The translations under genes and the position numbers were made by a program. A stretch of DNA of 64,000 nucleotides from NCBI GenBank assembly GCA_028753945.1, contig JAPNXP010000005.1:1178001-1242000 (forward strand), written 5' to 3'. Under the pieces are notes generated by a model. The model made no database searches. It worked only from the letters and a program-made list of their open reading frames with translations, and had not been told where the DNA came from. Positions 1 to 64,000 of this stretch are shown one piece after another (the first letter of the stretch is position 1; each line of letters starts with the position of its first letter). This stretch comes from Hexactinellida sp. DTS-2022 (lineage: Eukaryota; Porifera; Hexactinellida).

Positions 1-621
1 TTAGCAATGTTATCCACGGTGAGTTGAGTAAAGTCAACAAATTCCTTATATAAATTAATTTAATTTAATCCATTGTATAGTAATGCTAGAATTAAATAGA
101 AGCCAGCTGGAATTTATAAGTTAAATCAATATAATTATCGCAAGTTGAATCACTAGAGTAGGATTTAACAAGTTAAATCAATATAATTATCGCAAGTTGA
201 ATCACTAGAGTAGGATTTAACAAGTTAAATCAATATAATTATTACAAGTTGAAACAATAGAATTAGATTTAACACTTTACTGAAATTGAAGTGTGAGTAA
301 ACAAAGAAATTTCAACCCCCATTTATGGCAGAAATTGACCCCTTTATTGGAAAATTTATTCTCCCATCAGACGCAGAATTTTATGGCGAATCCAAATATG
401 AAATAAAATTTGGGGGTTTAGTAATACATATTTTGAGTTATGGACCAGACAAATTTTTAAAGGTGTTAAAGATGTGTCCAAAATTTGTTAATAAAAAATC
501 GTAACCCCAGGTGCAAATTAGACGTCGACTCCGAACCTACATGCCAAGTTTCAGCCCATCAACCATAAAGCTCTGGCCAGGGCACCGTCTACGGAGAAAA
601 AATAATAATATAAATAATAAT

Positions 622-753
622 AAAAAAAAAATCCAAATTGCAGCCTGTGCCGACGCATGTTCCTTTGGTAGCACTATATTTTGTTGGTTGTTTATTGATA
701 GTGCCTCCAAAGGAACATGCTGTCGGCCAGGCTGCAATTTGGATTTTTTTTTC
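622..753. repeat. Hairpin repeat, copy 1
   Basis: Two arms of roughly 50 bases are inverted around a short loop. The left arm reads TTGCAGCCTGTGCCGACGCA and continues to CACTATA; the right arm is its near complement. The element ends in A-rich and T-rich tracts that extend the stem. Confidence 0.8.
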
Positions 754-1364
754 GCCAAGTCATCAACGCCCAAGGTGTGAAGAACCATTTGTTATTTGGT
801 CGGAGTCACAAGGAACAATTGTTGAATTTGAAGTTTGTTTCTATCATAAACCATCTAGAGTTTAATGCCATTCATTCATTATGTATTGATAATAAATTAT
901 ATTATTAGTTATATATTTTAGCAATGTTATCCACGCTTGAGTTGAATTAAGTCAACAAATTCCTTATTTAATTTAATTTGTTTTAATTCATTAAATAGTA
1001 ATACTAGAATAAAATAGAAGCCAGCTGCAATTTATAAGTTAAATTAATATAATTATAGCAAGTTGAATCAATAGAGTAAGATTTAACAAGTTAAATCAAT
1101 TTAATTATTACAAGTTGAAACAATGGAATTAGATTCAATATAATTATTACAAGTTGAAACAATGGAAATTGATTTAACAGTTTTACTGAAACTGAAGTGA
1201 TGGGGAAATACAGGAGATTGGCACCCCAATTATGGCACAAACCTAGGCTAAGTTGAACATTTGTGAATTGCCAAAAGGTGTAGAATTTAATTCTCTATCC
1301 GTACATGTAAATTTTATCAAGCTCAATATTAATTATTTCATGTTATGAGCAGGGTTGTAAATAA

Positions 1365-1915
1365 ATCATTTTTTTTTTCTCAAATCAAATCAAATCAAAT
1401 CATTTTAGATTTAAAATTATTTCAAATCAAATCATTTCAAATCATTTGAGATTTCAAATCATTTCAAATCAAATCAAATCAAATATTTGAAATTTCAAAT
1501 AATTTCAAATCAAATCAAATCAAATATTTGAAATATTTGAAACTTTCAAATCATTTCTGAATCACTGTCAAAACGTATAGAAATTTTGAAAATGATCTTA
1601 TATATTTGAAATTGAATTGAAAATGACGTGAAATATACTAAAGCGATTTGGATTCGATTTGAAAATGATTTACCGAATATTATTTGAAAATGATCTGAAA
1701 ATGATCTGAAAAATGATTCGAAAATGATTTGAAATAATTTCAAATCAAATCAAATCAAATCATTTGAGAATTCAAATATTTTCAAATCAAATCATATCAA
1801 ATCATTTGAGGATTCAAATAATTTCAAATCAAATCAAATCAAATCATTTGAGAATTCAAATTCTCTTAAATCAAATCAAATCAAATCAAATATTTGAAAT
1901 ATTTGATTTGATTTA
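1365..1915. repeat. Degenerate AAATC-type simple repeat
   Basis: About 550 bases dominated by CAAAT/AAATC pentamers, mixed with their reverse complement GATTTG. The tract can therefore fold back on itself. It lies inside the repeat cluster between two landmark-bearing units. Confidence 0.8.
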
Positions 1916-2104
1916 CAACACTGGTTATGAGCCATAATTAGTTTAAATAGGTGCTAAAATTATTTGATCAAAAATCGTAACCCCAGGTGCAAATTAGACG
2001 GTCACTCCGCAACTACATGCCAAGTTTCAGCCCTCAATGTATCAAGGTGTGGTCAGGGCACCGTCTACGGAGAAAAAATATAAATAAAGGCAGTAAGATT
2101 AGAA

Positions 2105-2318
2105 CTGGGCCACTATACTATAGTATAGTCGGCACAGTAATAATAATAAAGGCAGTGATTCCAATACTGGGCCACTATACTATAGTATAGTCGGCACAGT
2201 AATAAAGGCAGTGATTCCAATACTGGGCCACTATACTATAGTATAGTCGGCACAGTAATAAAGGCAGTGATTCCAATACTGGGCCACTATACTATAGTAT
2301 AGTCGGCACAGTAATATA
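2105..2318. repeat. 56-bp tandem repeat, four copies, palindromic core
   Basis: The unit begins GGGCCACTATACTATAGTAT and continues through GTCGGCACAG and GGCAGTGATTCC. It is repeated four times with a period of 56 bp after a slightly longer first unit. The core ACTATACTATAGTATAGT is an exact palindrome. Single or double copies of the same unit appear near 3198-3250, 8020-8200, 31145-31195 and 49450-49505. Confidence 0.85.
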
Positions 2319-3070
2319 GTGCCACCAAAGGATCATGCGTCGGCACAGGCTGCAATTTTTTATTATTATTTTTTTCTCCGTAGCCGGTGCCCTGGCCACA
2401 CCTGTATATATTGAGGGCTGAAATTTGGCATGTAGTTGCGGAGGGACCGTCTAATTTGCACCTGGGGTTACGATTTTTTATCAAATGATTTCAACACCTA
2501 TTTAAACTAATTATAGCTCATAACATGAAATAATTAATATTGAGATTGATAAAATTTACATGTACGGATAGAGAATTAAATTCTACACCTTTTCACAGAG
2601 AACGAATTTTTAAATTGGGTTTCGTTAGTGCCACAATAGAGTTGCAAGTTTCCTTTCTTTACTAACACTTCAGTTCCATTGAAAGTGTTAAATCTAATTC
2701 AATTGTTTCAACTTGTAATAATTATATTGATTTGACTTGTTAAATCTTATTCTATTGTTTCAACTTGCGATAAATATATTGATTTAACTTATAAATTCCA
2801 GCTGGCTTCTATTTAATTGTAGTATTACTAGACAATGGATTAAATAATATATTATAAGGAATTTGTTGACTTAATTCAACTCAACCGTGGATAACATTGC
2901 TAAAAAAATTAACTAATAATATAATTTATTATCAATACATAATGAATGAATGGCATTAAACTCAAGATGGTCTATGATAGAAACAAACTTCAAATTTATC
3001 TACCGTTCCTTGTGGCTCGGATCAATTAACAAATGGATCATGACACCTTGAGGCGTTGATGACTTGGCGA

Positions 3071-3195
3071 AAAAAAATCCAAAATTGCAGATGTGCTGAC
3101 AGCATGTTCTTTTGGAGGCACTATCAATAACCCACCAACAAAATATAGTGCCACCAAAGGAACATGCGTCGGCACAGCTGCAATTTTGGATTTTT
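3071..3195. repeat. Hairpin repeat, copy 2
   Basis: Same inverted-arm structure as the 622-753 copy. Here it is followed directly by one 56-bp-type palindromic unit. Confidence 0.75.
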
Positions 3196-4370
3196 ACTGT
3201 GCCGACTATACTATAGTATAGTGGCCCAGTATTGGAATCACTGCCTTTATTATTATTTTTATTATTTCTCCGTAGCAGGTGCCCTGGCCACACCAGTATA
3301 CATTAAGGGCTGAAACTTGGCATGTAGTTGCCGAGTGACCGTCTAATTTGCACCTGGGGTTACGATTTTTGATCAAATAATTTTAACACCTATTTAAACT
3401 AATTATGGCTCATAACATTAGATAATTAATAGTGAGCTTGATAAATTTTACATGTACGGATAGATAATTAAATTCTACACCTTTTAGCAAATCAAAAAAT
3501 TTCAATATGGCCTAGATTTGTGCCTTAATAAGGGTACCAATCTCCTGTATTTTCTCACACTTCAGATTCAATAAAACTGTTAAATATAATTCTATTGTTT
3601 CAACTTGTAATAATTATATTGAATCTAATTCCATTGTTACAACTTGCAATAATTATATTGATTTCAACTTGTGAGATCGAGTAGGCTTCTATTTTCCAAT
3701 TGAAAAAAAAGATTATATATTTCATAACAACGACAGATTATGTGATTATATTTACTTCTGCGAGAATATTATTGCACTGTTAATATACTGACGTAATTAA
3801 TTATAATTAATTCAGTCAGTATATGACTTATATAGATGCTTCCAATTTGTTTATTAGGGTTTATCGAGTGTGCGGAATTGAAATTTGATTGCCAAATTAA
3901 TTAATTAATTATTTATGACAAAATAATTAAACTTAATAAATATAAGTTGACATTGAAATTGGTGTTAAATTATAAATATTATAAATAATTATTTATACTA
4001 ATTAATTAAATATAATAAATCTCAGAGATCATAGAAGATAGAAACAAACTTTCAATTTATCAATTGGTCCTTATGGCACGTGCCACCTATACAAGTGGGT
4101 CTTGACACCTTGAGGTGATGATGACATCGTTAAAAACATGTGTTTTTACAATTTTGTTAATTCGAAATTTAAAATGGATTAGTTGATGTTGGGTGATGAC
4201 CCAACACTCACATAAAAAATGCTGAGTCATCAGCTATTATATTCTACTCAAACTTAAATATCTCTATAATGAAGTGAACTAAATGGAAACTTCCACCACT
4301 CTAAGGGTCGATGCCTCCTGAAACACCTTTCTGAAATAATTTAACACCTTCATAGTGATGATGACTTGGC

Positions 4371-4498
4371 AAAAAAAATCCAAAATTGCAGCCTGTGCCG
4401 ACAGCATGTTCCTTTGGAGGCACTATCAATAAACCACCACCAAAATATAGTGCCACCAAAGGAACATGCGTCGGCACAGGCTGCAATTTTGGATTTTA
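4371..4498. repeat. Hairpin repeat, copy 3
   Basis: Arms starting TCCAAAATTGCAGCCTGTGC pair across a loop of about 20 bases. It lies in the inverted partner of the window's first unit. Confidence 0.8.
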
Positions 4499-5835
4499 TT
4501 TCTCCGTAGCAGGTGCCCTGGCCACACCTATATACATAGAGGGCTGAAACTTGGCATGTAGGTTCGGAGTCGAAGTCTAATTTGCACCTGGGGTTACGAT
4601 TTTTGATTAACAAATTTTGGACACATCTTTAACACCTTTCAAAATTTGTCTGGTCCATAACTAAAAAGAAGTTTTACTAAACCCCCAAATTTTATTTCAT
4701 ATTTGGATTCGCCATAAAATTCTGCGTCTGATGGGAGAATAAATTTTCCAATAAAGGGGTCAATTTCTGCCATAAATGGGGGTTGAAATTTCTTTGTTTA
4801 CTCACACTTCAATTTCAGTAAAGTGTTAAATCTAATTCTATTGTTTCAACTTGTAATAATTATATTGATTTAACTTGTTAAATCCTACTCTAGTGATTCA
4901 ACTAGCGATAATTATATTGATTTAACTTGTTAAATCCTACTCTAGTGATTCAACTTGCGATAATTATATTGATTTAACTTATAAATTCCAGCTGGCTTCT
5001 ATTTAATTCTAGCATTACTATACAATGGATTAAATTAAATTAATTTATATAAGGAATTTGTTGACTTTACTCAACTCACCGTGGATAACATTGCTAAAAT
5101 AAATAACTAATAATTTAATTTATTATCAATAAGTAATGAATGGCACTAAACTAAAGATGGTTTATGATAGAACCGTTAACATTTTACATTCCACAACAAC
5201 GACAGATAAAGTGATTATATTTATTTCGCGAGAATATTCTTGCACAATTAATGTACTGACGTAATTTATTATAATTAATTCCTTTTGTATTTAACTTATA
5301 GACGGTTCCAATTGGATTATTGGGGTTATCGAGTGCGCTGAATTCAAATATGATAGTGAAATTCGATTTAAATTAATAATAAGTGCAAATAATTGAACTT
5401 TATTTATTTTGCTGTACATAATAATGGTGTTAAATTATTAATTTATTAATTAAATATTTATACTAATTAGCTAAATTTCATTAATCTCAGAGATGATACA
5501 AGATAGAAACAAACTTTCAATTTAACAATTGGTCCTTATGCCACGTACCACCTATACAAGTGAGTCTTGACACCTTGAGGTGATGATGACATCGTCAAAA
5601 AAATGTATTTTTACAATTTTGTGAATTCGATATTTAAAATGGGTTATTTGAAGTTGGGTGAAGACCCAACACTCACATAAAAAATGCTGAGTCATCAGCT
5701 ATTATATTCTACTCAAACTTGAATATCTCTAAAATGAAGTGAACTAAATGGAAACTTCCGCCACTCTAAGGGTCGATGCCTTCTGTAACACCTTTTGATA
5801 TATTTTAACACCTTCATAGTGATGATGACATGGCG

Positions 5836-5953
5836 AAAAAAAATCCAAAATTGCAGCTGTGCTGACAGCATGTCCCATTGGAGGCACTATCAATAAACCA
5901 CCACAAAAATATAGTGCCACCAAAGGGACATGCGTCGGCACAGCTGCAATTTT
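5836..5953. repeat. Hairpin repeat, copy 4
   Basis: Same stem-loop. Arm substitutions such as GGGACATGC opposite GCATGTCCC are matched on both sides, so pairing is kept. Confidence 0.75.
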
Positions 5954-6686
5954 TATTATTATTATTATTTTTATTTCTCCGTAGCAGGTGTCCTGGCCAC
6001 ACCTGTATACATTGAGGGCTGAAACTTGGCATGTAGTTACGGAGGGACCGTCTAATTTGCACCTGGGGTTACGAATTTTTATTAAGAAATTTTTGACACA
6101 TCTTTAACACCTTTCAAAATTTGTCTGGTCCATAACTCAAAATATGTTTTAATAAACCCCAAAATTTTATTTCATATTTAGATTCATCTTAAAATTTTGC
6201 GTCTGATTGGAGAAGAAAATTTGTTAAAATTGGTTTAATTTCTGCCATAAATGGGGGTTGAAATTTCTTTGTTTACTCACACTTCAATTTCAGTAAAACT
6301 GTTAAATCAAATTCCATTGTTTCAACTTGTAATAATTATATTGATTTAACTTGTTAAATCCTACTCTATTGATTCAACTTGAGATAATTATATTGATTTA
6401 ACTTATAAATTCCAGCTGGCTTCTATTTAATTGTAGTATTACTATACAATGGATTAAATAAAATAATATAATATAAGGAATTTGTTGATTTTACTCAACA
6501 CACCGTGGATAACATTGCTAAAATAACTAACTAATAATATAATTTATTATCAATACATAATGAATGAATGGCATTAAACTCTAGATGGTTTATGATAGAA
6601 ACAAACTTCAAATTTATCTACCGTTCCTTGTGACTCGGACCAAATAACAAATGCTTCTTCACACCTTGGGCGTTGATGACTTGGCG

Positions 6687-6815
6687 AAAAAAAAATCCAA
6701 AATTGCAGCCTGCGCCGACAGCATGTTCCTTTGGAGGCACTATCAATAAACCAACAAAAAAATATAGTGCCACCAAAGGAACATGCGTCGGCACAGCTGC
6801 AATTTGGGATTTTTT
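6687..6815. repeat. Hairpin repeat, copy 5
   Basis: Same stem-loop within a reversed unit of the cluster. Confidence 0.75.
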
Positions 6816-7891
6816 TATTTATTTTATTTTTTCTCCGTAGACGGTGCCTTGACCACACCTGTATACATTGAGGGCTGAAATTTGGCATGTAGTTGCGAAA
6901 TGACCGTCTAATTTGCACTTGGGGTTACGATTTTTGATCCAATAATTTTAACACCTATTTAAACTAATTATGGCTCATAACATGAAATAATTAATATTGA
7001 GCTTGATAAAATTTACACATACGGATAGAGAATTAATTTCTACACCTTTTGGCAATTCACAAATGTTCAATTTAGCCTAGGTTTGTGCCATAATTGGGGT
7101 GCCAATCTCCTGTGTTTCTCAGTAAAACTGTTAAATTTAATTCTATTGTTTCAACTTGTAATAATTATATTGAATCTTATTCTATTGTTTCAACTTGTAA
7201 TAATTATATTGATTAAACTTGTTAAATCTATCACTATTGTTTCAACTTGCGATAATTATATTGATTCAACTTATAAATTCCAGCTGGCTTCTATTTAATT
7301 GTAGCATTACTATACAATGGATTAAAACAAATTAAATTAAATAAGGAATTTGTTGACTTAATTCAACTTAACCGTGGATAACATTGCTAAAATAAATAAC
7401 TAATAATTTAATTTATTATCAATAAGTAATGAATGAATGGCATTAAACTAAAGATGGTTTATGATAGAACCGTTAAGATTTTACATTCCACAACAACGAC
7501 AGATTAAGTGATTATATTTATTTCGGCGAGAATATTCTTGCACAATTAATGTACTGACGTAATTAATTATAATTAATTCCTTTTGTATTTATCTTATAGA
7601 CGGTTCCAATTGGATTATTGGGGTTATCGAGTGCGCTGAATTCAAATATGATAGTGAAATTCGATTTAAATTAATAATAAGTGCAAATAATTGAACTTTA
7701 TTTATTTTGCTGTACATAATAATGGTGTTAAATTATTAATTTATTAATTAAATATTTATACTAATTAGCTAAATTTCATTAATCTCAGAGATGATACAAG
7801 ATAGAAACAAACTTTCAATTTATCTACCGTTCCTTGTGACTCGGACCAAATAACAAATGCTTCTTCACACCTTGGGCGTTGATGACTTGGC

Positions 7892-8018
7892 GAAAAAAAA
7901 TCCAAAATTGCAGCCTGCGCCGACAGCATGTTCCTTTGGAGGCACTATCAATAAACCAACAAAAAATATAGTGCCACCAAAGGAACATGCGTCGGCACAG
8001 GCTGCAATTTTGGATTTT
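7892..8018. repeat. Hairpin repeat, copy 6
   Basis: Same stem-loop, followed by three 56-bp-type palindromic units up to about 8200. Confidence 0.75.
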
Positions 8019-8194
8019 TACTGTGCCGACTATACCATAGTATAGTGGCCCAGTATTAGAACCACTGCCTTTATTTTTACTGTGCCGACTATACTATAGT
8101 ATAGTGGCCCAGTATTGGAATCACTGCCTTTATTACTGTGCCGACTATACTATAGCATAGTGGCCCAGTATTGGAATCACTGCCTTTATTATTT

Positions 8195-9950
8195 ATATTT
8201 CTCCGTAGCAGGTGCCCTGGCCACACCTGTATACATTGAGGGCTGAAACTTGGCATGTAGATGCGGAGTGACCGTCTAATTTGCACCTGGGGTTACGATT
8301 TTTGATCAAATTATTTTAACACCTATTTAAACTAATTATGGTTCATAACATGAAATAATAATATTGAGCTTGATAAATTTTACATGTACGGATAGAGAAT
8401 TAATTTTTACACCTTTTGGCAATTCACAAATGTTCAATTTAGCCTAGGTTTGTGCCATAATTGGGGTGCCAATCTCCTGTATTTCCTCACACTTCAGATT
8501 CAGTAAAACTGTTAAATCAATTTCCATTGTTCAAACTTGTAATAATTATATTGAATCTAATTCCATTGTTTCAACTTGTAATAATTATATTGATTTAACT
8601 TGTTAAATCTTTCACTATTGTTTCAACTTGCGATAATTAAATTGATTCAACTTATAAATTCCAGCTGGCTTCTATTTAATTCTAGTATTACTATACAATG
8701 GATTAAATAAATTATAATAATATAAGGAATTTGTTGACTCAACTCAACCAACCGTGGATAACATTGCTAAAATAAATTACTAATAATATCATTTATTATC
8801 AATACATAATGAATGAATGGCATTAAACTCTTGATGGTTTATGATAGAAACTAACTTCAAATTTATCTACCGTTCCTTGTAACTCCGACCAATTAACAAA
8901 TGGTTCTTCACACCTTGGGCGTTGATGACTTGGCAAAAAAAAATACAAAATTGCAGCCTGCGCCGACAGCATGTTCCTTTGGAGGCACTATCAATAAACA
9001 ACCAACAAAATATAGTGCCACCAAAGGAACTTGCGTCGGCACAGGCTGCAATTTTGTATTTTTATTTTATTATTATTTCTCCGTAGCAGGTGCCCTGGCC
9101 ACACCTGTATACATTGAGGGCTGAAACTTGGCATGTAGATGCGGAGTGACCGTCTAATTTGCACCTGGGGTTACGATTTTTGATCAAATTATTTTAACAC
9201 CTATTTAAACTAATTATGGTTCATAACATGAAATAATAATATTGAGCTTGATAAATTTTACATGTACGGATAGAGAATTAATTTTTACACCTTTTGGCAA
9301 TTCACAAATGTTCAATTTAGCCTAGGTTTGTGCCATAATTGGGGTGCCAATCTCCTGTATTTCCTCACACTTCAGATTCAGTAAAACTGTTAAATCAATT
9401 TCCATTGTTCAAACTTGTAATAATTATATTGAATCTAATTCCATTGTTTCAACTTGTAATAATTATATTGATTTAACTTGTTAAATCTTTCACTATTGTT
9501 TCAACTTGCGATAATTAAATTGATTCAACTTATAAATTCCAGCTGGCTTCTATTTAATTCTAGTATTACTATACAATGGATTAAATAAATTATAATAATA
9601 TAAGGAATTTGTTGACTCAACTCAACCAACCGTGGATAACATTGCTAAAATAAATTACTAATAATATCATTTATTATCAATACATAATGAATGAATGGCA
9701 TTAAACTCTTGATGGTTTATGATAGAAACTAACTTCAAATTTATCTACCGTTCCTTGTAACTCCGACCAATTAACAAATGGTTCTTCACACCTTGGGCGT
9801 TGATGACTTGGCAAAAAAAAATACAAAATTGCAGCCTGCGCCGACAGCATGTTCCTTTGGAGGCACTATCAATAAACAACCAACAAAATATAGTGCCACC
9901 AAAGGAACTTGCGTCGGCACAGGCTGCAATTTTGTATTTTTTTTTTTTTA
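8195..9950. repeat. Recent 878-bp tandem duplication
   Basis: Bases from about 8195 repeat almost without change from about 9073. For example, the phrase TTCTTCACACCTTGGGCGTT lies 878 bases from its partner (8903 and 9781). Each unit carries one hairpin copy (8934-9063 and 9812-9942). The near identity means this duplication is younger than the rest of the cluster. Confidence 0.9.
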
Positions 9951-9989
9951 TTATTTCTCCGTAGCAGGTGCCCTGGCCACACCTGTATA

Positions 9990-10237
9990 CATGGGCGCCG
10001 AAACTCTCAAACGCTAGGGGGGGTGTGACGTAATATTCAAATGTGAAAGTTCAAAAAACAATGCTTATGGGGATAAAATCAATGTTTGATGGGCATAATT
10101 GTAAAGATATATACATCATCCACTGATATTTATACAAACTCGTTATGGAATCAAGAATTTTCCATTTTTTTCCCCTGAATTCTCCTCGGCCAGGGGGGGT
10201 GACACCCTCCCTGACCCCCCCCCTTTCGGCGCCTATG
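9990..10237. mobile_element. hAT-type MITE with 8-bp target duplication
   Basis: Terminal inverted repeats CATGGGCGCCGAAA and, at the other end, TTTCGGCGCCTATG bound a 248-bp insert. The flanking 8 bases CCTGTATA occur at 9982-9989 and again at 10238-10245. The insertion splits a copy of the cluster repeat, whose sequence resumes after it. Confidence 0.85.
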
Positions 10238-10836
10238 CCTGTATACATTGAGGTCTGAAACTTGGCATGTAGTTGCGCATTGCAGAGGGACCGTCTAATT
10301 TGCACCTGGGGTTACGATTTTTTATCAAATGATTTCAACACCTATTTAAACTAATTATAGCTCATAACTTGAAATAATTAATATTGAGCTTGATAAAATT
10401 TACATGTACGGATAGAGAATTAAATTCTACACCTTTTCACAGTGCACGAATTTTTAAATTGGGTTTCGTTAGTGCCACAATAGAGTTGCAAGTTTCCTTT
10501 CTTTACTAACACTTCAGTTCCATTGAAAGTGTTAAATCTAATTCTATTGTTTCAACTTGTAATAATTATATTGATTTGAATTGTTAAATCTTATTCTATT
10601 GTTTCAACTTGCGATAAATATATTGATTTAACTTATAAATTCCAGCTGGCTTCTATTTAATTGTAGTATTACTAGATAATGGATTAAATAAAATAATATA
10701 TTATAAGGAATTTGTTGACTTAATTCAACTCAACCGTGGATAACATTGCTAAAAAAATTAACTAATAATATAATTTATTATCAATACATAATGAATGAAT
10801 GGCATTAAACTCAAGATGGTTTATGATAGAAACAAA

Positions 10837-11290
10837 CGGATGTGTATATTTTGATAGAATTTTATGTAGAACTTGGATCGAATTTTCTGATGTCGAACTT
10901 TGATCGAATGATGAAAAGTGCCAATTTCGATCAAAGTTCTACCAAAATCTCCAGAGTCGAACTTTGATCGAAGATATGTCGAACTTTGATTGAAAAAAGA
11001 GAACTTTGGTCGAAAAGGAGAACCTTGATAGAAAAAAGAGAACTTTGATCGAAAAGGAGAACTTTGATAGAAAGATGAGACATATGATCGAAAATCTGAC
11101 ACTTCAACAAAAGTAAGAACTTTGATCGAAAAGGTAGAACTTTGATATAAAATTTGATCGAAAAGGTAGAACTTTGATATAAAATTTGATCGAAAAGGTA
11201 GAACTTTGATAGAAACTTTGATCGAAAAGGTAGAACTTTGATAGAAAAGGTAGAACTTTGATAGAAAATTTGATCGAAAATGTGACCACT
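10837..11290. repeat. Left inverted-end array of the MULE
   Basis: Roughly 20 repeats of an 18-25 base unit containing AACTTTGATCGAAAA or AACTTTGATAGAAAA. The terminal part matches the right end in inverse orientation. Arrays of this kind in transposon ends are plausible transposase binding sites; that is inference. Confidence 0.85.
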
Positions 11291-11896
11291 AACTGAAAAA
11301 TGAAATATTGAATAAGGTTGGAGTTTTGACGTTGACTTTGTAAATGTGTGAACTCCGAAGGTAAGTTCACTTGGGTCTTTAATAAAACGGTAAATATTTG
11401 AAATACGTGATAAATTGAGTCACAAACTATCTGAATAATGGTTAAAAGTTCATCTATTTATGAAAAATGACATGTTAATTTATTGTGCCTTATACTAAGA
11501 AATGACCCCTTTTGTTAGTATAAGGTACTAGGTATACACTATACAGTTAAACATTCTTAACAACCACCACTGTATAAATTTCGGACTCTCAAAGCGGTCA
11601 ACAGTATATAGAAATTATTTACCTAGTCCCTTTACCCCCTTATTTGGCTGTTATAGACAAGTCTAACCATATTGCCTGCTATTAAGAAAAAATGTTCGAT
11701 GATGTGCAATTACCAATGATGTCTTATTTTGATCCCTAAATAATATAACGAATGTGTTATGATATATACTATATGTTAAAGGACTAACATATGGCTATAT
11801 AATACCTATAATTATTGTGTTAGCTTGCAGTTCCATTTGTGGAGATCGGAGAGTAAATAAGCTGAGTGATTCCTAACGAATCCTATATGTTTCTAA

Positions 11897-13499
11897 TTAC
11901 TGGAAAATCTGTAGTTTGGTTGATATTATTGATCTGCAAGTAGGACATCTATCGCCTTCATTAATATTTCCTTCACAGTTCCCGCATATCTGTGCATGTC
12001 CACATGGTAACAACACGAATGTAGCCGCTCTACTCATCAAACATATCACACAGGGATTGGACACAATATCATCATCAGAATGATTCGAGTCATCATTGCA
12101 ACTTTCGTCTGAAAGCGTACTTTGAGAGTAACCATAATATTGGGGGCTACCAATAGTATCCGAAATTTTGTCCAGATATTCAAGTATCGAATACTCTCTA
12201 TTCTGAAGCTTATCTTTGCAGATCAGCCTTTGTCTCTCGCTATCGACATCCTTTTTCGATCGTCCACCGATTTCCAACCCATTTTTCAATCTCTGAAACT
12301 CTAAGTCATACTTTATCAGATTATTTTCGAAACACTCCATAAACGCCCATATGTTCGGCTTTTTCACACGAATAAGTGACTTCAAACTTCTGTGATAAAC
12401 TTCACAACAATTGTTAGTTTTTTTGCAATGAATTGTACACAGACATATCATTTCTCACAATCCATTCCTTTTTTATGTAAGAACGAAGTTTTCGAAAAAG
12501 TTTTATTTCAATAGAGGTGAGTTCAGGAGGTGGTGAATCCGATAGAAATTGATAAACTGAAGCTATTTCTTCTTTTGGTAGCATGGGAAGAGCCATTATT
12601 GACCTGATCCACTTATTAAGATGTGAATTTTGAGTATACGCAGATGAAAGCTGAAACTTTTTCACTTTCTTCCAAATAGCTTGGGTATAATGGAATAGAC
12701 AGCCCGAAACTTCTATTGTACTGAAGATGGTACGAAAGGAATTTCGGGATGCTTTCTCAAAGTCACCTATGGCTAATTTTGGCTTAAAATGGGGTATCAT
12801 ATTAGCAATTTTCTGCAGCACAGCCTCGTAAAGAAGTTCATTCTTTTTAGACATCAAGACATGTATGGCTGGTATGGCATGATGACTCTCCTGAATGAAT
12901 ATGGTAAACAACTGGTAGAACAATTTGGGCACTACATAGAATGTTCCATCATAATTGATGAGATCACATGCTTTCAGATATTGAAACATGCGATCTGATC
13001 AAAATATTGCAGCGAATCCATCTGTTAGAATGATCATCGACCGAAAAACCTTTGAAAAACGGGTTTGCATGATCATGTTTTCAAATTCTTCAGCTGTCTT
13101 TGGATTCCCTGGTAATTCCAACCGTCTCCGTTTTACCATCGTATTGCGAACGTCTTTATATGTTACTAAAGCATCAGCCTGATCTGAAGAGGTTACATCG
13201 TCAAAAACATGTCGAAGGTTGTCTGTTGAAGTTTCAGCTGCGCGCTTGAGTCTGTTATTTAGAGCAATGATATTCGACTTGTATGCAGCTTCAGTGTGAT
13301 TATGTATCTGTTTAATATATAATAGATTTAAAAGACGATCGATTCGTCCAGTACCGTGACAAAATCTTTCTCTACACCTCCAAAGTGTACATCTCAAATA
13401 GATGGATGTTTCGGATTGACTAGATAGCGTATACCGGTAACCTTCGCATTCAAAATTTCGAGACACCAACTTCTTGCCTTCAATTATTTTATACTCCAT
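11897..13499 (-). pseudogene. MULE transposase with FLYWCH finger and C-terminal RING (two lesions)
   Basis: Reading the minus strand: 13499-12999 starts MEYKIIEGKK and contains a FLYWCH zinc finger (TLWRCRERFCHG, later IHNHTEA). The same frame continues at 12989-12414 after a single TGA at 12999-13001. This part holds the MULE core: YDGTFYVVPKLFYQLFTIF, then GDFEKASRNSFRTIF, then GCLFHYTQAIWKKV. A one-base shift at an A-run near 12420-12427 moves the reading to 12451-11897. That segment resumes with TNNCCEVYHRSL, the usual end of the MULE core, and finishes with a RING finger (PCVICLMSRAATF, LPCGHAQICGNC, CPTCRSII). An acidic linker (DESCNDDSNHSDDD) precedes the RING. The transposase would recognise the element ends. 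The RING of IAP/MDM2 style is unusual here and suggests ubiquitin-ligase activity. With only two lesions the copy is young, or one lesion is an assembly error. Confidence 0.85.
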
Positions 13500-13756
13500 G
13501 ATTTCTAAAATAATAGGTTCGAATTCGTGTATAACAAGTAAATTACAATTATCGGTTCTGAATCACAAAGACTAAAAGAAAGGTTGACAATCCTTTTAGA
13601 AAATGATTAATATACTATCTGGGAGACATATCAGGTAGGAAAATAGCAATCGCCATCAGATGAAGCTAGCATTTACATTAGGTGTTTGACCTCCCAAAAG
13701 TTTACAGATTTCAAATCTCACTGAATACTGTATTTTTCTGTAAAAGATTAAATTCC

Positions 13757-14370
13757 ATCAAAGTTCTCACTTTTCGATCAAAGTTGTTACTTTTTTTGAA
13801 GTGTCAGATTTTCGATCATAGTTCTCTTTTATCTATCAAGGTTCTCCTTTTCGATCAAAGTTCTCTTTTTTCTATCAAAGTTCTCCTTTTCTATCAAAGT
13901 TTGACATATCTTCGATCAAATTTTCTATCAAAGTTCTACCTTTTCGATCAAATTTTCTATCAAAGTTCTCCATTTCTATCAAAGTTCTACCTTTTCGATC
14001 AAAGTTTCTATCAAAGTTCTACCTTTTCGATCAAATTTTATATCAAAGTTCTACCTTTTCGATCAAAGTTCTTACTTTTGTTGAAGTGTCAGATTTTCGA
14101 TCATGTGTCTCATCTTTCTATCAAAGTTCTCCTTTTCGATCAAAGTTCTCTTTTTTCTATCAAGGTTCTCCTTTTCGATCAAAGTTCTCTTTTTTCGATC
14201 AAAGTTCTCCTTTTCTATCAAAGTTCGACATATCTTCGATCAAAGTTCGACTCTGGACATTTTGGTAGAACTTTGATCGAAATTGGCACTTTTCATCATT
14301 CGATCAAAGTACGACATCAGAAAATTCGATCAAAGTTCTACATAAAATTCTATCAAAATATACACATCCG
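13757..14370. repeat. Right inverted-end array of the MULE
   Basis: Tandem CGATCAAAGTTCT / CTATCAAAGTTCT units, inverted relative to the left end and with more copies. The long open frame across this stretch (repeated FDQSS, FYQSS) is a by-product of a unit length that avoids stops, not a gene. Confidence 0.85.
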
Positions 14371-15253
14371 CCAGAAGGAGTAGTGGGTGAGGCTATGAGG
14401 ATTGCAGGGGAGCTGAGTATAATAATTTAATATTAAGACCCGGGTAGGGGTGGATTTAGGATTTCCTATAAGGGGGGTTGTGGTTTCTAAAACATCGCAT
14501 CGCCAGCTTGGGGTCAGGGAGAGCAGTTAGCTCCCCAGTTGGGTCCAGGGGGAAGCCAGATACAATCCTACTATTACTATTCACCCAAATTTCAATAACT
14601 ACGTACAAGTGCGATACTAGATTATTCGAGGGTATTAATACAAAATGTGAGCATGAGGAAATTGAAACTCCAATAATATACAATTCAATAACAAATCCAA
14701 ATGTCAGATATATCACAAAAGTTAACCTAGCCGGCGAGCCTCCCCCTAGCTACTGGCCTGACACAAGGACGAATACAAGGGGAGCATGTGCATTGCACTA
14801 TGGAACTATGGCCGGCCCAAGCCTGCCTAGAAGTAGTACAAATACAAAGACATGTTCTTGCGGCTTTTTCTGTAAACTAGAAACTACTACTTTCGATCTT
14901 GGATAAATCTTGGCTTTGAGCAGGAATATGATAAATACATACTTTTGGCTTGACAATTAATATTTAGAGTGTTTCTAATAGTATATTCGCACTCAGTACG
15001 CATACCCGAGAAAAACAAGGGGTCACTGGATATGGTTACTCCAAATTGGGAGATCGGAATGTTATCACATTCTTACCGTTGCTATGGAAAACCAAAAGAT
15101 ATTCTCACCAAATATAGTCAATATACCTATCAAACTGCTGGAAATTAAGTGCTGAGCACGAATCTTACAATATAAAGTTGTTAAGAATGCATCTAAATCG
15201 CCTAAATTGTCAGTCGAAGCATCCTTAAGGGATCTTATAAGGATAACATGATT
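14371..15253. other. Intergenic, no gene recognised
   Basis: Starts with sequence unrelated to the repeat left of the MULE. A stretch near 14440-14530 rich in GGGG and CCC resembles the ends of other small transposons here. A plus-strand open frame near 14478-14906 has no recognisable domain and I do not call it. Confidence 0.5.
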
Positions 15254-15620
15254 TCATGAACAAAATTCCATGTAACGCATCTTGCCCTTCATGAGAAAGA
15301 GCATGTTAAAGTTTTCATCAGACAGGAATGATCTCTTGGCCCTCAAGATGTCCTTGCCCATTGAGAACACACGCTACACTGCAGCACTGGAGTCTGGAGG
15401 GGATGGCTGTGTTGAACTTGATGAACAAGTCCACCAACACTTGCTCACCCAAGAAGGTCCTGATCTCTATCCAGGTCCTGGCTCCTGTTGGTTTCTTTTC
15501 CTCGGTGACAGCACTGAAGAAGTCATCCTCTTCGCTGTTGCTGTCCACTTCGTTGGCCTGCTGCCCAAGGAATTATCCAGGAGCGCGAGACGCTCCTTTT
15601 GGAGCATGATTATTGGAAAA
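15254..15620 (-). pseudogene. hAT transposase remnant (C-terminal dimerisation region)
   Basis: On the minus strand the translation gives EVDSNSEEDDFFSAVTEE, then LVDLFIKFNTAIPS. After a frame change it gives FSMGKDILRAKRSFLSDENF and MLFLMKGKMRYMEFCS, with a stop at 15254-15256. This is the signature end of hAT transposases: a KFNTxxPSSAAVERxFS block followed by a short helical tail. The AAVER part is scrambled by the frameshift and no N-terminal or BED-finger part is seen, so the copy is dead and truncated. Non-autonomous hAT elements elsewhere in the window could have been mobilised by a relative of it. Confidence 0.75.
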
Positions 15621-15740
15621 TTTGAATTTATGAGCTCGAAAATTTGGAATCCTCTCCTATACCGTAACATTAATTTGTGATTTAGGCGTATTAAAATTGG
15701 ATCAGACCAGGATTAGGAGCGTATTTACAAATGGCTGTAT
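15572..15740. repeat. Dispersed repeat (GGAGCATGATTATTGG type)
   Basis: The segment with CTCCTTTTGGAGCATGATTA, then GTAACATTAATTTGTGATTT and GGATCAGACCAGGATTAGGA recurs near 53835-53985. It recurs in reverse orientation near 47900-48055. Class unknown. Confidence 0.7.
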
Positions 15741-18336
15741 AATACTCTGCTGCTGCCTCATGGCCTCCTCGACTTTACACTCCATGATTTTTCTCGCCTT
15801 GGCGACCTTAGTGTTGTTATACTTCTCCAACCAGATGAGGCGAAACCTGGGATCAGGGCCGGATCAGACTCAACAGTTGCCCTACGCCAAATAGAAAATA
15901 TGGGACCCATATTTATAAAGTGGTAAAGTTCATATATACAACTACAGCAATTTAATGGAATATAGTTGAATTTTGTTACTTAATTAATTAAGTGCAATTA
16001 CGCGAAAAGTTTGGGTCAATTTCGAAAACACAATTTGGGGCAAATTCCTTCCTTCTTAATTAGTCCCTACACTAATCTACCATAAATAGTGTATCGTACC
16101 AACACTAGCAAAGTGCAAGTGTAATAATCCAGTTTAGCTTCTAGCAGTTTATTGGTGATTGATGTATTATTTGCTTACGTCAATCACATTCACATAAGTA
16201 TGCATAATATTACTATCAAAGTAATTCAACTATTTACTATACCTATATCTTCTGCATATTAAATTACATATTGATAATCCAGCAAATTAAATAATAATCA
16301 AACAATTTACTATGCAGTAAATCCTGGGTTAGTAAATAACATGAATGAATTAATTAATTAGTTGACATACTCGGGTCCCAAATAGCAGCATACTGAATTG
16401 AGTACCTTTATTTTACAAATCACAGGTATAATATGAGTGATATTTGAGGAAATTAGAATTTCCGAAAAAGTCTGTGATGCTTGCCTGCTTAAACAATCTC
16501 TTTACCTGATTATTAGCTAATTACACCACATCAATGTTGTGCTAGCACATATTTTAGCTTAAGAAGATCAACAAATATTTATTGTTTTAGCACTTTTTAT
16601 GTATTTCAGGGCAAAAAAACTCATTTTGTTGTTGTTTGTATAATATAGATCAACGTTAACGGTTTATCATTAACTTATGTTATATTTTTAACGAATTAAC
16701 GGTTAACGAAGTTAACTTTTTGGTTAACGGATTATATTAACGATGAACTGTGACCACCTTTGAATTATCATCCGAATTTGAATACTATTGTGAATTACTC
16801 GAGTCAATATATTTTGTGGCGTTTAAATGAGAAGATCATAGGTACTTAGTGAGGCCCAAACTCTACCGATTTAAGAATTACAAGGTCGAAAAATTACCCA
16901 TAACATGGAGCTGGATTTAAATGTTTCTTTCTATAGGGTTCCATTCCGTATTCTAAGTATTGTAGAACCTGGTAAATACGTACACCAAGGACTAATAGTC
17001 TAAATGTGTACTCATCGAAATTATTCTTAATCGATGTTATTTGTATTGAAATAGTTACATATTACTCGGAAATTCTAGTATGAGGACTAGGTGCTATGCT
17101 GACCCCATCCCATAGGAATGTTATGTGAGTGGTTTCGTCCCATTGCACATTGCAGGGACTCATCGGGAGGGTAACCCTCGACCACCATGTGTACTGCCGG
17201 GCTGTGCCTCTCCGAGGTCCCGTACTAACCATGTGTTACCAGCCGTACTGCCAGGCTTGAAGCATCCGATCATGTCAGGAGTGCTTCGTACTGCCATCCT
17301 ACATAGCTATCCCAACCTATGTACTCCTGCAGGTCAGGTAACGTTCTTATAACATCATTAATGAGGTTTACTGCATGTCATTAATTGCTTAATCTTCTTG
17401 ATTCTCAATTTCGTACCACCACACTATTTCACAATGCAGCTAGAAATTATACGTATTTTTACTTAGAGCTTTAGTTGATCACCAAAAATCGCGATCCAGA
17501 TCTTTCCTTAAAAAGAACGTCGATCTCGATCCTTAATATCGAAAGGATCTCTGATCCAATCTAAATGTTTTTTTGGATCTTTTACATGCAAGTTATTAAT
17601 AATAGAATTCAATGATACGAAAAATTGAATTTCTAGCTAAGAAATAGTCTGAGTCATACTGTACAAGTATTTTAATTCGCATACTGAAAAATCTACAAAT
17701 TCGTTTAGTATTGAAAAGGAATATATTGTATATAAAATATGAAGTAAACTAGCATTGAGAACATAATGAGGCTTAATAATTTTAAGCAGTCCCGTAGCAG
17801 GGGGCTAGGGGGACAAGCTCCCCCCCTGCTAATTCTTAATGTCACATTAAACTCCGTTGAAAATGCCTAGGTTTTAATAATTTATGAGATTCAGCCCCCC
17901 CTCCATTCTCTTAGCCCCACCCACTATCACTTTCTGGCTACAGGCATGATTTGAAGTGGTGTGAAAGGATCGCAAATAAAATATCACATTTTTACTAAAA
18001 ACGAGTGCGATCGTACATTCGATATCTGGTAGAAATAAGACCATCGTCCCACTCCGATCATAAAAAAAGGATAGTGATCATGATCTGGCAATCTAAATCG
18101 TCATAACTTATAACACTATATTTTTCAGTTCAGAAGGTATAATTATAGGTAATTTACTAACCCTGTATTTAGGTTCTGCAAATATAAATGGTCATAAACC
18201 ATTAAACAATGTACGTACTAGGAAAAGTCTAAAAACTAGATTCTTAAAAATTTATGTATTCTTTAATAGATTAATTAATTATCTTCAGTTAAGTGGAGTC
18301 AACTAAGATATACAATTCTTTCTATTTTCTAATAGA
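15741..18336. other. Intergenic, AT-rich, repeat fragments only
   Basis: No supported gene. Fragments seen: a TTAACG/CGTTAA-rich palindromic tract near 16640-16745; a fragment of the AATACGAACACC MITE family near 16970-17095; a GATC-rich stretch near 17475-17580 and again 18000-18090; and a C/G-tract element near 17790-17945 starting CAGTCCCGTAGCAGGGGG. The short open frame at 17125-17352 has no recognisable domain. Confidence 0.5.
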
Positions 18337-19518
18337 ATGTCTCGTAAACAGATCAAATATATACTAGTATTGGCAATCATTTGTACGGTCATTGCAATTA
18401 ACTTCAATGTTATCCCGGAGTACCTTAATGATAATCATTTCGCACATGTTGCAAAATGTGAAATTCCATGCGAGTATTTTGAAAAGCATGAAAATCCAGA
18501 TGCAGAATTTTACATTGTAATGAATGATGACGATGTCCTATCAGCTGTGGACAGGAATTCCAAAGTACCAATACGTATCTTAGCTTCGAACGAACCTCAG
18601 CATTATTATCACTTATTGAAACTGGAATATCTTCAGCATCATTTTCAGGGCTCATCTCTGTTGAACAGAGGGTCAACCACCCCTTGGGTGTTGATGAGCG
18701 ATATGGACAAAATGATGGAAGTTAATATTTCAAAAGATGCACAACCAAAATCAACTTTCGTGGCTCGTAATTGCAATCCAATGAATAATAGGAATGATTA
18801 TGTAAAAGCAATTGATGCTAAAATCGGTGTGGTGGCTCTTGGCAGTTGTCTGAATAATGCAGAATGGCCAGATTGTAATGGAAGACTCTGCTCTAAAGTG
18901 GAAGCTATACGACCGTACAAAATCCATCTCGCGTTTGAGAATGGAGATTCTCCTGGATTTGTAACAGACAAAATATACCATGCATTCGAGGCTGGAGTAT
19001 TACCAGTGTGGATGGGGACGCGTGACGTAGCAGAAACTGTTCCAAAAGGCTCTTATATTGATGTAGCTGAGTTCAATACTCCAGACGATGTGGCTAGTTA
19101 TCTACAGCTAGTACTGGAGAATGAAACTCTTTACAACAGCTACTTTGAATGGAAGAATAAGCCATTAGACCCAGAATACGTTAGAAACAATAAGGTACTA
19201 TGGAGTGAATCTGTATTATGTCGTGCCTGCTATTATGTGGATACACTGCAGAGAGGATTGGAATGGGATCATACAAAACAGAGAGCTAAGTCTCTTGGTG
19301 CTAATGATAACACATCAGAAACAGAAACCTACAATTATCTTACTATGGGAGTAAATGAAATGAGTCATGATTACTTGAAACTTCCCCTACCTAGTTATTC
19401 ACATTCAAGATTTTTATATATTCTAACCTTTGTCTTAATTACTGCTTTGCTGTTTACTATCATCTGTCGCAGGAAATTTCGTGTTAAAACCCTTGTACCT
19501 AGAGTTTTCACAAAATAG
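18337..19518 (+). CDS. GT10 alpha-1,3-fucosyltransferase-like protein
   Basis: A 393-residue protein in one exon. A short cytoplasmic N terminus (MSRKQIK) is followed by a signal-anchor helix at about residues 8-26, the type II topology of Golgi glycosyltransferases. The family GT10 donor-binding core is at about residues 192-240: PYKIHLAFENGDSPGFVTDK, then AFEAGVLPVWMG, then PKGSYIDVAEF. This matches the fucosyltransferase signature HLAFENS...VTEK...AGVVPVVxG. The family transfers fucose from GDP-fucose to N-glycans or other acceptors in the Golgi. Unusually, the C terminus has a second hydrophobic helix (about 359-379, FLYILTFVLITALLFTIICR) followed by a basic tail. A TAG immediately before the start codon (TTTTCTAATAG) looks like a splice acceptor, so a 5' untranslated exon is possible. 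Exact linkage and acceptor are not predictable. Confidence 0.85.
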   Translation: MSRKQIKYILVLAIICTVIAINFNVIPEYLNDNHFAHVAKCEIPCEYFEKHENPDAEFYIVMNDDDVLSAVDRNSKVPIRILASNEPQHYYHLLKLEYLQHHFQGSSLLNRGSTTPWVLMSDMDKMMEVNISKDAQPKSTFVARNCNPMNNRNDYVKAIDAKIGVVALGSCLNNAEWPDCNGRLCSKVEAIRPYKIHLAFENGDSPGFVTDKIYHAFEAGVLPVWMGTRDVAETVPKGSYIDVAEFNTPDDVASYLQLVLENETLYNSYFEWKNKPLDPEYVRNNKVLWSESVLCRACYYVDTLQRGLEWDHTKQRAKSLGANDNTSETETYNYLTMGVNEMSHDYLKLPLPSYSHSRFLYILTFVLITALLFTIICRRKFRVKTLVPRVFTK

Positions 19519-19622
19519 ACGCCATTTTGTATGTATATATTGCCTTTTACTGAACTTTAGAGTGAACTGTTCATGTTTTTAATGATTACTTGGTGTTGAT
19601 TCAGTTAATTATGTATTATTAT

Positions 19623-20207
19623 CAAGGTTGCAACCGAATAGTTTAATATTCGGTTTGACCAAATATATTCGCCAAATAGTTCAGTATTTGGTTACATTTC
19701 GAATATCAGTATTTGGTATTGGGTTAGCAAACGAATATATTTGGTCAACGGAGTAATATATTATATATACTATTAATATACAGTCGACTCCTCTTAATTT
19801 GGTCACGTCGGGATCAGGTCATTTTTATCCGATTAAGCGGAATAAAGGTGTTGGCCCGATAACTGGAGTAAATATACACTAGTTGTATGGTTCTGTTTCT
19901 GGCCAGTTGACCAGAATTACCTGGTTGAACCGAATAACCGGTAATCGATAAAGCGGAGTCTACTGTATTACATTTCTTGATCTCTTCTAATTATCAATTA
20001 TATTCGGTTGACCAAATATCAGCATTCGAGAGAGAGAAATATTCACAAATACTGATATCAGGTAAGACAATATTCACGAATACTGATATCAGGTAAGACA
20101 ATATTCACGAATACTGATATCAGGTAAGACAATATTCACGAATACTGATATCAGGTAAGACAGATATTCACGAATACTGATATCAGGTTGAGCCGGTTTC
20201 AACCTTG
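19623..20207. mobile_element. hAT-type MITE with nested MITE and 33-bp tandem repeat
   Basis: Ends CAAGGTTGCAACCG and CGGTTTCAACCTTG form inverted repeats. The 8 bases ATTATTAT flank both sides (19615-19622 and 20208-20215). Inside, a TA-flanked element with ends CAGTCGACTCC/GGAGTCTACTG sits at about 19784-19966. The right part holds five copies of a unit of about 33 bp with AATATTCACGAATACTGATA. It lies about 100 bp after the fucosyltransferase stop. Confidence 0.85.
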
Positions 20208-20610
20208 ATTATTATGCATCAGGTCCAGCCTAAGGGTAAATAATAAATATGTTTGTACCTTAATTAAAGCTTTATCAATGTAATAATATCTTGCCAACAC
20301 AATTCAATTATTTTGGCAACTAAATAAAGAATTCAACTATTCTGGCATCTCATCACATATTTTGGCAAATATACAGAAAAATACCCTAAATTAAATTATC
20401 CTGGCAAATGAAATCAATTATTTGCGAAATCAGAAGTTATATCAATTACTTAGGCAATGAATGCATCTATAACAAGAACTAACGATGTACTAATTAATCT
20501 CAATAAGTATACGTCCAAAAGTTCCTACTAACTTAAGTTTCTAAATTTACACAAAGTTCTTAGATAATTCTATTGGTTATTTTATAATCTCTGACTTTAA
20601 CTTATACATT

Positions 20611-20775
20611 AGATGTCGGATATAAGCACACCGGTTATAAGAACATATCGGATATAAGCACACTATGTTGGAAAACGGTTGCCATATACCCTGTATAATT
20701 TATGTCGGTTATAAGAACATGCCGGTATAAGCACCTTAAGTGCAGTTCCCGACGATGTGCTTATAACTGGCATTC
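20611..20775. mobile_element. MITE, GGTTATAAGAACAT family
   Basis: Inverted ends around GATGTCGGATATAAGCACAC and GTGCTTATAACTGGCAT, with the internal phrase GGAAAACGGTTGCCATATA. The same family is present at 20860-22447 (interrupted), 29503-29660 and 46845-46970. These elements carry TA flanks, pointing to the Tc1/mariner/pogo group. Confidence 0.75.
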
Positions 20776-20911
20776 ACTGACTATACTTCTCCCTTCTTCA
20801 AATTAACATTAAATTCATTTTCATGAATATAAAATACATTCTGATTTCGAATTTAAATACAGTAGAACAATTTACTGGAAAACGGTTGCCATATACCCTA
20901 TATAATTTATG

Positions 20912-22372
20912 CAGGTGTAAGCGCGTTTTGGGTATCCAGCGATTTAGGGATCCCCGTCCCTAAAACGCTAGCGTTTTCGGCCCTCTGGGTCCCTAAACGC
21001 TAGCGATATAGGGACGGGATCCCTAAATCGCTAGCGTTTTGTGGTCGTGGCGTCCCTAAATCGCTAGTGATACAAGTACGCCAGTGTTTTGGGTATCCTC
21101 GTTTCTGTGCCCTAAATTATCTAAAGTACCTATGATTACTTGATGATATATAGATATGTAATTATACTTCCTACGGTAGGCCTAACTAACACTACATTTC
21201 TTTGCAAATTTCACTCGCCAACTTATAGTTTGGGTCTGTCCACGCCAGTATCGGGATCCGCATACATTCTTCGTGAAACCATTCTTGACAATCTGCACAT
21301 TGTATCATTTTGCCTCCTTCCTGAGTACGGCATTTACAAATATATCGATCCTCTTTCTATTTTTGAATTATATTTTTACTTTCTATTTTTCTATTTTCTC
21401 TCACAAACTAAAGATAGTGAAGGATTTGGGCAATATATAGAAGACTATGCCTTGAGCCTATAGGTTATATATGGGTGGCCTTAGGTGGGGTGACCCAGGG
21501 TTGCCGTGGGTATGGGAATCAGATTTCCCTGTGGGGATACCCATATGGATCCCCATAGGAAACCCTTATGGATATCAATACTAGTGGTACAGAGCCGTTA
21601 CACCAGTTACGACATTTTTCTGAATTGTTATAGCAGCCTATTTGTATGTGTGGAAAGTTGCAAATGATTCATATGGGAATGGGATGGGAATGGAAATTCC
21701 ACTGCCACGGCAACCCTGGCACTTGGGTCCCTATATCTCCGAATTGATCCCTATATCGCTAGCGTTTTTGAGCTTATAAGTTATATATGGGTGGGGTCCC
21801 TATATCTCTGAATTGATCCCTATATCGCTAGCGTTTTTGAGCTTATAAGTTATATATGGGTGGGGTCCCTATATCTCTGAATTGATCCCTATATCGCTAG
21901 CGTTTTTGAGCTTATAAGTTATATATGGGTGGGGTCCCTATATCTCTGAATTGATCCCTATATCGCTAGCGTTTTTGAGCTTATAAGTTATATATGGGTG
22001 GGGTCCCTATATCTCTGAATTGATCCCTACATCGCTAGCGTTTTTGAGCTTATAAGTTATATATGGGTGGGGTCCCTATATCTCTGAATTGATCCCTATA
22101 TCGCTAGCGTTTTTGAGCTTATAAGTTATATATGGGTGGGGTCCCTATATCTCTGAATTGATCCCTACATCGCTAGCGTTTTTGAGCTTATAAGTTATAT
22201 ATGGGTGGGGTCCCTATATCTCTGAATTGATCCCTATATCGCTAGCGTTTTTGAGCTTATAAGTTATATATGGGTGGGGTCCCTATATCTCTGATTTGAT
22301 CCCTAAATCGCTAGCGTTTTGGGATCCATGGGGTCCCTAAATCGCTGGATACCTAAAACGCGCTTACACCTG
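20912..22372. mobile_element. Non-autonomous TIR element carrying a minisatellite
   Basis: Ends CAGGTGTAAGCGCGTTTT and the inverse AAAACGCGCTTACACCTG form terminal repeats of about 39 bases with one mismatch, enclosing 1461 bp. The subterminal parts repeat GATTTAGGGA and CGCTAGCG. The insert splits a MITE of the GGTTATAAGAACAT family, whose two halves lie at 20860-20911 and 22373-22447 and whose outer TA dinucleotides are at 20858 and 22448. No target duplication is clear. A 14-bp inverted pair CAGGGTTGCCGTGG/CCACGGCAACCCTG at about 21496-21718 marks a further small element inside. A plus-strand open frame at 21140-21463 is probably chance. Confidence 0.8.
21726..22300. repeat. 69-bp minisatellite, eight copies
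   Basis: The unit contains GGGGTCCCTATATCTCTGAA, then ATCGCTAGCGTTTTTGAGC and TTATATATGGGTG, repeated with an exact 69-bp period. The palindrome CGCTAGCG recurs in each unit. Units are nearly identical (occasional TAC for TAT), so the expansion is recent. Confidence 0.95.
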
Positions 22373-22524
22373 TCTAACTTGTAAGAACATGCCGGTTATA
22401 AGAACATATGCAGTTCCCCACGATGTTATTATAACCGGCATCCACTGTACTATCTAGGAAACAATTAGATTAGTTTCGCCTGCATCTATCCTAAACAAAC
22501 TATATTATATATTGGGTGTCCAGT

Positions 22525-23259
22525 ATGGGCTGTTGTCCGTCCAGTTCGTTCGACCAGCCTCTGCCCAGTTCTCCTCTCCGCACTAGCTCCCTCGCTTCCG
22601 CTCTCTTCGACCCCTCCTCTCCCCCCTCCCCCGCGGGCCTCCCGCCCCCCTACAGCCTGCAGCCGCTGTCCGGACACAAGTCCCTTACGCTGCCCGGCTC
22701 GGACAGCTCCATCCCACTCAGAGGCTGGGGCGGGGCCGTGCAGGGCCCTGTAGCCGCCTGGGGGCCGGTCAGCAGGGAGCAGCAGCGCCTCGAGACACAG
22801 GTGCAGTTCCTGCAGCAGTTCATTTCTATTCTGCAGCAGGAGGACCGCGGTAATGCACAGGATTCCATTCTGCCAGTTGAGTCGCTAGGGGATTTGGATG
22901 ATATGGATAGACTGCCTGCTCTCAGCGCACAGTGCAATATTCCTCCTCTCACATTCCCGATGTCCCCTTGTGTTGCTAGCTTTCCCGTCAGCCCGATCTC
23001 TTCCAACAGTCCTCTCAGACTCCCCCCCTTAGACCCGGCGCCCGACAGCAACGACCCGGAAGTTGCCCCCTGTCCGCCCCACGCCCACCGGTCTCACGAG
23101 CGGAGGAAGAGAAAGAAGAGAAGACGGAGGCGCGCCACTATCGCCCCCGCTCCTCTCTCCTCCGAGTATCCGGTGCTGACTCTGCAGAGACCTTTCACAT
23201 CTCCCAACCTGAGAGCGACGCTAGCCAGCCCCCTAGGGGCTAACCAAACTGACTTCTGA
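22525..23259 (+). CDS. Unrecognised protein with predicted lipidated N terminus
   Basis: A 244-residue single-exon frame that is much more GC-rich than its surroundings. I chose the ATG at 22525 because it gives MGCCPSSSF. Gly2 with Ser6 fits the N-myristoylation consensus, and Cys3/Cys4 are classic palmitoylation sites, so membrane attachment is predicted. Then come a Ser/Pro-rich stretch (about 10-60), a short glutamine-rich coiled-coil candidate at about 85-107 (EQQRLETQVQFLQQFISILQ), a Pro-rich middle, and a strongly basic run at about 190-203 (HERRKRKKRRRRR). The last block contains LQRPFTSPNLRATLASPL. I do not recognise the family. Coding status is supported by length, composition contrast and clear start and stop context, but not by homology. 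Confidence 0.65.
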   Translation: MGCCPSSSFDQPLPSSPLRTSSLASALFDPSSPPSPAGLPPPYSLQPLSGHKSLTLPGSDSSIPLRGWGGAVQGPVAAWGPVSREQQRLETQVQFLQQFISILQQEDRGNAQDSILPVESLGDLDDMDRLPALSAQCNIPPLTFPMSPCVASFPVSPISSNSPLRLPPLDPAPDSNDPEVAPCPPHAHRSHERRKRKKRRRRRATIAPAPLSSEYPVLTLQRPFTSPNLRATLASPLGANQTDF

Positions 23260-23765
23260 TAAGAATTAATTAATCGTATTGTTACGAAATTATTTATTTA
23301 TTTAGTTATTGTTTATATTAATTTATGAATGACAGGTTTTGAAGTCCTCAGTTTTAAATCTTGTAACTTTCTGTTGAAACCTAGATGGTTAATTTAGAGT
23401 AGCAAATCAATTTAGTTGTGATTTTGACATTTAGCCCATACCCCGGCGCTTATTGTTATTGTGGACCAAATTTACCCTCAATTTTTTTTGAAAAATGCAG
23501 AAAATAATATTTGGGTGGAATATAATGGTTCTCAACTACATTAAGTAGTATCAACATTGCATAAATCAATGAATTATGCTTCCGTTAGCAACTAATGCCT
23601 ATTGGATATTAATATTGATTTGCAAATGCCATTTTTATTGATCCGGCGCTTATTCGGGGAAATACGTTATCCCTCAATTCGGTTTTATTGATTTCTGGAT
23701 AGAATAGCCTTTACTTATTCCCAACAAATTATGAATACTAAGTCCTCTAAGTTTCAATCTAACTA
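23260..23765. other. Intergenic, no feature recognised
   Basis: AT-rich 3' flank of the preceding gene. CCGGCGCTTATT occurs at about 23440 and 23643, hinting at an old repeat. No gene seen. Confidence 0.4.
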
Positions 23766-24120
23766 CAGTATAATCTCATTAATACGTACACCAGGGGACC
23801 GTTAAAATGTGTACTCATCCGAAATTCGTATTAACCGGTGTCATTTGTATTGAAAGGCTTTGAGGAGGACTGAAATAATGTACGTATTAACCGGTGTCAT
23901 TTGTATTGAAAAGGCTTTGAAGAGGACTGAAATAATGTACGTATTAACCGGTGTCATTTGTATTGAAAAGGCTTTGAAGGGGACTGAAATAATGTACGTA
24001 TTAACCGGTGTCATTTGTATTGAAAAGGCTTTGAAGGGTCTTAAATAGTGTACGTATTAATTGGTGTCATTTGTATTAGAAAGGCTTTGAAGGGGACTGA
24101 AATAGTAATAGGTTCTGCTG
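23766..24120. mobile_element. MITE with internal 57-bp tandem expansion upstream of DPCD
   Basis: Begins TA-CAGTATAATCTCATTAATA and ends GGTTCTGCTG-TA, the AATACGTACACC MITE family. Between the ends, the unit TTAACCGGTGTCATTTGTAT plus GGCTTTGAAGGGGACTGAAA is repeated five times with an exact 57-bp period (23830, 23887, 23944, 24001, 24058). The array ends only about 32 bases before the DPCD start codon. Unexpanded relatives lie near 25965-26080, 27318-27475, 33062-33345, 34396-34590, 44816-44960, 53990-54250, 60215-60360 and 61055-61205. Confidence 0.85.
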
Positions 24121-24152
24121 TAAGTTTGTAACCACATGTACATTGTGCACAG

Positions 24153-24770
24153 ATGGCTGTGTCTAAGCCTGCGTCAGCTGATAGCTGGCTAGAAGAGCTG
24201 AGGAGCTCTAAGAAAACGTGTCTGGTCTCAGAGGGAAAGAAGAAGGTGCACTACCTATTCGGCAGCGGAGTGGAGATGGCAGAGGAATATGAATTGAAGT
24301 CTGGAGCTCTGTTGCTAAGGAAATTCAAACGAAAGCGTATTTTAGGCGGGGAAGGGAAATGGGAGATTGAAGTTGGCAACAGCGTGTTACCAGCTGACCA
24401 TGACGGTCAGTTTATTTCTGAGAGTTTCAGCAACCCGATTATAACCAGGACAGATACGCCTACACACTTTCAATGGAGAATTAGGAACTTAATTTATCCA
24501 CGGTCCAACTACATTGTAAGTTGTGAGACGAGCGAGATTGTAGTTAGGACGGTTAATAAGAAGTATTACAAGAAGATTAGAATACCTGATATGGAAAGGT
24601 GTGAGATTATGCTTGATTCGAATGGTCTCTCCTTCGACCATGCTAACAATACACTAATTATTTCTTATAAAAAACCGCAAGCTATTCTCACTCTGGAAAA
24701 GAAGGTATTTCAGGAAATCTCAAAACTGAAGGCCAGTGAAGACGGACAGGTTGACTGTGCACAAAGTTAA
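24153..24770 (+). CDS. DPCD: DPCD, ciliary protein
   Basis: A full-length 205-residue protein in one exon, the usual size for this family. Family landmarks are clear: SWLEELRSSKKTCLV at the start, KKVHYLFGSGVEMAEEYELK, FQWRIRNLIYPRSNY, IVVRTVNKKYYKKIRIPD and SFDHANNTLIISYKKP. DPCD (deleted in a mouse model of primary ciliary dyskinesia) is needed for motile cilia and has been linked to R2TP/RUVBL chaperone assembly of axonemal components; it adopts a CS-like fold. The start is the ATG after CATTGTGCACAG, which could itself be a splice acceptor for a 5' untranslated exon. A tandem-repeat MITE lies just upstream and another MITE 60 bp downstream. Confidence 0.95.
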   Translation: MAVSKPASADSWLEELRSSKKTCLVSEGKKKVHYLFGSGVEMAEEYELKSGALLLRKFKRKRILGGEGKWEIEVGNSVLPADHDGQFISESFSNPIITRTDTPTHFQWRIRNLIYPRSNYIVSCETSEIVVRTVNKKYYKKIRIPDMERCEIMLDSNGLSFDHANNTLIISYKKPQAILTLEKKVFQEISKLKASEDGQVDCAQS

Positions 24771-24830
24771 TTAATGATTTATTAAATATAGTAGGTATAT
24801 TATTTTCGGTTATATCTTTACGACTTACTT

Positions 24831-25010
24831 ATATCGGCCAACACCTTTTCAATTTAAAAACCCTGCTTCGCAAAGTTGAATTTTTACCATCCTTTTGTAT
24901 TACAAACTCGTCCAAAAAGCGTGACAATAGGGAGGTGTCCAATTTTCCTGGAATTTTCGTTACGTAACGTTTTAACAACCCCTTGCATTAGAAAAGGTGT
25001 TGGCCGATAT
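24831..25010. mobile_element. Fold-back MITE, GGCCAACACCTTTTC family
   Basis: Ends ATATCGGCCAACACCTTTTC and GAAAAGGTGTTGGCCGATAT are exact inverse complements of 20 bases. Related fragments with TTCACCTTTGCGAAGCCGGG lie near 47400-47505 and 60780-60880. It follows the DPCD stop by 60 bases and may carry its polyadenylation region. Confidence 0.85.
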
Positions 25011-25084
25011 TTTGAAGTACGTAGTTCCTTATTACATTGTGAACAATTTTTCGTCTGCTTAATTTTAAGGTTTTTTAATTAAGA

Positions 25085-25222
25085 ACAAGCCCTATGGTCC
25101 CAAATTAACGACTTATATAGGGTTGTAATAAGTTGAGTTCGCTTATTATCAAGTCTCTCTATTATGGAACAATTTTTGGTCCCTTGAATGCCATAATAAA
25201 ATAAATTGACCTGACTGTAATA
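25085..25222. mobile_element. MITE fragment, GTTGAGTTCGCTTATTATGA family
   Basis: Contains GGGTTGTAATAAGTTGAGTT, TCTCTATTATGGAACAATTT and ends GACCTGACTG-TA. Other copies are near 29455-29810, 30655-30790, 47640-47818, 56330-57415 (interrupted) and 62389-62587. Confidence 0.75.
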
Positions 25223-25293
25223 TTATTATTCGGCGAGTATATACTGTTTTACGAGATTACCTTGGTTACCTGAAGCGGCACTAGCTATTCTTA

Positions 25294-28095
25294 ATGAATA
25301 TGGGCAGGAAGACTTGGCTTATGACCCCGGACCCCTACCACATACCCGGGTACTGCGGCTACTGTCCCCAGCTCAAGTACCACATCGGTAGAACATTCGG
25401 GGGCCACACACACAACTTGCTGACCAGCAGAGAGGTGGCTTGCTCCGGCCGGAGTGTTCTGGCTAGCACAGAGCCAGCGCAGTACTGTGAGGAGCAGTCT
25501 CCCTTCTACGATAGGTATGTTAGTATAGTATGTACAGTCAACTCCCGTTATAACCAAGTCGGATATAACGAAGTAATTCAATGGTACGGAAATCCTTCTA
25601 TCTTTTACATTATAAAACTTCGGTTACAACGAAATTCCGCTTATAACGAAGTCATTTAAATCCCGTATAGCCTCTAAGCTATAGATTTTAATTCGGTTAT
25701 AACGAATTCTGCTTTAAACTAACTCCGGTTATAACGAAATCAGTTTATAATAAACTCCGGTTACAACGAAATTCAACTTGTAATGAACTCTTTTTAGATC
25801 TAACTCCGCTTATAACGAAATGATAATATGGTCCCGAGCACTTCGTTATAACGGGAGTTGACTGTACTTATTCTAAGCTGTATTGTATTATAGAATAAGT
25901 AAACATACATATTCATGAAACCAAACTAATCCTAGAGACTAGCTTCCAAATTACTTTAGAACCTTGTTAGTACGAACATGGTTAACACGAAATTCCGGTT
26001 AATACGAACAGTATTTCAGTCCCATTCAAAGCCTTTCCAATACAAAAAACATTAGTTAATTAATACGAATTCTCGATAAGGATCCTATGTAAAAAATTAT
26101 AGATTACCATTCCTATAAAAAAGAGAGCCTCAAGGCAAAGCCCAAATATTAACTATTAACTAACATGAGGTGTAAATACCGACCTGTTAGACATTGCTTT
26201 TGACCATTTAACATTCCATTTGATAGGCCTATTCACCCGGGTGGAGACGAGCTATCCTCTTACCGTCCCGAACTGAAACTAACCTCGTCCATGGTCCCTG
26301 GCTACACCGGCGTTATTCCCAAGGGACAGCACTACTTCGGCTGTCGCTACGCGCTCGCCTCCAGACACGCGATCGACGATTTCCAGCGCGACCAAAGCCA
26401 GTTACACAAACAGGCCATAGAAATGCGTCGAACAGCTGAGCTGCAGAGAGATCCCGCTCTGAGGGAGAGTATGACGTCATCACATCACACCACGCCGCTG
26501 ATGGCTAGGTCGGAACACCCAGAGCCGTATGTGACAGATTTCGCGAGGCAGCACACAGAGTCCGCATTCCTATTGCCGCCTGGACACCCAGATAAGAGGT
26601 TAGTCAGTAGTGCAAGAATATTTACAGAAAGTAAGTATGTACGTACTGTTGTATGACAGTTTACTACCATGACAGACTTACTACCTCTATTACTAGTACC
26701 ATGGATGTTCTCTATCCATGGTACTAGTAATAGAGGTAGTAAGTCTGTCATGGTAGTAAACTGTCATACAACAGTTGCTGTATGACAGTACTAACCGAGT
26801 GTTGTGCTAACCGAGTTTACCCTACATATAAATACATACTGCTTTATAAACTTAAAATACAGTAAAATTCCGTTTAAATTAGAAATTTCATGTCTAATGG
26901 TGCCATAATTTCTAAAAATATTTTTGAATTTTTGGATGAATTTACAGTGAACACATACAACATATAGAGCTTGCGAAATAAGCAATAAAATTAGTCGAAA
27001 TGGTTTTGTCGAAGCTTAATTGGGTCACTTTGGTTCGAGCAGTGTTTTAATTAAGCCAATTAAGCTGAGGAAATATTGCAACTAACTGATTCCCTTCCGT
27101 AAACCCTACGAAATCTCGTTGAACCAAATTAACCGGTTGGTCTATTGAGCGGAATCTACTTTGCTTTGTTCCCAAGCAAGCTAATAATATTCTTACACAA
27201 TTTAATTATAGATACAGAGCTCAGTTGTTTCTAATACTAATTCAGGCACTGAGAAAGGTCTATTTTGACAGTTTTAAAATTGAAAGTAAGCCTGGCTCTT
27301 TTACTATAAAAAAACTGAGCTATATAATCTCGTTAGTACGAACACGGTTAATATACGAACGCTATTTCAGTCCCCTTCAAAGCCTTTTCAATACAAATAA
27401 TATTGGTTAATATAAATTCCGAATAAGGCGAACGTATTTTTCCAGTCCCCTGGTGTTCGTACTAACGAGGTTATAGACTTATAGTAGTGTATATAAATAT
27501 TCTCTCACTTAACTATTCACACTGTATATATATAAGTATTCTCTTACTTAATAACTATTTACACTGTATATATAAGTATTCTCTCACTTAACTATTCACA
27601 CTGTATATATATAAGTATTCTCTTACTTAATAACTATTTACACTGTATATATAAGTATTCTCTCACTTAACTATTCACACTGTATATATATAAGTATTCT
27701 CTTACTTAATAACTATTTACACTGTATATATAAGTATTCTCTCACTTAACTATTCACACACCAGGTTTATGTCTGGCTACACCGGATTCGTCCCCAAGGC
27801 GCAGAAGTACCTGGGAGAGGGCTACCCTATCATTTCGCAGCAGGCCCTCTCAGAGCACTTCGGGGAGCAGAATCGACTCGACAGACTCAAGACCGCTCCG
27901 GTAGAGATTAGCCGCCGCGCGGGATCAGCTGTTCGACCCGAGACAGTCGAGCCTAAATCCGGGAGTCTGCTGTACCCCAAGACCTCGGGTCTAGTGCCGA
28001 GGTACACAGGACACATTCCATCTCACCGCTTCAGTTTCGGTGTTCCGTTCGGACAGAGTACACAGAACGCGCTTGCTACACTCCCTAGAGAGTAG
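25294..28095 (+). CDS. CIMIP2B: CIMIP2B (FAM166B-like) ciliary microtubule inner protein
   Basis: Three exons join in phase to 307 residues: 25294-25514, 26227-26598 and 27765-28095 (stop included), all with GT donors and AG acceptors. The family's repeated motif is present four times: HIPGYCGYCPQLKYHIGRTF near the start, MVPGYTGVIPKGQHYFG at the exon 2 centre, FMSGYTGFVPKAQKYLG at the start of exon 3 and VPRYTGHIPSHRFSFGVPFG near the end. This matches the CIMIP2 (FAM166) proteins that bind inside axonemal doublet microtubules of cilia and sperm flagella. Intron 1 contains a complete TA-flanked MITE. Intron 2 contains a perfect 62-bp hairpin and a 79-bp tandem repeat reaching almost to the exon 3 acceptor. 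Same strand and neighbourhood as DPCD, another cilium gene. Confidence 0.93.
25535..25864. mobile_element. TA-flanked MITE in CIMIP2B intron 1
   Basis: Starts CAGTCAACTCCCGTTATAAC and ends with its inverse GTTATAACGGGAGTTGACTG. TA lies on each side (25533-25534, 25865-25866). The interior repeats ATAACGAAATTC-like phrases. This is Tc1/mariner/pogo-type architecture with no coding capacity. Confidence 0.9.
26645..26775. repeat. Perfect 62-bp hairpin in CIMIP2B intron 2
   Basis: Bases 26645-26706 and 26714-26775 are exact inverse complements with no mismatch, separated by the 7-base loop GTTCTCT. The arm starts ACTGTTGTATGACAGTTTAC and ends TAGTACCATGGAT. A diverged relative (GTAATAGAGGTAAGTAATCC, GTCATACAACAGTAC) lies near 53150-53215. 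Confidence 0.95.
27498..27760. repeat. 79-bp tandem repeat abutting an exon
   Basis: Just over three copies of a 79-bp unit, itself a dimer of two similar halves (CTCACTTAACTATTCACACT and CTTACTTAATAACTATTTAC). The array runs into the exon 3 acceptor of CIMIP2B (AG at 27763-27764), so it supplies the branch and pyrimidine region of that intron. Confidence 0.9.
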
Positions 28096-28541
28096 TGACC
28101 TATCTTCTCTGCTAATCACCGATATATTGTTTCTATCAGTACTGTATTTAACCATTAGTATTATACACTTATTACACTATTGCTAATAACCATTCGGGAA
28201 TAGGTTAACTAATTCAATTATCGTAGTTACTCGAATAGTAACTCAACCCGAATAATCGCCCCCTAAAAGGTTTAAACTTGTTAATTGCGAATAAATGTTA
28301 ACTATACCACTATCTAATGGGTACCGTACCTAACAAGGAAAACCGTCAATAAGGGAGTTGTTAACAAGTAATGGAATCTAACGTATTTCCTCAAATAGCA
28401 AATAGTATCTCTACTTAGATAATAGCGGTCGGCTAAAATTAATATTCGCCTCGGCTACTATTCGAGTAAATACGGTTTTCAAGAATGACTAGATTTACGA
28501 TATCAATTGTTCCTGTGTCCAATACATTGAGATATGTTATA

Positions 28542-28962
28542 CAGTAGACCCGACCCCCGCTAATCCGAACAGAGGTGTTCTGATTCTAAATATTCTGTTC
28601 CGATTAGTGAATTCTTTCGGATTAGTGATTTAATACATTTTATATACGTATGCATCTATAAAATGAGAACTTCGATAATCCGAACAATTTTATCCAAACC
28701 TTTGTAATCTTAGCAAAACGTAGCGTACAGTGGTGTTCGCATAATAGCAAATCGCATTTGCTATTAGAGGATTAATTAATATTAAATACTCGCTTGGGGA
28801 CTAAAAATAACTTGTAAATAGAGCAATTGCTATTAGGCTAATACCACTGTACTACTTAATGTCTGAAACTTATTAGTTATACTTACATATTTAAGACTTC
28901 TTCCTCACTTTTATTAGAAATATTTTTATAGATCTCCCATTCGGATTAGCGAAGGTCTACTG
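28542..28962. mobile_element. MITE with a second MITE nested inside
   Basis: The outer element starts TA-CAGTAGACCCGACCCCCGC and ends GCGAAGGTCTACTG. The inner element at 28728-28849 has ends CAGTGGTGTTCGCATAATAG and the approximate inverse CTATTAGGCTAATACCACTG with TA on both sides. The inner family recurs near 46060-46218, 52630-52690 and 63908-64000. Confidence 0.85.
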
Positions 28963-29022
28963 TGCACATTTTATGGTTTAATGTATATTCACTATACAAT
29001 TAGTATAATTTAATTATTTCCA

Positions 29023-30400
29023 ATGGAGACAAGCCAAGTTCAGATTCTGGAAATAATAAGGACAGCTTTGCCTGGCGTAGAACATTTCGTACAAGAAACT
29101 TTAGCGTTTGAGTCTGTGTCAGATTCCGCGCGCATAGAATGGGCTGTGTTAATACAAAACTTAACTAAACTGCAGCACAACAAGTTAACGCTTCAGGAAT
29201 GTATATCTCAAATACAGGCAGAACATAATGAGCAGGATACTTCCACACCACAGCAACTCAATGCGACGCCTGGAATGTTGATAGATACGACACCTGTAAT
29301 AAATTCTGTTAGCACTAATGCTGTACAGAAATTCGAGGTATCAAGCTTAGATATGATTGTGAATGAAACCGATAATTCCAACAACGCAATTGGAGGTAAG
29401 CATGGATATTCATGCACATTCCTATTTGTAATATTTTGATGTTAATAAAGTTGTCACAGTCAGGTCTGCTTAATAATTAATATGAAAACTTTATTACAGT
29501 AGATGCCGGATATAAGAACACCAGTTATAAGAACATTATATTGGAAAACGTTTCCCATATTCACCTATATAATTTATGCCAGTTATAAGATTATGTCGGT
29601 TATAGGATTAGGACATGTCGGATATATTCCCGAAAATGTTCTTATATCCGGCATCCACTGTATTATCAAGCCTTATGGTCCAAATTTTACAACTTACATA
29701 GGGTTTGTATTTAGTTGAGTTCGATTATTATGAAGTCTCTATTATTAACACAATTTTTACTCCCTTGAATGTTCATAAATTTATAATTAAATAACTAACT
29801 GTACTTTGGTGTTCATAAATTGTATCCTTGGCAACGGTTTGAGTGTTTTGATATGTATTTATTATAGTTACAGAGGAGCCAGCAGCTAGACTAACATTAC
29901 CAGAACTTCTCAACCCTCCCTGCACTGACTCGGCTAACTCAGAATTGTCAGGCGATGCGAATAATGTAGCGTTTGTAGCGCAATACACCATGGATACCGA
30001 TCAGCAATACTGCTGTTCTGTTTGCTCAAAGAAGTTTGCTCGCAAGCAACATTTGCGTCAGCACTTGAGTGTGCATAGCGGATACAAGCCGTATCACTGT
30101 AGCTTCTGTATTCGTAAATTCCTGTATCCTTCTCTCCTGAGAGAACATCTGAAATTACACATTGAACCTCCTTTCCAATGCACACACTGTACGCAGAAAT
30201 TCATTCATAAAAAGGTGTTTGATAAACACGTGCGAACACATCTTCCTGGGAAACCATTTGAGTGTAAGGAATGTGGTAAGTTTTATAGAAGTCGTCCAAT
30301 GTTAAAAATGCACTTGGATAAAATGCATGTTTCAACAAAGTTGTTGACAAGTGAGACAAGTGTGAAAATGAGTGTGCCTTCACTTATCAGTCAGTTATAA
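29023..30400 (+). CDS. Four-finger C2H2 zinc-finger protein
   Basis: Two exons, 29023-29395 and 29868-30400, join in phase to 301 residues. Exon 1 encodes an unrecognised N-terminal region starting METSQVQILEIIRTALPG, with helix-forming and Asn/Thr-rich parts. Exon 2 carries four tandem C2H2 fingers: CSVCSKKFARKQHLRQHLSVH, then HCSFCIRKF...HLKLH, QCTHCTQKF...HVRTH and ECKECGKFY...HLDKMH. The linkers (HSGYKPY, HLPGKPFE) resemble the canonical TGEKP type, so sequence-specific DNA binding in the nucleus is likely. Orthology cannot be assigned. The intron holds a TA-type MITE (29503-29660) and part of another. Confidence 0.9.
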
Positions 30401-30654
30401 CAACAAAAGATTGAACCTTTTATACAATATTTCAGTGTATAAGTATATAAGTATCCCATTTGAATTGTTGTATGTTATTGTAATACTTTATCATTAATTT
30501 CTAATTGTTTAAGATCAACCTTTCCAATATAATTTCAACACTGGAAAGGTCATTACTCAGTAGTAGTATTAACATCAAAAACCACTTTTTTTAATCTGGT
30601 TTTTATGTTAAAAAGTGCTTATTATGAAAAAACATTTATGTATGATGCTATGAA

Positions 30655-30790
30655 CGAGCCCTATGGCCCAATTTAATAACTGACATAGGGTTTGTATTAA
30701 GTTGAGTTCACTTATTGTAAAGTCGCTCTACTACATATGAGCACAATTTAGGTCCCATGAAGTTAAAAATTCATGATAAATGAACCTGAA
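30655..30790. mobile_element. MITE fragment, GTTGAGTTCRCTTATT family
   Basis: Contains AACTGACATAGGGTTTGTAT and GTTGAGTTCACTTATTGTAA, matching the family at 25085 and 62389. The left end is degraded. Confidence 0.65.
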
Positions 30791-30904
30791 ATTATAAGTA
30801 GGCCATTATTCAAGATAGTCTTTATCGTCATACTTGGCGTTTTATATGTTGTCAGTTGAACCTGTTTTTTTCTAACCATTTCTTTTCAGATAAAATATAT
30901 TAGG

Positions 30905-32420
30905 AAAAAATCAAAAATTGCAAGCTGTGCCGAGGCCCGAGAGCATTTCCTTTTGGAGGCACAACTAATTACCCAACCACCAAATCTAGTGCCGACAAAG
31001 GGAAATGCTGTCTGCACAGATTGCAATTTTGGATTTTTTATTTAAGAGTTATAGCGGATAGATTCTCAACCGTAGTTAATGAATACAGTTAATCGTGACC
31101 TTCATATATATGGCCATACCACTGAGTATATATTTCTGGACCCTGAATTATTACTGTGCCGACTATACTATAGTATAGTGGCCCAGTTCTAATCTTAGTG
31201 CTTTGGTTAGTTATTAGTCCGTAGCCTCTCTACTGAACAGAGTTTTACTAACTAAGAGCCCAAATTTTCAGGATATGTGTCTCATGGGTTACAGATGTGC
31301 ACCTGGGGTCACGTTTTATTATCACATTTTTTTGGACACATTTTTGCACCTGTTTAATATTAGAAAAAGAACAATAAATAGTGCGCGAATATTCTATTTA
31401 TATGCATTCGATAGAGAATTAAATTCTACACCTTTTCACAGTGCACGAATTTTCAAATTGTACTTAGTTTGTGCCACAATTGAGTTGCAAGTTTCCTTTG
31501 TTTACTAACACTTCAGTTCAATTGAAAGTGTTAAATCTAATTCTATTGTTTCAACTCGTTATTATTATATTGATTCAACTTGTGAGATCGAGTAGGCTTC
31601 TATTTTCCAATTGAAAACTAAGATTCTACATTCCATAACAACGACAGATTATGTGATTATATTTCCTTCTGCAAGAATACTCTTGCACTGTTAATATACT
31701 GACGTAATTAATAATAATTAATTAAGTCAGTATATGACTTATATAGATGCTCCCAATTTGTTTATTAGGGGTTATCGAGTGTGCGGAATTGAAATTTGAT
31801 AGCCAAATTAATTAATTAATTATTTATGACAAAATAATTAAACTTAATAAATATAAGTTGACATTGAAATTGGTGTTAAATTATAAATATTATTAATAAT
31901 TATTTATACTAATTAATTAAATATCATAAATCTCAGAGATCATAGAAGATAGAAACAAACTTTCAAATTATCAATTGGTCCTTATGGCACGTGCCACCTA
32001 TACAAGTGGGTCTTGACACCTTGAGGTGATGATGACATCGTTAAAAAAATGTGTTTTTACAATTTTGCTAATTTGATATTTAAAATAGGTTAGTTGATGT
32101 TGGGTGATGACCCAACACTCACATAAAATATGCTGAGTCATTAGCTATTATATTCTACTCAAACTTGAATATCTCTAAAATTATATGAACTAAATGGAAA
32201 CTTCCACCACTCTAAGGGTCGATGCCTTCTGTAACACCTTTTTGAAATAATTAAACACCTTCATAGTGATGATGACATGGCGAAAAAAAAATCCAAAATT
32301 GCAGCCTGCGCCGACAGCATGTTCTTTTGGAGGCACTATAAATAAACAACCAACAAAATATAGTGCCACCAAAGGAACATGCGTCGGCACAGGCTGCAAT
32401 TTTGGATTTTTTTAAGTCCA
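30905..32420. repeat. Second locus of the 1-kb cluster repeat
   Basis: Contains a diverged hairpin copy (30905-31043), one palindromic unit with ACTATACTATAGTATAGT (31145-31195), the CACCTGGGGTCACG landmark, the 3715-4260-type module (31640-32200) and a well-conserved hairpin copy (32283-32413). The order matches the arrangement seen at 3000-4500, so it is a dispersed copy of that compound unit. No gene seen. Confidence 0.8.
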
Positions 32421-33569
32421 TTGATAAATAGATTATTTATATTTATCTCCATAACTACAATAACTAGTAGTGGGGCAGCATAGCAATAAAATTGTTCAAT
32501 TTTTGATACAAGCATGAAAATTGGCACAGACATAGATAAATATATTATAAAAAGATATGGATATGGAGGCATCACGAAATTTTAATATTTTCAAGATGGC
32601 GGCCAAAATTGTGGGAAAGTGTCGGACAAAAGCCCGTTCTCGCGAATACTTGTTAAATGAGCTCGTAGATTGTTTATATGCGCATAGTTATTCTCAAATG
32701 ACTGTGCGGTGAAGAAAGAGGGGTCACTCGATAGGGTAAAAACAATATTTGAGAATGTAATGTATCACATTCCAGCGTAGTCAAGGAATGCCCTCCCTCC
32801 CAAACATGGTCATGTCACTCATGTGACCCCTATAATGACTGAAAATCTTATGCTGATTACGAAGATCAGCATTAAACATGGATTAAACTTCAATTGGCAG
32901 AGTTAATTTGCTTTTGTATGCATATATGTACTACAGCAGCGATTCCCAACCTTTTTCAACCGTGGACCCCATATAGTCATTCTGTGGACCCCCTCCCATT
33001 GATCGTAATACGTCTTGTGGACCCCTAAGGGGTCCATGGACCCCAGGTTGGGAACCACTGACTACAGTATAACTCGGTTAGTACGTAGTTCGGCTTAGTA
33101 GGACTAATTTTTTTAACCATTTTGGTAAATTTCTATCTACACTATCTCAATATAATGTAAAGTCAGTTAGTTTTCGTGTCTTCTATTTCGGCTATTTTTC
33201 CCTAGTCTATTTGCACGTTCATTATAACAAATTGGTATCAATCGGTGTTATTCGAATTGAAGATTATTTGAAGGTTCCAAAAATTGTGTTCATAGTAACC
33301 GGCAATTCGCATTATCCGTGTTCGTACTAATGAGGTTATACTATATATTTCAATTTTTGAATTTAATTAGGATTAATTTCAGTTTAAGTGCTCAAAAATA
33401 TTTAGGCGATAACATTCAGGGGCTAATGATTTTAAGAAACTATTGATGAATCTATATTATTACAACTCGACTATTGTTTGTTTGTATGTGTGTGACCACT
33501 GTGTGTGTTTGTTTGTCCAGGTTGCATTAAAGTGATGGGGGAATAGAACTGCATTTATATACGAACTAA
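32421..33569. other. Intergenic with small transposon remnants
   Basis: No gene recognised. At 32937-33060 an element with ends CAGCGATTCCCAACC and GGTTGGGAACCACTG has the Charlie/hAT look, with CTACAG on both sides; a related fragment is near 45805-45895. A MITE of the TTAGTACG type lies at 33062-33345. From about 33470 a dispersed repeat begins (TGTGTGTTTGTTTGTCC) that ends near 34150 with GCGACCGAGACCGAAGG. Its relatives are at 35755-36410, 39895-40275 and, reversed, 55525-55735 and 61500-62155. Confidence 0.6.
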
Positions 33570-33577
33570 CTTCCAAA

Positions 33578-33888
33578 CAGGGGCGTCGATTTGAAAAGAA
33601 GATTGGGGGGCGAACATCATGTTGTCTCATATTAGGTTGAAAAGCGTAGTTTCGCCCTGAGCTGGAATCGGTCATTACGTTAGGGTTGGCAGATTACCAA
33701 ATTCCCGAAACAGGACAAAATTTAGACTTTACAAAATATTCAAGTTACTTTAACTAAAAAGTGGCGTATCCCTCTGAAAATGTAAGGTGCGCCAAATAAT
33801 GGGGGGGGCGAAATGATACTCTCGCCCCCCCTGTATTGACATTGGGGGGGCATTCGCTCCCCTTGCCCCCCCAGGATCGACGCCCTTG
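33578..33888. mobile_element. hAT-type MITE with 8-bp target duplication
   Basis: Ends CAGGGGCGTCGAT and ATCGACGCCCTTG are inverted. CTTCCAAA flanks it at 33570-33577 and 33889-33896. It is inserted in a copy of the TGTTTGTTTGTCC...CCGAGACCGAAGG repeat. Confidence 0.9.
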
Positions 33889-34917
33889 CTTCCAAATGTT
33901 ATAATAGGTGAACAAGTATGCTGATTTCAAATTTCGCATTTTTTAATTTTAATATGAATATTATTGTTGTTGTTTACAAAATTCAAAATCACCCTAGAAG
34001 TTTGCTTTCAACGGGTATTATAGGTAAACAAGTTAAATTATGGAAATGGTAGGAAGGGATGTTTTGATTTAGTGAGGAGTAAGGCCGCATAGCGGTAGTT
34101 AACTTGAGGTGCGTAGCACCGATCCGTAGCAAAGCGACCGAGACCGAAGGCTCCTATTTAATAAATACGACTTAGAACAGTTTATAACTGCAACTATTAA
34201 TAATCGATGATCACTGGGTAACTCGAATGGCAATGGGCGTATCGAGCCATTCACCTGGAAGATGTAGTCCTCAATCGGCGCAGACTTTTACAATATTTTT
34301 TCTTATAGTATAAGAGCCACTACTTTGTGGAATAGAATACACAGTATTGATTTATGTTAAAACATGAATAAGATCTGTACATGTATGCCTATACACAGTA
34401 GAACCTCGTTAATACGAGCACCAACGACGATAAAATTTTGTTAGCTTTATCCGGAGTTCATATTAACCGGAGTAATAACCATTCATTGAATAGCCATTGT
34501 AGCTTGTAGGGACCTGATTCTGTGGAACTGTTGGTCTTCTTATCCGGGAAATCGCATTAACCGTGTTCGTACTAACGATATTTACTGTAATATGGAATAA
34601 CCGTTGAATATAAGATAGGTATTGGTGTCGATTAGCGCAGTCGACTCCGCTTATATATTTCTCCGCTTAATCGAGTAAAGGTTTCACAGGATTTTAGGCG
34701 GAATGACATTTTGGATTAAAATAGAACTCGGTTAGCATGCAACCACTCGGGAGAGAAAATTTGTGTATATTATCCAAGTGTACGTCCTAACTGACTTCAC
34801 ATTATATTGAGATACATATAAATTTACTAAATGGTTTAAAAAATTAGTATTACGAAGCCGAACTACGTACTAACCGAGTTATACTGTAGTGTAGTACATA
34901 TATGCATACAAACGTAT

Positions 34918-35089
34918 ACAGGTAAAACTCCCAAAGCGGCACCCATCGGGAGAATGATTTTGTGCCGCTTCTCGGAGGTTGCTCGTACTGGTAAACCTCC
35001 CAAAGCGGGACCCATCGGGAGAATGATTTTGTGCCGCTTCTCGAGGTTGCCGCTACTCGGAGGTGCCGCTTTGGGAGGTTTTACTGTAT
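34918..35089. mobile_element. MITE, CTCCCAAAGCGGCACC family
   Basis: Ends CAGGTAAAACTCCCAAAGCG and the inverse CGCTTTGGGAGGTTTTACTG lie between TA dinucleotides. The internal phrase GGGAGAATGATTTTGTGCCG is duplicated. A shorter member lies at about 39806-39890. Confidence 0.85.
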
Positions 35090-35092
35090 GTT

Positions 35093-35800
35093 CAAAAAAG
35101 ATTAGCGAAAACATTGAACTTTTAAGTGATGTCAGTGATGATGAGCCTGTAGTGATCAATAATGAAATCAAGGTTTATCCTCTAGGCGAATTCTGTCTGA
35201 TAGATTCTAAATGGCAAAAAGAAAAATGTAAAGTATTGAACTTAACATTTATATCCGGAATTCTTTTTGAGAATCAGTCCTCATAAAGAATCTTGACATC
35301 CGCTGTCTTGCACCTTGGAAAGAGAAAAGGATAGCTCCCGATGGAAACTCTTTGTTTAGTTCCTTTATATTCTCACCAGGTAATGATCGCTCCCACAAAG
35401 AAATCAGAATATTATTACTAGAACATATGAAGGGTCTTTATCGAGACATTTGTACAGATACTGCAATTCACATTACGATCTACTACCAGAAAACCGCTGT
35501 CATTCTGTAGATGACTATATAAGTAACAGTAGAATGGAATCTAATGGTAGCTGGGGTACTGACATGGAAATTTTCCTAGCAGCCCAAATCTTAAAGACGG
35601 ACATATTCGTTTACAGAGACAATTTCCAAAGCTGGAACAAGTTTTCTGGATATGGGTTTGTTGATAAATATAATGCACATGATCTAACTGAAAAAAGAAT
35701 ATACATGAGATTGTGTTGGAATCATTATCAGCCTATCTGTATATTAAAAGCGGAATTGTTGTCTGTGTGTTTGTGTGTTTGTCCAGAATTGATTGGAAAG
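35093..35800 (+). pseudogene. OTU-type cysteine protease fragment, frameshifted
   Basis: Three plus-strand frames carry consecutive parts of one protein. The first is SKKISENIELLSDVSDDEPV onward (to 35286). The next reads IKNLDIRCLAPWKEKRIAP then DGNSLFSSFIFSPGNDRSH (about 35284-35475). The third, from about 35450, contains MESNGSWGTDMEIFLAAQIL and WNHYQPICIL. The DGN-x-LF and NGSWG-x-xMEI blocks are characteristic of OTU deubiquitinase-like domains. The residue after DGN is Ser where the catalytic Cys is normally found, and two frame changes are needed, so this is a dead fragment. OTU domains are common passengers of invertebrate transposons, a likely source here. Confidence 0.6.
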
Positions 35801-36410
35801 ACTACGAGTCCCAGAAAGCTGAAAATTTATATCCTAGGGTAATTTTGTACTACGACAACGATCTATTGGTTTTTGAAACAAAATAACGGGAGGAGACAAA
35901 ATAAAGGCACTTATTTGGGAATAACTCTTTCAGTTCTTATCCGATTCACCCACAATTTTAGATGGCAAGACAACATGAAATGAGACACACGTATACCGAT
36001 TTATGGGTTTATGACGTCACGTTGGAATTTATTATTATTATTATTATTATTATTGCTTTAAATTCATTGCACATATTCATATATTAAATTCACTGCACAT
36101 ATTGAGGTTTGGTTATTACCTGCTGTCTCCACTTGCATGTATACAGTTTAGTTAGTTCTATTATTGATTTATTAATAGCATACAGAAGTGCATAAGTTTA
36201 GATATTTAGATTTGAATAAGTGTTTATATAAATTCCTATTTGACTAGATAAATCTTTTCTCTATTCTGTTTTACCTCTCGGTGGGTAAGGCCGCGAAGCT
36301 GCCGTTATTTGTATTACATAGTGTCTACCACGAACGAACAAAGGTCGCGAAGCGGCCTTTGTGAGAGAGTGATCGGTCGCGAAGCGACCGAGACCGAAGG
36401 GCTCGTATAG
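35755..36410. repeat. Dispersed repeat ending GCGACCGAGACCGAAGG
   Basis: Begins with TGTGTGTTTGTGTGTTTGTC and ends with GCGAAGCGACCGAGACCGAA followed by GGCTCGTATA. It shares start and end with the copies at 33470-34150 and 39895-40275. It contains an ATT trinucleotide run near 36030. Confidence 0.65.
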
Positions 36411-36636
36411 TTAAAGTTGATAGAGTAGAAAACTGCAAGATTTACAAAGATTCTCTAAATATTTGAGATTGTGACGCTAGAAAGATAACAAAACAGAGGA
36501 TAGTGAGATGATTACCTACATCAATTAGAAAGTTAAATAGAATTTAGTACACGTAGTAGTTTAGAAATTGAAACCGATATTATAAATTAAATCTAGAATG
36601 TCAGCTATAATTTTATTGTGGGAAATTTAGAGAAAT

Positions 36637-36957
36637 ACTTGCAATGTCATTGTGGCAAATGTAGGTGTGATATGGATTAGCTTTGGAAATAGAAAAAGCC
36701 CCAACCTAGATTAAGGTCCTCAAAATTCATGTTAATTGAATGAAAATTGACTGATTTATTAAGTGGTAAGTTGTGTTCGAAATCCTCTATGGAGATTTTG
36801 TATTAGAAAATTTGCAATGTCATTGTGGCAAATGTAGGTGTGATATGGATTAGCTTTGGAAATAGAAAAAGCCCCAACCTAGATTAAGGTCCTCAAGAAA
36901 TGTCATGTTAATTGAATGAAAATTGACTGATTTATTAAGTGTTAAGTTGTGCTCATA
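36637..36957. repeat. Direct duplication of about 145 bp
   Basis: GCAATGTCATTGTGGCAAAT through GGTGTGATATGGATTAGCTT and GATTAAGGTCCTCAA occurs twice, 173 bases apart, nearly unchanged. No coding content. Confidence 0.85.
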
Positions 36958-37331
36958 TTTCGCTGCTGGAACTCGCTGCTAACTTCACACTCGTAAAAAA
37001 TTCAGCATCATATCTGGTATAACAACTTTCTGGAGGATGTAGGCCACCCGGATAATTTAAGAAAATCTTCCAAATTCGAATTAAAACATAATACGTATAG
37101 TACAATGTAATAATAAAGGACTAAATAATCTTAACTTACAAGTATATGAGTAGAACAAACTTGGTACTCGCATTTAGACTAATTTTAGCAATAAAATACA
37201 GTTATTTACTTATATATCATAAAATCTAAATATCGGAACAATTTCCAAAAAAGCGGGAGTTTGAAAAGTTTGGCGGGAGGTCGGGAGGATGGGAGAAATA
37301 AAGGCTAAAAAGCGGGAGGGTTGACAACCCT

Positions 37332-37509
37332 GGGTATATCCCGTTCCGTAATTTAGGTACTTTGATTTTCCGGAATGTACCGTTCCGTTCCGGAAATTAG
37401 GTACCGTATGTCCTTAAATGGGGACATACCTAATTTCCGGAACGGAACGGTATGGAACGGTACCATTCCGGGAAATCTAAGTACCTAAATTACGCAACGG
37501 GATAGCCCC
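37332..37509. mobile_element. Near-complete palindromic fold-back element
   Basis: The two halves are inverse complements almost to the centre: GTAATTTAGGTACTT against AAGTACCTAAATTAC at the outside and TCCGGAAATTAGGTA against TACCTAATTTCCGGA inside. A short loop lies near 37415. Outer bases are GGG/CCC. Confidence 0.85.
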
Positions 37510-37569
37510 CCAAGGTATTGGTTATTATAGACTTTAGAAACATCAAACATTTGGTCTTGCATCCTAATA

Positions 37570-38069
37570 CAGTGCAACCTCTATAAGTGGGGTCTCTATA
37601 AATGGGGAACCTCCATAAGTGGGGAATTTTTTTACCATATTCGTATATATCCATACAAATGAACCTCTATAAGCGGGGAAGTGGGGAATGGGGGACCATA
37701 AATTTCAAGGAGTTTTTATCTCCATACAAAACAACCTCCATAAATGGGGGGAATGGACAAATCCTAACATGATTCTTATAAAATAATACAATATTTCCAA
37801 TAAATCGACTCAAAAGTTCTACAGAAAAAATATTTTCGATTTATCTACTCTGATGTTTTTAGAAGAAATCACCTAGTGTAGATCAGCAGTTAACTAAATT
37901 GTCATAATATACAAATAAGAACTAGAACGTGCATTAATGTGTGTGTTATATGAATATTTTGAATAATATAGCATATATAATGTTTTTCCAATTGAATTTT
38001 ATAACCGGGGAATGGGGGGCAATTGAAATTTTCCCCGTCCCAGCTCCCCCACTTATAGAGGTTCCACTG
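37570..38069. mobile_element. TA-flanked MITE, CTCTATAAGTGGGG family
   Basis: Starts CAGTGCAACCTCTATAAGTG and ends with the inverse CACTTATAGAGGTTCCACTG, with TA at 37568-37569 and 38070-38071. The left side repeats ACCTCYATAARTGGGG several times. No coding capacity in 500 bp. Confidence 0.9.
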
Positions 38070-38119
38070 TATACTATTTTGTACTAATGTTTTAAATTAT
38101 GAAGATAAATTGAAACAAA

Positions 38120-38225
38120 CTGGCGTAAGCTCGTTTTGGGACCCAGGGGCCGAAATAGCTAAACTATTCATTGTGTTCTTGTGGGGCCCTAAATCACTAG
38201 CGATTTAGGGATCCCGCGTTTTGCA
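38120..38225. mobile_element. Fragment related to the CGCTAGCG element at 20912-22372
   Basis: Contains GCGTAAGCTCGTTTTGGGAC, CACTAGCGATTTAGGGATCC and CGCGTTTTGC, the same end motifs as the larger element, but only about 100 bp long. Confidence 0.6.
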
Positions 38226-38467
38226 TAGAGGAGTATATTGTTATAGTCTAATCAATATTTAGTTGATCTATACTACAAGTACCTAAATTAATTATGTAAA
38301 TAACGGATCCAGGGCTTCATTTAATGGGGATACATCGGTTCCTGGTTATTTGTCCAGTTGTCTGGAATAGCCGGTGTCCCTATAAACGGAATCTACTGTA
38401 TGTTATAATATACCAACTGCTTTCGCTAATAGTCCAATTTGCCATATTGGTATCGCTAGATTCGCTA

Positions 38468-39184
38468 ATGTCTGAGAAAATGGAAATGGATAGACAACTG
38501 TCTGAGTCGTCTGACTTATTCAGTCAGTTAGCATCAATAACCAATGACAACGAATTGATATTCCAATCATTGAAATTCTTTGTCCAAGATGTGACTACAG
38601 TTGAGAACTGTGTGAATGTCATTTCTATCCTACAAACACTCAAAGCTAAATATCAAGATAACGACGATTTGAACCAGATACTAGAATTTATATTCAAAGA
38701 AATTCATTTAATAACGAACTGCGCTTGTTCCTCTAAATGTATTAACAAAATTCACGAATTCTCACCAGTTACCGTAACCACCCCCCTAGATGTCCCCCCC
38801 TCCCCTAATCTCGAACTGGCCCATGCTCCAGGCCCTATACACACCCCCCCTGTGGAATATAGAACGATCGAGTCACCCTCGAGTTGTTCCTCACTCACCG
38901 ATGAATTTATTTTTTTCAAATTACCGAATGAAATACCGGTACAGCAACTTGATAGTTTCGCAGTTCGCGGCCTTAAAATACCATTGACTGTTTACAATAA
39001 TTTAATTCATCAAAAGGTGTCTGCCTCCGAGAAGATAAAGGCTGTTCTCAATAAATGGAAGACAGAAGCTGGGTTTATTGATGACCCGACTAAGATGCCG
39101 TGCTATACAAAGGCAGGGCTTATACGAGCTCTAACGGACTCTCAGCTTAACTACGTGGCTCAGTATGTTAATGAAAACTGCTAG
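38468..39184 (+). CDS. FADD-like death-fold adaptor (DED plus death domain)
   Basis: A 238-residue single-exon protein. I prefer the ATG at 38468 (MSEKMEMDRQ) because the open frame upstream is MITE-derived. Residues about 10-85 read as a death-effector-like six-helix domain: SSDLFSQLASIT, ELIFQSLKFFVQDV, VISILQTLKAKY, DDLNQILEFIFKEI. A Pro-rich linker follows (about 100-140). Residues about 155-238 look like a death domain: IPVQQLDSFAVRGLKIP, SEKIKAVLNKWKTEAG and GLIRALTDSQLNYVAQYV. The last block strongly resembles the final helices of FADD (LVGAL...MNLVADLV). DED-then-DD order and a length close to FADD fit an adaptor joining death receptors to caspases in the cytosol. The RxDL motif typical of DED helix 6 is not evident, so the DED call is weaker than the DD call. 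Confidence 0.6.
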   Translation: MSEKMEMDRQLSESSDLFSQLASITNDNELIFQSLKFFVQDVTTVENCVNVISILQTLKAKYQDNDDLNQILEFIFKEIHLITNCACSSKCINKIHEFSPVTVTTPLDVPPSPNLELAHAPGPIHTPPVEYRTIESPSSCSSLTDEFIFFKLPNEIPVQQLDSFAVRGLKIPLTVYNNLIHQKVSASEKIKAVLNKWKTEAGFIDDPTKMPCYTKAGLIRALTDSQLNYVAQYVNENC

Positions 39185-39364
39185 AATGTAGGTATACTCG
39201 AGTGTACACAGTGTTTGCTGCCAGCTTTTGATTGTACTTTTCTTATTTTTATTTTTATTCTTTGTTTATACACGGATTAATTAGTTAAATACTAACTTTG
39301 GTTGTATACATACATTAAATATATCTTTTTGTTAATTAATTAATAATTAGGGGAATGTTAAATT

Positions 39365-39729
39365 TAGGGCTGAAACGAATATTCGAAAAGTAACGAACGA
39401 ACCTATTTCTAAACGAACGAATATTCTAATATTCGTTCGTTTGGATGTCCAAGCATTTTTAATACATTTCAAGACTTAAAATACATTGGAGAATAGGTTT
39501 TTGTCAATGTTACAATGGTTTAATAATAGTTACAAAATATATTAGTCACAAGTTAGCTAATAATCAGCTAGTATATTTAGTAAAAAAATTTACGATCTCT
39601 CCAAGCTAAACAAAAGTTATGTTGATGTCCAGAAGTAGTCAACGAAATCCGTTTCAATCTAATATTCGTCCAAACGAATATTCGTTCAATCATTTCGAAC
39701 GAATATTCGGTCTATTCGTTTCAGCCCTA
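39365..39729. mobile_element. hAT-type MITE with 8-bp target duplication
   Basis: Ends TAGGGCTGAAACGAATATTC and the inverse ATTCGTTTCAGCCCTA. GTTAAATT is duplicated at 39357-39364 and 39730-39737. The interior is rich in AACGAACGAATATTC. Confidence 0.92.
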
Positions 39730-39894
39730 GTTAAATTGGCCCCCGGACCTCATTATTCTGGTTTGAATCAGATCACTGAAACTTGTCGAGTTCACTAAAT
39801 CTATACAGGTAAACCTCCCAAAGCGGCACCTCCGAGTAGCGGCACAAAATCATTCTCCCGATGGGTGACGCTTTGGTAGGTTTAGCTGTATATA

Positions 39895-40275
39895 TTGTTG
39901 TGTGTGTTAGTTTGTCCGGATTGTATTAATGTGATGGGGGAATAGAAACCGCATTTATAATTGAGATAGAGATTACCTTCCAACGGTTAATAGGTAAACA
40001 AGTATGCTGAACGCGAATTTCGCATTTATACATTTCAAATATGAATATTTATTGTTGTTGTTACAAAAATAGAAAAATAAATTATTGAAATTACAAATTA
40101 TTAATGAAGCTAAAAGCTAGCTTTCCACGGGTATTATAGGTAAACAAGTATGCTGATTATGAATTCATTTTTTTCAAATTTTTATTGTAATATTTATTAT
40201 AAGTATATTGAAAAGAGCGAGACCGCGTAGTGGTTGAGTTATCCGGCGCAAAGCGACCGAGACCGAAGGGTTCGT
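39895..40275. repeat. Dispersed repeat ending GCGACCGAGACCGAAGG
   Basis: Another copy of the 33470-34150 family. It contains GTGATGGGGGAATAGAAACC, TAGGTAAACAAGTATGCTGA (twice) and AAAGCGACCGAGACCGAAGG. It ends about 320 bases upstream of the BAZ1A-type gene. Confidence 0.7.
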
Positions 40276-40595
40276 ATATATATTAGGAGCGAATTTATAT
40301 TACTCTTTTCTATTTCCATATTTATACAAATCTGCAAATCTTGAATTGCCAACGGATTATACAAGGAATTGACACATAATTCAGGGAGCCAAGCAAGGGT
40401 TTCATATACAATCCCAGGATTTCTTTATTTCTACTTCAAAGTTTAAATTATTGAATAAAATCAGAAAATCACTTGATAAGCAATATGCATTGTATTTGAT
40501 AAGTATTTTAGAATTATTTCAACTGAATTGAACTTTTGTAATGACTCTACATAAATAGTTTTAAGAATATTTTGAATTTAATTAGTAGACCGATA

Positions 40596-43500
40596 ATGCC
40601 TACAATTCATAAGTCGCATGAAACACAAAGAAAGACCCCAGATAACCTATTCAACTCGGAAGAGGTATTCTACTGCAAATACACAGGTAAAATATTCCGC
40701 ACTTACGAGGAATATATAGATAACCATTTCCTACTCTTGTCTCAGTTATGGACCTGTCAATACACGGGACAACAAGGCTTGACTTATTTCCAAGCGAAAG
40801 AAAGCGAAGATCAAGCACATAAGCTGGTACACGAACTACCAGAGGTGTTAATAGTCGCGATTTTAGCTGTCGTAAACTCAAGTTTACGTTTGTCGATAAA
40901 ACAAATTGTCATTGAAATGTCAGAATTATTTCGCACTCGCTTTTTGCTCGGAGAAAGTGTGAACGTGTTTGAACAAGGCAAGTATTCCGCCGGAGAAATT
41001 ATACAGGTACGCCATCCAAAGATAGCAGATGGGAACATTCTTGATTACATTTACAGTAACTATAGCAATGTCACGCCTGTACACCAATGTAGCCAAACTG
41101 GAACAGAGAATGGGAGTCAAGGAATACAAACAGACTTTAAAGTGTCAGCATTAGACAACCCAGAGTTGTTCCCAGATCCAAATGAATACGAATATGATAT
41201 TAAGCTACAGGGAGCACTCATCACACGCTGTAATGTGTCAAAAATATCTCGTACGAAAGGTGTTTATTCGCGCATGCGTATAAAATACTTGCTTCGCTCT
41301 TCGCTACAGAGAGGCATACCTGGGGACGATAACCTATCCGACTTGCCGCTTATCCTGAAGGAGGAAATACGGATAAAGTACGGGTTTCCAGCCTCGTACC
41401 CCCTCTCAGCCTTTTATACCCCCGACAGTACCTGGCTGCTGCCTGTGAACAGAGACCTCCTGCAGGTGGACTACAAGTACCGGATAAAGATACAGCAGGG
41501 AGTGAAGATGGACAGACTCCGGAAACAAGAGCAGCGGAGGAGAGATAAGGCTGAGAAGAAGGAGGTAGTGCGAATGGAGAAGGAAGGTGTTAAAAGCGCG
41601 ATTCTAGAGCTGAGGGAACAGCGGAGAGTTGAGAGAGAATCGAAGCGAATCGAATTGAGAGAAATCCGCGCGAAAGAAAAGGAAACTTTGAAAAACATAA
41701 AATTGGAAGAACAGAAGCAGAGAGAGGAGCTGGCTAACCCAGAGGAAGATACAACTTTAAAAAACTCAAAATTAATACCGCAGCCCAAAATATTCGAAAC
41801 TCAACTTTCAGTTGACACATTCAGCCGAACTGTCTCTATCCTTGAATTCTTTCGGTCGCTAGGGAAACACCTGGAGTCCGACTCAGGAATGTCATGGCAC
41901 ACTTTAACCTTTTCACAGCTGGAAGAGCTGCTGACGTCACACACACACGAGGGACATTTCTTCAAACTATTAAATTTCTTACTTCGCTCTCTATTCTTCC
42001 TACAAGAACAACAGGAGTACGAGTTATACCCTAGCTTAGAAGGTTTACACGAAAACAGTTCTATCGAGAGATCTAGGTTGGATACAGACACCGCTACACA
42101 CCCTGATGCAGTTAGCTACAAGTGCTTGGTCTGGCCTGCTGTCTATCTAGGCTCTAAGCTAAGCGAACTCAGAATAGACTCCTGTACAATATCAGAAGTA
42201 CTCAGACTATATTGCTTGTCTAGTGGAGGCAACTTAAACTCAGTCGACCGTAAAATGCATAGGATAATGCGTAGGGGAAACTATACCGACAGGGACAACC
42301 CGTGCATTCAGCTGAACCAGGAACATCCGTATATTCTAGCGGAACTGGAGACAACATGCGTGTTCGATCTCTGCGAACATTCCAAGGCTGTTATCCTAGA
42401 TACGCTGTGTACCCAGCTGTTGACGTGTGTGTTCATGCGTGGAGCCATGGATGAGTCCGTATCAGAGGCGAAGGAACTGAGAAAAGTAATCCGTTCTCTC
42501 TCCTCCAATAAGAATAGGAGGCGAAAGGACAGAAGTAACATTCCTAAGCAAGACACCGTAGCAACCGAACACGAGAACACAACAACAACAACAGTTGTGC
42601 CTGAACTCAGCAATATCGACACCTGTTTGAGAGAGCTAATGTCTGCTAACACTAGTCTGAGAGCAGTGCTATTGGGGAGGGACAGGTTCTACACTCGCTA
42701 CTGGCTATTCCAGTGTATCCCTGGTATATTGGTAGAGCCAATGTTATCCGAGGAAGTACCAGTTCCCGAAGAGGTTACTGAGCTAATGCTACACTACCAA
42801 AATGTTCTAGAACAATTGGAGACGGGTTTGCCTATGGATTTACAAATGGACACTACTAATCCCATTGAAAGCAGCATTTACGAACACAAACAAGCGATTG
42901 AAGTAGTCACACTTTATCTCAAAGAAGATTCTTTAGATGGGAACACACCAGAGCAAGATCCAGTATTCACAACTCAGCTATCAGAACACAGCAGTACAAT
43001 TCAATGCACACACACCATGGATACCTGGGCTAGCTACGCCACTATACCCGACATAGACGCGCTCTGTGAGTCTCTCAATAGGAGAGGGCTACGGGAATCC
43101 CAGCTCCTGGAGAGTATACAGAAGTACAGACAGGCTATTCAGGAACAGATCGAGCTAGCTCCTGTCTCTCCCCCCTCCCCCGCCCCGCCCCAGCAGACAG
43201 GGGAACATCTGGTGAGCAACACGGAGCTGGCCTCTGAGTACCTGGAGCTAGCGCTAAGAGGACAGATCCTAGATTTGGAAGAGAAGGTGTTCACGAGTGG
43301 GTTCGGCGCTCTCGCGGAGGTTAACAGGTCCGATTGGAGAGAGGAGTTTACGAAGGGCGGCTGTCCCCTCACCTCCCCCTCAAAGACGGCTGTTGCCTCC
43401 AGAACACCCGAACTCCCAGATAACACATTCGGCGTATCTTCCTACGTACGCTTGGACCCCACAAGCGGTGGGAGCAGTGGCACGGTGCACGGAGTGGTGA

Positions 43501-44489
43501 GTGAGATGTGTCGGTGTCTGCTCAGCTTACAGGAAGGAATACACAGTAAGTATCTACAGCAGCCACTGGGGACCTCAACGCTAACTCAGCAACAAGGCAA
43601 GAAGAAGCAGTCAGCAGCTAACCACAGCTGTCTACACGCCTGGAGGTGTTCCCTCGCGAAATGCACCTCTCTCTCCCAAATAGCTCTGCACCTATCCGTT
43701 CTAGAATGTTCCATTTCGTGGAATAAATCGTTAATGAACGCTCGCTGCAAGATCTGCCGGCGAGGCCGCGACGAGGATTGTCTGTTGCTGTGCGATAAGT
43801 GCGACAGGGGCTACCACACATTCTGTTTAACGCCGCCGCTTAAGTCGATTCCGAAGACGGACTGGTTCTGTCCGGACTGCCAGCCCGCAGCCCCTGTCCG
43901 TCCCAAGTCCCGCAAGCTCCGCGGGGCGTATGCCGAGAAAGCCAGCCCTCCGGACTCCAATGACGTCAGCAGCAACTCTGATAGCAGCTCAGAGGAGTCC
44001 GACTCTTCCGACGGAAAGTCTAGCGCCACTGAGTCTAGCAACGGGGGTAAGGCGAGGGTTAGAGCCTACAAGGGCAGGAAGAGAATGGCAGCTGGGAAGA
44101 GGAAGCAAACTGCGCCTATTGCTAAGCAAACGCGGGGAATTAAGAAGCAAAAAATCGACGTAGCGACTACGATAATTCTATGCGAAGAGATTGTTGAGAA
44201 AGTACAGAATCACAGATTAGCCGATCCGTTCATAGACCCCGTATCTGATCTGGAAGTCCCTGATTATACCCGCGTTATAAGACAGCCCATCTGTCTACTG
44301 AATATCTCAGAGAAAATAGCACAGGGTGTGTATAAGTCAGCGGAAGAATTCAACCAAGATATGGAGCTAATATTCTCAAACTGCCAAACGTATAATAAGC
44401 CGAATTCCCCTATTTCTCGTGCGGCGAATAATCTACGTAGTTTCTATAGGAAACTGATTAACCAGTATCCTGATGTGTTTTATACCTAG
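40596..44489 (+). CDS. BAZ1A: BAZ1A/ACF1-type chromatin remodeler subunit, intronless
   Basis: A 1297-residue single open frame. I start at the ATG of [11 protein letters not shown] (40596); ACF1 proteins begin similarly with MP. Domains in order: WAC at about 22-125 ([34 protein letters not shown]); a long charged helical stretch at about 305-385 ([15 protein letters not shown]); DDT at about 408-475 ([15 protein letters not shown]); WHIM motif with [20 protein letters not shown] at about 692-711; PHD finger at about 1051-1097 ([30 protein letters not shown], all zinc ligands present); a Ser-rich acidic and then basic linker; and a C-terminal bromodomain at about 1190-1292 with the acetyl-lysine-binding Asn in NCQTYNKP. 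This is the full ACF1 architecture, the partner of ISWI (SMARCA5) in nucleosome-spacing complexes. It is shorter than human BAZ1A (about 1556). WAC also occurs in BAZ1B, so the paralogue call is less sure than the family. Confidence 0.92.
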
Positions 44490-45104
44490 CATTCGTATCC
44501 CGAAACTAAACAATACTTCGAAACAGCACATGTACTCAACTAATTTTAATTATTAATTAATGATACTTACTCATTTTACTTATTAGTGAATTGATAATGA
44601 AACATTTGACTGTTCTGTACGTATCTAACTATCAAATCTGAACGTGTGATATGGGGCTTTTTAGTACTTTAGTTTAAATACACGCGACTGTAATTATTAG
44701 GCGGTATTTAGCAATACAATTTCGCAAAAAAAGATCACTTTGTGAGCTAAGCTATGGTTGGGATTCTTAATATTCGTATATGTTACCCCTCTCGTTATTA
44801 TGACGTTTGGGATTACAGTAGAACCTAGTTGGATACGAACACCAGAGGACCAAAGGTCAAAATGCTTTCGCCTTTCGTATTAACCAGTTTATAAAATTAC
44901 CTCTAGCATTACTTGGCTCTATACGAGATAACTTTTGCTTCGTGAAATACCTTCATGGCCTCACGAGTATTTATGTAGCAGTAATTACTATAAATCAATA
45001 AGATGAAAGATAAGTCTGGGATAAATTAATTAACGAATGTATTTACAGTTTTTCAGAGTGACCCATAACGAATTTCACAGATACTATTCCGATCTAGCTT
45101 GAAA
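44490..45104. other. Intergenic between BAZ1A-type gene and the TRIM gene
   Basis: No gene seen. A MITE fragment with CAGTAGAACCTAGTTGGATA and CGAACACCAGAGGACC lies at 44816-44960. The region just before the next start is AT-rich. Confidence 0.5.
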
Positions 45105-48100
45105 ATGTCAGAATTCAATTCAGTCGGAAATGCAATGAACTTTGCGAAGCGTTTCAAGGCATTTGAGTGCGGCGTGTGTCACCAGCCGTACCAGGTGGAG
45201 GGAGACCTACAACCGCGGATATTGGACTGCGGCCATACTTTCTGCACGCGTTGTATGGGCGAGGTTTCGCAGGTTGGCAACATACAGTGCCCAGCTTGCA
45301 TGCGAAAAACTCAAGTTGACTTCGGCACTCAGTCTCTGCGCATAAACTACGCAATTCTGGAGATCCTAGAGAAACAGGACAGTTACACGCCCAAGCCGCG
45401 GGTCCCGCTGTGCGAGGCCTGCAGAATGGCGGAGGCGCAGGTGTACTGCGAGCAGTGCGGGCCCGAGGGATTCAGACTCTGTCTCCGCTGCTCTAACGTA
45501 GAGCACGACAGACCCTCTCCCATCGCTAGTGAGTTACACAGTATATTGGGCTGGGGTAGCTTGCAACTAAATCGCTAGTGAGTTTACACAGTCTATTGGG
45601 CTGGGTAGCTTATCTGAGTACTCGTGAAGCAGGGTTCATTCGTAATTTTGAAAGGAAACTTTTCTAGGCGCGCGAAAATTGAGAAATGCTCCCATAGACG
45701 TAATCTAAATTGAGTATTTAGGCGCGTGTGAGCGAGCTCAAACTTAATCAATGCGTGTAGATAATTTTTCCTGGATGAAAGCCTGTGTTGTAGTATTATA
45801 TAGCAGTGGTCCCAACCTGGGGTCCACAGACGGCAGTAGGTATACACAAGATCTCAAAATTTGTATTACGGTCAATGAGAGGGGGTCCACTGAATGTCTA
45901 AAATTTGCTATATCGCTGTTATAGAGCATACTGTACAAAGGCGAAAAGTATTTGAATACTTGTCTCATGACAGATGACAGGAACACATAAGCCAGTTCAA
46001 ATATATCGACATAACATACATTATGTGAAACAACAAGGTTTCCAAGTTTATATCGATAGTACGGTGGTGTTCGCTTAATAGCAAGTCACATTTTGCAGGG
46101 AATTTGCTTTCAATAGGCGAACTTGCTATGAGGAAGAAATTAACATTAAATGCTCGCTTGGGGACTGAAAATAACTTGCTAATAGAGCAATATTATTGCT
46201 ATTAGGCGAACACCACTGTATGATATTTTAGTAATTTCAGATTTAATACTATATCAATGTAGCAGACGAAAAACTGTTTCCAATAAGCAGACCTGACTGT
46301 ATTGTATCCTATAGAGCTCCATAACCCCACTGCGCTTGGGGTAACCACAGAGTACGAGGCTAGACCGGTGTGTGGCACGCACAACAACCCACTGGAGTTC
46401 TACTGTCTCTCAGATAAATCTCTCAAATGCACTCTATGCAAGCAGGAAGCAGCTATTGCGGAGGCAGATGTGGTGGCTATCCCAGAGGCAGTTTCTGCTC
46501 ACAAGGACAGACTCAGGTCCCAGCTGAGGCACCTGCAGGCATACCAGTTCACCATAAGGGGCGCTATGGAGCAGGTAACGCTATAGCCACAAATATACAG
46601 TATTATAACTATGTATAGAGATTTCACTGTATAATTAAAGGATAACTTTTTGGCAATTCACCTTTTAATTGGAACTAAAATATCTCTATTGAAATTCAAT
46701 TAAAATGGAGAAATGAAAAGTTTTTTGGTCACTCTACTATTTTGGTGATATCACTTCCAATATGTAATACGCGTATTATATTAGACCCGTATTTTGACGG
46801 TCTAATATAGCTCAAAATAAATTACCACTGGCACATACAGTAGGTGCTGGATATAAGAACATTCTACTGGAAAACTGTTGCCATATACCCCTATGCACTT
46901 TATCCCGGTTATAAGAAAATTATTCTGTATGCAGTTCCCGACGATGTTCGTATAACGGAATCTACTGTATACGTTTTAATTTGTATAAAAATTATAATAA
47001 AAGAGTTATTGGGACCAAGCAATTATACAAGAAATGAATTAATATGTGCTATTGCAGTTATTGGCTTTACACTACTTTACATGTACATGTATATATTCTT
47101 TCACTTATTAAACTTCATTATATGTTTACTTAGGTTAAGTGTATCCTGACTGAGCTGCGGCCGTCCTCGGACCGGGCCATGGACTGTATCCGCATTGAGT
47201 GCAGAGCCCTGGAAGCCTCGCTGCAGAAGCGACAGGCCGGCCTGCTTAGCATGGTGGAGACGGAGGAGAAGAACAGAACCGCCAGACTGCAGTACCAACA
47301 GGAACACCTGGCTGTAGCCGCTACAAGGATATCTAAGTAGGCAACTGATTGGGAGGAAAGGAATGCCATCGGGGTTGCCTTATAGAAATGATTTACTTAT
47401 ATATCGGAAACACCTTTTTTAATACACTTTTAAAGCACTATAAAGTCATTTTTTAATATCAGAAATTCACCTTTGCGAAGCCGGGTTTTAATTGAAAATG
47501 TTTTATGAAACCTTATGAAAATACGTTTATTAACAAGGGACTTTAAAACCCATCTTATTCAGTTCCTCTAATAACAAGTTTGCCTATTAGCATAACCACA
47601 ATAAGCACCTTGATCAATGTATCCCGATATACACTCAAGTCTGCTTATGGTGAACAATTTTCCGTCTGCTTAATATGAAATTTATTGTATTATGTCCAAC
47701 TTAACAACTTACATAGGGTTTGGATTAAGTTGAGTTCGCTTATATTAATTCTCTATATTATGAATACAATTTTTGATCCCTTTAATTTAATGTTCATAAT
47801 AAAAGAACCTGACTGTACTACATTATTATTAATCCCAATGACTTGTCATTACAAATTACCAGGTTGTTATACAGTACACTCAGTGTATTATAAAGTCATT
47901 TGTAAATACGCTCCTAATCCTGGTCTGATCCAATTTACACGCGCCTAAATCACAAATTAATGTTAAAGTAAAGAGAGGATTCCAAATCTTCGCGCTCTTA
48001 AATTAAAATTTTCCAAAAATCATGCTCCAAAAGGAGCGTCTCGCGATCCTGGATAATTCCTTGAGTACATTTATATACAGTACATTAATAGGTGTATTGA

Positions 48101-51100
48101 TTTTGCGAATGTCCTCCTACAGAAAGACACAAGTGAGTTTTTACGCAGCAGCGACTCTGTGATAACTAAGCTAGACGAGACTCTACGTGACGAGGATAAG
48201 GGCCTGCATAAGCCGCTAGCTAACACAGGCCTGCCTGTTTATCTCGACACCACATTCATACATCTGGTGGAGAACTTTGGTGTCGTGGGAGGGGGCCCGA
48301 TACCAAAGAACATTGAAGCAGTACATATCAAAGGTTAGACCTCTCACTATCTCTTCATTGGTATATTTAAAGAAGGGCTTACTTAGTGTATATCAGTGAT
48401 GTGCTCCGTTACTCAGCACATCACATCAACGGTAACGGTAACGGACATCCGTTACTTTCAATTAGTTACCGTTACCGTATCTTTAATCAGTTACTCTTAC
48501 CATTACATTACCGTAATGTCACTTACCGTTACTACGTTAAATTATTCCATTGCCGTTACTCCGTTACTTTTAGTCAGTTACCGTTACATTAAGGTAACGG
48601 AAGAAATATAGTAACGGTAACGGAAGGAGTAACCGAATATTTAGTAACGGAGCACATCACTGGTGTGTATAGAGTATTTGACGAATTAGGTGGTTTGGTG
48701 GCGTTAGCCCCCAAAAATCTTTCTTAAGCCACCAAATTTTGCCTTGGTGGCTTAACTAATCCACCAAAGATTGTGGATTATTTGACTCTGTGTAGATTAT
48801 GTTGCATTATTTTTATGAATATTAGTGTTGTTTACGGCATCAGAAGTTTGTTAAGCCATCAAAGATGGTAAACCGGCCGTTGTTTATTCTTTAGCCACCA
48901 GAAAAGTGAGGTGGTGGCTTAATTAGCCACCATCAAAATTTCATTTTGTCGCGCACTGGTATATACGTAGGTCTCAACACCTTTTCTAATGTAATTTCAG
49001 GCACTAACATTCAAATTAAATAGAAGTCAGCTGGAATTTATAAGTTAAATCAATATATTTATCTCAAGTTAAACAATAGAATTAGATTCAGTATGATTAT
49101 TACAAGTTGAAACAATGTAAATTGATTTAACAGTTTTACTGAATCTAAAGTGTTAGAAATACAGGAGATTGGCACCCCAATTATGGCGCAAACCTAGGCC
49201 AAATTGAACATTGGTGATTTGCCAAAAGGTGTAGAGTTTAATTATCTTTCCATATATGTAAATTTTATCAAGTTCACTAATAATTATTTCATCTTATGAG
49301 CAATAATTAGCCTAAATAGGTGTTAAGATTATTTGATCAAAAATCGTAACCCCAGGTGCAATTAGACGGTAACTCTTACATGCCAAGTTTCAGCCCTCAA
49401 TGTATAAAGGTATGCCCAGGGCACCGTCTACGGAGAAATAATATAAATAAAGGCAGTGAGATTAGTACTGGGCCATTATACTATTGTATAGTCGGCACAG
49501 TAATAATTTCATATTAGACGAAAATTGTTCATAATATGTAGACCTGATCCTGACTGTCAGTTACTTTTTTTTCACCCTAAAATGAGCCTCTTACTGCAAA
49601 TTCAGCTTCCATAAACAAGTACACATGATTATTTTCGTTACTGAACATCTAATAAATGAAATACTTGTACTTTTTTTATTGGCTCTAGCGTGCAACCTGC
49701 GTGCTGGTGCTATTTCTAGTGTATCGACTTATCTGATACCGTAAGAATTATCATTTTCCTTGACATTGATTAATTAATATATTTATACCACTTTGAGGCA
49801 CTTTTTATTAATCAAATTAGATATAACATCGATCAATGTATACGCTTCACCTGACTGTATATTCACTCCGGGTATAAATATTTAAATAGGATTTCGGGCC
49901 TTGCATTCCTTATACATATATGTATTCCTCGACTAAATATGAAATTTCAAATTATAATGGATTATTTATCAATTTCTTGGTCTACATTCATTGAACATAT
50001 ATGGCTAATTTTGAACAGATAGATTCAACGTATCTCAATACTAATGCTACCCTTTTAAACTCAGAAATGATTATATCTGAATTGACAAATCTACCGTCGA
50101 AAGTATTAATTGCGCTGACATATCCAAAGCGAAACTTTAAGTCTACTTTTGAACATCTGTCTCAGGCTTTGGATGAAATATTCTTAAACCTTGGTAACCC
50201 TTTCCTGAAGGCAGCATACAAAATAAGGGTGACGCCTTACCCTTTGAACGTTGCCGTGATGAAATCGGGAACAGCACAAGAAGAGGGCGGACATTTAAGC
50301 TGGATAGATGATGATGGTATTATTTTGATTAACAATGAGCACATATTCAAAATACTCTCAGAATTTCATTTGTACTGTCATGGCAGAGAACAACAAATTG
50401 TGCAATTAAATAGCGAAGCTGCGCAAAATGCCTTAGATTTGTAGGAAATAATGGATATACTAGATAATCCACCACCGCTAACTTTAGAATATCCACAAAC
50501 TGACTTAATTCAAAATACTATTACTTGCAACGATTCTCTTTCGAATGCCTCTACTGATTTATCAACATCAGTTATTCCATCGGTCACTCTGAGTAGTGAC
50601 AATTTTCCCAGGGACAATTGTGACTACAAATTGATAAAATCCTCTAAGGGACAATGATAAATTATGACACGAAGGATTCATCTACAATTTTCAGCGTGAA
50701 GATAGTGTAAAGAAGCAGTGGCGTTGTCAAGTAAAAACTGTAGGGGGCGTATACATACAAAATCAACAAATATCCTTAAAATGATTGGCGAGCACTGTCA
50801 TGGACCAGAGATCGGAGCTGAAGAAGTACTTGTATTCCGCGCAGGTATTAAGAGACGGGCTCAAGAATCTCACGATAATCCACATAGAATAGTTGCGAAA
50901 ATATCTGGTAGTTTGTCTGAGATTGCTAAAACCCTTTTACCACCTGAAAAAAGTCTGAAAAGAACCTGTCAAAGAGTAAGGCCAGCTCGAGCTAACCCTA
51001 CTTCCCTCTTGGATCTCGTAATTGACCAAAATATTAAAACCCTAAGGGGGAAAGAGTTTTGTATACGATTCTGGGCCAGGGTCAGATAGAATTATAATGT

Positions 51101-54100
51101 TTGTTACAGAAGAAAACAAAAATATACTAACTATATGTTCGATATGGATGGCAGATGGAACATTCAAGACTGTTCCTTCTTTATTTGCACAGCTTTACAC
51201 AATCCATGGGTGAGCTGGTGGAGTTTACCCTTTCCTGGATGGACATCTGCTTCCATGTATTTATGTTTTACTCCCAGGCATGAGTTCATTCTCTTATCGA
51301 AAGATGTGGAAGATTATAAAAGACTTATGTCCTAATTCTAATCCCCAATATTTGTTGGTAGATTTTGAGAAAGCTGCCTTAACTTCCGAGAGGTTTGGGC
51401 TTTAACAAATGTCAAGGGCTGTTTTTTCATTTATCTCAGGCTGTCTATAGAAAGATACAGGAAGTTGGGTTGCAAACTCGCTATCTAAATGATCTTGAAT
51501 TTTCGTTACTCCTCAGAATGCTACCTGCTCTAGCTTATTTACCACCTCAACATCATTACATGTTGTACACACTTTTGAAAGCTTAAAAGCTCAAGTTCCT
51601 CATGAAGCACTACCGCTATATAATTACTTTGAAAGTACTTATGTTGGGAGAAGAGATGAATTTGGATATCGAGATGTGGAACAACTTTCACTTAGTTCGA
51701 TATGGAATACCGAGGACAACGAATGCAGTCGAAGCTTGGCATCGCGCGTTTTCAGTCACCGTTGCATGTCACCATCCAACATTCTGGAAATTTTGTCATG
51801 CATTGACTATTGAATAATCTAGCGTCGAACTGAGACAAGCACAATACTATAAAGGAATTCGACCAACTAAATATAAAAAGTCACTGGAAAACGAATCAAC
51901 ATTGGTGACGATAGTAATGAATTACTTCACCAGACCAGTTATGGTTTTTCTTAAGAGCATTGCTTTTAGAATAACTTTTTAGATAAACATCTTATACCTC
52001 CATACGGTAATTAAATGGAATAGTTCCTATTAACAGTTAATTTAGATTCTTTTAAATTCAGCCTCTACTTCAACTCAACTCATCGATTGCCTTATATCTA
52101 TAATTATCATTCATAAATAAAGATAGATTCTCGTTTATTTGTGTGTTTGATCAGATTATTAAATTGAAATATTACGAATAAAGTTGATATTATAAATTAA
52201 TAAGAATGGGTCATTACTCATTATCCATCACTTAATGTGACCCATTTACAGTCTGTACACAAATGTCGCTGTACACAAAAATCTCTGTACACAAATGTCG
52301 TATTTCCCTAAATTACATTACAATGTGTTGGCTGATATACAAGTATTTCCTTAATTACTAATTTTATCTAAATTTGTATAAATACCAATTTAATGCGCAT
52401 TTATAACTGGCTAGGTTCGCTGTACATTCAGTGGGACCCGCCGGATATGAAGGTGCTGCAATACGAGATAGAGAGGGAACTGGTTAATGACGACAAACAT
52501 TATTTAAAGGAAGAAGACCCTCAGGTTACACTCTATGACGGATCTCTAGTCAGCGTTAGGATAATAGGACTAGCTCCTGGATGTACTTACAGGTATTAAC
52601 CAGCAAATTAACTACTGTTAAACATTATACAGTAGTGTTCGTATAATAGCAATTGCTCAAATAGCAAATATTGCTCTATTAGCAAGTTATTTTCGGTTAC
52701 CTATGGGTTTAATATTGTTCCTTTAAAGTTTTTTCTTTCCTAAGTCTAGTTAAAGTGATGTAGAAAAATGTCTATCAATTAATTGACCAATTCATCTTAT
52801 TACAGTACATAGGCGTAAAGTTTTGGAAAATATAATCAAAGATGGGGGGTGGGGGGGCACTGGGAGGTTTACTAAATATATCCAGATTTGTTTCTTCAGA
52901 AACAAAATCTGGATATATTGAGTAACAAACGTGATTCTCACCCTCTATCATCCCTTGGGCGATCAAAAGGACCACTTTCATATAAAAATTAAATCCACTG
53001 AAAGGTTTGGGGGACCGCACCCAGTGACCCCCAGCCCCCCAATCAGCAATACGGGGGTTGCCGGGGCCCCAAAACCCCTGCTCGGCGTCTATTATAGGAA
53101 GTATACAGTGCAGTGTGAAGCCATAACAAAGACGGTAAGTACCGTCATAGATAGAAAGTATCCCTGGTTAATTACGGTTATAGTAATAGAGGTAAGTAAT
53201 CCGTCATACAACAGTACAAAACTGGTCGGTCATTATTATGTTTGCATGTAGATTTTCGTTTTGAAACATATATTCTGGATTACACGATAGCACCTGACAA
53301 ACGTAAATATTATACGTAAATATTAGTTGCAGATCAATTAAAACAGTCATATATCTTAGTTCTATTCTCCTACTCCTTAACATGCCACTATGCCAATCCT
53401 GTTGCTAATGATAAAATGGTAAATACTAAATAGAGACACACCCACGGTAATTTGGTTTCTCAATCCTTTGAATTCAACCGTTTTCTCATGATTGGTTAGA
53501 ATTGTGATACACTATGATTACATTACAAGTATCCTATTGTTTATATCAGTTCGTTAAAGAAAGTTAAAACGATGTGAAACTTTCTATAAATAAGTTAATG
53601 ACCACACTATCGTGTGACCTTTTACACACAAATCACAGAATACAGTCGACTTTCGTAAATACAAACACGAATAAGGCCAAATATCGATTAAGGAGTACAA
53701 GGTTTAATTCTCTTAGCCTACACAATGACTCCAGTTAATACGAATTTTCAATAATACGAAAAATTTCGACGGTCACCTGGTGTTCGATGAACGAGAGTAC
53801 TGTAATTCGATACAAGGTATGTTATTGGGACTGATAACTCCTTTTGGAGTATGATTTTGGAAATTTTGAATTAGAAGCGCGGAAATTTGGAATCTTCTCC
53901 TATACCGTAACATTAATTTGTAATTTAGGCATATTAAAATTGGATCAGACCAGGATTAGGAGCGTATTTACAATTGGCTGCATAATACACTGATCCGTAC
54001 ACCAAGGGACCATCAAAATGTGTACTCATCCGAATTTCGTACTAACCAATATAATTGTATTGAAAAAGCTTTGAATGGCACTGAAATAGTATTTGTATTA

Positions 54101-57100
54101 ACCGGAATCTCGTATTAACTGTGTTCGTACTAATGAGGTTATATTGCAATCAGATGAATTGTTAAACCGGTATCATTTGTATTGAAAGGCTTTGAAGTGG
54201 ACTAATTTATTGTACGTATTAACCGTGTTCCACTAACGAGGTTCTACTGTGCTGTATATTATAGTGTGGCTTAATAGATTCCGTATCCGTTCTCAGAACG
54301 CGGCTGGCTGGGGAATGTGGTCGCATACCTTCTCTGCCACTTATTCGAACTTCCCTTTCGAGTTCACCTACTGCGGAGAGACGGTAGAGACGGTTATACC
54401 GAACGCGGGTTATTACCGGTTCGAGAGTTTCGGCGCTAAAGCGGATGACGGAGAGATGAGACTGGGAGGCGCGGGGGCAATTATGTGTGCTACGTTCCTT
54501 CTCAACGCTAGTGAGTTAAAGTTATGCTCGCTGTGTTAATGCTAGGGTGTTAGACGCTCTATGATCCAACCACGATCCTCAAAAAAATCGCGATTCGGAT
54601 CGTACGATATAAATGACAAATTTATAGCAGCAATTACAAATTTATAACAGCTAAATTGCAAAAGTAAAGGTATTTTTACTGATTGAAATAAAATACTAAC
54701 GATTCTGATCAGAGATGCAGCGGTCCGGAAATTTCATGGACCGGACCGTTATGATTTTTTCTGGACGGTCCAGACCGTTATATCCCTTATTTGGACCGTT
54801 ACAGACTGCATAGTAGAGTGGCTAATTATATCCACTTGTGTGTATAAGATACTTATTACTTATGTCAAAGTTATGTGCATGTAAACAATGGGGAAATGAC
54901 GGATTAGAGCCCGATCGTTTGTCCAATCTATGATGAGTCCAGAGTCCAGACCTATGAACGGTCCAGACCATTATATCGTTAATTTGGACCGGTCCAGACC
55001 GCACTTGAAATAAGCTGACAGGTCGGTCAGGTCCAGACCGCAGCATCTCTGATTCTGATAGATATAGTTGCTTAACTTTAGTTATTGATTTCATATCCAT
55101 CCAAATTTTGTAAATACTAAATAGGGTAGTCAAATCTTGGAAATATATTTTTGGAAAAAGAAAACCTGACTTTCAGGACACTGTTTATGTGAACATTTTA
55201 AGATACCCTTAACACAAACTGCTTATAACAACTTAACAACTTAATTCAATATTGGAACACACATCCACTTATGCTGGTCTAAATCTAATATTAGATTATT
55301 GACCTTTCCCTGCTGGAGACACTCCATACCGTAATTCTGACCTTTCTTATTTTAATTAAGAAGGTGTTTTCACACACGGGTATATTGCTATTGTTGTTAT
55401 TGTTGTTATTCAGACAAATATACAATCGAGTCCGCTTAATGAGGTCACCCAAGAAATTTAACGAAAATATTGCAAGTTTACGATATACGTAATATCGTGT
55501 TATGTTTTAAATTACACGAACTCTTTGGTCTCAGTCGCTTCGCGACGAATCTCTCAATCATTACGCGGTCACGCTTATTTAATTAATTAAATAATCAATA
55601 TTATATTTACACTAAAAATATGAAAAAATTGAATTCGTAATCAGCATACTGTTTACCATTTCTAACTTTTGGAAGCTAGTGTCAGTTTCATCTCTAAACC
55701 CGTTATTACTCAATTCCAATATTCCCCTAACCATTTACGAACGTAACAGTTTTTATGTAATCACGTGACATTAAACTTAATTAACAATACGTATTGCTAT
55801 TCTATGCATGGATTCAGTCGTGTCATTAATTAAGAGAAATTCACCAACTAGTATATCCTGATTATCTCATACGTTCGATATTAATTACGAACTTACAGTA
55901 AACTCCAGTTTACAACGAAGTCGGATATTACGAAATAACCGCTTATAACGAAATGTTTATTTTCCCCCAGAGCACTAAATGCATTAATTATTTTTCCGCT
56001 TATAACGAATATCCGGATAAAATGAAGGGATTTACAGGCCCCAAGCACTTCGTTATAACTATGTTTCACTGTAATTATCTCAAATACAGTATTATTTTAG
56101 ACTACAATAGAACCTGTTAATTAATAACGGCCACGCAAGGGACTGACAAAAATGGCCGTTATGCTCAGGTGACCGCTGTACATAGGCGCCAAATTTGGGG
56201 TTTGGGGGGGGGGGAGTCACTGGGAGCGACCTCCCGGACCTTTCGGTGGATTTATTTTTTGTATGAAAGTGATCCTTTTGATCGACCAAGGGATGATATA
56301 GGGTGAGAATCACGTTTGTTTACTCAATACAGTCAGGTTCTTTTATTATGAACATTCAAGGGACCAAAAATTGTGTTCATAATAGAGAGACTTCATAATA
56401 AGCGAACTCAACTTAAGGCTCGACCCACACCTTCACTAATATTGTCCCTATCAAATCCAAACATATATCAGTTTTAGCCCTATCTATACTGCTAATAAAT
56501 CCGCAATCAGAATTGAATTCGAATAATATTCACTCAAGTGATTGATTATAGTTCCATATTGCGTAATATTAAATTCCTATACCCGATGATTTTTTAACCA
56601 CCCAAATTTAAAAAAAATTATTGATGATTAAGAGTTGTTTAGCATTTTGATATAATCTATGTATACTAACAAAGAGCTGCTAGCACGGAGATGTGAAATA
56701 GTATTCACAATATTGTTCAGTAATGTTTCAAATTGAAAATAATCAAATTTCAATGATTATTCTGCATTTTTCTGATTCAAACACTTACAACAATTAATTT
56801 TATTTATTGTGAATAACGTAACTGCTAGCAGTCCTTGATCTATGTATGATTTATATGTCTGAAGTCTAAAATTACTAAATACATTTAAGAATTTTTCTAA
56901 AAACAGGTGGTGGCATGTGTAGGTTTGGAGTTTGGAGAAAAATAATTGATTATTTATATTATATTACAGTTTAACTATATATATACACTCCATTCAGTTG
57001 GAATCTTAAATAGTGGTTATATAACAATGTTAACTAAGTATTATGCAGTGGTTTAATCTTAAGTTATGTAGTATTTAGCAATAAAAATTAGATAATTCCG

Positions 57101-60100
57101 CTATAAAATGTGACGAAATCCCGACAAAATTTTGTATTACGTCAGTGGCGCAAAGTGGCGCAAGGTGGTATATTTCCTAAAGTATTTGGAATTTCGGGAT
57201 GAAAATTTCTGTGAATAAACTCCATCTATAGACCATGCGGAAAATGCAATCATATACAATTAATCAATGTTCTGGGCCTCCGTCCTGAAGGTGTGGGTCG
57301 AGCCTTAATACAAACCCTATGTAAGTTGTTAAATTGGGACCGTAGGGTTTGTTCATAATAAAAAATCTTCATAATAAGCATACGAAATCTTGTTCATAAT
57401 AAGCAGACCTGACTGTATATCCAGATTTTGTTTCTGAAAAAACAAATCTGGAAATATTTAGCAAACTTCCCAGTGGCCCCCCCCCCCCATCTTTGATTAT
57501 ATTTTTCCAAAACTTGACGCCGCTGTACACAGTTCATTATCATACGTGAAGTCTTGTGGGACCAGGATTTCATTCAGGCGCGTGATTTTAAAAGCAAACT
57601 TTTCTAGGCGCGCGAAAATCGAGAGATGCTCCCATAGACGTAATACAAATTGACTATTTTAGGCACGTGTGAGCGAGCTCAAACTAAACTAAGCGCACAG
57701 GAAAATTTGCCTGGATGAAAGCCTGTGTGGGACCTATTCTAAGCGGCCGTTATAGACAGGTTATATTGTATTATTGATTCCTTGTAGATGACTACTTGGA
57801 CATATTATGCGGCGGTATGTCTCAGAAGAGAGGGTGCTGTTCCGGAGGGGCGGGGGGCACATTTGTGTCCATAAACGGAAGAAGAAACCCTCTCATAATC
57901 GCCGGGGGAGGAGGGGGCACCCGCGGGTACGAAGAGGACGATCCGGACGGACAGCCCGGGAACCTAGAGGTGAGAACCGAACTTTGAAATTTTGAAACCT
58001 TGAAACAAATAGTCTTGCTTCGTTTTTTGATAGATTAATGGTCTATTTTAAGGTTAAACTTTTTACATATACCATATACGTATATGAAATTGAACAAACG
58101 ATCTACTATGCAGTCTTTGAACTCTCCTATAGAGAGTTCAAAGACTCTTTGAACAAACGAATTGAACAAACGATCCACTATGGACTATGCAGTCTGGAAC
58201 AGTCCAAATAAGGGATATAACGGTCTGGACCGTCCAGAAAAAAATCATGACGGCCCGGTCCGGTCCATGAAATTTAGGACCGCTGCATCTCTGATTAGAA
58301 CCCACCAAAATATTATTTTCTGGATTATAAAAAAAAATTCGGGACAATTTTGGCCCACGAAAACAACAAGCGCTGGGGCGCTTATTAGAAGCAATACGGT
58401 ATTCCACAGACGATAAAGTTGAGTGTAGCACTAAGTAAGTATAAGTAGTTAGTGTAGCACTAAGTAAAGTATAAGTAGTTGAGTATAGCACATAGTTCCG
58501 CAAACTAGGTTTTTCAGGCCGCATGCGGCCTGCAACAACCTTATGTGTGGCCTGATAGCCCAATGGAAATTTGTATCATTTGTGGCCTGAGAGAAAATTT
58601 CTATTTCATCTGGCCTGTACACATATACACACTGATTATTACCTTTTGACTAGAGTCCTTTATGCACTTTTTGCTTAGAAATTAGTATAGTTCTAGTATT
58701 ACAACAACGCAACATAATAGTTTTGTTATAAATTTCGAAAAATTTCTCGATATTGTTTGCGGCCTGATATAAATGAAAGTTTGCGGAACCCTGGTATAGC
58801 ACAAAGTAAGTATAAGTAGTTAGTGTAGCATACTGTAGGAGGAGGGCGGCGGCAGCATAGGGAAGGAGTGCGCTATGGGGGGAGCTGCTGGGGGCTGCGG
58901 GAAGGACGCTATTTTCAGGAACTCTTCGTTCGGCTACGGCGGAGCTGGGTACAACACTAACTCCACTACGAGCTTCTCTTTCGTATCGGGTAATGCATTG
59001 ACTATTGTTAAATGAAGTACTATTTATTAATTCAACCAGCTTACAGTAGACTCTCGTTAATTCGACACGGATTAGAGTACAAGTTTAAATTCCATAGCCT
59101 ATACAAATACATGCAAGTGACTCTGGCTAATACGAATTTTCGGATAATGCAAACTATTTTCGACGGTCCCCAGGTGTTCGTATTAACGAGAGTCTACTGT
59201 AATTTTATAGGATTTAATTTGTTTGCTTATTTTAAAGTTACTTAAATATTATTTAACATTTGGTCTCTCGGTTAACAAGAGCTACTTCCTTGATCAGTGT
59301 TTCTTAACAAAAGTAATACACATGAAGAATGCTTAAAAAATTAGAAAAATTGTACTTTATTTGACAGTAAAATTGATAGATAATCATAATTTATGAGTAA
59401 CTAAAGCTAGCTGTTACGTAATAGAACTAAATATATACCTGTAATTACCTGACTGTTTTAATCATGACATAATGATTATGAAATGGATTGCAAAGAATAC
59501 TTGAGTATAAATTCTAAAGTTAAACTGAGCTAACAGTCATTATATTTATTTACATTATATATAGTACGTACTTCGTAACGTTGACTTTTATTCATAAATA
59601 CCAAATTAAATAATGCAAAATATATTATAGCGTAAACTGTCATTATTTATATTTACTTCGTATTTTCATTTGACTGTTCCTTGCTATTATAAACTACCAA
59701 TTAAAATAACTGCAAATTCCTTTGAGCCCTATGGTCTCCAGGAGGCGAGTCGGGGGAGTGCGGCGGCTTCGGCGGGGGCGGTGCTATCGGCTCGTTCGGC
59801 GGGGGCGGCGGGGGCGGGTACTCGGGGGGCGGAGGCGGTAGGGGGGCGGGAGGGGGCGGCTGCTTCGTGAGAGAAGACGGAATGGAAGTTATAAAGAAGA
59901 TCGGACACAACGGACATGGTATGCTGAGAGTGTCGCGTGTGGAGATGCCAAAAGAAGCGGAATTGGTAAGCAAATCTATTTATTATTATTTCAAATTAAA
60001 TACAGTCAACTCTCGTTCTAACGAACTGCTTGGGACCTGTAAATTGCTTCGTTATATCCGGATATTCGTTATAAGCGGATATAATTAATGCATTTAAATC

Positions 60101-61416
60101 ACTTGGGGGAAATCTCCATTTCGTTATAAGCGGGTATTTCGTTATATCCGACTTCGTTATAACGAGAGTTATAACGAAAATTATTTTAGCAACTTTACCC
60201 AATTCAATTACAGCAGAACCTCGTTAATCCGTACACCAAGGACCGTTAAATTTGCAATTCGTACTAACCGGGTCATTTGTATTATAATGGTCTGGAGGGG
60301 ATTTAAATTGTGTACTTAATAAACTGAATTTCGTATTGAATTTCGTATTCTACTGTAATTTAATTGGGTAAAGTTGCTAAAAATAATTGTTGAATTTTGA
60401 ATCTGACAATATTAACCACAAATTAATACATATTGACACTTATTTTCAATAAACTCATTGTACTAAATTTAGTAATTCTATATACTGGAGTACTTTTAAA
60501 CTTACAATTCTAAAACCAAAAAAATACTCTTTAAACGATTCAAAAGTAATTACTTATAAATACTTTATTTGTTTATATTTTTTCGCGTTAGAGACGAAAA
60601 CTTTAGTTATACATATATAATTTAAATACAAACAATTGCATGACAAATATTCTTCATTTTTGTAGTGTAATTGAAAGATCTTACTCGTGTATATTATATA
60701 CGAAAAACATACTAATAAAGTAATAATATATTTATTATCTTGTGTTAATGCTATTAATGGAATTACTTAACTGTATATCGGCCAGCACATTTTCTAATAT
60801 AATTTTCAGGCACTGGCAAGGTAATTTATTTTACATCAAAAAATTCACCTTTGCGAAGCCGGGTTTATATTGAAAATGGCAATACAGTCAGAGGCGGCGC
60901 AGCTTTTGGGGGCCCCCGGGTGATCGACCTTTTAGGGGCCCACCTTTTTTGGAAGCCCCCGGACCCCTACCTAAATTCTTTGTAATCGGTTTAGGGGCCC
61001 GCGGGTGAATCACCCGTGCGGGGTGCGGCCGCGCCGCCCATGAATACAGTAGAAGAACTAATTAGTCGTTAGTATGAACAACAGGGGACCGTCAAAATGC
61101 ATTCGCCTTATCCATAATTCGTATTAACCAATATGGTTGGTTTAAGAAGGCTTTGAAGGGGACTAAAATAGTGTTCGTATTAACCTGTTCGTATTAACGA
61201 GGTTATATAAATCCTTTATTAAAATCCTTGTGTAAATAGGTTGCGCAACATAGTGACACACTGCATACAGAAACTACTCATTTGGACCCAATCCCCATCC
61301 CAATCCCCAGCCTATTACACAACACAATAGATCCCATTTCAATCGACCTGTCTTCCACACTAGGCGTTCTAACAATAAAAGACCAATCTCTCTCAGCTGA
61401 TAGTTTCATTAGCTAG
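45105..61416 (+). CDS. TRIM-type E3 ligase fused to FN3 and ALK-like glycine-rich domain
   Basis: Ten exons: 45105-45528, 46315-46574, 47134-47313 (or to 47336), 48123-48333, 52415-52592, 54278-54510, 57788-57969, 58839-58989, 59742-59965 and 61240-61416. With the first choice for exon 3 all phases close, giving 739 residues. RING: Cys22, 25, 42, His44, Cys47, 50, 62, 65. B-box1: about 103-134. B-box2: from about Cys161 (CGTHNNPLEFYC, CTLCKQ). Coiled coil: about 200-300. FN3 is split over exons 4-6 (PIPKNIEAVHIKG, SLYIQWDPPDMKVLQYEIER, YRFRIRSQNAAGWG). Next comes a domain of about 240 residues like the ALK/LTK glycine-rich region (CGETVETVIPNAGYYRFESF, PLIIAGGGGG, long GGGG tracts, GHNGHGMLRVSR). 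The last exon encodes 58 residues ending TAG. No signal peptide, membrane helix or kinase is seen. Likely a cytoplasmic ubiquitin ligase; the substrate is unknown. The ATG at 45105 precedes the RING. Confidence 0.8.
45620..45790. mobile_element. Dispersed element, TCTAGGCGCGCGAAAAT family
   Basis: Shares CTTTTCTAGGCGCGCGAAAA, GCTCCCATAGACGTAAT and GTGTGAGCGAGCTCAAACT with a copy at about 57568-57727. Both begin near TTCATTC and end CCTGGATGAAAGCCTGTGT. It lies in intron 1 of the TRIM gene. Confidence 0.75.
46058..46218. mobile_element. MITE, CACCACTG/GGTGTTCGC family, in TRIM intron 1
   Basis: Ends GGTGGTGTTCGCTTAATAGC and CTATTAGGCGAACACCACTG are inverted. The same family is nested at 28728-28849 and truncated at the window's right edge. 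The right end lies about 95 bases before exon 2. Confidence 0.8.
46845..46970. mobile_element. MITE, GGTTATAAGAACAT family, in TRIM intron 2
   Basis: Begins CAGTAGGTGCTGGATATAAG, contains GGAAAACTGTTGCCATATAC, and ends CGTATAACGGAATCTACTG. TA flanks are present. Confidence 0.75.
47400..48060. other. TRIM intron 3, three repeat fragments
   Basis: Holds a TTCACCTTTGCGAAGCCGGG fragment (47400-47505), a GTTGAGTTCGCTTATATT MITE (about 47640-47818, ending CTGACTG-TA) and the reversed GGAGCATGATTTTTGG dispersed repeat (47900-48055). Confidence 0.65.
48394..48663. mobile_element. hAT-type MITE rich in GGTAAC, in TRIM intron 4
   Basis: Ends CAGTGATGTGCTCCGTTAC and the inverse GTAACGGAGCACATCACTG are exact. 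Flanks GTGTATAT and GTGTGTAT differ by one base, so an 8-bp duplication is likely. It starts 60 bases after exon 4. Confidence 0.85.
48990..49510. repeat. Partial copy of the 1-kb cluster repeat
   Basis: Contains AAATAGAAGTCAGCTGGAAT, CCCCAATTATGGCGCAAACC, AAAATCGTAACCCCAGGTGC and one palindromic unit ending GTCGGCACAGTAATA. It lacks the hairpin. Confidence 0.8.
50001..51830 (+). pseudogene. Decayed FLYWCH/MULE transposase inside TRIM intron 4
   Basis: A second, older MULE-family gene. A 147-codon frame from 50001 (starting MANFEQIDSTYLN) has no recognised domain. It ends in a TAG at 50442-50444 but continues in the same frame from 50451 (MDILDNPPPL). A FLYWCH finger follows, broken over frames: HEGFIYNFQREDSVKKQWRC, then NCRGRIHTKSTNILKMIGEH and CHG. 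The MULE core is also split: WMADGTFKTVPSLFAQLYTI, then FNKCQGLFFHLSQAVYRKIQ, then RYGIPRTTNAVEAWHRAFSV. At least five frame changes or stops make it dead. Unlike the 11897-13499 gene, no RING finger follows. Its inverted ends were not identified. Confidence 0.75.
52800..53090. mobile_element. GC-ended element with TATATCCAGATTTG arms, TRIM intron 5
   Basis: Begins near CAGTACATAGGCGTAAAG. It contains an internal inverted pair TATATCCAGATTTGTTTCT and AGAAACAAAATCTGGATATA, then GTGATTCTCACCCTCTATCA. A relative occupies 56180-57530 but is interrupted there by other insertions. Confidence 0.7.
54710..55051. mobile_element. hAT-type MITE with 8-bp target duplication, TRIM intron 6
   Basis: Ends CAGAGATGCAGCGGTC and GACCGCAGCATCTCTG. 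ATTCTGAT is duplicated at 54702-54709 and 55052-55059. The interior repeats GGTCCAGACCG. A truncated, reversed relative lies at about 58110-58293 in intron 7. Confidence 0.93.
56104..57772. mobile_element. Nested transposon stack in TRIM intron 6
   Basis: Outermost element: ends CAATAGAACCTGTTAAT and GGCCGTTATAGACAGGTTAT near 56104 and 57772. Inside it sits the CTGTACATAGGCG element (about 56180-57530). Inside that, a TA-flanked MITE starts CAGTCAGGTTCTTTTATTAT (56330) and ends AGCAGACCTGACTG (57415). Inside that, a TTAA-flanked element spans 56417-57304. A separate insertion of the TCTAGGCGCGCG family (57568-57727) also splits the outermost element. The broken ends of each host element can be matched to its intact relatives elsewhere in the window. 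Confidence 0.85.
56417..57304. mobile_element. piggyBac-like MITE with TTAA target duplication
   Basis: Inverted ends GGCTCGACCCACACCTTCA and TGAAGGTGTGGGTCGAGCC (19 bases, exact) are flanked by TTAA at 56413-56416 and 57305-57308. It is 888 bp and AT-rich with no transposase frame. TTAA duplication is diagnostic of piggyBac-type insertion; the ends start GG rather than the common CC. Confidence 0.85.
58491..58793. mobile_element. hAT-type MITE with 8-bp target duplication, TRIM intron 7
   Basis: Ends CATAGTTCCGCAAACT and AGTTTGCGGAACCCTG. GTATAGCA is duplicated at 58483-58490 and 58794-58801. It interrupts a short tandem repeat (AGTGTAGCACTAAGTAAGTA) whose copies lie on both sides. It ends 45 bases before exon 8. 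Confidence 0.9.
59044..59199. mobile_element. TA-flanked MITE in TRIM intron 8
   Basis: Starts CAGTAGACTCTCGTTAATTC and ends CGTATTAACGAGAGTCTACTG-TA. The inverted ends are nearly perfect. It belongs to the AATACGAACACC family. Confidence 0.88.
60003..61205. other. TRIM intron 9, MITE-rich
   Basis: Holds a CAGTCAACTCTCGTT MITE (60003-about 60175), an AATCCGTACACC MITE (60215-60360), a fragment with TTCACCTTTGCGAAGCCGGG (60780-60880), a GC-rich element with ends CAGAGGCGGCGC and GCGCCGCCCATG (about 60893-61041), and another AATACGAACACC-type fragment to 61205. No additional exon is recognised. Confidence 0.6.
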
Positions 61417-62158
61417 TGATTACGTATAGCTGTAAGTTGTAATGGTTCTGGACTATGTGTTATGTATATCTATTCTGCAATAATAATTAAATTAAATATA
61501 TATTTATTTAATACGAGCCCTTCGGTCTCGCTTTTTCAATTGTAAATTACAAAAAATAAATATTCATATTATAAATTTGTAAATGCGAATTACAAGGGGG
61601 GTTGGTTTACCGATCTGAGGCTACGGTTACAATTCGATTTCTCGCCACTGTTAACCGGTTAACCGCCCATCCTACTCAATACAATAAATCCTTTATAAAA
61701 AATTTATTATACTACAGAGCTGTATAAAATATAACCGCATAAGTATATTAACTGATACATTTCGTGCTTTAGGTAAATTTAAATCAATGTTGTCTAAAAA
61801 AATTTATTAAGTGGTGATGAGAAATGGATTTAGGAATAACAAATTCTGACAAAAAATCTTAATACTTTCTACATTAATTTCCCAATAACTCTGCTGATAT
61901 TCAACAGACCGGCTAACTGGTTAATACAATCTCTAACCGTTAACCGATGTCAGTAACGGTTAACCGGTTAGCCGGTTAACCGAATCCAGCCTTGTGCGAA
62001 ATTCGAATTCAACATACTTGTACTAACTTGTTTACCTATTACAACATTTGGAAGTTAGTCTCTATCTCAAATATAAATGGAGTTTCTATTTCCCTATCTC
62101 TTTAATACAATCCGGACAAACAAACACACAATTGCACAACAATCTAGTTTTAATAATA
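61417..62158. other. 3' flank of the TRIM gene with dispersed repeat
   Basis: Reversed copy of the CCTTCGGTCTCGCT repeat (from about 61505 to 62130), split near 61600-61995 by an element rich in GGTTAACCGGTTAGCCGG. No gene seen. Confidence 0.5.
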
Positions 62159-62587
62159 CAGTCGAAATCGGGTTTTTTTGCCGCCGGGTTATTTTGCCTC
62201 CCCGGGTTATTTTGCCTCCTTGCTTCTCCTTGTTTCTTCATAACCTCATAGCACTATCTAATTTCAAATACGGGTTTTTTGCGGATCGGGTTTTTTTGCT
62301 TCTTTTTCCATGCATTTAGAGGGGCAAAAAACCCCGATTTAGACTGTATAGATATTAGGTAACTAGATATCTAGATATGTAAATAATACAGTCAAGTTAT
62401 TTTATTATAAACATTTAATTAAGGGACCAAAAATTGTGTTCATAATAGAAAGACTTCATATTAAGCGAACTCAACTTAATACAAACCCTATGTAAGTTGT
62501 TAATTTGTATCCATAGGGCTTGTTCATAATAAAAAGTTTTTCATATTAAGCAGACGAAAAATTGTTCACAATTAGCAGACGTGACTG
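62159..62587. mobile_element. Two adjacent TA-flanked MITEs
   Basis: The first, 62159-62346, has ends CAGTCGAAATCGGGTTTTTT and the inverse AAAAAACCCCGATTTAGACTG. The second, 62389-62587, has CAGTCAAGTTATTTTATTAT and CAGACGTGACTG and belongs to the GTTGAGTTCGCTTA family. Both have TA on each side. Confidence 0.85.
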
Positions 62588-62827
62588 TAATCAATATAAA
62601 TATTGAATTGGAACAAACACTAAATTCACACATAAATTGTGAATAAGTTTAAATATGGCTAACGTAACTAATTGTTCAATACAACAGTTCTTATCTCATT
62701 TATAAATACCAGTTTGCTTAGAAATATTAGGTTTATAGCTCAACACTTATAAAATCAACTCTATTTATCCTTCATTTTATTCAAAACGGACAGTATTTAT
62801 TGTAAAAGTAATAATTGTACAGTTTCT

Positions 62828-63826
62828 ATGCGAATGTTAGCATTCCTATCACAACTATACAAACCTACAAGCTACTATAAAATGGCTAACCCCCTACCAG
62901 ATTTGCCCCCCTCTCCTCCAAACAGTGTCCCAACAGCCCCCACCTCTCCCAACCGGATCTCGACAGGATCCGGCCCCACCTCCGCCTGTCGGGCCCTCCC
63001 TAAGGAAGATAATCTGGAGGCCCTGATTTATACGAGGCCGGCGTACTCCCAATCGTGGGGCGGGTACCGACAGGACCTGATGCTAGAACCGGTATCGGAA
63101 GATCTCATCTGCGGACTCTGCGCGGGCGTCGCTAAGGAGAGCGTGCAGACTATTCACTGCGGAGCCGTGTTCTGCAGGGGCTGTATGGAGCAGGCGTTCG
63201 TTAGAGCTAAGCCGCTGCGCAGAAAGAAGATGAGCAGTCCAGGGTTAACCGGGACCGGGAGCTCAGAGCTCGTAAAGATAGAGTGTCCGAAGGAAGGCTG
63301 CAATGTACAGTGAGTCTAATACAGTCAATACCCGTTAATTAATTCCAATACTCGTTAATCTGGTCACCTTAACGGCTTAACCGATATTTCGCCCTATCTG
63401 TGTTCATATTAATGAGAGTATACTGAAAATCATCAATTTTTATACCACGGCATCAACAATGTCTTTACTGTGTATTCAGTAATGCCTGTTATTTATGGTA
63501 TTACGTACTATGTATTCAGTAATGCCTGCTATATAACATATTACTGTGTATTCATTAATGCCTGTTATTTAACATATTACTGTAGATTAGCATCAGACGG
63601 ACAGTTCCCTGACACGAGACACCAGAACCAGGTGGCCAGACTGCAGGTGGCTTGTCCCCTCCTCCAGTCGCGTTCCTGTCCTTGGAGGGGGAGCATAGCG
63701 GACCTGGTTAACTCCCATATAACCGAGTGCGAGCTGGCCCGCGTCCCCTGTCCGGTCGGGTGCGGACTGAATGAACTGAGGGGACAGATCGAGTGGCACC
63801 TCAGAGAGAGGTGTGGCAAGAGACAG
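62828..63826 (+). CDS. RING and TRAF-type zinc-finger E3 ligase, 5' part
   Basis: Two exons, 62828-63309 and 63586-63826, join in phase to 241 codons; the second ends at a GT donor, so the gene continues beyond the window. The first ATG is at 62828; a later in-frame ATG at 62882 (MANPLPDLPPSPP) is an alternative start. The N terminus is Pro/Ser-rich. The RING is at about 94-160: CGLC, then HCGAVFCRGC, a Ser/basic insertion of about 28 residues and CPKEGC. Exon 2 encodes TRAF-type zinc fingers: CPLLQSRSCPWRGSIADLVN, then HITEC and CPVGCGLNELRGQIEWHL with ERC. The order fits TRAF or TRAF-finger E3 ligases (RNF151/LNX/PDZRN-like) acting in ubiquitin signalling. The missing 3' end (coiled coil, MATH or PDZ) decides which. 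Confidence 0.85.
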
Positions 63827-63907
63827 GTGGGCTAGTTATACAGTATATATGCAGTATATATATTGCTATGTAAGCTAGTTATACAGTAGATAAGCAGTAT
63901 ATTCCTA

Positions 63908-64000
63908 TGACAGTGGTGCAGGTAATAGCAAGTCGCATTTTGACGAAATTCCTTGCTAATAGGCGAACTTGTTATTAGAGGAACAAAATTAACATTAAAT
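63908..64000. mobile_element. MITE truncated by window edge
   Basis: Starts near CAGTGGTGCAGGTAATAGC and continues with AGGCGAACTTGTTATTAGAG, the family complete at 46058-46218. It lies in the next intron of the RING/TRAF gene. Confidence 0.7.

What the first reader, a model, noticed from the sequence alone, without database searches (positions are those of the whole stretch)
45105..61416. A TRIM ubiquitin ligase whose SPRY position is taken by an ALK/LTK-type glycine-rich domain
Seen: splice phases link RING, two B-boxes and a coiled coil (exons 1-4) to exons 5-10. The FN3 domain straddles the 4.1-kb intron 4: exon 4 ends PIPKNIEAVHIKG and exon 5 begins SLYIQWDPPDM, the first strands of one FN3. 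Exons 6-9 then encode a glycine-rich domain like that outside the ALK/LTK kinases. The frame ends in exon 10 with no membrane helix or kinase. Known: subfamily C-I TRIMs (MID1, TRIM9) have RING, B-boxes, coiled coil, FN3, then SPRY. Inference: the SPRY was replaced, giving a cytoplasmic ligase with an otherwise extracellular ligand-binding-type domain. I am not aware of a described protein of this architecture.
Basis: partly seen in the sequence, partly recalled or inferred. Interest (0 to 1): 0.88.

Follow-up and report, generated by a model that had tools for sequence, protein, structure and literature searches.

The report
Sponge TRIM with ALK/LTK-type domain
This is an intact gene, probably from a sponge, for what looks like an intracellular ubiquitin ligase whose target-reading end is a glycine-rich domain best known from the outside of the ALK and LTK receptors, and relatives with the same layout show that it belongs to a real gene family.

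The parts
45105..45528 (+). exon 1: start ATG, RING (C3HC4, residues 21-65), most of B-box 1
46315..46574 (+). exon 2: end of B-box 1 (last His), degenerate B-box 2, start of coiled coil
   Evidence: B-box 2 stretch scores 26.7 bits when scored alone, 20.8 of 24.1 in the whole protein
47134..47336 (+). exon 3: coiled coil
48092..48333 (+). exon 4: end of coiled coil, conserved VGGG linker, first FN3 strand (my first acceptor 48134 corrected to 48092)
52415..52592 (+). exon 5: middle of FN3
54278..54510 (+). exon 6: end of FN3 and first beta strands of the glycine-rich domain (domain starts near 54345)
57788..57969 (+). exon 7: glycine-rich domain (GGAGGTF, LIIAGGGGGTRG)
58839..58989 (+). exon 8: glycine-rich domain
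59742..59965 (+). exon 9: glycine stretches and last beta strand of the glycine-rich domain (to about 59944)
61240..61416 (+). exon 10: 58-residue tail and stop TAG; not conserved, least certain exon

Best explanation
The gene encodes a soluble, cytosolic or nuclear, TRIM-type RING E3 ubiquitin ligase. The coiled coil would make an antiparallel dimer with a RING at each end (general TRIM knowledge, recalled). The FN3 plus ALK/LTK-type glycine-rich domain (GRD) would sit where SPRY or NHL sits in other TRIMs and bind the substrate, as a conserved protein-recognition module made of a TNF-like beta sandwich and glycine helices; the RING would then ubiquitinate what is bound. Shown: gene structure, domain order, homology of the GRD to that of ALK/LTK, conservation in relatives, no membrane anchor or secretion-like start in the window protein.
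Against: No expression data for the window gene itself; the transcript belongs to a relative of the other locus. The window protein fails Pfam's PF12810 cut-off (9.9 of 24.5 bits); P0001, P0006 and P0099 do not list that family at E <= 0.01, P0002 has 17.5 bits, and the contig 9 protein does not list it at E <= 1. B-box 2 has lost zinc ligands, and TRIM_CC is below cut-off (21.3 of 30). The window's own protein was not folded; the models are of relatives. No substrate or activity is known.
Confidence: 0.72

Rival explanations
1. The FN3-GRD is a structural or self-association module (assembly of TRIM dimers into a lattice) rather than a reader; substrates bind elsewhere or through partners.
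For: The GRD core is dominated by invariant or nearly invariant glycines, and it is conserved better than the rest, which fits a framework role as well as ligand binding.
Against: Identity where neither residue is glycine is also high (47.7%), and the homologous domain in ALK/LTK binds a protein ligand (ALK:ALKAL2 and LTK:ALKAL1 complexes listed).
Confidence: 0.2
2. Two neighbouring genes were joined by eye: a TRIM ending after exon 4 and a separate FN3-GRD protein.
For: Intron 4 is 4.1 kb. Of 118 database hits 84 carry GRD and FN3 patterns, and only 3 of these a RING pattern.
Against: P0001, P0002 and P0006 carry RING to GRD in one protein, P0003 and P0099 from just after the RING. The contig 9 locus has the same order over about 11 kb. 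Of the 13 RING-less FN3-GRD hits that I read, 12 begin in the coiled coil or the linker before the FN3 and one (P0088) inside the FN3, as exon-wise gene calls would give (inference). Exon 4 ends inside the FN3.
Confidence: 0.03
3. The glycine-rich part is a low-complexity expansion, not an ALK/LTK domain.
For: Pfam score of the window protein is low (9.9 bits), and several relatives do not list the family at E <= 0.01.
Confidence: 0.01
4. The protein acts outside the cell or on a membrane, as ALK/LTK domains do.
For: The GRDs of ALK and LTK are extracellular (PMC10605310, passages seen).
Against: No hydrophobic segment or signal-like start in the window protein (highest 19-residue mean 1.28). 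The highest among seven sequences is 2.05 in P0099, and that stretch lies in a GRD strand. RING and B-box 1 have intact ligand patterns.
Confidence: 0.04

Closest known systems
ALK and LTK receptor tyrosine kinases (TNF-like/glycine-rich, 'TG', domain)
   Different: No EGF-like, MAM or kinase family listed at E <= 1 and no membrane helix seen; the GRD follows an FN3 in a RING protein.
FN3-bearing TRIMs such as MID1 and TRIM9 (C-I by recall; Class I in PMC3503706, passages seen)
   Same: RING, B-boxes, coiled coil, FN3 in that order.
   Different: GRD instead of SPRY; B-box 2 degenerate; no COS model listed; descent from C-I not tested by a tree.
Dysidea avara 'E3 ubiquitin-protein ligase Midline-1-like' (P0002) and uncharacterized protein (P0003)
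   Same: Same architecture (P0003 without the RING), 38% and 37% identity over 89% and 81% of the query.
   Different: Database names only; P0002 is named after MID1, yet a GRD match was listed (17.5 of 24.5 bits) and no SPRY at E <= 0.01.
GRD plus HECT protein P0109 (unnamed metagenome sequence)
   Same: A stretch like the window's glycine-rich domain (47% identity over 34% of the window protein, E 1.2e-40) in another ubiquitin-ligase type.
   Different: HECT domain (E 2e-25) was the only Pfam family listed at E <= 0.01, PF12810 was not; no RING, B-box or FN3 listed; not folded; organism unknown.

Membership tests
TRIM/RBCC E3 ligases | N-terminal C3HC4 RING | tested here: met
   zf-RING_5 32.2 bits over cut-off 27.9; full ligand pattern; model of relative P0002 fits the TRIM23 RING, TM 0.90
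TRIM/RBCC E3 ligases | one or two B-boxes | tested here: met
   B-box 1: six Cys and two His invariant in 6 of 6 sequences. B-box 2 stretch 26.7 bits when scored alone but 20.8 below cut-off 24.1 in the whole protein, and it lacks the last His ligands
TRIM/RBCC E3 ligases | coiled coil after the B-boxes | tested here: met
   TRIM_CC E 0.00027 but below cut-off (21.3 of 30 bits); continuous helix 204-312 in the P0002 model, at pLDDT about 50-80 only
TRIM/RBCC E3 ligases | ubiquitin ligase activity | not testable with these tools
   needs an in vitro assay
C-I TRIM (MID1/TRIM9) | COS box | tested here: inconclusive
   no COS model among families listed at E <= 1; that this Pfam copy holds such a model is recalled, not checked
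C-I TRIM (MID1/TRIM9) | FN3 | tested here: met
   35.8 bits over cut-off 25
C-I TRIM (MID1/TRIM9) | C-terminal SPRY | tested here: not met
   no SPRY listed at E <= 1; in the models of two relatives that place is a GRD
ALK/LTK glycine-rich domain (PF12810) | score over the curated cut-off | tested here: not met
   window protein 9.9 of 24.5 bits; relative P0019 passes with 25.3
ALK/LTK glycine-rich domain (PF12810) | TNF-like sandwich with glycine-rich lattice (the ALK/LTK fold) | tested here: met
ALK/LTK receptor tyrosine kinases | secretion signal, membrane helix, kinase | tested here: not met
   none seen in the window protein (hydropathy only; no kinase family at E <= 1); next ORF is RING/TRAF-like

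The most novel reading that the evidence does not exclude
The ALK/LTK glycine-rich domain is an old intracellular reader module of ubiquitin ligases, found with RING/TRIM in sponges and with HECT in an unnamed organism, and the receptor ectodomain of ALK/LTK is one later use of it outside the cell.
Probability: 0.15. Interest if true: 0.85.

Novelty: new variant of a known kind. Interest (0 to 1): 0.62.

Why it matters
TRIM ligases are sorted by what their C-terminus carries (PMC3503706, abstract passage). That paper's main text holds neither 'glycine-rich' nor a word starting with 'ALK'. The ALK/LTK domain is known as the outer ligand-binding part of two receptors. Its presence in what looks like a soluble ubiquitin ligase, conserved between relatives, would mean that the fold works without a membrane or secretion. 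It gives a second setting in which to learn what the domain binds, and a way to ask whether it arose before or beside the receptors.

Tried and rejected
Family search of the whole genome with PF12810 found nothing, not even the known loci, so it says nothing about absence. A microexon between exons 3 and 4 was sought; none was convincing, but one row of the list pointed to the earlier acceptor at 48092, which closed the gap. A search limited to residues 80-520 kept 3 proteins, and one with the six-sequence alignment kept 1; I take both as limits of the word filter, and neither shows absence outside sponges. For a SPRY-type TRIM ancestor in the genome: 11 SPRY and 23 B-box matches listed, closest pair about 396 kb apart on contig 1, so no support for replacement. 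The searches read exon by exon and are lower bounds, and the B-box search missed the contig 9 TRIM-GRD locus. Shared introns between the two loci: 0 of 9 identical, one pair four bases apart in the alignment, so intron positions do not help to date the fusion. Sponge origin is inferred from the closest named relatives (Dysidea avara) and is not proved. The paper searches were partly capped: one search listed 20 of 68, one search listed 12 of 1,470, one search listed 12 of 173; some searches were listed in full, and one search found 0. Considered and dropped: low-complexity artefact, joined neighbours, receptor fragment (see rivals).

Full report
What is there. The window lies on contig 14 of a 112.4-Mb genome in 18 contigs. 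Between 45105 and 61416 on the + strand, ten exons with GT-AG borders and matching phases join into a 757-aa frame with one stop at its end. My own first exon 4 acceptor (48134) left out 14 residues that the relatives have; the acceptor at 48092 restores them. The order is RING (C3HC4), B-box 1, a degenerate B-box 2, coiled coil, FN3 split by the 4.1-kb intron 4, a glycine-rich domain over exons 6-9, and an unconserved tail in exon 10, the least certain exon.

Is it one gene. A protein search scored the 7998 candidates sharing most words and kept 118 at E <= 0.001. P0001, from a transcriptome (EukProt) and labelled as a complete ORF, matches at 44% over 91%; P0002 and P0003 are Dysidea avara database proteins; P0006 and P0099 are unnamed. 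By loose patterns, 3 of 118 carry RING and GRD (P0001, P0002, P0006), and 2 more (P0003, P0099) lack the RING but hold B-box to GRD; a fourth RING protein, P0118 (TRIM71-like), has no GRD. 107 of 118 carry the GRD pattern, 84 GRD and FN3, 77 GRD, FN3 and linker. Of the 13 RING-less FN3-GRD hits that I read, 12 begin in the coiled coil or the linker after it and one inside the FN3, which I read as exon-wise gene calls. Some contig lengths recur in the table (1186303 three times, 552817 three times, 443789 twice), which suggests clusters of paralogues elsewhere; this is inference.

The same genome holds a second locus on contig 9. Its pieces match P0001 in order within about 11 kb and join with GT-AG borders into a 738-aa stretch whose N-terminal end I did not model. 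It is identical to the window protein at 322 of 716 aligned residues and to P0001 at 657 of 736. P0001 is thus the transcript of a close relative of the contig 9 gene, not of the window gene. The two loci share 0 of 9 intron positions exactly; one pair lies four bases apart.

How it probably works. The window protein has no SPRY, NHL, kinase, EGF-like or MAM family listed at E <= 1 and no hydrophobic helix or signal-like start by hydropathy. The next ORF starts about 1.4 kb downstream and is RING/TRAF-like by below-cut-off matches. I therefore infer a soluble TRIM ligase whose FN3-GRD holds the place of SPRY. Mean pairwise identity among six sequences is 56.9% for the GRD (47.7% where neither residue is glycine), 38.9% FN3, 38.3% RING (6 pairs; the others 15), 35.7% B-box region, 25.1% coiled coil. 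A reader that is the best-kept part of the protein argues for a fixed partner or a structural role rather than a fast-changing pathogen sensor; this is inference from few sequences.

What remains unsupported. 'SPRY replaced' implies a SPRY ancestor. In this genome 11 SPRY and 23 B-box matches were listed, the closest pair about 396 kb apart, so I see no such ancestor; but the searches are blind to introns and the B-box one missed the contig 9 locus. No tree to MID1/TRIM9 was made. Sponge origin rests on the named relatives.

Print. Eight searches of the paper library listed no paper on this architecture; three of the listings were capped. I saw passages of PMC3503706 and PMC10605310, and otherwise only listings. 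The library lacks most subscription papers. Databases already hold relatives, so the sequences are known, while I found no description of the architecture.

A wider hint. P0109, an unnamed metagenome protein, joins a stretch like the window's glycine-rich domain (47% identity over 34% of the window protein) to a HECT ligase domain; PF12810 was not listed for it at E <= 0.01 and I did not fold it. In the window genome its glycine-rich part matched only the two TRIM loci, while its HECT part matched other loci (16 candidates scored). Two ligase types with such a domain make an intracellular origin worth testing.

Noticed in passing
P0109 (database protein, 975 aa): An unnamed metagenome protein joins a stretch like the window's glycine-rich domain to a HECT ubiquitin ligase domain.
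   Followed up: partly
G000 contig 9, about 1910596-1921422 (L020, L021): Second TRIM-GRD gene in the same genome; its intron positions differ from those of the window gene, and one 5.3-kb intron is largely a repeated unit, seen in its translation.
   Followed up: partly
window 62828-63830, +: ORFs with RING-like and TRAF-type zinc finger matches, all below cut-off, directly downstream; probably one further ubiquitin ligase gene.
   Followed up: partly
window 11897-12989, -: A MULE transposase domain ORF followed by an overlapping ORF with a RING finger; possibly a mobile element that carries a RING.
   Followed up: no
window 40572-44489, +: One open frame of 1305 aa with WAC, WSD, PHD and bromodomain, like BAZ1/ACF1 chromatin factors (likeness recalled; domains).
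   Followed up: no
window 18337-19518, +: One open frame of the glycosyltransferase 10 (fucosyltransferase) family.
   Followed up: no
window 21725-22320: Tandem array of 8.6 copies of a 69-base unit at 98% match.
   Followed up: no
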